Shown: in pieces, positions 1-37,936 of the stretch
How positions within the stretch are numbered: the stretch's first letter is position 1
Layout of the letters: every line of letters begins with the position of its first letter
NCBI RefSeq assembly: GCF_001618005.1
Contig: NZ_LQXA01000029.1
Coordinates: 1-37,936 of the forward strand
Direction: 5' to 3'
Length of the DNA stretch: 37,936 bases
Source: Clavibacter tessellarius
Lineage (GTDB): Bacteria > Actinomycetota > Actinomycetes > Actinomycetales > Microbacteriaceae
Notes under the pieces: generated by a model
Databases searched by the model: none
What the model was told of the DNA's origin: nothing
The model's input: the letters and a program-made list of their open reading frames with translations, nothing else
Made by a program: the position numbers and the translations under genes

Positions 1-1
1 C

Positions 2-565
2 GGCACGCTGTCGGCCGTGGGCGCGCTGCCCGCGGCCGACGGGCCGCGCGACCTCGCCGGGCAGCCGGTGCAGGCCGACGAGACCGCACCCGCCGGCGAC
101 GGATCCGCGCAGCCGGCCGTCGACTCCGGCCTCGGCCGCCTCCGGGCGCCGTCGGTCGGGCTCGACGTGCCGCTCGGCGCGGTCGACGTGGTCGGCGGCG
201 TCGTGGATCCGCCGGGGTTCACCTCCGCGTACCGCGTGCGCGACCTCGGGGTCGCGCCCGAGCGGGCGGCGGACGGCACGGTGTTCGTCGTCATGCACTC
301 GGTGCGCGGCGGCGGGATGGGCCCCGGCGACCTGCTGATCGACGACGAGGCGGGGAGCGCGCGCATCGCCCCCGGCGCGGAGATAGAGGTGGCAGGCGTC
401 GACTACGCCGTCGGATCCAGCCGGGCGGTCGCCAAGGGCGCCCTGCCGGACGACGCCGCGGTCTGGGCGGACACCCCGGGCCGCCTCGTGGTCATCACCT
501 GCCTCCAGCGCGCGGACGGCACCCCGTCGCGCGACGACATGGTGATCGAGGCGACCCGCGTCTGA
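2..565 (+). CDS. class F-type sortase, 5' truncated by window edge
   Basis: The open frame runs in from the window edge with no stop, so the true start lies upstream; the first in-window start is GTG at 17. Counting from that GTG, the C-terminal domain has the sortase pattern: a catalytic-type His in V-V-M-H-S (about residue 94), a Cys in V-I-T-C-L-Q (about residue 162), and a following arginine-containing stretch before the final strand. Sortases are membrane-anchored cysteine transpeptidases acting on the outer face of the membrane; class F members are common in actinobacteria and their substrates are mostly unknown. The visible N-terminal part is Pro/Ala/Asp-rich, as expected of the linker between a membrane anchor and the catalytic domain. 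No LPXTG-type substrate gene is visible next to it. The family call is fairly secure, the class less so. A strong hairpin follows the stop codon. Confidence 0.75.
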   Translation, partial: GTLSAVGALPAADGPRDLAGQPVQADETAPAGDGSAQPAVDSGLGRLRAPSVGLDVPLGAVDVVGGVVDPPGFTSAYRVRDLGVAPERAADGTVFVVMHSVRGGGMGPGDLLIDDEAGSARIAPGAEIEVAGVDYAVGSSRAVAKGALPDDAAVWADTPGRLVVITCLQRADGTPSRDDMVIEATRV

Positions 566-585
566 CGCCCGGCCGCCCCCGCGAC

Positions 586-625
586 GCGGGGAGCGCGACG
601 ACCGATGCGGTCGCGCGCTCCCCGC
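586..625 (+). terminator. intrinsic-type terminator hairpin after the sortase gene
   Basis: A 12-bp perfect stem (586-597 with 614-625), then a bulged A at 598, continues into a 6-bp inner stem (599-604 with 608-613) with an ATG loop. No T-run follows, which is usual in high-GC actinobacteria. It lies 20 bases after the sortase stop and before the -10 box of the next gene. Confidence 0.7.
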
Positions 626-630
626 CTCGC

Positions 631-636
631 TAGCCT
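631..636 (+). promoter_or_regulatory. -10 box TAGCCT, leaderless start for the FUSC gene
   Basis: TAGCCT fits the actinobacterial -10 pattern TANNNT and ends exactly 6 bases before the ATG at 643. Transcription would therefore begin at or next to the start codon. No Shine-Dalgarno and no clear -35 box are visible. Confidence 0.5.
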
Positions 637-642
637 CGGGTC

Positions 643-1746
643 ATGGGGATCCACCGCGTCCAGCACGCCGTCGTCGGCGCGTGGCGCGCCGCCACCTCCC
701 CCGACCGCCTCCTCCTCGCCGCGAAGACCGCGCTCGCCGTCGGCATCGCGTGGGCCGTCGCCCCCTACGTGCCCGGCGTGGCGAACGAGTACCCCTACTA
801 CGCGCCGCTCGGCGCGCTCGTGAGCATGTACCCGACGCTCATGGGATCCGCCCGCACGGGCCTGCAGACGCTCCTCGGGCTCGCGGCGGGCATCGTCCTC
901 GCCACCGCGGTGATCCTCACCTCCGGCCCGACGTGGTGGTCCATCCCCCTGATCGTCGGCATCGGCGTGATCCTGTCCGGCTCCGGCTGGTTCGGCGCCG
1001 GCCGCGAGTACGTGCCCATGGCCGCGCTGTTCGTGCTCATCATCGGCGGGCAGGACGCCGACACGTACTCGCTCGGCTACCTCGTGCAGATGGCGGTCGG
1101 CGTGGTGACCGGGCTCCTCATCAACGTGCTCATCGCGCCGACGCTGTCGAGCGGGCGCGCGGCGGCCCGGATCAGCGCGTTCCAGCGCGAGGTCGCCCAG
1201 CGGCTGCGGGAGGTGGGCGACGCGGTCGAGTCCGACTCGCCGCCCACGCACGCCGACTGGATCCGCGCCAGCGAGGACCTCGCCGGCACCGCGCGGGCCG
1301 TGCGCGCCGACCTCCGGGAGGCCGACGAGAGCCGCAAGGGCAACCCGCGCGCGCTCGTGAACAAGCGGGACGTGCGCATCGACCACGCCCGGCTCGAGGC
1401 GATGGACCAGATCGTCTTCCACGTCCGCGACGTGTCCGCGGCCCTCGCCGACACCATCTGGCAGCAGCGCGGATCCATCGCCCTCGACCACGGCATCGGC
1501 GCGCCCATCCGCGACGCCTGCCACGCGGTCGCCGACGTGCTCGACCTCGACGACCCGGACTCCCCCGAGCGCCACCGCGCCATGGGCGAGGCCGCCCGGC
1601 AGGTGCGGCTGCTCGTGGAGGCGGTGGACGAGCAGTCGCAGGAGCTCGGCCGCGCGATGGGACCGGGCGTCCTCACGGCGATGCACCTCAAGCGCGTGCT
1701 GCGCCACCTCGAGCCGGTGGACGCGGCGGAGTCACCGGCCCCGTAG
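643..1746 (+). CDS. FUSC-family (aromatic acid exporter-like) membrane protein
   Basis: This 367-residue protein has several hydrophobic segments in its first 170 residues, including the run ALAVGIAWAVAPYVPG and two further helical hairpins. A mostly hydrophilic, helical, charged C-terminal half follows. That split architecture is typical of the FUSC/ArAE family, which includes exporters of aromatic acids or fusaric acid and many members of unknown substrate. The start is the ATG preceded at 6 bases by a -10 box, implying a leaderless mRNA. The 3' end overlaps the convergent EamA gene by 15 bases. Nothing nearby identifies the substrate. I am confident it is a FUSC-type integral membrane protein and unsure what it transports. 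Confidence 0.75.
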   Translation: MGIHRVQHAVVGAWRAATSPDRLLLAAKTALAVGIAWAVAPYVPGVANEYPYYAPLGALVSMYPTLMGSARTGLQTLLGLAAGIVLATAVILTSGPTWWSIPLIVGIGVILSGSGWFGAGREYVPMAALFVLIIGGQDADTYSLGYLVQMAVGVVTGLLINVLIAPTLSSGRAAARISAFQREVAQRLREVGDAVESDSPPTHADWIRASEDLAGTARAVRADLREADESRKGNPRALVNKRDVRIDHARLEAMDQIVFHVRDVSAALADTIWQQRGSIALDHGIGAPIRDACHAVADVLDLDDPDSPERHRAMGEAARQVRLLVEAVDEQSQELGRAMGPGVLTAMHLKRVLRHLEPVDAAESPAP

Positions 1747-2700
1747 CGCGGCATCCGGGCCGGTCGCCGGCATCGGGCCCGGCGGCAGCGCCTCCGCCCG
1801 CGCGTCGAAGCGCACCGCGACGATGCCCGCCACGATCAGCGCACCGCCCACCAGCTGCAGCGCCGTCAGCTCCTCGCCGAGCAGCAGCCACGCCCAGGCG
1901 CCGGCAGCGGCCACCTCGAGCAGGCCGACGAAGGACGCGAGGCGGGATCCGAGCATCGCGCTCCCCGTGATCCCCGCGCCGTAGGCGAGCGCGGTCGCGA
2001 CCACGCCCACCACGAGCATGGGCACCCACCACGGCACCACGCGCCCGAGCATCTCGACGTCGGCGACGGACCCCGTGAACGGCAGGATCCCGGTGAGCCC
2101 GACGAGCCCCAGCACCGCCGCCGCGACGAGCAGCCCCGCGGCCGCGAGCGCCACGGGCGGCAGGCCGTCCGCGCCCCGCGCCGCGATCGCGAAGTAGCCC
2201 GCGCAGCCCACCATCGCGCCGAGCGCGAGCAGCACGCCGACCGGATCCAGCGCCCCGCCGCCCGACGGCGACACCACGAGCGCGAGCCCGCCGGCCGCCG
2301 CGACGGATCCGAGGAGCACGGGCACCGCGGGCCGCCGCCGGCTGGTCGCCCACGCGACCGCGACGAGCAGCAGCGGCGCCATGAACTCGATGAGGATGGC
2401 CGTGCCCACGGGGATCCGCTCGATGGCCGCGAAGTACATCCCCTGCGCCCCGGCGACGCCGACCAGCGCCATGCCGAGCACGCGCCGCCAGGCCCGGAGG
2501 ACGGGCCGCAGGTCGCCGCGGAGCTGCACGAGCGCGACCGGCGCGAGCACCAGCCCGCCGATGAGCGCCCGCAGCGCCACCGCCGCGACCGGGCTCCAGC
2601 CCGACTCCAGCAGCGGCTTCACGAACGCGCCCGAGAGCCCGAAGGACGCGGCGGCCACGATCGCGAGGACCAGGCCGGTGGTGAGGTGGCGTCGGGGCAT
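1732..2700 (-). CDS. EamA/DMT-superfamily exporter
   Basis: The 322-residue protein has about ten hydrophobic segments arranged as two repeats, the drug/metabolite transporter fold (two EamA domains). The N-terminal repeat begins with a long hydrophobic run containing S-F-G-L-S-G-A-F, and the second repeat ends with a helix near G-G-A-L-I-V-A-G-I, both characteristic of EamA proteins. Such proteins export amino acids, nucleosides or other metabolites; the substrate here cannot be read from sequence. The gene is divergent from a CGNR-type regulator, and the short region between them holds a perfect 10-bp inverted repeat, so regulation by that neighbour is likely. It overlaps the convergent FUSC gene by 15 bases at its 3' end. 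Confidence 0.85.
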   Translation of the reverse strand: MPRRHLTTGLVLAIVAAASFGLSGAFVKPLLESGWSPVAAVALRALIGGLVLAPVALVQLRGDLRPVLRAWRRVLGMALVGVAGAQGMYFAAIERIPVGTAILIEFMAPLLLVAVAWATSRRRPAVPVLLGSVAAAGGLALVVSPSGGGALDPVGVLLALGAMVGCAGYFAIAARGADGLPPVALAAAGLLVAAAVLGLVGLTGILPFTGSVADVEMLGRVVPWWVPMLVVGVVATALAYGAGITGSAMLGSRLASFVGLLEVAAAGAWAWLLLGEELTALQLVGGALIVAGIVAVRFDARAEALPPGPMPATGPDAALRGR

Positions 2701-2713
2701 GGTGCTCTCGTCT

Positions 2714-2745
2714 CGTCAGGGGCCAAACGACCTACGCCCCTGACG
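2714..2745. promoter_or_regulatory. inverted-repeat operator between EamA exporter and CGNR regulator
   Basis: CGTCAGGGGC at 2714-2723 and its exact reverse complement at 2736-2745 are separated by 12 bases, which puts the arm centres 22 bases (two helical turns) apart. The repeat sits 14 bases upstream of the exporter start and directly before a TAGACT -10 box at 2747-2752 of the regulator gene. This position suits simultaneous autoregulation and repression of the exporter. Binding by the CGNR protein is inferred. Confidence 0.55.
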
Positions 2746-2773
2746 CTAGACTGGTCGCGGATAAGGAGTCAAC

Positions 2774-3334
2774 TTGCATTTCACCCCTGACACCGAGGAC
2801 GTGCTCACGTTCGACGCCGTCGTCCTCAACACGGCGCCGCGCGCCACCCGATCCGGCACCGACCTGCTCGCGACGCCCGAGCAGCTCGAGGACCTCATGA
2901 CCCGCAGCGGCTTCTCCGGCCGCTTCGACCGCGACGACCGCGAGCTCCAGGAGGTGCGCCGCGCGCGCACCCGGCTCCGCGCCATCTGGACCCTCGACCG
3001 CGACGACATGGTCGACGCCGTGAACGAGCTGCTCGCCCGGCACCGCGCATCGCCCCGGCTCGTGCGGCACGACGCGCTCGACTGGCACCTGCACGCGACG
3101 CCCGACGACGCGCCGCTCGCCGACCGGATCCTCGTGGAGGCCGCGATGGCCCTGGTCGACGTCATCCGCTCCGGCGCCACCGACCGCCTCCGCGTGTGCG
3201 CCGCCGACGACTGCGACGGCGTGCTCGTCGACCTCAGCCGCAACGGGTCGAAGCGCTTTTGCAGCGTGCGCTGCGGCAACCGGATGAACATGGTCGCGTT
3301 CCGCGAGCGGCGCGGGTCCACGCCTCCCGCGTGA
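2774..3334 (+). CDS. CGNR zinc-finger transcriptional regulator (ABATE-type N-terminus)
   Basis: The protein is 186 residues long. Its C-terminus carries the defining C-G-N-R sequence (C167-R170) plus C142, C147 and C163, which together make a Cys4 zinc site in the predicted DNA-binding domain. The N-terminal about 125 residues match the helical ligand-sensing-type domain (ABATE) usually found with this finger in actinobacteria. I take TTG at 2774 as the start because an AAGGAG ribosome-binding site sits at 2763-2768 and the reading frame before it is short. The protein is transcribed divergently from an EamA exporter across a perfect inverted repeat, the standard layout of a local regulator-transporter pair. 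The inducing ligand is unknown. Confidence 0.85.
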   Translation: MHFTPDTEDVLTFDAVVLNTAPRATRSGTDLLATPEQLEDLMTRSGFSGRFDRDDRELQEVRRARTRLRAIWTLDRDDMVDAVNELLARHRASPRLVRHDALDWHLHATPDDAPLADRILVEAAMALVDVIRSGATDRLRVCAADDCDGVLVDLSRNGSKRFCSVRCGNRMNMVAFRERRGSTPPA

Positions 3335-3392
3335 CGGCCGGCGACGCGTGCGGGCGCGTGGAGGAAGCGCACGCGCCGAGGCGCCCCATCCC

Positions 3393-3398
3393 TACGCT
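3393..3398 (+). promoter_or_regulatory. possible -10 box TACGCT for secreted paralogue A
   Basis: TACGCT lies 83 bases before the ATG at 3482. The same hexamer lies 71 bases before paralogue B and a related TAGCTT lies 68 bases before paralogue C. The shared spacing suggests each paralogue has its own promoter and a leader of about 60-80 bases. No clear -35 box is seen. Confidence 0.35.
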
Positions 3399-3481
3399 CG
3401 GGTCGCACGCGGGATCGGGACGCGGATGCCCTCGATCCTCCCGACCGCGCCGCAGCACCTTCCTCCCGTCGAAAGGCTGTC

Positions 3482-4195
3482 ATGACGCTTCGCCCGCTTC
3501 CCCTCCCCCCTCGGGGAGCCGCCCGCTCCCGCCGCCGCGGAACGCTCCGGACGACCCCCGGCATCGCCGTCGTCGCGCTCGCCGCCGTCGTCGGCTCCCT
3601 CCTCACGGCGGTCGCACCCGCCCACGCCTCGGAGTCGACCCTCGCCGAGGCCCGGACCGCGATCTCCTCGTCCGTGAACCACGGCACCTACACGGAGGAC
3701 CTCCTCTCCGGGAAGGTCACCGTCGACCAGCTCGTGGACGTCACCATGGATCTCCGATCCACGGGGCGCATCCCGAGCGCCGGGCCGGTCCTGAGCCGCG
3801 CGGAGGTCACCCAGCAGGCCGTCTCGGCCATCGCCAGCCTCCGCGCCGTGGCCGCCGCTCCGGCCGCACCCACCCTGACCGGCTCCTCGCGCTCCCACGC
3901 GTCCACCGATCCGCTCGTCGAGGACAAGCACTGGTGGAACCACCTGACGCACTGGTTCGGCTTCAAGGCGGACGCCCTGACGCTCGTCGGCGCCGGCGCC
4001 GCGAGTGCCGCCGTCGGCGGCATCCTCGCAGGCGCCTGCTTCGCCAGCGGCAACGTGATCTGCGGAGGCCTCGCCTTCCTGGCCACCGCCGCCGTCGCCT
4101 TCATGGTCGCTGCAGCCGGGAACTGCCTCGCCCAGCACCATGCATTCCTCTACGTCAGCGTCCCGAACTTCAAGGCCAGCGGATGCCGCGACTGA
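3482..4195 (+). CDS. exported protein of unknown function, paralogue A (glycine-rich hydrophobic, 4-Cys C-terminus)
   Basis: I do not recognise the family. The 237-residue product has a basic N-terminus (repeated Arg), a hydrophobic core and an A-H-A-S-E cleavage site near residue 50, so it should be exported. The mature N-terminal region is helical and charged (motif about S-x-G-K-V-T-V-D-Q-L-V-D). An Ala/Ser-rich linker follows, then E-D-K-H-W-W-N, then a glycine/alanine-rich hydrophobic stretch that could insert in a membrane. Four cysteines (G-A-C-F, V-I-C-G, G-N-C-L and G-C-R-D at the very end) are shared in position with paralogues B and C. The start ATG has a GAAAGG ribosome-binding site. 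A secreted membrane-active or envelope-associated protein is possible, but function is unknown. Confidence 0.75.
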   Translation: MTLRPLPLPPRGAARSRRRGTLRTTPGIAVVALAAVVGSLLTAVAPAHASESTLAEARTAISSSVNHGTYTEDLLSGKVTVDQLVDVTMDLRSTGRIPSAGPVLSRAEVTQQAVSAIASLRAVAAAPAAPTLTGSSRSHASTDPLVEDKHWWNHLTHWFGFKADALTLVGAGAASAAVGGILAGACFASGNVICGGLAFLATAAVAFMVAAAGNCLAQHHAFLYVSVPNFKASGCRD

Positions 4196-4283
4196 TGGCG
4201 TGACGCACGACCCCACGGGATGACCTCGCCGAGACGGGCCCCACACGGGCGCGCCCGTGCGGATGCCCGGATCAGCCCCAGCC

Positions 4284-4327
4284 CACCGCCCCGGTCGCCG
4301 CCTCACGAGGAGGCGACCGGGGCGGTG
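4284..4327 (+). terminator. strong terminator hairpin after paralogue A
   Basis: A perfect 16-bp GC-rich stem pairs 4284-4299 with 4312-4327. The 12-base loop region can itself pair as CCTC/GAGG. It lies 89 bases after the stop of paralogue A and before the promoter region of paralogue B, so the two paralogues are probably separate transcripts. Confidence 0.75.
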
Positions 4328-4398
4328 TCGCGTCCGGGCGGGCCGTTCGCACGGCGCCCCTCTGTGCAGGGCGTGCATGCGTGCTGTCCGCCCGTGCC

Positions 4399-4432
4399 TA
4401 CGCTCTCCGATCGCGGGGGCGCGGCCCCCGCG
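4399..4432 (+). promoter_or_regulatory. -10 box and leader hairpin of secreted paralogue B
   Basis: TACGCT at 4399-4404 is a -10 candidate. Directly after it, 4412-4420 pairs perfectly with 4424-4432 (9 bp, GCG loop), giving a very stable hairpin at or near the 5' end of the message, upstream of the ATG at 4476. It could protect the transcript 5' end or attenuate it; which is not decidable here. Confidence 0.4.
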
Positions 4433-4475
4433 TCTGCGCCGGGTCGCCCGCCCGGCACCCCCATGAGAGGACGTC

Positions 4476-5183
4476 ATGACGCATCGCCCTGCCCCGCATG
4501 CTCCCCGCACCTCACGGCGCCACCGGACCCGGATGGGACGCGCCACCACCGGGGTCGCCATCGCCGGACTCGTCGCCATCGCCGGCTCCTTGCTCACCGC
4601 TCCCACCCCCGCCCACGCCTCCGAGGCCGCCCTCGACGGCGCTCGCGCCGCGATCTCCGCCTCCATGAGCCGGGGCACCTACTCGGAGGACGTCCTCTCC
4701 GGGAAGATCACCGTCGAGCAGATCGTCGACGTCGACCTCGCCGCCCGCGCAGCGATCCACGCGGACGCGACACGGATCCCCACCCGCGCGGCGCTCATCC
4801 GGCAGACCACCGAGGAGATCGCCGACGTCCGCATCCACGGGGCCGAGCCGACCACCCCGGAGCTCAGCCCCTCCACCGGATCACGCCCCGCCTCCGACCC
4901 CCTGGCCGAGGACAAGCACTGGTGGAACAAGGTCACCCACTGGGCCACCATCTCGGTGAACGCGCGCAAGGCGTGGCGGGCGGGGGCCGGCGCCGCCGGG
5001 ATCTCCGCCGTCATCTTGGGCGCCTGCCTCTTCGAGGGCGTCGTCGTCTGCACAGCGGTCGCGGCGATCGGCGTCGCGGTCGCGGCCTCCCTGGCGTCGA
5101 CTGCCGCGTGGTGCGTCGCGCACGATCAGCCCGTCCTGTACGTCAAGGTCCCGGACTTCACGAACAGCCACTGCGGCGACTGA
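4476..5183 (+). CDS. exported protein of unknown function, paralogue B
   Basis: This 235-residue protein is a clear paralogue of the gene at 3482-4195. It shares the Arg-rich signal peptide ending A-H-A-S-E, the motif S-G-K-I-T-V-E-Q-I-V-D, the central E-D-K-H-W-W-N, a glycine/alanine-rich hydrophobic region and four cysteines. The last cysteine is in N-S-H-C-G-D at the C-terminus, and the stretch P-V-L-Y-V-K-V-P-D-F-T-N-S-H-C closely matches paralogue C (Y-V-K-I-P-D-V-T-N-S-H-C). The ATG has a GAGAGGA ribosome-binding site 6 bases upstream. The gene converges on rsmI with 25 bases between stops. Function is not known; conservation of cysteine positions and export signal argues for a disulphide-stabilised extracytoplasmic protein. 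Confidence 0.75.
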   Translation: MTHRPAPHAPRTSRRHRTRMGRATTGVAIAGLVAIAGSLLTAPTPAHASEAALDGARAAISASMSRGTYSEDVLSGKITVEQIVDVDLAARAAIHADATRIPTRAALIRQTTEEIADVRIHGAEPTTPELSPSTGSRPASDPLAEDKHWWNKVTHWATISVNARKAWRAGAGAAGISAVILGACLFEGVVVCTAVAAIGVAVAASLASTAAWCVAHDQPVLYVKVPDFTNSHCGD

Positions 5184-5208
5184 CCGGGCAGCCGGTCCCG
5201 CGCCGTCG

Positions 5209-6024
5209 TCACCGCGCCTGGAGCGCCGCCTGGTACAGGTCGCGCTTGCCGAGGCCGGTCGCCTCGGCGATGGTGCCGGCCGCGTCCTTGAGGCGCGCGC
5301 CGTCGGACACCAGCTCGAGCACCTGGGCGACGCCCGTCGCGAGGTCCACCTCGAGCGCGGCTGCGCCCTCCGCGACCACGACGATCTCGCCGCGCACGCC
5401 CTCCGCGGCCCAGGCGGCGAGCTCGGCGGCGGATCCGCGGCGCACCTCCTCGTAGAGCTTCGTCAGCTCCCGGCACACGACGAGCCGGCGGTCCGGACCC
5501 CACTCGGCGACGACGTCATCGAGCGACGCCTGGAGCCGGTTCGGCGACTCGAAGAACACCATGGTGCGGCGTTCGCGCACGAGCTCGCGGAGCACACGGC
5601 GCCGGTCGCCGCCCTTCCGCGGCAGGAAGCCCTCGAACGTGAAGCGGTCGGTGGGGAGTCCGGAGACGGCGAGCGCGCTGAGCACGGCGCTCGGGCCGGG
5701 GATCACGGTGACGCGGACGCCCGCCGCGGCCGCCGCCTCCACCAGGTGGAAGCCGGGATCGGAGATGGCGGGCATGCCGGCGTCGGAGAGCACGAGCACG
5801 TCGGTCTCGCGCGCGAGCTCCACCAGGTCGGCGGAGCGCTCCTGCTCGTTGTGGTCGTGCAGCGCGATGAGGCGCGGCCGGTTCTCGACGCCGAGCGCCG
5901 TCAGCAGGCGGATGGTCGTGCGGGTGTCCTCGGCGGCCACGACCGTGGCGGAGGACAGCGCCTCCACGAGCCGCCGCGACGCGTCGCCCAGGTTGCCGAT
6001 GGGGGTCGCGCCGAGGATGATCAC
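5209..6024 (-). CDS. rsmI: 16S rRNA (cytidine-1402-2'-O)-methyltransferase
   Basis: The 271-residue protein begins I-I-L-G-A-T-P-I-G-N-L-G-D, the hallmark N-terminus of RsmI. It continues with A-A-E-D-T-R-T, L-H-D-H-N-E, the S-D-A-G-M-P-A-I-S-D-P-G loop and V-I-P-G-P-S-A, all conserved SAM-binding and catalytic segments of this tetrapyrrole-methylase-fold enzyme. RsmI methylates the ribose 2'-OH of C1402 in the decoding centre of 16S rRNA. I choose the GTG at 6024 because it gives the correct N-terminus and overlaps the stop of the upstream membrane-protein gene in a GTGA arrangement, suggesting translational coupling. The N-terminal residues match the family start exactly, so longer readings of this frame are not needed. 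Confidence 0.95.
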   Translation of the reverse strand: MIILGATPIGNLGDASRRLVEALSSATVVAAEDTRTTIRLLTALGVENRPRLIALHDHNEQERSADLVELARETDVLVLSDAGMPAISDPGFHLVEAAAAAGVRVTVIPGPSAVLSALAVSGLPTDRFTFEGFLPRKGGDRRRVLRELVRERRTMVFFESPNRLQASLDDVVAEWGPDRRLVVCRELTKLYEEVRRGSAAELAAWAAEGVRGEIVVVAEGAAALEVDLATGVAQVLELVSDGARLKDAAGTIAEATGLGKRDLYQAALQAR

Positions 6025-6254
6025 CGGTCGATCATCCCATCCGTGTCGCCCCCGCCGCGGATCGCGTTGGCGATGCCCAGGCCGATCGTGAAGATCCCCA
6101 GCGGCACGCCGAACAGGATGATGCCGGTGCCGCGCCCGGCCCGCAACTCGCCGAAGACGCCCGTGAGGCCGAGCACCGAGACCACGCACAGGCCGAGCCC
6201 GAGGATCCAGAGACCCCACGTCTCGCGACCTCGGGACCGGCTCCGCAGGAACAC
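6021..6254 (-). CDS. small two-helix membrane protein
   Basis: The product has 77 residues. A basic start (about 12 residues with several Arg) is followed by two hydrophobic helices, the first around G-L-W-I-L-G-L-G-L and the second around I-I-L-F-G-V-P-L-G, and a short Gly/Asp tail. The start is a GTG. Its stop overlaps the rsmI start (GTGA), so it is co-transcribed and probably translationally coupled with rsmI. I do not recognise a named family. Small membrane proteins of this type are common beside housekeeping genes in Microbacteriaceae-like genomes and no role can be assigned. Confidence 0.6.
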   Translation of the reverse strand: MFLRSRSRGRETWGLWILGLGLCVVSVLGLTGVFGELRAGRGTGIILFGVPLGIFTIGLGIANAIRGGGDTDGMIDR

Positions 6255-6429
6255 GCGTCAGCCCGCGTCCGGCGCGCCGGCGCCCACCGCCGCCAGCACC
6301 ATCGGGTCCGCGCAGCCGCGCGCGTAGCCATCGATGCGGCGGGACTCGACGCCGGGCACGGATCCGTGCTGGCACGGCGCGCGCGGGCGGCGAGGGGCGG
6401 GCGGGCGCCCCCGTCCACGGGCGGGCGAC

Positions 6430-6473
6430 TTGACGGCTCGGGACCATGGCACGTACGTTCGTTGAGCGTTCAA
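6430..6473 (+). promoter_or_regulatory. promoter with overlapping TTGA/TCAA palindrome upstream of the DoxX gene
   Basis: TTGACG at 6430-6435 and TACGTT at 6454-6459 are spaced by 18 bases, a good housekeeping-type promoter. The sequence TTGAGCGTTCAA at 6462-6473 (TTGA and TCAA arms around a 4-base centre) would cover the transcription start, a typical repressor-site position. Symmetric sites like this are used by MarR/TetR-type regulators. No such regulator gene is in the window, so the link is inference. Confidence 0.4.
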
Positions 6474-6562
6474 GAATGAGCGCGAGGGGCTGGGGGCACC
6501 GGGGACCGCGCCGATCGCGCGGCGGTCCCGCCGCGGCATCCGCCTGATGCCGCCATGGACCT

Positions 6563-6646
6563 CGATCGTCCCGGCACGATCGTCGGGCGTCCACCCGGGC
6601 GCGACCGACGGGGTCGCGCGGCCTCCGCACGGCGTGATCGCCGTGC
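6563..6646 (+). promoter_or_regulatory. three-hairpin structured leader before the DoxX gene
   Basis: Three perfect stem-loops follow one another: 6563-6569 with 6576-6582 (7 bp), 6601-6606 with 6612-6617 (6 bp) and 6627-6634 with 6639-6646 (8 bp, TGAT loop). They sit within the roughly 275-base stretch between the predicted transcription start and the ribosome-binding site of the DoxX gene. No known riboswitch consensus was recognised. Confidence 0.35.
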
Positions 6647-6743
6647 CCGAGGAGACCGACGCGGACCGATCCGCCCCTCGTCGGCGGACCTCCCGAGGCC
6701 GCCGGCCCACCACCAGGCACCACCGAACGAAGGAGAACCCCGC

Positions 6744-7187
6744 ATGCGCACGCTGCTCCACCCCGCCCGCACGACGCCCGTCCTCCAGGACGCCGCCCTG
6801 CTCGTCGCCCGCGTGGCGATCGGCTTCATCCTCATGGCGCACGGGCTCCAGAAGTTCCTCGAGTACACGCTCGACGGCACCACCGCCTCCTTCACGCAGA
6901 TGGGCATCCCGGTGCCGGCCGCGGCGGCGATCTTCGCCGCGACGGTCGAGACCGTCGGCGGAGCCGCGCTGATCCTCGGCCTCCTGACCCCGGTGGTCGC
7001 GGCGCTGAACATCGTCAACCTGCTCGGCGCCTTCTTCGTCGTGCACGCCAGCAAGGGCATCTTCGTCGACGCCGGGGGCTACGAGCTCGTGCTCGCCCTG
7101 ATCGCGGGCCTCGTCGTCGTCGCGCTCGTCGGAGCGGGCCGCTTCAGCGTCGACGGGCTCCTCGGCCGCCGCAGCCGGGCCGCCTGA
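6744..7187 (+). CDS. DoxX-family membrane protein
   Basis: This 147-residue protein has four hydrophobic helices. The first contains L-L-V-A-R-V-A-I-G-F-I-L-M-A-H-G-L-Q-K, the conserved DoxX opening with the H-G/Q-K pattern, and later come E-T-V-G-G-A-A-L-I-L-G-L-L and the N-x-V-N-L-L-G-A-F-F helix. DoxX proteins are inner-membrane proteins linked in actinobacteria to redox and thiol stress, though many members are uncharacterised. The ATG at 6744 is chosen over upstream in-frame starts because GAAGGAGA lies 8 bases before it and the residues upstream are Arg/Pro-rich non-membrane sequence. A long structured leader precedes the gene. It converges on the HMG-CoA lyase-like gene. Confidence 0.85.
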   Translation: MRTLLHPARTTPVLQDAALLVARVAIGFILMAHGLQKFLEYTLDGTTASFTQMGIPVPAAAAIFAATVETVGGAALILGLLTPVVAALNIVNLLGAFFVVHASKGIFVDAGGYELVLALIAGLVVVALVGAGRFSVDGLLGRRSRAA

Positions 7188-7228
7188 GCGGGCGCCGTCC
7201 GAGCGGGGACCGCCCGATCGGGAGCCGC

Positions 7229-7258
7229 CTGCGCGGGGGCCGGCTGCGCGGGGGCCGG
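7229..7258 (+). repeat. 15-bp tandem duplication in the doxX / lyase intergenic region
   Basis: The 15-mer CTGCGCGGGGGCCGG occurs twice head to tail (7229-7243, 7244-7258). Related G-rich words (GAGCGGGGACCG, ATCGGGAGCCG) precede it. It lies between two convergent stop codons. It is probably slippage-derived, and a weak bidirectional terminator is possible. Confidence 0.6.
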
Positions 7259-7283
7259 CCGCGGCTGGCACCGGCCGACCGGA

Positions 7284-8204
7284 TCAGGCGTCCGCGACCA
7301 CCCAGGGGAACGCCCGCGCGGTGGAGCGGGCTCCCTGCCGGGCCTTCGAGCGGTTCGGCTCGCCCAGGTCGCCGAGCAGCCGCTCGGATGCGCGCACCAG
7401 GTGGGCGAAGGCCGCGGTGGTGAGCCAGTCGGGGCGCAGCGCGAAGACGAGGTCCTCGGTGGCGGTGTTGCCGCTCGCGCCCGGAGCGAAGGGGCATCCG
7501 CCGAGCCCGCCGAGCGCCCCGTCGACCACCGTCGCCCCGGCATGGATGGCGGCGAGCGCGTTCGCGACGCCGGCGCCCCAGGTGTCGTGCCCGTGGAAGA
7601 CGATCTCGCGTTCCGGCGTCTCCGCGGCCACGCGGCCGACGAGGGACGACACCTGCTGCGGATGCGCCTGCCCGAGGGTGTCGCAGATCACGATGTCCTC
7701 CGCCCCCGTCGCACGCGGGTCGTTCGCGATGTCCATCACCCGCCGCTCGGGGACGACGCCGTCGAAGGGGCAGGTGAACGAGGTCGCGATGCACAGCTGG
7801 ATGCGCCCGCCCACCCCGTGCGCCAGATCCACCGCCTCCGGCATGGCGGCCAGGCTCGCGTCGGTGGTCCGGCCGATGTTCGCCTGGTTGTGGGCGTCGG
7901 ACGCGGAGAGGCAGTACTGGAAGTTGCGCGCCCCCGCGGCCGCGGCGCGCGCGACGTGCCGGGGCGTGGCGACCCACACCCACGAGCGCTCCCGCTCCTC
8001 CGGCGTCAGCGCGGCGATGACCTCGAGCGTGTTCGCCATCGGCGGCACGACATCGCCGCGTGCCATCGACCCGACCTCGAGCTCGGGGACCCCGGCCGCG
8101 AAGAGGGCCCGGGCGAGCTCGACCTTGCGCTCGGTCGGCAGCATCCGGCCGGTGAGCTGCAGCCCGTCGCGGAGGGTCACGTCGCGGAGCCGGACGCCGG
8201 TCAT
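7284..8204 (-). CDS. hydroxymethylglutaryl-CoA lyase-family enzyme
   Basis: This 306-residue DRE-TIM metallolyase has the opening R-D-V-T-L-R-D-G-L-Q (metal-binding Asp and catalytic Arg), a later H-G-H-D-T-W-G metal-binding histidine pair, and the signature G-G-L-G-G-C-P-F-A-P-G-A-S-G-N with the active-site cysteine. These residues are those of HMG-CoA lyase, which cleaves HMG-CoA to acetyl-CoA and acetoacetate. Related 3-hydroxy-3-acyl-CoA lyases have the same motifs. The ATG overlaps the stop of the upstream CoA-transferase gene (ATGA), so the two are translationally coupled and very likely act in sequence: CoA activation of an acid, then cleavage. Length is normal for bacterial HMGCL proteins. 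The exact acyl-CoA substrate is inferred. Confidence 0.88.
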   Translation of the reverse strand: MTGVRLRDVTLRDGLQLTGRMLPTERKVELARALFAAGVPELEVGSMARGDVVPPMANTLEVIAALTPEERERSWVWVATPRHVARAAAAGARNFQYCLSASDAHNQANIGRTTDASLAAMPEAVDLAHGVGGRIQLCIATSFTCPFDGVVPERRVMDIANDPRATGAEDIVICDTLGQAHPQQVSSLVGRVAAETPEREIVFHGHDTWGAGVANALAAIHAGATVVDGALGGLGGCPFAPGASGNTATEDLVFALRPDWLTTAAFAHLVRASERLLGDLGEPNRSKARQGARSTARAFPWVVADA

Positions 8205-9445
8205 CGGACGCCCGCCGCATCGTCGTCGTCGCGGGTCGCGCGGTGGTCGTCGAGCATCGCGAGCACGTCCTCGGTGTCCTGGCCCAGCTCGGGAGCGAGC
8301 GTGCGGATCGGGAGGGAGCGGCCGCCGAGGACGGGCACGATGCCGGGGAATCCGACGCCGGGGATGATGCCCCCTCCCGTGTCGACGTCGAACTGCTGGA
8401 TCATGTCGCGGGCGGCGTACTGGTCGCTGGAGCTGATGTCCGCGGCCGTGTAGATGGGCCCGGAGGGGACGCCCGCCTCGTCGAGGATGGCCAGCGCCTC
8501 CGTCGCGGTCCGGGTCGCGGTCCAGGCGCCGATGGCCGCGTCGAGCTCGTCGCGGCGCAGCCAGCGCCGGTCGTTGGTGCCGAGGTCCTCGTCCGCGGCG
8601 AGGTCGGCTCGGCCGATGACCTCCATCAGGCGCGGGAAGATGGCGTCGGCGTTGCCGGCGACGACGATGCTGGCGCCGTCGGCGCACGTGTAGGCGTTCG
8701 ACGGGGCGATGCCCTCCATGCGTCCGCCGACGCGCTCCCGCCTGATGCCGTGGGCCTGGTAGTCCGGGATGAGCGACTCCATCATCGAGAACATGGCCTC
8801 GTTCAACGCGACGTCGACGACCCGCTCGTCGAGCGGCGCGGGCGGGAGACCGGCGGCGCGTCGCGCCTCCCTCTGGTACAGCCCCATCATGACGCCGTAG
8901 CCCGCGTACAGGCCGGCGATGGAGTCGCCGATCGAGACCCCCACGCGCACGGGAGGACGGTCGGGGTCGCCCACGAGGTCGCGGAACCCGCCCATCGCCT
9001 CGGCGACGGCGGCGAAGCCGGGACGCTGCGAGAGCGGCCCGGTCTGGCCGAAGGCGGAGATCCGCCCGATGACGATCTCGGGGTTGATCGCGTCGAGGAC
9101 GTCCGGTCCGATGCCCCAGCGCTCGATGGTGCCCGGTCGGAAGTTCTCGAGCACCACGTCGCACTCGGCGGCCAGCCGTCTGACGGCGTCGCGCCCCTCC
9201 TCCGTGCGCAGGTCGAGGGCGATGGAGCGCTTGTTGCGGTTGATGGCGTGGAACAGCATCGACGTCGTCGAACCGGCGTGCAGGCGCCACCTCCGCAGCT
9301 CGTCGCCGGTGCCGGGCCGTTCGACCTTGATCACCTCGGCTCCGAAGTCCGCGAGGAGGCGCCCGGCGGTGGGGGCGGCGATGAAGCTGCCGAGCTCCAG
9401 CACGCGGATGCCGGCGAGCGGGGCGATGCTCGATGCGTCGATCAT
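8201..9445 (-). CDS. CaiB/BaiF family (class III) CoA-transferase
   Basis: The protein has 414 residues. The opening [16 protein letters not shown] is the characteristic CaiB/BaiF N-terminus, followed by [27 protein letters not shown] and L-E-N-F-R-P-G. The conserved catalytic aspartate is expected in [11 protein letters not shown]. Class III transferases move CoA between carboxylic acids through a mixed anhydride on that Asp. The ATG at 9445 has an AGGAAGG ribosome-binding site. The gene is coupled to an HMG-CoA lyase-like gene, which suggests it activates 3-hydroxy-3-methylglutarate or a similar acid using succinyl-CoA or acetyl-CoA as donor. It is divergent from the GH13 gene. Confidence 0.88.
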
Positions 9446-9713
9446 GGTCGGCCTTCCTGACGGGGTGCGGGTGGGATGCGGAGGGTCGCGTCGAGCGCGA
9501 CGACCGACGCTACCGAGAGCGCGACCGCGCGGGTCCCCCGATTCCCCCGGACGGTCCGGCCGCGCGGCGACGGCAGGGCGGGATCGGGTCGCGCGCCGGC
9601 GTCGCCGCCACCGCCCACGACGCCCGCGCATCCTGCGTACGCTCGTCGTAGCGGCCCCGCGGGCCGACGTCGCCCGTATCGGGCACGACGCACCACCACC
9701 CCGAGGAGCACCA

Positions 9714-11972
9714 GTGGACGACGCCAGCGAGCAGAACGCGATCCCCGAGCCGGAGCCCACCGAGATCACCTACGACGAGGACCGCTTCCCGGCGCGCCCC
9801 GCCCGGCTCCGCTCCCGCCCCCAGATGCGCGCGAGCGGCATCCGCCGGTCGTCGTCCGACCCGCGCGCCGCCGACGCGTCGAACCCCTCCTACGTGGAGT
9901 GGCTCCGCCGCCAGTCGATGCTCGGCGACGCCGACGTGCTGAGCCGCGGCCTCTCCGGCTCGCCCAGCATGTGGTCGAACCCGTACGCGCGCCCCGACGC
10001 GCGCCGCGCCATCGACACCGCCTCGGTCTGGTTCACCGCCTACCCGATCTCGCTCATCACCAAGCCCGGCGAGACCTACCTCAGCGCGCTCGGCGACCCC
10101 GAGCTGTGGGCGATCTTCCAGTCGATCGGCATCGAGGCCGTGCACACCGGACCCGTGAAGCTCGCCGGCGGCATCACCGAGTGGTCGCAGACCGCGAGCG
10201 TCGACGGCCACTTCGACCGCATCAGCACCCAGATCGACGCCGCCTTCGGCACCGAGGACGAGTTCCGCCGCCTCACCGAGGTCGCCGACCAGCACGGCGG
10301 CAGCGTCATCGACGACATCGTGCCCGGCCACACCGGCAAGGGCGCCGACTTCCGCCTCGCGGAGATGGGCTACAAGGACTTCCCCGGGATCTACCACATG
10401 GTCGAGATCCCCGAGGAGGACTGGCACCTCCTGCCCGACGTGCTGCCCGGCCGCGACGCCGTGAACCTCGACGTGGCCGCCGAGCAGGCGCTCGCCGACC
10501 AGGGCTACATCATCGGCCGCCTGCAGCGGGTCATCTTCTACGCGCCCGGCGTGAAGGAGACCAACTGGAGCGCCACCGCGCCCGTGCTCGGCGTCGACGG
10601 CCGCACGCGCCGCTGGGTGTACCTGCACTACTTCAAGCAGGGCCAGCCCTCCATCAACTGGCTCGACCCCACGTTCGCCGGCATGCGCATGGTCATCGGC
10701 GATGCGCTGCACTCGCTCGGCGACCTCGGCGCGAGCGCGCTGCGGCTCGACGCCAACGGCTTCCTCGGCGTGGAGAAGAGCGTCGAGGGTCCGGCGTGGT
10801 CCGAGGGCCACCCGCTCTCGGAGGCCGCGAACCACCTCATCGCGAGCATGGTGCGCAAGGTCGGCGGGTTCTCCTTCCAGGAGCTGAACCTCACGATGGA
10901 GGACATCCGCGACACCGGCCGCGTGGGCGCCGACCTCTCCTACGACTTCATCAACCGGCCCGCGTACCAGCACGCGCTCGCGACCGGCGACACCGAGTTC
11001 CTGCGCCTCACGCTCCGCACCTCGCTCGAGGTGGGCGTCGAGCCCGTCACGCTCGTGCACGCGCTGCAGAACCACGACGAGCTCACCTACGAGCTCGTGC
11101 ACTGGGCGACCGAGCACTGCGCCGACGTGTTCCCGTTCCGCGGCGACGAGATGACGGGCGCGGACCTCGCGGAGACGATCCGCGGCGACCTGCTCGAGGA
11201 GCTCACGGGCGAGAGCGCGGACTACAACCACGTGTTCACGACGAACGGCATCGCCTGCACCACGGCATCCGTCATCGCGGCCGCGCAGGGCTTCACGACG
11301 CTCGACGCGATCGGGGACGACGACGTGGCCGGGATCCGCGCCGCGCACCTCCTGCTCGCCAAGTTCAACGCGTGGCAGCCGGGCGTCTTCGCGCTCTCCG
11401 CCTGGGACCTGCTCGGCGTGCTGCCGCTGCACGCGTCGCAGGTGGCCGACCTCATCGAGGGCGGCGACACGCGCTGGGTGCACCGCGGCGGGCACGACCT
11501 GCTCGACGGGGCGCCCGAGGCGACCGGATCCGCGTCCGGCATGCCGCGCGGCCGCTCGCTCTACGGGTCCCTCCCCGCGCAGGTCGACGACCCGTCGTCG
11601 TTCGTCTCGGGCCTCCGCAGCGTGCTCGAGGTGCGCGAGCGCTTCGACGTGGCCGTCGGCACGCAGGTCGACGTCCCGGACGTGGGCCACCACGGCATGC
11701 TCGTGATGGTCCACCGCCTCGACAACGGCGACGCGTCGGGCGACGCGCGCCTGCAGCTCACGGTGCTGAACTTCACGGGCGAGCCGATCCTCGCGACGGT
11801 GCGCTCCGAGGAGCTGCCCGCGCGCCGCACCGTGCGCGACGCCACCACGGGCGAGGAGGTCGGCACGGTCGACGACCTGTCCAGCTTCCCCGTGCAGCTC
11901 GAGCCCTACGCGGGCCTGTTCCTGCTGCTCGACGAGGCGCCCGAGTCCGACGAGGAGGACGCCGAGCAGTAG
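9714..11972 (+). CDS. GH13-type alpha-glucan enzyme, trehalose synthase/amylase-like, atypical
   Basis: This 752-residue protein has a complete but unusual GH13 (alpha-amylase superfamily) active site. A region I equivalent I-D-D-I-V-P-G-H sits at about 199-206, where classical members read D-V-V-x-N-H. Region II has R344-L-D346 (D346 the likely nucleophile). E390 lies in F-S-F-Q-E-L-N (acid/base) and N453-H-D-E456 carries D455, the transition-state Asp. Annotation pipelines often call such proteins maltose alpha-D-glucosyltransferase (TreS), but the altered region I leaves the reaction open. There is no signal peptide, so it is cytoplasmic. The N-terminus is acidic and the C-terminus ends in a very acidic tail. 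GTG at 9714 is chosen for its AGGAG ribosome-binding site 5 bases upstream. The gene stands alone, divergent from the CoA-transferase, and ends at a strong terminator. Confidence 0.75.
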
Positions 11973-11981
11973 GAGCGGATG

Positions 11982-12010
11982 AGGCCGCGCCCGCATCGCG
12001 GGCGCGGCCT
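11982..12010 (+). terminator. strong terminator after the GH13 gene
   Basis: A perfect 13-bp stem (11982-11994 with 11998-12010) closes a 3-base ATC loop, 9 bases after the stop codon. It isolates the GH13 transcript from secreted paralogue C. Confidence 0.8.
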
Positions 12011-12120
12011 TGTGCAGTCCGCCCACGCCCGGCGCCGCCCACGCCCTAGCTTCTGGTCTCGAACGGGCGCGATCGTGCCCGCCGGCCGCATCCGGCCGAC
12101 CGCCGATCCCGAAGGCCACC

Positions 12121-12789
12121 ATGACCTCGTCGTCCCCCGCCCTGATCCGTCCCCGCTCTGCCCTCCGCGCCCTGCTGCGCGCGCCGCGCCTCGGGTCCGG
12201 CATCGCCATCGTCGGGATCCTCGCCGTGGTCGCCTCCCTGACCTGCGCTCCCGCCCCCGCACGTGCCTCGGAGGCACCCATGGAGGTCGCCCGGGCCGCC
12301 ATCTCCGTCTCCGTCGATCGCGGCTCCTACGAGCACGACCTGATCGCCGGCCGCATCACCCCGGACGAGGTCGTCGACGTCGTGATCGCCGGGCGCGCGG
12401 CCGGCGTCCCGACGTCCGACCGCGCCGAGCTGGTGCGCCGGGCGACCACGGAGATCGCGCAGCTCCGGCGGTCCGAGGCCGCGCCTGCTGCGCCCTCCAC
12501 GTCGCCGGTCTCCGCGAGCGCGTCGATCTGGAGCCACTTCAAGCACTGGGCCACGTTGAAGGTCGAGTCCCGGAAGCTCGCGTTCGCGGGCGGCGGGGCC
12601 GCCGGCGGCATCTCCGCCATCGCCGGGACCTGCTTCGGCTTCGCCCTGTTCGTCTGCTCCGCCGTGCTCGCCCTCGCCGCCGGCGTCGCCCTCGGGCTGA
12701 TGGCCCTGGCGCTCTCCTGCATCGGCGACAAGCAGCCCTACACCTACGTCAAGATCCCGGATGTGACGAACAGCCACTGCGGCAGCTGA
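12121..12789 (+). CDS. exported protein of unknown function, paralogue C
   Basis: This 222-residue third paralogue of the genes at 3482 and 4476 has an Arg-containing signal peptide with cleavage near A-R-A-S-E. It then has the mature motif A-G-R-I-T-P-D-E-V-V-D, a shortened linker (W-S-H-F-K-H-W-A-T in place of the H-W-W-N segment), the glycine/alanine-rich hydrophobic region and the four conserved cysteines. It ends Y-V-K-I-P-D-V-T-N-S-H-C-G-S. The ATG at 12121 is preferred over an in-frame start at 12010 because the signal peptide begins there and GAAGG lies just upstream; the earlier start falls inside the previous terminator. A -10 candidate TAGCTT lies at 12047-12052. The function is unknown. 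It is separated from A and B by 6.9 kb but ends immediately before pmt. Confidence 0.75.
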   Translation: MTSSSPALIRPRSALRALLRAPRLGSGIAIVGILAVVASLTCAPAPARASEAPMEVARAAISVSVDRGSYEHDLIAGRITPDEVVDVVIAGRAAGVPTSDRAELVRRATTEIAQLRRSEAAPAAPSTSPVSASASIWSHFKHWATLKVESRKLAFAGGGAAGGISAIAGTCFGFALFVCSAVLALAAGVALGLMALALSCIGDKQPYTYVKIPDVTNSHCGS

Positions 12790-12924
12790 TCCACGAGGTC
12801 GGGGCGGCGATCGCTCCCGAGTCCAGGCGGGCCGATCGGCGACGGACCTCCACGGGGACGAGCGGGGGTCGCCACTGAGCGTCCGCGGCCCGGGCGGCCT
12901 CTCGCGTGCATGCCATGATGAGCC

Positions 12925-14619
12925 GTGCCCGACATGCCCCACCGCCCCACCGAGCACGGCATCGACGCGGGCGCGCCGGACCGCGATCCCGCGGCGGACG
13001 GCCCCGGCTCCGGCTCCGGCACCGCACGGCGCGACCTCGTCGCCCGAGGATCCCGCCTCGACGACCTGCTGGCCCGCCTCGTCACCACGCCCGGCCGCCG
13101 GCGCGCGCTCGAGTGGGGCACCGTCATCGCGATCGCGCTGCTGGCGGCCGTGCTGCGCATCCAGTCCCTCGGCCACCCGGACGCGCTCGTCTTCGACGAG
13201 ACCTTCTACGTGAAGGACGCGTGGACCCTCCTCCACCTCGGCTACGAGGGGTCGTGGCCGAACGACCCCAACCCCGCCTTCATCGCCGGCCAGACGGACG
13301 GGTACCTCCAGGCGCCCGGGTTCGTGGCGCACCCGCCGCTCGGCAAGTGGGTCATCGCGCTCGGGCTCGCGGTCTTCGGCGCGGCGGATCCGGTGGGCTG
13401 GCGCATCGCGACGGCCGTCGTCGGCACCCTCGCCGTGGTCCTCCTCACGCTCATCGCCCGCCGCCTCACCGGATCCGCGGTCGTCGCCGCGATGGCCGGG
13501 TTCCTGTTCGCGATCGACGGCCACGCCATCGTCATGAGCCGGATCGCGCTCCTCGACACGCACGTGATGTTCTTCGGCCTGCTCGGCGTGGGCGCGATCC
13601 TCCTCGACCGCACCTGGCACGAGCGCCGGTTCGCCTCGCTCCTCGCCGTGCGCCGCGACGCCCGCCCCGAGACCGCGCCCCCGCTCGAGTTCGGCCCCGT
13701 GATCCTGTGGCGTCCCTGGCTGATCGCGGCCGGCGTCGCGTTCGGCGCCACCTCGTCGGTCAAGTGGTCGGGCCTCTTCTTCCTCGCGGGCTTCGGCCTC
13801 TACGTGGTGCTGAGCGACATGCTGCTGCGCCGCCGCCACGGGCTCGCCGCGTGGTTCACGGCGGGCGCCGTCGTGCAGGGTCCGATCTCCTTCCTCCTCC
13901 TCGTGCCGCCCGCGATCATGGCGTTCCTCGCCTCGTACGCCGGCTGGTTCGCCACCTCGAACGGGTACTTCCGCGGCTGGGCCGCGGAGGGGACGAACGC
14001 CTGGCAGGGCGGGCTCGCGTGGGTGCCGCTGTCGATCCAGAGCCTCTGGCACTACCTCGCGCAGCAGTACGCGTTCAACGTGGGGCTCGACGTCTCGCAC
14101 CCGTACCGGGCGGATCCGCGCCTCTGGCTGCTCCTCTACCGGCCCACGCAGTTCTACTACGAGGCCTCCGGCTACGGGCAGTCGGGCTGCACGGTCGACG
14201 CGTGCTCGTCGTCCATCACCTCCATCGCGAACCCGATCATCTGGTGGCTCTCGGTCGCGGCGATGCTCTACCTCGTCTACCGCCTGGCCGCCCGCCGCGA
14301 GTGGCAGGTGGGCCTCGTGCTCATGGGCATCGCGGTGGGGTACCTGCCGTGGCTGCTGTACGTGAACCGCACGGTGTTCCAGTTCTACTCGATCGCCTTC
14401 GAGCCGTACCTCATCCTGTGTCTGGCGATGGTGCTCGGTCTGGTCCTCGGCGACCGGCGCGACGCGCGTCCCCGGCGGACGCACGGCATCGTGATCGTGG
14501 CCGCGGTGCTCGCGGTGTGCGCGCTCGTCAGCGTGTTCTTCTACCCGCTGTGGACCGGCCAGCTCGTGCCGACCTGGTTCTGGCGGTTGCACGCGTGGAT
14601 CCCGACGGGCTGGATCTGA
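12925..14619 (+). CDS. pmt: Pmt-type protein O-mannosyltransferase (GT39)
   Basis: This 564-residue polytopic membrane enzyme has a hydrophilic, basic N-terminus of about 65 residues and a first transmembrane helix (V-I-A-I-A-L-L-A-A-V-L). The first extracytoplasmic loop contains F-D-E-T-F-Y-V-K-D, with the Asp-Glu pair essential in the Pmt family, and H-P-P-L-G-K-W follows. About ten further hydrophobic segments complete the protein. Actinobacterial Pmt transfers mannose from polyprenyl-phosphate-mannose to Ser/Thr of exported proteins at the outer face of the membrane. The GTG start at 12925 gives the family-type N-terminus. The stop overlaps the ATG of the downstream YeiH-family gene, so the two are co-translated. 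In mycobacteria pmt is adjacent to and divergent from rsmI; here they are 6.9 kb apart. Confidence 0.9.
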   Translation: MPDMPHRPTEHGIDAGAPDRDPAADGPGSGSGTARRDLVARGSRLDDLLARLVTTPGRRRALEWGTVIAIALLAAVLRIQSLGHPDALVFDETFYVKDAWTLLHLGYEGSWPNDPNPAFIAGQTDGYLQAPGFVAHPPLGKWVIALGLAVFGAADPVGWRIATAVVGTLAVVLLTLIARRLTGSAVVAAMAGFLFAIDGHAIVMSRIALLDTHVMFFGLLGVGAILLDRTWHERRFASLLAVRRDARPETAPPLEFGPVILWRPWLIAAGVAFGATSSVKWSGLFFLAGFGLYVVLSDMLLRRRHGLAAWFTAGAVVQGPISFLLLVPPAIMAFLASYAGWFATSNGYFRGWAAEGTNAWQGGLAWVPLSIQSLWHYLAQQYAFNVGLDVSHPYRADPRLWLLLYRPTQFYYEASGYGQSGCTVDACSSSITSIANPIIWWLSVAAMLYLVYRLAARREWQVGLVLMGIAVGYLPWLLYVNRTVFQFYSIAFEPYLILCLAMVLGLVLGDRRDARPRRTHGIVIVAAVLAVCALVSVFFYPLWTGQLVPTWFWRLHAWIPTGWI

Positions 14620-15623
14620 TGCCCGCCACCGCCGCCCGCCTCCCTCCCGCGCTGCCCGGCCTCGCGGCCGCCTCCGCCGCCGCGCTCGTCGCGTGGGCGG
14701 TGCACGCGCTCGTCCCGGCGATCCCGCTGCTCACGGTCGCGGTCGCGCTCGGCATCGTCGCGGCGCAGATCCCGGCCGCCCGCCCCGCGCTCACCGGGCC
14801 CCTCAAGCCCGGCCTCACGCTCGCGTCGAAGCGGCTGATGCGGATCGGCGTGGTGCTCCTCGGCCTGCAGCTCGGCCTCTCCGACATCGTCGGCCTGGGC
14901 TGGCGCGCCGTGCTGCTCGTGGTCGCGGTCGTGGTCCTGTCGTTCGCTGGCACGTACGCCATCGCCCGCGTGCTCCGGATGCCCGGGCAGCAGCCGCTCC
15001 TCCTCGCGACCGGCTTCTCCATCTGCGGCGCGAGCGCCATCGGCGCGATGGCGGGCGTCACGCGCGCGAAGCCCGCCGACCAGGGCGCGCCCGTCGCGCT
15101 CGTCACCCTCTGCGGCACGCTCGCGATCGCCGTGCTGCCGCCGCTCGCCGGACCGCTCGGCCTCGACGACGTCGCGTTCGGGCACTGGGTGGGCGCGGGT
15201 GTGCACGACGTGGGGCAGGTGGTCGCGACGGCGCAGATCGCCGGATCCGCCGCCCTCACCATCGCGATCGCCGTGAAGCTCACGCGCGTGCTGCTGCTCG
15301 CGCCCGTGGTCGCGATCGCGGGCGTCGTGATGCGCCGCCGCGAGGGCCGCGTCGAGGGCGCCGCGCGTCCGCCGATCGTGCCGCTGTTCGTGCTGGGGTT
15401 CCTCGCGGCCGTGCTCGTGCGCACCTTCGTGCCGGTGCCGGGCGGCGTGCTCGACGCCGCGCAGGTCGTGCAGACGGCGCTGCTCGCGATCGCGCTCGTG
15501 GCGCTCGGATCCGCGGTGCGCCTCCGCGAGCTCGTCGGCCAGGGCGGATCCGCGCTCGCCGCCGGCCTCCTCTCCTGGGCGCTCATCGCGGGCCTCGCGC
15601 TCGCGGCGGTGCGCCTGTCCTGA
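14619..15623 (+). CDS. YeiH/UPF0324-family putative sulfate exporter
   Basis: This 334-residue protein has about ten hydrophobic helices and two family signatures: F-S-I-C-G-A-S-A-I-G-A-M in the first half and G-A-G-V-H-D-V-G-Q-V in the second. Both are diagnostic for the YeiH/UPF0324 family. Members are predicted anion exporters, annotated as putative sulfate exporters; the substrate is poorly established. Its ATG at 14619 overlaps the pmt stop codon by one base (TGATG). Proximity to metY downstream makes sulfur metabolism a possible theme, but metY has its own promoter and the link is only suggestive. Confidence 0.85.
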   Translation: MPATAARLPPALPGLAAASAAALVAWAVHALVPAIPLLTVAVALGIVAAQIPAARPALTGPLKPGLTLASKRLMRIGVVLLGLQLGLSDIVGLGWRAVLLVVAVVVLSFAGTYAIARVLRMPGQQPLLLATGFSICGASAIGAMAGVTRAKPADQGAPVALVTLCGTLAIAVLPPLAGPLGLDDVAFGHWVGAGVHDVGQVVATAQIAGSAALTIAIAVKLTRVLLLAPVVAIAGVVMRRREGRVEGAARPPIVPLFVLGFLAAVLVRTFVPVPGGVLDAAQVVQTALLAIALVALGSAVRLRELVGQGGSALAAGLLSWALIAGLALAAVRLS

Positions 15624-15639
15624 TCCGCGTCCGCCCGCG

Positions 15640-15709
15640 CATGTCGCCGCATGCCGGCGCATGCCGCACGCATGTCGCCGCATGCCGCACGCATGTCGCC
15701 GCATTACGG
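15640..15709 (+). repeat. short tandem repeat (CATGTCGCCGCATGCCG units) before metY
   Basis: A unit beginning CATGTCGCCGCATGCCG recurs at 15640, 15671 and 15692. The last two starts are exactly 21 bases apart, the first unit has a 10-base insertion that repeats GCATGCCG, and the last copy degenerates. It lies between the YeiH-family stop and the metY promoter. It is not a CRISPR: there are no unique spacers and only three units. Confidence 0.7.
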
Positions 15710-15739
15710 CCCGGCCCGGGAACGCCCGGGAGCCCCGGT

Positions 15740-15745
15740 TAGCGT
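15740..15745 (+). promoter_or_regulatory. -10 box TAGCGT, leaderless start for metY
   Basis: TAGCGT ends exactly 6 bases before the ATG at 15752, and no ribosome-binding site is present, so metY is probably transcribed as a leaderless message. Confidence 0.5.
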
Positions 15746-15751
15746 GACCCC

Positions 15752-17047
15752 ATGGTCGATCGCGAGTACGGGTTCAAGACGAGGGCGATCCACGCGGGCA
15801 ACATCCCCGACGCCACCACGGGTGCGCGCGCCCTCCCCATCTACCAGTCGAGCGCGTTCGTCTTCGACGACACCGCCGACGCCGCCGCGCGCTTCGCGCT
15901 GCAGAAGTACGGCAACGTCTACTCGCGCCTGTCGAACCCCACGGTCGCGTCGTTCGAGGAGCGCGTCGCGAGCCTCGAGGGCGGCCTCGGCGCGGTCGCC
16001 ACGGCGAGCGGGCTGAGCGCGCAGTACATCACCTTCGCCTCGTTGGCCGGCGCCGGCGACCACATCGTCGCCTCCGCGGCCCTCTACGGCGGATCCATCA
16101 CCCAGCTCGACGTGACCCTCCGCCGCTTCGGCGTGGAGACCACGTTCGTGCAGTCGAGCGACCCGGCCGACTACGCCGCCGCGATCACCGACCGCACCAA
16201 GCTCGTCTTCGCGGAGACCGTCGCGAACCCGTCGGGCGAGATCGCCGACATCGAGGGGCTCGCGGCCGTGGCGCACGCGACGGGGGTCCCGCTCGTCATC
16301 GACTCCACCATCGCGACCCCGTACCTCAACCGGCCCATCGAGTGGGGCGCCGACATCGTCATCCACTCGGCCACCAAGTTCCTCGGCGGGCACGGCACCA
16401 CCCTCGGCGGCGTGGTCGTCGAATCGGGCCTCTTCGACTGGGAGAGCGCCCGCTTCCCCCTGCTCGACCAGCCCGTGCCGAGCTACGGCGGCCTCAACTG
16501 GACCGGCAACTTCGGCGAGTACGCGTTCCTCACCCGCCTCCGCGCCGAGCAGCTCCGCGACATCGGGCCCGCGCTCGCGCCGCACTCCGCGTTCCTGCTC
16601 GCGCAGGGCGTCGAGACCCTGCCGTACCGGATGCAGGCGCACATCGACAACGCGCGGGCCGTCGCCGAGTGGCTGGATCAGGATCCGCGCATCACCGCCG
16701 TCAACTGGGCCGGCCTCCCCGCGCACCCGCACCACGAGCGCGCGCGCAAGTACCTGCCGACGGGACCCGGATCCGTGTTCACGTTCGAGGTCGCGGGCGG
16801 CCGCGCGGTCGGCCAGCGCTTCATCGAGTCGGTGGAGCTCGCGAGCCACCTCGCCAACATCGGCGACGCGAAGACCCTCGTCATCCACCCGGCCTCCACG
16901 ACCCACGCGCAGCTGAGCGAGTCGCAGCTGGTCGACGCGGGCGTGCTGCCGGGCATCGTCCGCATCAGCGTCGGCATCGAGGACGTCGCCGACATCATCC
17001 ACGACCTGGACCAGGCGCTCGCCGCCGCCACGGAGACCGCGAAGTGA
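15752..17047 (+). CDS. metY: O-acetylhomoserine aminocarboxypropyltransferase (sulfhydrylase)
   Basis: This 431-residue PLP enzyme of the Cys/Met metabolism family carries the start F-K-T-R-A-I-H-A-G, the N-terminal Y-x-R segment V-Y-S-R-L-S-N-P-T, and the PLP lysine K209 in H-S-A-T-K-F-L-G-G-H-G. The length (over 420 residues) and the late segment R-I-S-V-G-I-E-D-V are those of the MetY/O-acetylhomoserine sulfhydrylase branch rather than cystathionine gamma-synthase. It makes homocysteine from O-acetylhomoserine and sulfide in the cytoplasm. The last bases overlap the GTG start of the CoA-binding protein gene, a common actinobacterial operon. It appears leaderless, with a -10 box 6 bases before ATG. 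Confidence 0.92.
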   Translation: MVDREYGFKTRAIHAGNIPDATTGARALPIYQSSAFVFDDTADAAARFALQKYGNVYSRLSNPTVASFEERVASLEGGLGAVATASGLSAQYITFASLAGAGDHIVASAALYGGSITQLDVTLRRFGVETTFVQSSDPADYAAAITDRTKLVFAETVANPSGEIADIEGLAAVAHATGVPLVIDSTIATPYLNRPIEWGADIVIHSATKFLGGHGTTLGGVVVESGLFDWESARFPLLDQPVPSYGGLNWTGNFGEYAFLTRLRAEQLRDIGPALAPHSAFLLAQGVETLPYRMQAHIDNARAVAEWLDQDPRITAVNWAGLPAHPHHERARKYLPTGPGSVFTFEVAGGRAVGQRFIESVELASHLANIGDAKTLVIHPASTTHAQLSESQLVDAGVLPGIVRISVGIEDVADIIHDLDQALAAATETAK

Positions 17048-17799
17048 GCTTCGACACCGGCGGGGTGCCGCCCGAGCGCACCGGATCCACGCCCCACCCG
17101 GCCGCGGCCGCCGCGGATCTGGCGCCGCTGGATCCCGCCGAGGAGGCTGCCGACCGCGCGGCAGGCGACGCGGCGGAGGCGCAGGATGTCGACCCCGACG
17201 CCGCGCCCGTCGAGCCCGTCGCGGATCCAGACGCCGACGGCACCCAGACCACGCAGCTCCAGAACGGCCTGACCTGCGCGATCCCCCGCTCCAGCCCGCT
17301 CGCCGCCCTGCTCCGGTCCGAGCGCACGTGGACCGGCCCGAGCGCCAAGGAGCGCCAGGCGATCCTCCGCCGCGCGAAGTCCGTCGCCATCGTGGGCGCC
17401 TCGCCGAACCCGGCGCGCTCCAGCTACTTCGTCGGCACGTACCTCCAGCAGTCGAGCGACTACCGCGTCTACTTCGTGAACCCGAACGCCACCGAGATCC
17501 TCGGCCAGAAGGCGTACCCCGACCTCGCGTCGCTCCCCGAGGTGCCGGACATCGTCGACGTCTTCCGGAAGGCGAGCGACATCCCGTCGGTGGTGGACGA
17601 CGTGGTCGCCGTCGGCGCGCCCGTCATCTGGGTGCAGCTCGGCATCTGGAACCAGGAGGCGGCGGTGGATGCGGAGTCGCGCGGCCTCACGGTGGTGATG
17701 GACCGCTGCATCAAGGTCGAGCACGCCCGCTTCCACGGCGGCCTCCACCTGCTCGGCTTCGACACGGGCGTGATCAGCTCGCGGAAGGCGGCGGGCTAG
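17044..17799 (+). CDS. CoA-binding domain protein (YccU-like) with acidic N-terminal extension
   Basis: The protein has 251 residues. Its C-terminal about 140 residues form a Rossmann-type CoA-binding domain: K-S-V-A-I-V-G-A-S-P-N-P-A-R-S-S-Y, then V-Y-F-V-N-P-N, D-I-V-D-V-F-R and V-I-W-V-Q-L-G-I-W-N-Q-E. The domain ends with the M-D-R-C-I-K-V-E-H segment typical of YccU-like proteins. The first about 105 residues are Pro/Ala/Asp/Glu-rich and probably disordered, which is longer than usual for this family. GTG at 17044 overlaps the metY stop (GTGA), indicating coupling. In actinobacteria this protein commonly follows metY; its role is unproven. Confidence 0.85.
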   Translation: MSFDTGGVPPERTGSTPHPAAAAADLAPLDPAEEAADRAAGDAAEAQDVDPDAAPVEPVADPDADGTQTTQLQNGLTCAIPRSSPLAALLRSERTWTGPSAKERQAILRRAKSVAIVGASPNPARSSYFVGTYLQQSSDYRVYFVNPNATEILGQKAYPDLASLPEVPDIVDVFRKASDIPSVVDDVVAVGAPVIWVQLGIWNQEAAVDAESRGLTVVMDRCIKVEHARFHGGLHLLGFDTGVISSRKAAG

Positions 17800-17843
17800 C
17801 AGCCGCGTACCACACTCCGGCGCCGCTGAGAGAGGCAAATGAG

Positions 17844-17867
17844 GATGCATTAGCGTTCGTGTGCATC
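17844..17867 (+). promoter_or_regulatory. promoter flanked by an inverted repeat at the head of the type VII toxin operon
   Basis: TAGCGT at 17851-17856 is a -10 candidate. It is bracketed by GATGCA (17844-17849) and its reverse complement TGCATC (17862-17867). A protein bound to this repeat would cover the -10 box and transcription start. It lies about 70 bases before the first gene of the toxin operon. No -35 box is evident, so an activator could be involved. Confidence 0.35.
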
Positions 17868-17935
17868 GCTCGCCGGAGGACGGCGCCGAGCGGGTGCAGC
17901 TTCATCCCCTCGCGCTCCCGTCGGACAGAGGCGGC

Positions 17936-19042
17936 ATGTCGAGCGATCAAGCGCTGGCCCTTCCCCATCCGCTCGTCGACGACATGGGCCCCGGATGGGT
18001 CCGCACGGAGACGGACGCGCTCCGCGTCGGTGCGAGTTCCGGACGCCTCGACCTGCTCACGTACGCACTCCGCAACCGCTCGACGCTCATCCTCGTGACA
18101 CGACCGAGCGCGCGCCTCACGGTCCCGCTCTTCCAGCTCCTGCAGGCGACGGGATCGGAATGGCGCACGCGCGACGACGACGGGACCCTCCGCCGGGCGC
18201 TCACCGGTGTCGCCGTCGACCGACCGGTAGCCGACGGACTCGAGGAGATCCCCCGCCGCCGTGAACGAGGGACCCCCGACCGACCTGGCCCGTGGCCCAG
18301 CGGGCAGCAGGCCGATGCGCCCCTCGGCGCCTGGCTGCAGTTCGCCGTCGCGACCCACCATCCGGCGCGTGCGGAGACGATGCTGGGTAGAGGGCTGCAG
18401 GAGCTCGTCAACGAGATCGACCCCGACACGACCATCTCTTGGGGCACCTCCGAGCCCACCACGCTCGCGTGGGACCGGCGCGTCCTCACCCGCACGGCCC
18501 GCGAGCGCATGCCGCGCGGGTCCCGGTTCTTCGCCGCCGGCCATGGCGCCTCTGCGTTCCGCGCCACCATCACCGTGACTCGCACCGCGCTCGGCGTCAC
18601 CGAGGAGACGAGCGTCGTCTTCGCGGTCGCGGAGGAGGTGGCGGGGAGCGACGCAGCAGCCAGGCACGCGCTGTCCCGCGTCGCGCGGCGTCAGCGTCTG
18701 CTGGTCGGCTCGGCGTGGACCCTACGCGGCGGCACCGACTGCACGGTCACCGCCGGACGCGAGGTCGTCCCCGACCCCGTCGCCGCCGCGGTCGGTCCCC
18801 ATGTCGTCCGCATGCTCGACTTGGAAGGCGCCGGAGCGGATCGGGTCCCCGGCGCGGTGAAGGTCGGCCGACTCCGTGCCGAGGCGCTCCTCGTCGGCTT
18901 CGGCCAGGACGAGGACCGCTGGCGCTCGTTCGCGGAGGCCATCCGGGGTGTCGGCATCTCCGAGGCGACGAACGCGCTGTTCGGGCAGGAGCCCGATCGG
19001 ACGCCCCCGCAGGAGACCGCGGAGGCGCATCGTGCCTCGTGA
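17936..19042 (+). CDS. type VII secretion-associated protein, DUF6177-like
   Basis: This 368-residue soluble protein has no signal peptide or membrane helix. From memory of actinobacterial type VII loci it resembles the DUF6177 family, which sits beside WXG/LXG substrates and may act as a chaperone or specificity factor; that assignment needs a profile search. Visible features are S-T-L-I-L-V-T-R-P-S-A in the N-terminal third, H-H-P-A-R-A-E-T-M-L-G in the centre, and the C-terminal segment G-R-L-R-A-E-A-L-L-V-G-F-G. The ATG at 17936 is preferred over an in-frame GTG at 17861 because it has an AGAGG site and the 17861 codon falls in the predicted promoter repeat. It overlaps the next gene by 11 bases, making a tight operon with the toxin. 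Confidence 0.6.
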   Translation: MSSDQALALPHPLVDDMGPGWVRTETDALRVGASSGRLDLLTYALRNRSTLILVTRPSARLTVPLFQLLQATGSEWRTRDDDGTLRRALTGVAVDRPVADGLEEIPRRRERGTPDRPGPWPSGQQADAPLGAWLQFAVATHHPARAETMLGRGLQELVNEIDPDTTISWGTSEPTTLAWDRRVLTRTARERMPRGSRFFAAGHGASAFRATITVTRTALGVTEETSVVFAVAEEVAGSDAAARHALSRVARRQRLLVGSAWTLRGGTDCTVTAGREVVPDPVAAAVGPHVVRMLDLEGAGADRVPGAVKVGRLRAEALLVGFGQDEDRWRSFAEAIRGVGISEATNALFGQEPDRTPPQETAEAHRAS

Positions 19043-19367
19043 GTTCATCATCGCGTCGCCGACGCCCGTCACCATGCTGCACTGCATCGTCGGCGCCGCG
19101 GCCGTCGACCCGGATCTCGGGTTGGCGCGCGTGGTCGGTGACGGCGCGGTTCAGATCGCAGGTGAGGGGCTCGTGCTCGCGGTGGTGCGCAGCGCGCGAG
19201 TCGAGGAGCCGGCCGATGCCGAGCGGCTCTTCGGCCATCCTCTTCCGGCCGGGACGACGTGCCTCAGCGAGGCCTACGGCCCGTTCGGCGAGGCCATGAC
19301 GCCGCAGGTGGTGCACGAGATCGCGCGACTCGCGGGCGGCACCGCATTCGAACCAGGAGGTCAGTGA
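19032..19367 (+). CDS. small type VII-associated protein of unknown family
   Basis: This 111-residue protein has no signal peptide; its composition is mixed alpha/beta with A-E-G-L-V-L-A-V-V-R-like hydrophobic strands. I do not recognise the family. GTG at 19032 has a GGAGGCG ribosome-binding site within the end of the preceding gene, and the stop overlaps the next start (TGATG). Sandwiched between the DUF6177-like protein and the WXG-like protein, it is most likely an adaptor or chaperone used to export the toxin. This is inferred from position only. Confidence 0.55.
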   Translation: MPREFIIASPTPVTMLHCIVGAAAVDPDLGLARVVGDGAVQIAGEGLVLAVVRSARVEEPADAERLFGHPLPAGTTCLSEAYGPFGEAMTPQVVHEIARLAGGTAFEPGGQ

Positions 19368-19768
19368 TGAGCGGATGGAGCATCGAGCCGGAAGGCGTCA
19401 GACAGGTGCTGAACAAGGTCCAGGACGACGCGAAGGAGCTGTCGACCGCCTTCGGTGGAATCGCGAATGCGCAGGAGTCGCTGGATGGCGGATCCGGCGC
19501 GACGGCGGCGAGCACGGCCGTCAGCCAGTGGAGGGTCGCCGCGACGCCGCTCCTCGCCCCCGTGGCGGCGGCCGTGGTCGGGCTGCTCGAATCCGAGCAG
19601 TCGCGCATCGCCGGCATCGCCACCCGCATCGAGGCCTGCGGCGTCGGAGCGGGCAACGCGACTATGGCCTATCTCCAGGGCGATGAGGAGATGGCCGCGT
19701 CGACGCAGCGGACAGCCCTCGCCGCCGCGTCCTCCGGCGACCTCACGGCACTGGAGAACCGCTCATGA
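19367..19768 (+). CDS. WXG100/DUF6507-like small helical secretion partner
   Basis: This 133-residue mostly helical protein opens M-S-G-W-S-I-E-P-E-G-V, which from memory matches the start of DUF6507 proteins in actinobacterial type VII loci. Heptad-like Ala/Leu patterns and a Q-W-R turn near the middle resemble WXG100-superfamily hairpins, although a strict W-x-G is not visible. Such small partners usually bind the N-terminal helical domain of an LXG-type toxin to make a composite export signal. It overlaps the upstream gene at TGATG and the downstream toxin at ATGA, a translationally coupled order that supports heterodimer formation with the toxin. Confidence 0.6.
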   Translation: MSGWSIEPEGVRQVLNKVQDDAKELSTAFGGIANAQESLDGGSGATAASTAVSQWRVAATPLLAPVAAAVVGLLESEQSRIAGIATRIEACGVGAGNATMAYLQGDEEMAASTQRTALAAASSGDLTALENRS

Positions 19769-21792
19769 TCGCCGAGCTGATCAAGCCGCATCTGATCCCG
19801 GGCACGGACATCGACCCGGGACTCGTCTCGAACTCGGCGACCTCCTATTCGAAGACGGCGACCGCGATCAGCACGCACGCGAATGCGGTCGTCACGAGCT
19901 GGTCGGGGCTCTCGGAGCACTACTCGGCTCCGGAGGCACCGGAGCTCCTCGCGGCGATGAGTCCCGTCGGTACCGACGCGCAGACGGTGGCGGACAAGCT
20001 GACGAAGGTGAGCACGCTGCTCGACCAACTGGCGAGCGACATCGCCACGCCCGTCAGACGCTTGAAGGAGCTCCAGGCGGAGGCAGAGGACTTCGTCGCG
20101 AAGGTGGGCGGGGGCGTCGACATCACCGTGACGGGCTCCACCGGGACGACGAAGCACCATGTGCAGTGGTTCAACCACCAGGAGACGCTGGACCGCAACA
20201 ACGACCTGATCGCGCAAGTCGATGCCGAGGTCGCGAAGATCTCCACGGCCAGCGCGACGTGCATCGACGGCATCAATCGGTTGCGCGGTGACCAGTGCAT
20301 GCCGATCGCGCCGGCCGTCTCGGCCGAACAGCTCTTCGCGAGCCCCGACGTGTCCTGGGGGAATGTCGGACGGGCGCCGCGCGGATGCGGGGTGTCGGCC
20401 TCCGCCGGGTTCCTCACCTTCGTCGGAGGCACATGGGATGGCATCGCCGCCATCGGTGGCTACAACACGGCGGACGGGACCGAGAAGTTCAGCACGTCGC
20501 TCAACGCCATCGGCGGCATAGCCTCGGGGCTGGGCACGCTCGCGATCACGCTCGCGTCTCCCACCACGGCCCTCACTGCATTCGCCCCCTCCGAGGACGT
20601 CCCGGAACCGCTTCGGGGCCCGCAGGCCTGGTATAGGGAGAACCTGCAGGCGCTGGCGTCCGGGATCGCGGGGACGCCCGAGCAGTGGGACGACGACCCG
20701 GTCGCCGCCGGGACCACCGGGCTCCTCGGGCTCGGATCCCTGTTCGTCGGCGGTGCCGGGATCGTGCCCGACTCGCTCCGCGGCGCATCGATCCTCGCCC
20801 GCACCGGAGGCGCGCTCGAGCACGCCTCCACCCTCGCGACCGACGGATCACGCCTCGCCGCCGGCCTGAGCCGCGCCGGGACCCTCACGACCAAGGTTGC
20901 CGAGCTCCTCGGCGCGAACCCGCGCCTGGCCCTCGTCACGACCGACGACGAGACCATCCAGGCCTACTTCCGCGGCCTCGCAACCGACGGCGCAGACGAC
21001 GGCCTCGTCCGCGACACCACGCTCAGCACCACCATCCACGACCTCGCCGAGGCCGAGAAGCACGCGGAGGCGCTACCGGATCCTGTGCCGAGCCACGTCA
21101 ACACGCCGCCGGATGAGACACACGAGACGGGCCCCGGAAGGGGTATCCACGCAGTAGATCCGACTGACACGGACACCGACCACCTGTCCGCAACCGAATA
21201 CTTCCCCGAAGCGAAAGGCGCCCATCTCGGTAGCCCACAAGCGCCGCACGAGACCCCACCTACGGGCCCGCACGCGCCTACCGGTGACGACTACTGGAAG
21301 CCCCTCAGCCACGACGAGATCCAAAACCTCCCTGTGGTGCGCGACGGTAGTCACCTTGTCGACGGCAAGCTCAGCCCCAACACCTGGTACCAGACCGGCG
21401 AACACGAGTACCTCTACCGGACCAACGAACACGGCCACATCGACCGCGTCATCGCCGAAGACCTGCGTTTTACAACGCGCGAAATCCGTCCACCCCATGA
21501 CCCGAACACCCTCGGTAAGATCCAGGGCGTCGACCACGCCGGGCATCTCATCGCGTTCCGCTATGGCGGCTCCGACGAACTTGACAACCTCGTCTCACAA
21601 CTCATACGCATCAACAAGAGCAGGTACTATCGGGTCGAGAATCAATGGGGCCGAGCCCTTTCGGCCGACCCACCGCAACGAGTAAGCCTCGACCTCCGCA
21701 TCGACACCGACCCCGTGACTGGTAGACCCTATCGCTTTGAAGTCAATTATGACATCGATGGCGAAAGCTTTTCGCCAGAGTTCTTACAGTAG
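19765..21792 (+). CDS. polymorphic toxin: WXG/LXG-like N-terminus with YeeF-type DNA/RNA non-specific endonuclease C-terminus
   Basis: The toxin has 675 residues. Residues 1 to about 200 are helical with a W46-S-G48 turn, like the targeting domain of type VII LXG toxins. About 217-434 is a Gly/Ala-rich hydrophobic linker that recurs nearly base for base at 22411-22980. About 435-502 is a variable acidic linker. About 503-675 is the toxic tip: Y-L-Y-R-T-N-E-H-G-H-I-D, then V-D-H-A-G-H-L-I-A-F-R-Y-G-G (D590, H594), N-L-V-S-Q, N617 and E625, ending R-P-Y-R-F-E-V-N-Y-D-I-D-G. This matches the Endonuclease_NS_2 nuclease fold of Bacillus YeeF; H594 and N617 are the likely catalytic base and metal-site Asn. 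The start overlaps the WXG-like gene. An immunity gene follows at once. The 3' third is visibly less GC-rich than the 5' part. Confidence 0.8.
   Translation: MIAELIKPHLIPGTDIDPGLVSNSATSYSKTATAISTHANAVVTSWSGLSEHYSAPEAPELLAAMSPVGTDAQTVADKLTKVSTLLDQLASDIATPVRRLKELQAEAEDFVAKVGGGVDITVTGSTGTTKHHVQWFNHQETLDRNNDLIAQVDAEVAKISTASATCIDGINRLRGDQCMPIAPAVSAEQLFASPDVSWGNVGRAPRGCGVSASAGFLTFVGGTWDGIAAIGGYNTADGTEKFSTSLNAIGGIASGLGTLAITLASPTTALTAFAPSEDVPEPLRGPQAWYRENLQALASGIAGTPEQWDDDPVAAGTTGLLGLGSLFVGGAGIVPDSLRGASILARTGGALEHASTLATDGSRLAAGLSRAGTLTTKVAELLGANPRLALVTTDDETIQAYFRGLATDGADDGLVRDTTLSTTIHDLAEAEKHAEALPDPVPSHVNTPPDETHETGPGRGIHAVDPTDTDTDHLSATEYFPEAKGAHLGSPQAPHETPPTGPHAPTGDDYWKPLSHDEIQNLPVVRDGSHLVDGKLSPNTWYQTGEHEYLYRTNEHGHIDRVIAEDLRFTTREIRPPHDPNTLGKIQGVDHAGHLIAFRYGGSDELDNLVSQLIRINKSRYYRVENQWGRALSADPPQRVSLDLRIDTDPVTGRPYRFEVNYDIDGESFSPEFLQ
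20411..21066 (+). repeat. long direct repeat, copy 1 (toxin linker)
   Basis: Bases 20500-21066 recur at 22411-22977 (offset 1911, a multiple of three, same frame) with six mismatches in my hand alignment, about 99% identity. The preceding 87 bases (20413-20499) align without gaps to 22324-22410 at only about 65%, so the high-identity tract begins abruptly. Confidence 0.85.
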
Positions 21793-21801
21793 AAGGTAAA
21801 G

Positions 21802-22299
21802 ATGAATATACGCCAAGAAGGTATCATCCGGGAGCTCGTGGGCACTTGGGTTCCCTTGGCCTTGGAGTACGCCGAGGGAGCCAATAACGTGACCACGCTC
21901 TTTATTTATGCAGGGTCCGAGCTTGGATCATATTACGCCAACGCGTTCTTTGAGCAAGAAGGACAAGTCAATTATCCAGGCAAGTTACAAGGAGCAGATA
22001 CCAGCCGTAGGCGCGTTCTCGGGATGCAACGAGGCTTCCGAGAGGCCCTCCACAAGGCTGAGGCCCAGTTCGCGGAAGCCGAGATCCCATGCCCAACTGA
22101 GTATCGGGTCAGCTATGAACCTGGACCAGGTCACCTCGATGTGCAGCTCTCACGCGAGCTTAAATATGCCCACCATCCAGTCAAGACACTGGAACACGGG
22201 CCGGAGGATTGGCTCGATGCGCGTTTACCGAAGACTTTCGGGCGCCTGATACCTCCGGAGGCCGAGTGGCCTGCGCCAGGCACAGAAACGTACGAATAA
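21802..22299 (+). CDS. immunity protein 1, YezG/DUF600-like
   Basis: This 165-residue acidic soluble protein contains A-L-E-Y-A-E-G, F-I-Y-A-G-S-E-L-G, A-F-F-E-Q, then C-P-T-E-Y-R-V-S-Y-E-P-G-P-G and L-K-Y-A-H-H-P-V-K-T-L and E-D-W-L-D. The pattern fits the YezG/DUF600 family, whose founding member neutralises the YeeF nuclease toxin, so it is the expected partner of the upstream toxin tip. ATG at 21802 has AGAAGG 5 bases before it, and the gene starts 9 bases after the toxin stop. GC content is clearly below the chromosomal average here. Three further intact paralogues lie downstream. Confidence 0.8.
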   Translation: MNIRQEGIIRELVGTWVPLALEYAEGANNVTTLFIYAGSELGSYYANAFFEQEGQVNYPGKLQGADTSRRRVLGMQRGFREALHKAEAQFAEAEIPCPTEYRVSYEPGPGHLDVQLSRELKYAHHPVKTLEHGPEDWLDARLPKTFGRLIPPEAEWPAPGTETYE

Positions 22300-22317
22300 C
22301 GAGGTAGCGGCACGTGA

Positions 22318-23682
22318 GGGCGCCTCAGCGTCATCGGAGGTGCATGGTATGTCCGCGCTACCATCGGCGGGTGCTACTCGCAGGATGACTCCGAAGAACT
22401 TGGCACCTCACTCAACGCCATCGGCGGCATCGCCTCGGGGCTGGGCACGCTCGCGATCACGCTCGCGTCTCCCACCACGGCCCTCACTGCATTCGCCCCC
22501 TCCGAGGACGTCCCGGAACCGCTTCGGGGCCCGCAGGCCTGGTATAGGGAGAACCTGCAGGCGCTGGCGTCCGGGATCGCGGGGACGCCCGAGCAGTGGG
22601 ACGACGACCCGGTCGCCGCCGGGACCACCGGGCTCCTCGGGCTCGGATCCCTGTTCGTCGGCGGTGCCGGGATCGTGCCCGACTCGCTCCGCGGCGCATC
22701 GATCCTCGCCCGCACCGGAGGCGCGCTCGAGCACGCCTCCACCCTCGCAACCGACGGATCACGCCTCGCCGCCGGCCTGAGCCGCGCCGGGACCCTCACG
22801 ACCAAGGTCGCCGAGCTCCTCGGCGCGAACCCGCGCCTGGCCCTCGTCACGACCGACGACGAGACCATCCAGGCCTACTTCCGCGGACTCGCCACCGACG
22901 GCGCAGACGACGGCCTCGTCCGCGACACCACGCTCAGCACCACCATCCACGACCTCGCCGAGGCCGAGAAACACGCGGACGCACCTCCTGCCCACGACGT
23001 GACCCCACAGGAACGGCAGCCCCACGAACCCACCGCCGAGCCCCCGCATGCGAACGAGCCGATCGATCCCGAGCAGACCACCGCCACCGACCACGCCTCT
23101 TTCCAGAAGAGCAGCCGACTCCGCACACCGGAAGCACCCGACACCGCCCCGGAACACCCGCACGCGCCCACGGGTGACGACTACTGGAAGCCCCTCAGCC
23201 ACGAAGAGATCAAGAACCTCCCCGTCGTCCGCGACGGTTCCCATCTCGTCAAGCGCAAGCTCAGCCCCAACACCTGGTACCAGACCGGTGAACACGAGTA
23301 CCTCTACCGCACCAACGAACACGGCCACATCGACCGCGTCATCGCCGAAGAAGTGCACCTCAAGGTCCACGAAGGACGGTACCGCCACGACCCCGACACG
23401 CCCGGCAAGATCAAGGGCGTCGACAACGCAAGTCACCTCTTTGCCGACTGGCTAGGCGGGTCACCCAAGCTCGACAACCTCGTGTCCTTGCTAGAGGGAC
23501 ATAATAAGGGCAGATACCTTGAAATGGAACGCAAATGGGTCACAGCACTCTCCACCGACCCACCGGGACACGTCAGCGTCGACATCCGGATTGACACCGA
23601 CCTCGCCACTGGCCGACCGACGAAAGTCACAGTAAAACATGTCACCGATGGCGAAGAGCTCACTTCAACCTTCGAACAATAG
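22318..23682 (+). pseudogene. start-less toxin cassette (linker plus alternative endonuclease tip)
   Basis: An open frame begins right after an in-frame TGA at 22315. It runs 454 codons to TAG at 23680 and aligns to toxin residues 217-675, but it lacks the secretion N-terminus. The first in-frame initiation codon is GTG 22675, deep inside the linker. Bases 22411-22980 are about 99% identical to the active gene. The variable acidic linker then differs completely. The tip begins about 89% identical and then diverges: V-D-N-A-S-H-L-F-A-D-W-L-G-G replaces D-H-A-G-H-L-I-A, keeping the His and the downstream Asn (H-N-K-G-R-Y). The frame is intact, so the tip is probably functional if joined to a secretion domain. 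It is followed 10 bases later by its own immunity gene. Confidence 0.8.
22411..22980 (+). repeat. long direct repeat, copy 2 (silent cassette linker)
   Basis: Partner of 20500-21066, in direct orientation and 1911 bases away. The identity is high enough to support homologous recombination or gene conversion between the expressed toxin and this cassette. Confidence 0.85.
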
Positions 23683-23692
23683 GAGACATGAC

Positions 23693-24175
23693 GTGCCACG
23701 AAGCGAACAGCAGATCATCCAGAATCTTATCGAGAAATGGATACCACTCGCATTGGAATACGCGGCGGGCGCCCCCGGGGTGTCGACCTTGTATATTTAT
23801 GCGGGCTCAGAGCTCGGCGGCAAATACGCAAACGCCTTCTTTGAACAGCACGGCGACGTCGTCTATCCTGGTCGCCTAGACACACCCCAGAAGAAACCAG
23901 GCATGGTCTTTCAAATGCAGGAGCTGCTGCTTGAGGATCTCAACGAAGCTGAACGAGAGTTCAAGGCCGCCGGCATACCGTGCCCCACGGAATACAGGGT
24001 CACATACGAGCCGGACCCTGGGCGCCTCGACGTACAGCTCTCGCACGAGCTCAAATACGCGAATCACCCGACGAAGATCCTCGAAGAAGGTCCGGAGGAC
24101 TGGCTCGACGGCCGCCTCGAGAAGCGCCTCGGGAAGCTGACGCCAACAGAGCAGCAGCGCCGCGAGTTGCAGTAG
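23693..24175 (+). CDS. immunity protein 2, YezG/DUF600-like
   Basis: This 160-residue paralogue of immunity protein 1 keeps E-Q-Q-I-I-Q-N-L-I-E-K-W-I-P-L-A-L-E-Y-A, Y-A-G-S-E-L-G, A-F-F-E-Q-H-G, C-P-T-E-Y-R-V-T-Y-E-P and L-K-Y-A-N-H-P-T-K-I-L-E-E-G-P-E-D-W-L. I choose GTG at 23693 because AGGAG at 23681-23685 is 7 bases away and its frame carries the conserved N-terminus; the ATG at 23688 opens a different frame. It begins 10 bases after the stop of the start-less toxin cassette, so it should match that alternative tip. It could still be translated from the same long operon transcript. Confidence 0.8.
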   Translation: MPRSEQQIIQNLIEKWIPLALEYAAGAPGVSTLYIYAGSELGGKYANAFFEQHGDVVYPGRLDTPQKKPGMVFQMQELLLEDLNEAEREFKAAGIPCPTEYRVTYEPDPGRLDVQLSHELKYANHPTKILEEGPEDWLDGRLEKRLGKLTPTEQQRRELQ

Positions 24176-24342
24176 GCCGGCCTAGACACCTTCACCATCA
24201 GCAGGCAATTTCGATTCGCGGCCTCGTCCGACTCGGCGAATCACTAGAACTCAACAACTTCATATCCAGACCAGAGGTCCACAACAAGTGCGGGTCTCTT
24301 GAGCTCGAACGAAGATTGGCAGGAGCTCTGACTATCGAATAG
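24176..24342 (+). pseudogene. decayed toxin-tip fragment (third cassette)
   Basis: Read in the frame ending at TAG 24340, the region gives L-G-E-S-L-E-L-N-N-F and then H-N-K-C-G-S-L-E-L-E-R-R-L-A-G-A-L. These align to L-G-G-S-P-K-L-D-N-L and H-N-K-G-R-Y-L-E-M-E-R-K-W-V-T-A-L of the second cassette. The catalytic G-H segment is not in this frame; a neighbouring frame around 24201 reads A-G-N-F, which may be its frameshifted and mutated relic. The fragment ends early, without the C-terminal strands. Confidence 0.55.
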
Positions 24343-24379
24343 ATGTCAGCCGATCCGATCAGTGAGGAAGGTCCAGATA

Positions 24380-24437
24380 TTGAAAGACGAGCAGCAGATC
24401 ATCCGGAACTGATCCACAAGTGGGTCCCGCTCGCCAA
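24380..24437 (+). pseudogene. immunity-gene 5' fragment with frameshift
   Basis: From TTG 24380, preceded by GAGGAAGG, the bases match the start of immunity protein 4 (E-Q-Q-I-I-x-E-L-I-H-K-W-V-P-L-A). One base appears lost in the CCGGAACTG stretch, shifting the frame. At about 24438 the similarity stops and toxin-tip sequence begins. It is a truncated and frameshifted immunity gene. Confidence 0.6.
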
Positions 24438-24574
24438 CCCTGTCCACCGACCCACCAGGACACGTCAGCCTCGACATCCGCGTCGATACCAACCCAGCAA
24501 CAGGACGACCGACACGATTTACCATCCAATACGAAATCAGAGGCGAAGAAGACATTGCCGTCTTTGACCAGTAG
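24438..24574 (+). pseudogene. toxin C-terminal tail fused to the immunity fragment (fourth cassette)
   Basis: In the frame ending TAG 24572-24574 the region reads S-T-D-P-P-G-H-V-S-L-D-I-R-V-D-T, then G-R-P-T-R-F-T-I-Q-Y-E-I, ending V-F-D-Q. This is the extreme C-terminus of the endonuclease domain, matching both longer toxin copies. It has no start and no catalytic core. It directly precedes the ribosome-binding site of the next immunity gene, keeping the normal toxin-end/immunity-start spacing. Confidence 0.7.
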
Positions 24575-24584
24575 GAGATCGCAC

Positions 24585-25082
24585 ATGGCGCAAACAGAAG
24601 CGCAGATCATACGATCACTGATCGAGAAATGGATACCCCTGGGGCTCGAATACGCAGAGGGCGCCGAAGGGGTCACCACTCTGTTCATCCACGCCGGATC
24701 GGAGCTGGGGGCGAAGCGCGCCAATGTATTCTTTGAACAGCACGGCAAAGTACTCTATCCTGGAAAACTCCAAGGGCCAGGAAACAAGCCCGGCATGGTG
24801 CATCAAGTTCAGCAGCTTCTCCTTGAAGACCTACGCGAGGCGGAACGTCAGTTCAAAGAGGCGGGCATAGCGTGCCCCACGGAGTATCGCATCACCTACG
24901 AGCCAGGCCCGGGGCGGCGTGATGTGGAATTGAGTCACGAGCTCAAGTACATCCACCACCCAGTCAAGACCCTCCAACACGGCCCCGAAGATTGGCTCGA
25001 CGGGCGTCTGGAAAAGCACTACGGCAAGCTGATTCCGCCAGAAAGCGAATGGCCAGCCACGAGACCCGCCCGAGAAGATTGA
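24585..25082 (+). CDS. immunity protein 3, YezG/DUF600-like
   Basis: This 165-residue member has E-A-Q-I-I-R-S-L-I-E-K-W-I-P-L-G-L-E-Y-A-E-G, F-I-H-A-G-S-E-L-G, F-F-E-Q-H-G, C-P-T-E-Y-R-I-T-Y-E-P-G-P-G and K-T-L-Q-H-G-P-E-D-W-L-D-G-R-L-E-K. The C-terminus E-W-P-A is shared with immunity protein 1 rather than 2. ATG 24585 has TAGGAG 7 bases upstream, the TAG being the stop of the toxin-tail fragment. Only the 3' end of its original toxin survives, so it is an orphan immunity gene that may protect against toxins of related strains. Confidence 0.8.
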   Translation: MAQTEAQIIRSLIEKWIPLGLEYAEGAEGVTTLFIHAGSELGAKRANVFFEQHGKVLYPGKLQGPGNKPGMVHQVQQLLLEDLREAERQFKEAGIACPTEYRITYEPGPGRRDVELSHELKYIHHPVKTLQHGPEDWLDGRLEKHYGKLIPPESEWPATRPARED

Positions 25083-25209
25083 CCCGCAGCTCGCTCGACT
25101 CGAGATCATCACCAACTCGACATTCGCATCCTGGCAGAGTGACCGGAAGCCCAATGCGACGATAGTCAGATACATTATCAACGGCAAAACGAGAGCCGGT
25201 CGAATCTAG
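25081..25209 (+). pseudogene. toxin C-terminal tail relic (fifth cassette)
   Basis: Between immunity genes 3 and 4 a start-less frame reads D-P-Q-L-A-R-L-E-I-I-T-N-S, then D-R-K-P-N-A-T-I-V-R-Y-I-I-N-G-K, ending TAG 25207-25209. Its layout (D-P at the start, a beta strand, then R-K-P and a final strand with N-G) parallels the end of the toxin tips (D-P-P-G-H-V-S-L-D-I ... G-R-P-T-R-F). The similarity is weak and the call rests on position plus pattern. Confidence 0.45.
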
Positions 25210-25223
25210 CAGCGAGGTCAAGT

Positions 25224-25703
25224 GTGGTAAAAAGCGAACAGCAAATCATACAGGAACTCATCCACAAGTGGGTGCCACTCGCTTTGGAATTCTGTCAAGG
25301 AGCGCCGGGAGTGACGGCGGTCTTTGTCTACGCCGGATCGGAACTCGGATCAATGCACGCAAACGCGTTCTTCGAGCAATCCGGTGCAGTCATATATCCA
25401 AATGACCTGAAAGGAGCAACCCGAGAATCCGACGTCTTCGAGCTCCAAGACCTTTTGATGCAGGATCTACTCGATGCGGAAAGAGATTTCAGGGAAGCTG
25501 TATTGCCGTGCCCGACGGAGTACCGAATCACCTACGAACCAGGCCCCGGTCGCTTGGATATGCAGCTGAGCCACGAAATCAAGTATGCCAACCACCCGAC
25601 GAAGATTCTGGAAGACGGGCCCGAGGACTGGCTCGAGGGGCGCCTCGAGAAGCACTTCGGAAAGCTGATGCCCACGGAAGAGCAACGACGCGAATGGCAG
25701 TAG
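25224..25703 (+). CDS. immunity protein 4, YezG/DUF600-like
   Basis: This 159-residue member has E-Q-Q-I-I-Q-E-L-I-H-K-W-V-P-L-A-L-E-F, V-Y-A-G-S-E-L-G, A-F-F-E-Q-S-G, C-P-T-E-Y-R-I-T-Y-E-P-G-P-G and K-Y-A-N-H-P-T-K-I-L-E-D-G-P-E-D-W-L. The C-terminus P-T-E-E-Q-R-R-E-W-Q resembles immunity protein 2. GTG 25224 follows a GAGG site. It is the last gene of the cassette array, preceded by a toxin-tail relic, and is therefore another orphan. Downstream a small hairpin may end the operon. Confidence 0.8.
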   Translation: MVKSEQQIIQELIHKWVPLALEFCQGAPGVTAVFVYAGSELGSMHANAFFEQSGAVIYPNDLKGATRESDVFELQDLLMQDLLDAERDFREAVLPCPTEYRITYEPGPGRLDMQLSHEIKYANHPTKILEDGPEDWLEGRLEKHFGKLMPTEEQRREWQ

Positions 25704-25727
25704 CTCCTCGTTCGGCCCGGATGAAGA

Positions 25728-25747
25728 GCCGCCACAGAAGCGGTGGC
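25728..25747 (+). terminator. weak hairpin at the end of the toxin/immunity array
   Basis: GCCGCC at 25728-25733 pairs with GGTGGC at 25742-25747 (one G-U pair) across an 8-base loop, 25 bases after the last immunity stop. No T-run follows. It is plausible as the operon terminator but not strong. Confidence 0.35.
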
Positions 25748-25867
25748 ATGGCATCGGCACCGCAGGAGCAAGAGGACTCGCCTGTCCGGATCGTTCCCGA
25801 CGCGCGATGTTCGAGGCCTGACGGCTCCGTCGCTAGACGATCATGCGGGGCCGAGCACGCCGCGGTG

Positions 25868-26377
25868 TTACCACCCCAGCGTGCCCGGCGCCCCCTTGAA
25901 CGGCCCGACCACGCGCGGCGTGATCCAGCCGCCGTAGAAGTCGCCTTCCTGCGCCTCGACCACGACACCGTCGACCGTGATGCGGTCCATCGCCGAGGGG
26001 TAGACGGCGACCATGTCGGCGAGCACCTCGAAGCCGCGCGTGGGCGACGGGTACCACCAGGCCGAGCGCTCGGCCGTGACGGATCCGGCGGCGAGCGAGA
26101 GGTACGACGCCTCGCCCTTGTACTCGCACCACGAGCGGCCCGCGGCGGAGGAGAGCACGCCGGCCGCGAAGTCGGCGGAGGGGATGTAGTAGACCGGCGG
26201 GTGGCTCGTCTCGAGCACGCGGACGGCGGCGCGGGAGTCGGCGACGACCTGACCACCGAGCTCGATCACCACGTGCTCGCCGCTCGGATCGACGCGCGGC
26301 GGACGCGGGTAGTCCCACACGGACTCCTGCCCCTCGCCGGGGATCTCGCGGGGACGACGGGCCGGGGGGATGCGCAT
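25868..26377 (-). CDS. DUF427-family protein
   Basis: This 169-residue soluble protein shows the DUF427 pattern: S-V-W-D-Y-P-R-P-P at the start, S-H-P-P-V-Y-Y-I-P in the centre, W-C-E-Y-K-G-E-A-S-Y, A-W-W-Y-P and Y-P-S-A-M-D toward the end. These Trp/Tyr-rich motifs are characteristic; DUF427 proteins form small beta-barrel folds of unestablished function. The ATG at 26377 is chosen because it gives the conventional length, though no strong ribosome-binding site precedes it. It is transcribed toward the toxin array and marks the return to high-GC chromosomal sequence. Its stop is 164 bases from the last immunity gene. Confidence 0.8.
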   Translation of the reverse strand: MRIPPARRPREIPGEGQESVWDYPRPPRVDPSGEHVVIELGGQVVADSRAAVRVLETSHPPVYYIPSADFAAGVLSSAAGRSWCEYKGEASYLSLAAGSVTAERSAWWYPSPTRGFEVLADMVAVYPSAMDRITVDGVVVEAQEGDFYGGWITPRVVGPFKGAPGTLGW

Positions 26378-26512
26378 GCGCCGACGGTACCGCGGGCTCC
26401 TGAGCGCCCCGGATCCCGCGGAAGCAGGGGCCCGGCGCCCCCGTCCAGTAAAGGCGCATCCACTAAACGTTTTTGCACGAATGGTCCTCAGGGTGCTTGA
26501 CTGGGGCACGTC

Positions 26513-26528
26513 CACCCGCATTCGGGTG
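26513..26528 (+). promoter_or_regulatory. promoter-proximal hairpin before the GlsB-like gene
   Basis: CACCCG and CGGGTG form a perfect 6-bp stem with a CATT loop 34 bases before the ATG. TTGACT at 26497-26502 just upstream is a -35 candidate, and the sequence around 26469-26495 (GTTTT then GGGTG) loosely resembles an alternative-sigma promoter. The gene family is often stress-induced, but the sigma assignment is uncertain. Confidence 0.3.
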
Positions 26529-26562
26529 TCACACAGCACGTCATCTTTGAGGAGTAACGCAC

Positions 26563-26823
26563 ATGGGCATCATCGGTTTTCTGGTTCTGGGTCTGATCGC
26601 CGGAGCGCTCGCCAAGCTGATCCTCCCGGGCAAGCAGGGTGGCGGAATCATCGTCACGCTGATCCTGGGCGTCGTCGGGGCCTTCCTCGGTGGCTTCATC
26701 GGCAGCGCCCTGTTCAACAAGGGCGTCGACAGCTTCGACCTGGGCTCGCTCGCGCTCGCCATCGTCGGCGCGATCATCGTCCTGCTGGTCTACGGCGCGA
26801 TCACCGGCCGCAAGAAGGCCTAG
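26563..26823 (+). CDS. GlsB/YeaQ/YmgE-family small membrane protein
   Basis: This 86-residue protein of three hydrophobic helices has the family pattern G-I-I-G-F-L-V-L-G-L-I-A-G-A-L-A-K at the start, P-G-K-Q-G-G-G centrally, then a G-V-V-G-A-F-L-G-G-F helix and a final helix ending I-T-G-R-K-K. The family (Transgly_assoc) is found in membranes of many bacteria and is often induced by stress; its molecular role is not settled. ATG 26563 has GAGGAG 8 bases upstream. Confidence 0.88.
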   Translation: MGIIGFLVLGLIAGALAKLILPGKQGGGIIVTLILGVVGAFLGGFIGSALFNKGVDSFDLGSLALAIVGAIIVLLVYGAITGRKKA

Positions 26824-26933
26824 CCCTTCCCGCAGCTCGCGGAGCCCTCGTCGCCCATCCGGACCGGATCGGCGGCGGGGGCTCTCGTCATGTCGGGCTC
26901 CTGAGCCGGGCGGGTCGCGCGTCGGCCCGTGCC

Positions 26934-26939
26934 TACGAT
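26934..26939 (+). promoter_or_regulatory. -10 box TACGAT, leaderless start
   Basis: TACGAT ends exactly 6 bases before the ATG at 26946 of the next membrane-protein gene; no ribosome-binding site is visible. Confidence 0.5.
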
Positions 26940-26945
26940 GACCGC

Positions 26946-27596
26946 ATGCCCGCCGCCGCCGCTCATTCCTCCCCCTCCCGCTCCCGCACCGCCGCCGTCC
27001 TCGTCGCGGTCGCGCTCCCGCCGCTCGCCCTCGCCGCCGCCGGGCTCAGCCACCCGAGCCAGCTGACCGACGCGACCGCCATGCACTGGCGCGACATGCA
27101 CATCGCGCTCCTGCCCGTCTTCCCGCTGCTCGCGATCGCGCCGATCCTCCTCGCGCGCCGCCACGACCGCCGCCTCGGGATCCTCGCGGTCGTCCTCGGC
27201 TTCGCCTACGCCGTCTGCTACCAGGCGCTCGACATCCTCGCCGGCATCGCGGCCGGCGCCCTGAAGCTCGAGGGCGGCCAGGGCGTGACCACCATGTACG
27301 CGCTCGCCGACGGCATCGTCGTGACGGGCGTCTGGTCGTACGTCGCCGCGACCGTGCTCGCGAGCGCGCTCGTGATCCGGCACGCGGGCCTCCCGGCGCT
27401 CCCGGGCTCCGTGATCGCGGTGGTCGCGGCCGTCTCGTTCGTCGACAGCCACATCTTCTTCCCGCGCGGGGTGATCACCATGCTCGGCCTCGCCATCGGC
27501 TGGACCTGGCTCGCGCTCGCCTCGTGCGGACCCGCCCGTCGCGGCCCCGGTCGCCCGGGGGCTCCCGCGACGGACCGCGCGGAGGCGGCGGCATAG
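26946..27596 (+). CDS. uncharacterised polytopic membrane protein
   Basis: This 216-residue protein has about six hydrophobic segments. Notable are the polar turn W-R-D-M-H-I-A-L-L-P-V-F-P-L-L between helices 1 and 2, with a membrane-border His, and a late F-V-D-S-H-I-F-F-P segment. The C-terminal 30 residues are Pro/Arg/Ala-rich and cytoplasmic-looking. I do not recognise the family. It starts leaderless (ATG 6 bases after TACGAT). Its stop codon TAG is itself part of the -10 box of the serine dehydratase gene 9 bases downstream. Confidence 0.65.
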   Translation: MPAAAAHSSPSRSRTAAVLVAVALPPLALAAAGLSHPSQLTDATAMHWRDMHIALLPVFPLLAIAPILLARRHDRRLGILAVVLGFAYAVCYQALDILAGIAAGALKLEGGQGVTTMYALADGIVVTGVWSYVAATVLASALVIRHAGLPALPGSVIAVVAAVSFVDSHIFFPRGVITMLGLAIGWTWLALASCGPARRGPGRPGAPATDRAEAAA

Positions 27597-27599
27597 TCT
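27594..27599 (+). promoter_or_regulatory. -10 box TAGTCT overlapping the previous stop codon, leaderless start for sdaA
   Basis: TAGTCT shares its first three bases with the stop of the upstream gene and ends exactly 6 bases before ATG 27606, predicting an independent leaderless transcript. Confidence 0.45.
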
Positions 27600-27605
27600 G
27601 GCGGG

Positions 27606-28973
27606 ATGACAGCGTACGTCTCGGCACTCGACCTCTTCTCCATCGGGATCGGGCCGTCGAGCTCGCACACCGTCGGCCCCATGCGCGCGGCCCTGCTCTT
27701 CGCCGAGGAGTGCCGGGCGTCGCCGCGGTTCACGGAGATCGCGCGCGTCACGGTGCGGCTGTACGGCTCGCTCGGCGCGACCGGGCTCGGCCACGGCACG
27801 CCCGACGCGGTCGTCGCCGGGCTCGCGGGCCTGGCGCCCGAGACGTGCGACCCGGACGAGGTGCGCGGGCGCTGGTCGGGGCTCGGCGAGGGCGTCGACG
27901 TGCCGCTCGCGGGGATCCACCCCGTGCGCATGGTCGGCCGCGACCTCACCTTCGAGCCGTTCACGCGCCTCCCCCGCCACCCCAACGCGATGCACCTCGC
28001 CGCGCTCGACGCCGACGGCGGCACGGTGCTCGAGAGCACGTGGTTCTCGGTCGGCGGCGGCTTCGTGCTGCGCGAGGACCAGGCGCCCTCCGCGGTGCTG
28101 CCCACCGGGCTCCCCCACTCCTTCTCCAACGCCGACGAGCTCATCGCCCTCGCCGAGTCGACCGGCCGCTCCATCGCCGACGTCGCGCGCGACACCGAGG
28201 AGTCGATCCACGGATCCCGCCGGGCCGTCGCGGGGCTCGACGCGATCTGGGACGCCATGGCCGCGTGCGTCTCCGCAGGGCTCGACGGCCAGGGCACGCT
28301 GCCCGGCGGCCTCAACGTGCGGCGCCGGGCAGCGCGGGTCGCCTCGCAGCTCGCGACCATCGACGCCGAGGGCGCGCGCGACACCAGCCACGAGTGGCTG
28401 CACGCGTTCGCGCTCGCGGTGAACGAGGAGAACGCGTCGGGCGGCCGCGTGGTCACGGCGCCGACGAACGGCGCGGCCGGGATCATCCCCGCGGTCGGCT
28501 CCTACTACCTCCGGTTCGTGCCCGGCGCCGACCGCGACGGGATCCGCGACTTCCTGCTCACCGCCACCGCGATCGGCTCGCTCGTGAAGGCGAACGCGTC
28601 CATCTCGGGCGCGGAGGCCGGCTGCCAGGGCGAGGTCGGCACGGCGTGCGCGATGGCGGCCGGCGCCCTCTGCGCGGTGCTCGGCGGATCCCCGCGGCAG
28701 GTCGAGAACGCCGCCGAGATCGCGATGGAGCACCACCTCGGCCTCACCTGCGATCCGGTGGGCGGGCTCGTGCAGATCCCCTGCATAGAGCGGAACGCGA
28801 TCGCCGCGTCGACCGCCGTGAACGCCGCGCGCATGGCGCTGCACGGCGACGGCACGCACCTCGTCTCGCTCGACACCGTGATCGAGACCATGCGGCAGAC
28901 GGGCCTCGACATGTCCACCAAGTACAAGGAGACGTCCACGGGCGGCCTCGCGGTGAACGTCATCGAGTGCTGA
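27606..28973 (+). CDS. sdaA: L-serine ammonia-lyase (dehydratase), one-chain iron-sulfur type
   Basis: This 455-residue protein has the beta domain first ([10 protein letters not shown] at the N-terminus, the serine-binding signature) fused to the alpha catalytic domain. Three cysteines, C340, C382 and C393, have spacings of 42 and 11, matching the 4Fe-4S ligands known in the Legionella enzyme; C348 is an extra nearby cysteine. It deaminates L-serine to pyruvate and ammonia in the cytoplasm using an oxygen-labile 4Fe-4S cluster. Other conserved segments are [10 protein letters not shown] and G-C-Q-G-E-V-G. It is full length and appears to be a single-gene leaderless transcript. Confidence 0.94.
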
Positions 28974-29010
28974 GGGCGGCGGGCGCGCCCCGCCGTGACA
29001 GGCTGTCCGC

Positions 29011-29364
29011 ATGGGCGCTCCCGCACTGCTCCTCGCCGTCGCGGCGCTGCTCATCCTCGGCACCACGCAGGTCGCCGCGTGGGGCGGCCTCAAGCGCAAC
29101 GGCTGGATCGGGATCCGCACGCGCCCCCTCATGGCGAGCGACGAGGCCTGGCGCGCCGGCCACCGCGCGGCCCTGCCCGCCCTCCGCGGCACCTGCATCC
29201 CCGTCGCGATCGGCGGCGTGATCGGCGCGGCCGCGAGCGGCGTGGGGATGAACAGCGTCGCGACCTGGGGCGCGCTGCTGCTCGTCGCGGGGATCGCGTG
29301 GGGCACCTTCCGCGCGGGGCGCGCGGCGAAGGCCGTCACTCGGACGCGCGATCCCGGACGCTGA
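29011..29364 (+). CDS. SdpI-family membrane protein
   Basis: This 117-residue protein has an N-terminal helix, then the conserved loop K-R-N-G-W-I-G-I-R-T-R-P-L-M-A-S-D-E-A-W with a following G-H-R-A-A, diagnostic of the SdpI C-terminal region, and two more hydrophobic helices. SdpI of Bacillus is the immunity protein against the SDP toxin, but most actinobacterial members have no toxin partner and unknown roles; none is visible here. The ATG lies 6 bases after CAGGCT, a possible weak -10 box. The gene ends in a strong hairpin shared with the convergent secreted-protein gene. Confidence 0.8.
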   Translation: MGAPALLLAVAALLILGTTQVAAWGGLKRNGWIGIRTRPLMASDEAWRAGHRAALPALRGTCIPVAIGGVIGAAASGVGMNSVATWGALLLVAGIAWGTFRAGRAAKAVTRTRDPGR

Positions 29365-29365
29365 A

Positions 29366-29392
29366 CGGCCCCGCCCACGTGGGACGGGGCCG
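29366..29392. terminator. bidirectional terminator between convergent genes
   Basis: CGGCCCCG (29366-29373) pairs with CGGGGCCG (29385-29392), and the interior CCCACGTGGG is itself a palindrome, with a single unpaired A at 29384. It lies one base after the SdpI-like stop and 17 bases beyond the stop of the opposite-strand secreted-protein gene. Confidence 0.8.
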
Positions 29393-29409
29393 CCCGGCTC
29401 ACCTCGGGA

Positions 29410-29844
29410 TCAGCGGTGCCACCAGGAGAAGCCGCCTGTCCTCACGGGGTGGATCTTGTCGAAGGGCGACGTGTACTTGTAGATGGCGTTGACGTCGAGT
29501 TGCGGGCAGGGGTCGGTCCCGGTGTCGCTGCGCTGCCCGAACTCCTCGCACGTCATCATGTCGAACCTCTGCTCCGCCGAGGAGCCCTGCCACGCGTAGC
29601 CGTAGTACTGGAACATGAACTTCAACTTCTGGTGGCAGGTGTCCGGGCCGCCCTTGTAGACCTTGACGATGAGGCCCGACCCGATCTCCCCGTCGGACTG
29701 CGACGAGTTCCAGGTGCCGCACACGCGGTAGTTGGACTGCGCCTGGGCAGCCGGTGCGGGGCCGGCCGCGAGGCCTGCCGAGACGAGGGCGAAGGCGGCG
29801 AGGCCGCCGGCGAGGAGGCGCGGGAGGGCGCGGGGGAGCTTCAT
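29410..29844 (-). CDS. small secreted protein with four cysteines, unknown function
   Basis: The precursor has 144 residues. A basic start, a hydrophobic core and A-Q-A-Q-S give a clear signal peptide cleaved near residue 36. The mature part, about 108 residues, is rich in Tyr, Trp, Gly and Lys and has cysteines in R-V-C-G-T-W, D-T-C-H, M-T-C-E and D-P-C-P, compatible with two disulphides. Its end F-S-W-W-H-R is unusual. No enzyme motif is seen. Small secreted cysteine-containing proteins of plant-associated actinobacteria are sometimes effectors or inhibitors, but nothing here proves that. The ATG at 29844 gives the best signal peptide. Confidence 0.7.
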   Translation of the reverse strand: MKLPRALPRLLAGGLAAFALVSAGLAAGPAPAAQAQSNYRVCGTWNSSQSDGEIGSGLIVKVYKGGPDTCHQKLKFMFQYYGYAWQGSSAEQRFDMMTCEEFGQRSDTGTDPCPQLDVNAIYKYTSPFDKIHPVRTGGFSWWHR

Positions 29845-29982
29845 GGATCATCCGTCCTGTCGGGGAACCACGGGACCGTGGCTCTCGGAGCATAGGGCCG
29901 AGCCGCACGCGCACCAGGGAACGTTCCCCATGACCGGACATGGGCGAGCGTCACGGGCGGATGCGCGGGGTCGGCGACGCCC

Positions 29983-31089
29983 TCAGGCCCCTGCGCCCGC
30001 CGCGCTGAGGGCGTCGCCGATCGCCGCCAGCCGCGCCCGACCCACGAGGCCCAGGTGATAGACGTACGTGTCGTCGAGCCGCGCGACGGCGCCGGGCCAG
30101 CCGTCGCGGATGCTCGCGGGCGTGGCCGGCGGCAGCGCCCAGAGGTAGCCGCCGATGCGCGTGCCGGGCAGCCGTCCGCGGAGCGCGCGCATCGCATCCG
30201 GGTCGTGCGCCACGGCGTCGAGCACGACCACGCCGTCCACGAGGTCGACGTCGTCGAGGAGCGCGGCGAACGGGCCGGTGGCCCACGGATCCTCCTGCGC
30301 GTGCACCACGACGCGGCGCACCCCGGCGTCGCGGGCCGCGGCGACGCAGCCGATGAGCAGCTCACGCCGCGCTCGGGCGCGCACGCGCAGGACGGCATCG
30401 AGCCCGGCGAGGCCGCCGCCGCCGTCCACCCGCGCGCGGACCTCGGCCCGGAGCGCGTCCGGATCCTCGCCCTCCCCCGCGAGCAGCGCCACGCAGACCG
30501 CGCAGAAGCAGATGGACATGAGCGCCTCCGCCTCCGCCGACCAGTCGGCGCCCGCGGTCTTCTCGTGGTGCCCGAGGTGGCCGACGCCCATGGGGCCGCA
30601 CGCCTCGAGCATCACGCCGTCGAGGTCGGCCGCCCGGACCGTCTCGGCGACCAGCGCCGTCGCGTACTCGCGCACCTCGGGCCGCGCCGGGCAGAGCGCG
30701 TACGGGTACGCCTCGCCGAACGCGTTGACGACGCGGGACTCGGGGTTCCGCGTGCCGACCGAGGTGGAGTGCGTGAGCACGATCCACGCCTCGACGCCCA
30801 GGCCCGCCGCGCGCGCCACGGCGGCGGCGCGCGCGAAGGCGTCCGGGCCGACCCACGGCGTGCGGTCCTCCGGGCGGAGCGCGCCGAACGCCTCCTCCCG
30901 CGCCGGCAGGTACAGCGCGGCCGAGGTCGCATCCACGATGCGGTGGCGAGGATGCAGCGGCGTCGCGGCCCGCACCGAGTGGTAGGCGGCGGCGATGGCG
31001 ACGCCGTCTCCCCCGGCGGCCCGCACGCGCGCGCCCGCGTCGGGATCGTCGATCAGGTCCCACGGGTACGCGCAGAAGGAGACGCTCAC
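29983..31089 (-). CDS. uncharacterised protein of the uronate cluster, possibly TIM-barrel glycosidase-like
   Basis: This 368-residue cytoplasmic protein has no signal peptide. It opens V-S-F-C-A-Y-P-W-D-L and shows alternating strands and Ala-rich helices suggesting an alpha/beta barrel. Segments include A-A-A-Y-H-S-V-R-A near residue 35, W-I-V-L-T-H-S-T-S-V-G, A-L-C-P-A-R-P-E-V-R and D-G-V-M-L-E-A-C-G-P-M-G (acidic residues in a position where barrel enzymes carry catalytic groups). A cysteine-containing segment S-I-C-F-C-A-V-C follows. I do not recognise a named family; a glycoside-hydrolase-like fold is a guess from the pattern. GTG 31089 overlaps the IclR stop, so it is the last gene of the udh-iclR operon and probably serves uronate or oligouronide use. 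Confidence 0.6.
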   Translation of the reverse strand: MSVSFCAYPWDLIDDPDAGARVRAAGGDGVAIAAAYHSVRAATPLHPRHRIVDATSAALYLPAREEAFGALRPEDRTPWVGPDAFARAAAVARAAGLGVEAWIVLTHSTSVGTRNPESRVVNAFGEAYPYALCPARPEVREYATALVAETVRAADLDGVMLEACGPMGVGHLGHHEKTAGADWSAEAEALMSICFCAVCVALLAGEGEDPDALRAEVRARVDGGGGLAGLDAVLRVRARARRELLIGCVAAARDAGVRRVVVHAQEDPWATGPFAALLDDVDLVDGVVVLDAVAHDPDAMRALRGRLPGTRIGGYLWALPPATPASIRDGWPGAVARLDDTYVYHLGLVGRARLAAIGDALSAAGAGA

Positions 31090-31904
31090 CGGACGCCCGC
31101 CGAGCGGAGCTCCTGCGCGAGGCGGCCCGCATGGGAGCCGATGATGCGCGCGACCCGCGCGACCTCCGCGGGCGTCGCGCGTTCGATCGGCATCGAGCAG
31201 CTGATGGCGTCGGTCGCGGGGATCCGGTACCCCACGCTGACCGCGACGCAGCTGACGCCGAGCAGGTTCTCCTCGCGCTCGTGGGCGTGGCCGCGCTCGT
31301 GCGCCGCGTCGAGCTGGGCGTCGAGCGCGCGGCGGTCGGTGACCGTGTTCTCGGTCAGCGCCGCGAGCGGGCCGTCGCCCAGCGCCTCCGCCCGCTCCTC
31401 CGGGCTGAGCTCGGCGAGCAGCGCCTTGCCGAGCGAGGTCGCGTGCGCGGGCAGCTGCCGGCCGACGCGGGAGGTGGCGCGGCGCGACTCGGTGGTCTCG
31501 CGCGTGGCGAGGTACAGCACGCGGGCGCCCTCCCGCCGGGCGTAGTGGGCGGTGTACCCGGTCTCGTCGCGGATCCGCTCGAGCACCGGCAGCGCGTGCG
31601 GCAGCGCCCGGTCGCGGTCGAGGTAGGCGGTGCCGACGACGAGCGCGCGGGATCCGATGGAGACGTGCGTGCCGTCCTGCAGCATCTCGATCCACCCGCT
31701 CGCGGCCATCGTGTGCAGCAGCTGGTGCAGGCTCGAGCGCGGGTAGCCCGACGCGCGGTGCAGGTCGACGACCGACAGCGGCTCGCGCGCCTCCGCCAGC
31801 CGCTCCAGCAGCGCGAGCGTGCGCTCCGCCGACTTCACGGGTCGCGCGGCGCGGTCCTCGGCGGGCTCGGTGGCGGGCTCGGTCGCCGGGTCCTTCGTCA
31901 CCAT
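31086..31904 (-). CDS. IclR-family transcriptional regulator
   Basis: This 272-residue protein has a short acidic N-terminus, then the winged-helix domain (K-S-A-E-R-T-L-A-L-L-E-R-L, recognition helix around Y-P-R-S-S-L-H-Q-L-L). A C-terminal effector domain follows with G-R-Q-L-P-A-H-A-T-S-L-G-K-A-L-L-A, the IclR signature, and later E-N-L-L-G-V-S-C-V-A. IclR proteins bind small acids and act as dimers on promoter palindromes. The start is ATG 31904, or GTG 31901 (which overlaps the upstream stop as GTGA); GGGAG lies just upstream. Lying between uronate dehydrogenase and the unknown gene, it likely controls both arms of the uronate locus through the palindrome at 32734-32746. Confidence 0.9.
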   Translation of the reverse strand: MVTKDPATEPATEPAEDRAARPVKSAERTLALLERLAEAREPLSVVDLHRASGYPRSSLHQLLHTMAASGWIEMLQDGTHVSIGSRALVVGTAYLDRDRALPHALPVLERIRDETGYTAHYARREGARVLYLATRETTESRRATSRVGRQLPAHATSLGKALLAELSPEERAEALGDGPLAALTENTVTDRRALDAQLDAAHERGHAHEREENLLGVSCVAVSVGYRIPATDAISCSMPIERATPAEVARVARIIGSHAGRLAQELRSAGVR

Positions 31905-32692
31905 GCGTCTCCCAGCGCGTGCTGCGGGGCGGCCCATTCGCCGCCGATGAGCCCGTTCGCGTCGGCGTCGTCCCCGTCGACCACGCCGTCCGCGAAGGCC
32001 TCCGCGTCGTCCTCAGGGTAGTAGCCGATCCGCTCGCCAGCGTCGGGGAGGAACCACGCGCGGGTGTTGCGCGAGATGCCCCAGACGACGTGGGCGCCGG
32101 GCTCCTCCAGCCGGGCGGCGGCCTCGATCAGGCGCGCGAGGTCCGGGAAGGAGAGCCAGGTGGAGAGCGAGCGGCGGCCCGTGGGGCGCTCGAGGAGCGT
32201 GCCGATGCGCGCGCTCACGACGCTCATCCCGTGGCGGTCGGCGTAGACGGATCCGAGCGCCTCCATCGCCGCCTTCGTCACGCCGTAGAAGCTGTCCGGC
32301 CGCGGCGGCAGGTGGTCGACCGGCTCTGCGGGGATGGGGTGGAAGCCGACGGCGTGGGTCGAGCTCGCGAGCAGCACGCGCCGGACGCCCTCGTCGCGCG
32401 CGGCCTCGAGCACGCAGCGCGTGCCGTCGATGTTGGCGGCGACCACGTCGTCCCACGCGCGCTCGCGGCTGATGCCGCCGAGGTGCACCACGAGGTCCGC
32501 GCCGCGCACGGCCTCGCGCACGGCGTCGACGTCGCGCACCGAGGCGACGACGGCGCGCTCCCCCGCGACCGGATCGGGATCCACCAGGTCGAGGAGCACG
32601 AGCTCGTGCCCCGCCGCCCGCAGCAGGGGCCGGACGCCCCGCCCGGCCATGCCGGCCGCTCCCGTCATCGCGATGCGCCTCGCGTCCGCCAT
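31898..32692 (-). CDS. udh: NAD-dependent uronate dehydrogenase-like epimerase family enzyme
   Basis: This 264-residue short-chain dehydrogenase of the extended type begins M-T-G-A-A-G-M-A-G-R-G, a Rossmann glycine motif, and has D-L-V-V-H-L-G-G. The catalytic S-S-T-H-A-V is followed by Y-G-V-T-K (the Y-x-x-x-K pair). It also carries A-R-I-G-T followed by a segment ending S-T-W-L-S, which is characteristic of uronate dehydrogenase. It would oxidise D-glucuronate or D-galacturonate to the aldarolactone. ATG 32692 has AGGAGG 6 bases upstream. It is the first gene of the leftward operon. With glucarate dehydratase and KDG dehydratase in the opposite arm it completes the oxidative uronate route apart from the lactone step. 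Confidence 0.85.
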   Translation of the reverse strand: MADARRIAMTGAAGMAGRGVRPLLRAAGHELVLLDLVDPDPVAGERAVVASVRDVDAVREAVRGADLVVHLGGISRERAWDDVVAANIDGTRCVLEAARDEGVRRVLLASSTHAVGFHPIPAEPVDHLPPRPDSFYGVTKAAMEALGSVYADRHGMSVVSARIGTLLERPTGRRSLSTWLSFPDLARLIEAAARLEEPGAHVVWGISRNTRAWFLPDAGERIGYYPEDDAEAFADGVVDGDDADANGLIGGEWAAPQHALGDAW

Positions 32693-32722
32693 CCCGTGCC
32701 TCCTCGCCGGTGGTCCCGGCGA

Positions 32723-32751
32723 TTGACATCACCAGGTGGTCCACCTACGGT
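32723..32751 (+). promoter_or_regulatory. consensus promoter with perfect palindromic operator for the uronate/aldarate transporter operon
   Basis: TTGACA at 32723-32728 is a perfect -35 box. TACGGT at 32746-32751 is a -10 box at exactly 17 bases. Between them AGGTGGTCCACCT (32734-32746) is a perfect 6+1+6 palindrome that would block RNA polymerase when bound. The leader to ATG 32804 is about 46 bases and contains further symmetry (GCATT at 32758-32762 with AATGC at 32774-32778). The IclR regulator of the divergent arm is the obvious candidate to bind here. Confidence 0.7.
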
Positions 32752-32803
32752 AGCAGCGCATTCACACTGACGTAATGCATTCGCCCATGTAAATGGAGAT
32801 CCG

Positions 32804-34150
32804 ATGATGAAGATCCGATTCGCGCGGCGGACGATCGCCCTCGTCTCCGTCGCCGCGCTCGCGGGCGGCCTCAGCGCCTGCTCCCCGGGCGGTGGCGGGC
32901 AGACGTCCGCCGACGACCGCTCCCTCGAGGTCTGGACGCGGAGCACGCCCGAGGACGCCGCCTCGTACCAGCTCGTGTTCGACGCCTTCACCGCGAAGAC
33001 GGGCATCCGGATCGACTACAAGCCGGTCCCCGAGTTCGACACCCAGCTCCAGGCCCGCGCGCAGCAGAAGAGCCTGCCGGACGTCATGGTCAACGACGCC
33101 GGGAACCTCGGCACCTACGTCTCGCAGGGCTTCGTCCTCCCGGTCGACCGCGCCACGCTCGCCGGCGCCGACCAGATCTCCGACGCCACCTGGGACAGCA
33201 CGCGCGGCACCGACGGCGACCTCTACGGCGTCCCGTGGTCGCGCCAGGCGAACGTCACCGTGATCCGCAAGGACTGGCGGGAGAAGCTCGGCCTGCCCGT
33301 GCCGAAGACGTGGGACGACCTCGCCGCGCTCGCGACGGCGTTCGCCGAGGACGACCCCGACGGCGACGGCAAGGCCGACACCTACGGCATGGTCGTGCCC
33401 GGCAGCGCCGAGAGCGGCTACATCGCGCGCTGGTCGGCGTCCTACATCTGGCAGGCCGGCGGCGACATCCTGAAGGACGAGGGCGGCGGCACGTACTCCG
33501 CCGACTTCGACAACCCGGGCACGCAGACCGCGGTGGAGTGGATCCGCGACCGGTTCTGCACGCCCGGCGCGGTCGTCCCCGGATCCGTCAACCTCACCAC
33601 CGCGAACACCCCCTTCTTCGCGCAGGGCACCGCCGGCATCTACCAGACGGGTCCCTACAACATCAGCTCGTTCGACGAGGCGGTGGGCGAGGACAACGTG
33701 GAGGTGATCCCGACCCCGGAGGCCCCCGGCGGCGGCACCGACTCGCTCGCGGAGGGCGAGGACATCTACTTCGGCGCCTCCTCGAAGAAGCAGGACCTGC
33801 AGCAGCAGCTCGCCGAGTTCATGATCACGCCGGAGGCGCAGGAGCTCGCCATGAAGGTGGAGACGAACGCGCAGGGCGTCACGGCGCAGCCGGTCGTGCG
33901 GATCCCCGTCAACACGACCGTCGACATCGGCCGGGTGAAGCAGGACCCGCGCTGGGACACCGCCAAGGAGGTCTACGAGGACCACGGGCGCAGCTTCCCC
34001 TGGGCGATCGACTTCACGCCGTACCGGCAGATCGTCGCCGACGGTCTGAACGGGGTCATCTCGGACTGCTCGAGCGACATCCCGGGCGCGATGGAGGACA
34101 TCCAGTCGCAGCTCTCCGACGAGCTCGACGAGCAGGGGGTGCAGCGGTGA
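32804..34150 (+). CDS. ABC transporter substrate-binding lipoprotein (sugar/sugar-acid type)
   Basis: This 448-residue precursor has a basic start and a hydrophobic core, then L-S-A-C (lipobox with Cys26 as the lipidated residue), so the mature protein is tethered outside the membrane. The mature part has the fold signature of extracellular solute-binding family 1 proteins: L-E-V-W-T-R near the start, K-T-W-D-D-L, D-P-D-G-D-G-K-A-D-T-Y-G (a calcium-loop-like Asp motif) and A-G-I-Y-Q-T-G. It starts the transporter operon after the palindromic promoter and overlaps the first permease by 4 bases. The likely ligand, inferred from neighbours, is galacturonate, glucuronate, an aldarate or oligouronides. 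Confidence 0.88.
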   Translation: MMKIRFARRTIALVSVAALAGGLSACSPGGGGQTSADDRSLEVWTRSTPEDAASYQLVFDAFTAKTGIRIDYKPVPEFDTQLQARAQQKSLPDVMVNDAGNLGTYVSQGFVLPVDRATLAGADQISDATWDSTRGTDGDLYGVPWSRQANVTVIRKDWREKLGLPVPKTWDDLAALATAFAEDDPDGDGKADTYGMVVPGSAESGYIARWSASYIWQAGGDILKDEGGGTYSADFDNPGTQTAVEWIRDRFCTPGAVVPGSVNLTTANTPFFAQGTAGIYQTGPYNISSFDEAVGEDNVEVIPTPEAPGGGTDSLAEGEDIYFGASSKKQDLQQQLAEFMITPEAQELAMKVETNAQGVTAQPVVRIPVNTTVDIGRVKQDPRWDTAKEVYEDHGRSFPWAIDFTPYRQIVADGLNGVISDCSSDIPGAMEDIQSQLSDELDEQGVQR

Positions 34151-35109
34151 GCATCGGCGCCCCCGCCCCCGTCCTCGTGGATCCGGACCGCCGCGCCCTG
34201 GCCGCGCCCCGCCCGGTCGAGGCGCCAGGCCGCCTCCCGTTCCGCATGCGCGCGCTCATCCCGTGGGCGTTCCTCGTACCCGGCCTCGTGCTCGGCGCCC
34301 TGTTCAAGTTCCTGCCGATGCTCGACGGCATCCGGATGAGCTTCGTCAAGGTCCAGCCCTTCCTCGGCGACCGGTTCGTCGGCCTCGACAACTACGCGCG
34401 CGTGCTCCGCGACCCGCGCTTCACCGAGGCGCTCGGGCACACCGTGCTGCTCGGCGTCGGGCAGACCGTGGGCGCGCTCATCGTCGGATCCGCCCTCGCG
34501 CTCCTCCTCGAGGGCACGTCCCGCCGGCTCTGGTTCGTGCGGACAGCCGTGTTCCTGCCCGTCGTCACGGCGCTGGCCGTGGTGGGCGAGATCTGGCGGA
34601 TCCTCTACTTCCCCACCGAGACCGGGTTCCTCAACTCGCTGCTCGGGGCAGTGGGGATCCTTCCGCAGCAGTTCATCAGCGACCCGTCGACGGCCCTCGG
34701 GTACGTGATGCTCGTGGGCATCTGGACGGGCGCGCCCTACAACATGGTGATCATCCTCGCGGGCCTCACCGGCATCGACCGCACGCTCTACGAGGCCGCT
34801 GCGGTGGATGGCGTCACGATGCGGCAGCGGTTCCGGTACATCGTGCTCCCCGCGCTCCGCCCGGCCGTGAGCGTGGTGCTCACGCTCGCGGCCATCCGCA
34901 GCCTCCGCACCTTCACCGAGGTGTACGTGCTCACGGGCGGCGGGCCGGCCGGATCCACCGAGGTCTGGATGACGCGCGTCTTCTCGCTCGGCTTCAAGGC
35001 CAACGACCTCGGCGTCGCGTCGGCGGCGTCGGTGCTGCTGCTGGTCGCGACCCTCGCCCTCACCGTGGGCGTGCGCGCCCTCTCGTCCCGCAAGGAGAAG
35101 GTCCAGTGA
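34147..35109 (+). CDS. ABC transporter permease 1 (MalF-like)
   Basis: This 320-residue membrane protein has six main helices and a 40-residue cytoplasmic N-terminus. The EAA loop that docks with the ATPase reads Y-E-A-A-A-V-D-G-V-T-M-R-Q-R-F-R-Y-I-V-L-P near residue 220. This places it in the MalF-type carbohydrate permeases. GTG 34147 overlaps the binding-protein stop as GTGA, and its own stop overlaps the second permease in the same way. No ATPase gene is present in the operon; such importers in actinobacteria often borrow a shared MsiK/UgpC-type ATPase encoded elsewhere. Confidence 0.9.
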   Translation: MSIGAPAPVLVDPDRRALAAPRPVEAPGRLPFRMRALIPWAFLVPGLVLGALFKFLPMLDGIRMSFVKVQPFLGDRFVGLDNYARVLRDPRFTEALGHTVLLGVGQTVGALIVGSALALLLEGTSRRLWFVRTAVFLPVVTALAVVGEIWRILYFPTETGFLNSLLGAVGILPQQFISDPSTALGYVMLVGIWTGAPYNMVIILAGLTGIDRTLYEAAAVDGVTMRQRFRYIVLPALRPAVSVVLTLAAIRSLRTFTEVYVLTGGGPAGSTEVWMTRVFSLGFKANDLGVASAASVLLLVATLALTVGVRALSSRKEKVQ

Positions 35110-36011
35110 GCATCCTCGAGCGCCCGAAGGGCCCGGTGCGTCGCAGCGGCGACGGCCAGTTCGACAGCGCCATCGGCTGGAAGCCCGGGCTCCGGCCCTC
35201 CAATGCCGTGCGGCTCGTGCTGTGCGTCGTCGCGTTCGCGGTGTTCGCGGCGCCGTTCGTGATCATCGTCTCCGGCGCGTTCGACGCCTTCACCTCGTCG
35301 ACGAGCGTGCACCTCTTCCCGCAGAAGCTGTCGCTCGAGTCGTTCCGGGTCGCGATCGACAAGGGCGTGCTCGGCTACTTCGCCAACTCGCTCGTGATCG
35401 CCGGTGGCGGCCTGGTGCTGCAGGTCGCGGTGGCGATCCTCACCGCCTACGCGCTCGCCCGGCACCGCTTCCGCGGGCAGTCGTTCGTGCTGCTGCTCTT
35501 CCTGCTCACGATGATGCTGCCGGAGGAGATCATCGCGATCCCGCTGTCGCAGGCCATCGGCGACGTGGGCGGCACCGGCATCAGCCTGCGCGGGACGCCG
35601 TTCGGCGTGATCCTGCCGGTCGCCGTCTGGGGCTTCTCGATCCTCATCATGACGGAGTTCATGAAGGACATCCCGCTGGAGATCGAGGAGGCCGCGCGCC
35701 TCGACGGCTGCGGCGAGCTGCGGATGCTGTGGAGCGTCATCCTCCCGCTGTGCACGCCCGTGCTCGGCGTCGTGACGATCTTCGGCTTCATGATGATCTG
35801 GGACCAGTACCTCCTCCCGCTCATCGCCGCCGACAGCCCCAGCGACTACACGCTCACCGTGGCGCTCAGCGTGCTGCGGACCGACGCCACCGTCGGGTCC
35901 GGCGTGCTCCTCGCGGGCGCGCTGCTCGCGCTCCTGCCCAGCCTCGTCATCTACCTGCTCATGCAGAGGTCGCTCATCCGGGGGATCACCTCGGGCGCGA
36001 CGAAGGGATAG
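35106..36011 (+). CDS. ABC transporter permease 2 (MalG-like)
   Basis: This 301-residue second permease has six helices and the EAA loop E-E-A-A-R-L-D-G-C-G-E-L-R-M-L-W-S-V-I-L-P-L, typical of MalG-type partners. An extracytoplasmic loop after the first helix (S-G-A-F-D-A-F) is where such permeases contact the binding protein. GTG start overlaps the previous gene (GTGA), and glucarate dehydratase follows after 4 bases, so the whole operon is translated as a unit. The Cys in the EAA loop (D-G-C-G) is common in this family. Confidence 0.9.
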   Translation: MSILERPKGPVRRSGDGQFDSAIGWKPGLRPSNAVRLVLCVVAFAVFAAPFVIIVSGAFDAFTSSTSVHLFPQKLSLESFRVAIDKGVLGYFANSLVIAGGGLVLQVAVAILTAYALARHRFRGQSFVLLLFLLTMMLPEEIIAIPLSQAIGDVGGTGISLRGTPFGVILPVAVWGFSILIMTEFMKDIPLEIEEAARLDGCGELRMLWSVILPLCTPVLGVVTIFGFMMIWDQYLLPLIAADSPSDYTLTVALSVLRTDATVGSGVLLAGALLALLPSLVIYLLMQRSLIRGITSGATKG

Positions 36012-36015
36012 CACC

Positions 36016-37248
36016 ATGATCATCCGCGACGTCGTCGTGACCCCCATCGCCTTCCGCGATCCGCCCCTGCTCAACGCCGACGGCGTGCACGAGCCGCTCG
36101 CCCTCCGCACCATCGTCGAGCTCGTCGTCGACGGCGGCGTCATCGGCCTCGGCGAGGGCCAGGGCGGCGCGGACGTCGCCGCGCGGCTCGCCGCCGCGCG
36201 CGACGCCGTCATCGGGCTCTCCGTGTTCGACCTGCACGGCATCGAGCGGGCGGTCGACGCCGCGCTCGGCGGCGACGCCGGACCGCTCAGCCGCCAGCAG
36301 CGCCGCGTCGTCTTCTCGATGCTCGAGGTCGCCGCCCACGACGCCCAGGGGCGCATCACCGGCCTGCCCGTGAGCGAGCTGCTCGGCGGGCGCGTGCGCG
36401 ACGCCGTGCCGTACAGCGCGTACCTCTTCTACAAGTGGGCCGCGCACCCGGGCGAGGAGCCCGACGCCTTCGGCGAGGCGCTGGATCCGGCCGGCATCGT
36501 CGCGCAGGCGCACCTCCTCATCGACCGCTACGGCTTCGGCTCCATCAAGCTCAAGGCGGGCGCGTTCCCGCCAGACGAGGAGGTCGCCGCGATCCGCGCA
36601 CTGGCCGAGGCGTTCCCGACGCACCCGCTGCGCATCGACCCGAACGGCGCGTGGACCCACGAGACGGCCACGCGCGTCGCGGCCGAGCTCGACGGCGTGC
36701 TCGAGTACCTCGAGGACCCGGTGCTCGGCATCGACGGCATGGCCGCGGTCGCCGCCGAGGTCGCGCAGCCGCTCGCCACGAACATGTGCGTGGTGACCTT
36801 CGAGCAGATCGAGGAGGCGTTCGCGAAGGACGCCGTGCAGATCGTGCTCTCCGACCACCACTACTGGGGCGGCCTCGCGCACACGCGCGAGCTCGCCGCC
36901 ATCTGCCGCACCTTCGGCGTCGGCCTGTCGATGCACTCCAACTCGCACCTCGGGATCTCGCTCGCGGCCATGACGCACCTCGCCGCCGCGAGCCCCGAGC
37001 TCGCCTACGCCTGCGACACGCACTACCCGTGGAACCGCGGCGACGACGTGATCGTGCCGGGCGTGCTCGAGATCGTCGACGGCGCCGTCGCGGTGCCCAC
37101 GGGCCCCGGCCTCGGCGTCGAGCTCGACCGCGACGCCCTCGCCCGGCAGCACCGCGTGTACCTGGACGCGGGGCGCACCACGCGCGACGACACCGGCTAC
37201 ATGCGCACCATCCACCCCTCCTACGACCCCACGCTCCCGAGGTACTGA
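36016..37248 (+). CDS. glucarate/aldarate dehydratase (enolase superfamily)
   Basis: The enzyme has 410 residues. The enolase-superfamily barrel carries the lysine pair K-L-K (S-I-K-L-K-A-G) and metal ligands in R-I-D-P-N-G-A-W and Y-L-E-D-P-V. It then has T-N-M-C-V, S-D-H-H-Y-W-G-G and the catalytic H-S-N in S-M-H-S-N-S-H-L-G-I, the pattern of glucarate dehydratase. It removes water from D-glucarate (possibly galactarate or idarate) to give 5-dehydro-4-deoxy-D-glucarate, in the cytoplasm with Mg2+. The stop overlaps the next start (TGATG). A GudD name fits but substrate preference among aldarates cannot be told by eye. Confidence 0.9.
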   Translation: MIIRDVVVTPIAFRDPPLLNADGVHEPLALRTIVELVVDGGVIGLGEGQGGADVAARLAAARDAVIGLSVFDLHGIERAVDAALGGDAGPLSRQQRRVVFSMLEVAAHDAQGRITGLPVSELLGGRVRDAVPYSAYLFYKWAAHPGEEPDAFGEALDPAGIVAQAHLLIDRYGFGSIKLKAGAFPPDEEVAAIRALAEAFPTHPLRIDPNGAWTHETATRVAAELDGVLEYLEDPVLGIDGMAAVAAEVAQPLATNMCVVTFEQIEEAFAKDAVQIVLSDHHYWGGLAHTRELAAICRTFGVGLSMHSNSHLGISLAAMTHLAAASPELAYACDTHYPWNRGDDVIVPGVLEIVDGAVAVPTGPGLGVELDRDALARQHRVYLDAGRTTRDDTGYMRTIHPSYDPTLPRY

Positions 37249-37936
37249 TGACCGACACCGCCCAGGCCCCCGCCGCCGTCCCCTCCGCCCCCGGCGCGCT
37301 CGCGCCGTTCGAGGGCGTGCTCTTCTTCCCCGTGACGCCGTTCGACGCGGCCGACCGCGTCGACGAGGACGTGCTCGCCGCGCACGTCGCCGACGGGCTC
37401 GCGCACGGCGCGGGCGCCGCGTTCGTCGCGTGCGGCACGGGCGAGTTCCACGCGCTCGGGATCGACGAGCACGCCCAGGTCGTGCGCGCCGGGGTCGCCG
37501 CCGCGGGCGGGCGCCACGTCGTCATCGCGGGGGTCGGCGGGCCGCTCGGCCATGCCCGGCGCTGCGCCGAGATCGCCGCGGAGGCGGGGGCTGACGGGAT
37601 CCTCGTGCTCCCGCCGTACCTCGTGGCCGGCCCGCCGTCCGGCGTCGCCGCGTACGTCGAGGAGATCGCGCGCGCCACGCCCCTGCCGCTCATCGCCTAC
37701 CACCGCGGCACGGCGCAGCTCACCGACCAGACCGTGGAGCGGCTGCTCGCGCTGCCAAGCCTCGCGGGGATCAAGGACGGCGTGGGGGACGTGGCCCTCT
37801 TCCAGCGGTTCGTGCTCGCCGCGCGCCGCGCCGGCCGCCACGACCTGCAGTTCTTCAACGGGCTGCTGACGGCCGAGGCCAGCCAGGCCGCGTACCGCGC
37901 GATCGGCGTGCCGCTCTACTCGTCGGCCGTCTTCGC
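37248..37936 (+). CDS. kdgD: 5-dehydro-4-deoxyglucarate dehydratase (DapA family), cut by window edge
   Basis: The first 229 codons are visible. The protein has the DapA/NAL barrel pattern: G-V-L-F-F-P-V-T-P-F-D near the start, A-C-G-T-G-E-F-H-A-L (substrate loop, the T-G-E-F form typical of KDG dehydratases), L-P-P-Y-L, A-Y-H-R-G, and the Schiff-base lysine in G-I-K-D-G-V-G-D. It would convert 5-dehydro-4-deoxyglucarate to 2-oxoglutarate semialdehyde with loss of CO2 and water, the step after glucarate dehydratase. ATG 37248 overlaps the dehydratase stop. A dehydrogenase taking the semialdehyde to 2-oxoglutarate would be expected just outside the window. Confidence 0.9.
   Translation, partial: MTDTAQAPAAVPSAPGALAPFEGVLFFPVTPFDAADRVDEDVLAAHVADGLAHGAGAAFVACGTGEFHALGIDEHAQVVRAGVAAAGGRHVVIAGVGGPLGHARRCAEIAAEAGADGILVLPPYLVAGPPSGVAAYVEEIARATPLPLIAYHRGTAQLTDQTVERLLALPSLAGIKDGVGDVALFQRFVLAARRAGRHDLQFFNGLLTAEASQAAYRAIGVPLYSSAVF

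What the first reader, a model, noticed from the sequence alone, without database searches (positions are those of the whole stretch)
22318..23682. Silent, start-less toxin-tip cassette downstream of an intact type VII polymorphic toxin
An intact 454-codon frame encodes the toxin linker plus an alternative endonuclease tip but has no start codon and an in-frame stop just upstream (22315). It keeps the reading phase of the active gene and has its own immunity gene 10 bases later. Orphan toxin tips behind a full gene are known for Rhs and CDI systems. I know of few described for actinobacterial LXG/ESX toxins, so this may be an undescribed tip archive.
Basis: partly seen in the sequence, partly recalled or inferred. 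Interest (0 to 1): 0.85.

Follow-up and report, generated by a model that had tools for sequence, protein, structure and literature searches.

The report
Silent spare toxin tip in Clavibacter
Behind an intact gene for a probable antibacterial toxin, this bacterium keeps a headless spare toxin end with its own antidote gene, linked by a nearly identical stretch of DNA; relatives carry similar spares, and one relative uses as its active toxin end what another keeps silent.

Summary
Window 22318-23682 is an open frame of 454 codons after a stop at 22315, with no ATG, GTG or TTG before codon 120; an immunity-type gene starts 10 bases after it. It is an orphan toxin/immunity module: diverged linker, then ~570 bp almost identical to the active toxin gene (6 of 561 bases differ, against 270 of 801 elsewhere), then a nuclease tip of the active tip's own family (PF13930, EsaD-like), so a variant rather than another endonuclease class. 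The toxin is not LXG by HMM. The genus is Clavibacter; the tip family and a T7SS EccC occur in the same 3 of 18 species genomes. One relative has a longer array. At one chromosomal site in two species, the tip end and immunity gene active in one form the silent module of the other, which supports tip replacement. The window's own second tip was not found fused anywhere searched. Such modules are described for Rhs, MafB and Firmicute T7SS toxins, so this is a well-supported new member of a known kind, in an actinobacterial type VII setting. The draft assembly leaves open which tip is fused.

The parts
17811..25860 (.). whole accessory island holding the toxin locus
   Evidence: absent, with 1-39 bp between the matching flanks, in 6 of 7 other Clavibacter genomes examined; GC 0.647 against 0.731 and 0.739 in flanks
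17861..19042 (+). DUF6177 protein gene
   Evidence: PF19674 7.1e-59; matches in the same 3 of 18 genomes as the tips
19295..19768 (+). DUF6507 protein gene, WXG-like small partner (start uncertain)
   Evidence: PF20117 7.7e-23, weak sub-threshold WXG100
19765..21792 (+). full-length toxin gene, 675 aa
   Evidence: paralogues with a related N-terminus at other loci
20500..21070 (+). shared linker tract in the active gene
   Evidence: near-identical to 22405-22977
21262..21789 (+). nuclease tip 1, EsaD-like
   Evidence: PF13930 2.3e-16; tip profile A1 hits EssD 8guo at 1.9e-19
21802..22299 (+). imm1, presumed immunity gene of tip 1
   Evidence: aligns with the other immunity genes; no Pfam match
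22318..23682 (+). start-less orphan cassette: partial linker plus nuclease tip 2
22405..22977 (+). shared linker tract in the cassette (proposed recombination handle)
   Evidence: 6 differences in 561 aligned bases, all synonymous; longest exact run 317 bp
23161..23679 (+). nuclease tip 2, EsaD-like, intact frame
   Evidence: PF13930 1.1e-15, alignment A1
23693..24175 (+). imm2, GTG start 10 bases after the cassette stop
24229..24333 (+). tip remnant
24383..24434 (+). truncated immunity-gene fragment
   Evidence: 85% identical to the start of imm4 over 53 aligned positions
24437..24571 (+). tip remnant, last ~45 codons, ends just before the imm3 ribosome site
24585..25082 (+). imm3, intact immunity-type gene
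25224..25703 (+). imm4, intact immunity-type gene
   Evidence: the stretch 25083-25222 before it has no significant tip signal

Best explanation
The cassette is an orphan toxin/immunity module of an actinobacterial type VII (ESX) polymorphic nuclease toxin. The full gene at 19765-21792 supplies an N-terminal export region, a linker and an EsaD-like nuclease tip, with imm1 as antidote. The module at 22318-24175 holds only linker, a second nuclease tip and its own immunity gene. As it stands the tip has no proper translation start and lacks the export region, so it is silent; its immunity gene has its own ribosome site and could be made. The ~570 bp linker, kept almost identical to the active gene, gives homologous recombination a place to exchange tip plus immunity gene as a unit, with the frame kept by homology. 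Modules further downstream have lost their tips and keep their immunity genes. Shown: the anatomy, the recent sequence exchange (or conversion) in the linker, and replacement of a tip end plus immunity gene between two related species at one site. Inferred: antibacterial activity, export, silence in the cell, the recombination enzymes, and that this window's own tip 2 is ever used.
For: Linker against the rest: 6/561 against 270/801 differing bases, Fisher p 1.4e-62; dS per block 0-0.09 in the linker against 0.47 to near saturation outside. Protein constraint does not keep synonymous sites alike, and the diverged 87 bases at the cassette's 5' end make the module a mosaic. Loci G016:C2 and G017:C1 are at one chromosomal site (88.6% over 5.5 kb, 90.4% over 1.5 kb downstream). 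G016's active linker-tip-immunity stretch matches a silent G017 module (92.5% over 1.7 kb; immunity protein 94.0%, dS 0.21), while against G017's active copy the last ~60 tip codons have dS above 1 and the immunity gene is 56.7% identical with dS saturated. G017 has five further open frames without the N-terminus at this locus. G017 has the same layout with another tip type at a second locus. Tip-end and immunity distances correlate over 10 chosen modules (Mantel r 0.73, p 0.0004; r 0.51, p 0.0125 without one of a near-identical pair). EccC is over cut-off in 3 of 18 genomes, the same 3 that have tips.
Against: Tip 2 was not found fused to any N-terminus: its best matches outside the window are about 62% aa. 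The genome sets hold one genome per species, so within-species switching could not be seen. The G016/G017 difference covers only the last ~60 codons of the tip and the immunity gene, and its direction is unknown; displacement of an old tip by an incoming one fits as well as reuse of a stored one. Not every G017 module shares the near-identical linker: the one at 15010-16410 is 77-82% and the one at 10917-11732 lacks it. Decay with distance holds in the window but not in G017, where modules beyond a decayed one are open. The immunity genes have no Pfam match and no EsaG match by sequence. In the genome, EccC lies beside another toxin locus (C53), not beside the window. In a draft of 61 contigs a 317 bp exact and ~570 bp near-exact repeat could have led to the two tips being swapped in assembly.
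Confidence: 0.82

Rival explanations
1. A displaced leftover only: an incoming tip and immunity gene pushed the old module downstream, the immunity gene is kept for protection, and the tip is in early decay and never reused. (This shares the orphan-module anatomy with the best explanation, so the two confidences overlap.)
For: Two downstream tips in the window are remnants while all four immunity genes are open. G000:C4 has a tip fragment and five immunity-type genes behind a full toxin. G016 has a tip with stops next to its active gene.
Against: Tip 2 is open to its end with its PF13930 match intact. The linker exchange looks recent: 6 changes over about 154 synonymous sites in the six linker blocks, against an overall dS of 0.24 between the active genes of G016 and G017. 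G017's silent module against G016's active one has dN 0.039 and dS 0.176, a ratio of about 0.2, though that constraint may date from before silencing.
Confidence: 0.4
2. Assembly artefact: the near-identical linker repeat confused the assembler, so the order or fusion of tips in this contig is wrong.
For: 61-contig draft; 317 bp exact run and about 570 bp near-exact repeat.
Against: The two copies have different flanks on both sides and six differences. The same kind of layout occurs in G017 on a contig of 2.17 Mb. An error could swap tips but would hardly create a second linker plus tip plus immunity gene.
Confidence: 0.08
3. The second frame is an expressed cytoplasmic protein, starting at GTG 22675 or by coupling to imm1, with a role inside the cell such as a decoy or regulator.
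For: An in-frame GTG exists; five of the six N-terminus-less G017 frames checked have a possible start within their first 11 codons, the sixth at codon 60.
Against: No ribosome-site-like sequence before GTG 22675 (by eye), and the same stretch lies inside the active gene. A free intracellular nuclease tip has no known use that I can name.
Confidence: 0.07

Closest known systems
Orphan rhs-CT/rhsI module of Salmonella Typhimurium LT2 (PMC3967940, abstract and passages read)
   Same: Headless toxin tip plus immunity gene behind the main gene; shared near-identical stretch (522 bp at 95% there, about 570 bp at 99% here); no translation start; the orphan tip occurs on full-length genes in other strains.
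   Different: Rhs toxin of a Gram-negative; recombination there was detected in evolved lineages, here it is inferred from comparison.
Orphan toxins of the Enterococcus faecalis OG1RF T7SS locus (PMC7790226, passages read)
   Same: T7SS setting; N-terminus-less genes whose 5' ends match the full toxin; full-length homologues in other strains.
   Different: Firmicute T7SSb and LXG domains; here an EccC-type system, no LXG match, and EsaD-like nuclease tips.
Silent mafB-CT cassettes of Neisseria (PMC4287609, passages read)
   Same: Tip cassettes without initiation codon, each followed by an immunity gene, and the same tip seen fused in another strain.
   Different: Different toxin family, restricted to Neisseria according to the paper.
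EsaD/EsaG of Staphylococcus aureus and its esaG arrays (PMC9484751, passages read; structures 8guo/8gun)
   Same: Homologous nuclease tip; strings of related immunity genes behind the toxin, shaped by recombination.
   Different: Immunity family not matched to EsaG by sequence; the passages read report immunity arrays and one small pseudogene of the TspA toxin region, not complete tip modules.
Polymorphic toxin cassettes in general (PMC3482391, passages read)
   Same: [quoted passage not shown] its table lists T7SS/ESX toxins in firmicutes and actinobacteria.
   Different: General survey; no Clavibacter locus in the 12 passages shown.

Membership tests
Orphan toxin/immunity module (Rhs/CDI/T7SS type) | lies downstream of a full-length toxin gene of the same family | tested here: met
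Orphan toxin/immunity module (Rhs/CDI/T7SS type) | lacks the N-terminal export region and translation start | tested here: met
Orphan toxin/immunity module (Rhs/CDI/T7SS type) | shares a high-identity stretch with the main gene | tested here: met
Orphan toxin/immunity module (Rhs/CDI/T7SS type) | tip followed by an immunity-type gene that travels with it | tested here: met
   neutralisation itself not testable here
Orphan toxin/immunity module (Rhs/CDI/T7SS type) | orphan tips found fused in full-length toxins of relatives | tested here: inconclusive
   met for one G017 module against G016; not found for the window's tip 2
Orphan toxin/immunity module (Rhs/CDI/T7SS type) | recombination with the main gene allows expression | not testable with these tools
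   needs strain data or experiment
LXG toxin | LXG domain PF04740 at the N-terminus | tested here: not met
   no match at E 0.001 in own genome while the B. subtilis control rings; no LXG in the toxin
Type VII (ESX) substrate | T7SS motor EccC in the genome | tested here: met
   TIGR03924 over cut-off in G000, G016, G017 only, 3 of 18; all 18 have weaker FtsK-type matches
Type VII (ESX) substrate | WXG-like helical N-terminus | tested here: inconclusive
   W-S-G at residues 46-48 (not conserved in all homologues) and a DUF6507 partner with a sub-threshold WXG100 match; no structure could be predicted
EsaD/EsaG pair | EsaD-type Endonuclea_NS_2 nuclease | tested here: met
EsaD/EsaG pair | EsaG (DUF600, name recalled) immunity protein | tested here: not met
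   no Pfam match at E 0.1; no EsaG in the PDB sequence search (one chain at E 0.54); fold not tested

The most novel reading that the evidence does not exclude
Some Clavibacter species run type VII toxin loci as growing archives. New tip-immunity pairs enter at the linker of the active gene, older ones are pushed downstream as silent modules whose linkers are kept alike by gene conversion, tips can return to use by linker recombination, and immunity genes outlast their tips, giving a record of past weapons in an actinobacterial ESX setting.
Probability: 0.3. Interest if true: 0.65.

Novelty: new member of a known kind. Interest (0 to 1): 0.45.

Why it matters
It extends orphan-tip exchange, known from Rhs, MafB and Firmicute type VII toxins, to a type VII setting with an EccC motor in an actinobacterial genus, with a natural pair of alternative states at one chromosomal site. 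It makes tip turnover in such toxins measurable from strain collections. It also suggests that immunity genes persist after their tips decay.

Tried and rejected
LXG membership was rejected. A tip remnant before imm4 (25083-25222), which I first wrote in a note, was dropped: its profile score is 0.5 bits and shuffles reach 5.1. A linker copy at the island's 3' end in the window was not found (best match 18 bases). A simple age gradient of decay fits the window but not G017, so I keep it only in the novel case. A structure prediction of the immunity family was asked for ten times and never ran, so the fold comparison with EsaG and with WXG folds was not done. A note says 'linker ~97%' for L033; that was not computed, and the figure from a call is 84.5% over 1.83 kb including tip and immunity gene. 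The plasmid search for tip 2 gave 3 distant records only, 30-42% identity.

Full report
OBSERVATION. The frame 22318-23682 is as described: 454 codons, stops in frame at 22297 and 22315, and no ATG, GTG or TTG until codon 120. In this GC-rich DNA long frames are common (one search lists one of 860 aa on the opposite strand that is probably not a gene), so the evidence is homology: 74% aa identity to the active toxin over 454 aligned codons and a PF13930 match of 1.1e-15. imm2 follows after 10 bases with a GGAG site.

ANATOMY. The active toxin (19765-21792, 675 aa) has a PF13930 nuclease tip and no other Pfam match at E 0.1. A profile of nine tips hits the S. aureus EssD nuclease structure 8guo at 1.9e-19. 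Upstream are DUF6177 and DUF6507 genes. Downstream come imm1, the cassette, imm2, two significant tip remnants and an immunity-gene fragment, imm3 and imm4. imm1 to imm3 each have a GAAGG- or GGAG-type site at or just after the preceding tip stop. The immunity proteins align as one family with no Pfam match and no EsaG match in PDB sequences.

LINKER. Between cassette codons 31 and 217 the two copies differ at 6 of 561 bases, all synonymous; elsewhere they differ at 270 of 801 aligned bases (Fisher p 1.4e-62). The ~87 bases at the cassette's 5' end are diverged (65.6% DNA in the first block), so the near-identical tract sits between diverged ends. That is what recent recombination or gene conversion between active and silent copy would leave. 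The linker has GC 0.73, the tips 0.59-0.60 and the immunity genes 0.55-0.59, which fits tips and immunity genes of foreign origin on a resident linker (inference).

SETTING. One relative's contig (G017:C1, length 2,167,218) has the length of a Clavibacter sp. VKM Ac-2872 contig with the same hits in GTDB data, so the genus is Clavibacter; the window's species is not known to me. Tips occur in 3 of 18 genus genomes, the window's own included, and EccC over cut-off occurs in the same 3 of 18. In all three genomes EccC lies about 6 kb from a toxin locus; in the window's genome that is another toxin locus, on contig C53. The toxin is not LXG by HMM. The window island 17811-25860 is absent from this site in 6 of 7 genomes examined (of 17 others in the genus); in G016 about 1.1 kb of other DNA lies there. 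In the family, 21 of 398 sampled genomes have a tip match, 16 of them only weakly (best E between 1e-12 and 7e-4).

ARRAYS IN RELATIVES. G017 (L027) has a full toxin followed by five further open frames without the N-terminus: 542, 507, 271, 449 and 466 codons. There is also a decayed tip and a 954 bp N-terminus/linker piece. Unlike the window cassette, these frames have possible start codons early (codon 6 to 60), so lack of the export region, not lack of a start, is the common feature. Linkers of the active gene, of the frames at 6776, 8865 and 13174, and of the 954 bp piece match one another at 91-98% DNA; that of the frame at 15010 matches only at 77-82%, and the frame at 10917 lacks it. 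Local tip matches are mostly 69-79% DNA, with 85% for one pair, and the active tip and the one at 13174 are alike until the last ~60 codons. The frame at 15010 has another tip type. A second G017 locus (L033), at the same site as G000:C4 (86-89% DNA on the two sides), has a full toxin and a 455-codon headless module of that other type; its two copies are 84.5% identical over 1.83 kb including tip and immunity gene. So G000:C4 and G017 carry different tips at one site.

NATURAL SWITCH. L029 (G016) and L027 (G017) are at one site: 88.6% over 5.5 kb upstream and through most of the toxin, 90.4% over 1.5 kb downstream. Along their active genes 20 of 23 blocks of 30 codons have dS of 0.26 or less (the other three 0.27-0.49); then the last two blocks jump to 1.2 and near saturation. 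G016's active linker, tip and immunity gene instead match G017's silent module at 13331-15029 (92.5% DNA). There the last two tip blocks have dS 0.10 and 0.15, and the immunity protein is 94.0% identical with dS 0.21; against G017's active immunity gene it is 56.7% with dS saturated. So the tip end and immunity gene used in one species are stored in the other; the difference covers about the last 60 codons of the tip plus the immunity gene. Over ten modules, tip-end and immunity distances correlate (Mantel r 0.73, p 0.0004; 0.51, p 0.0125 without one of the near-identical pair), consistent with exchange as a unit. The ten are those with complete tip and immunity gene that I picked from five loci; decayed modules, the other tip type and more distant genera were left out. 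Direction is unknown. Near its beginning the G017 module's frame has 116 bases that resemble (84-85%) the DNA just before the toxin start in G016 and G017, before it jumps into the linker. This suggests it was once a full gene that lost its N-terminal part (inference).

AGAINST. No genome searched has the window's tip 2 fused; its best matches outside the window are about 62% aa. The genome sets hold one genome per species. Decay with distance is not monotonic in G017. The assembly could have swapped the two tips (317 bp exact repeat). Silence, export and toxicity are inferred.

LITERATURE. Passages read by term search, not whole papers: Salmonella orphan Rhs (PMC3967940), MafB cassettes (PMC4287609), E. 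faecalis T7SS orphans (PMC7790226), esaG arrays (PMC9484751), Listeria truncated LrhA genes as a possible template (PMC10327511), polymorphic toxin survey (PMC3482391). Serratia Rhs orphans (PMC10539506) were seen in a listing only. Searches for Clavibacter with 'type VII secretion' (9 papers listed) and for T7SS or polymorphic-toxin cassettes in actinobacteria (9, 20 of 24 and 19 papers listed) showed no title or abstract start that describes such a Clavibacter locus; subscription journals are mostly and preprints wholly outside that library as described.

VERDICT. A genuine orphan toxin/immunity module, new member of a known kind, with good comparative evidence of tip replacement in the genus.

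Noticed in passing
L053 10001-16552 (Oscillospiraceae MAG, SVLQ01000005.1): Three EsaD-like tips, each followed by a weakly matching immunity-type gene, with repeats of 85-99% DNA between units: a similar array in a Firmicute.
   Followed up: partly
L030 3450-10074 (G036): Two tandem full-length toxin genes, 95% identical over 2.8 kb, differing at the end; also a tandem repeat stretch at 14026-14962.
   Followed up: partly
L116 and L117 (G257, another genus of the family): Several repeated toxin-like genes at about 95-99% DNA, some frames with the N-terminus and some without, ending in different tips.
   Followed up: partly
L027 15010-16938 and L033 3747-8921 (G017): A second tip type and its immunity family with no Pfam match over cut-off, shared between two loci of one genome.
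   Followed up: partly
L083 about 9904-11023 (G016): About 1.1 kb of other DNA at the chromosomal site where the window carries its 8 kb island.
   Followed up: no
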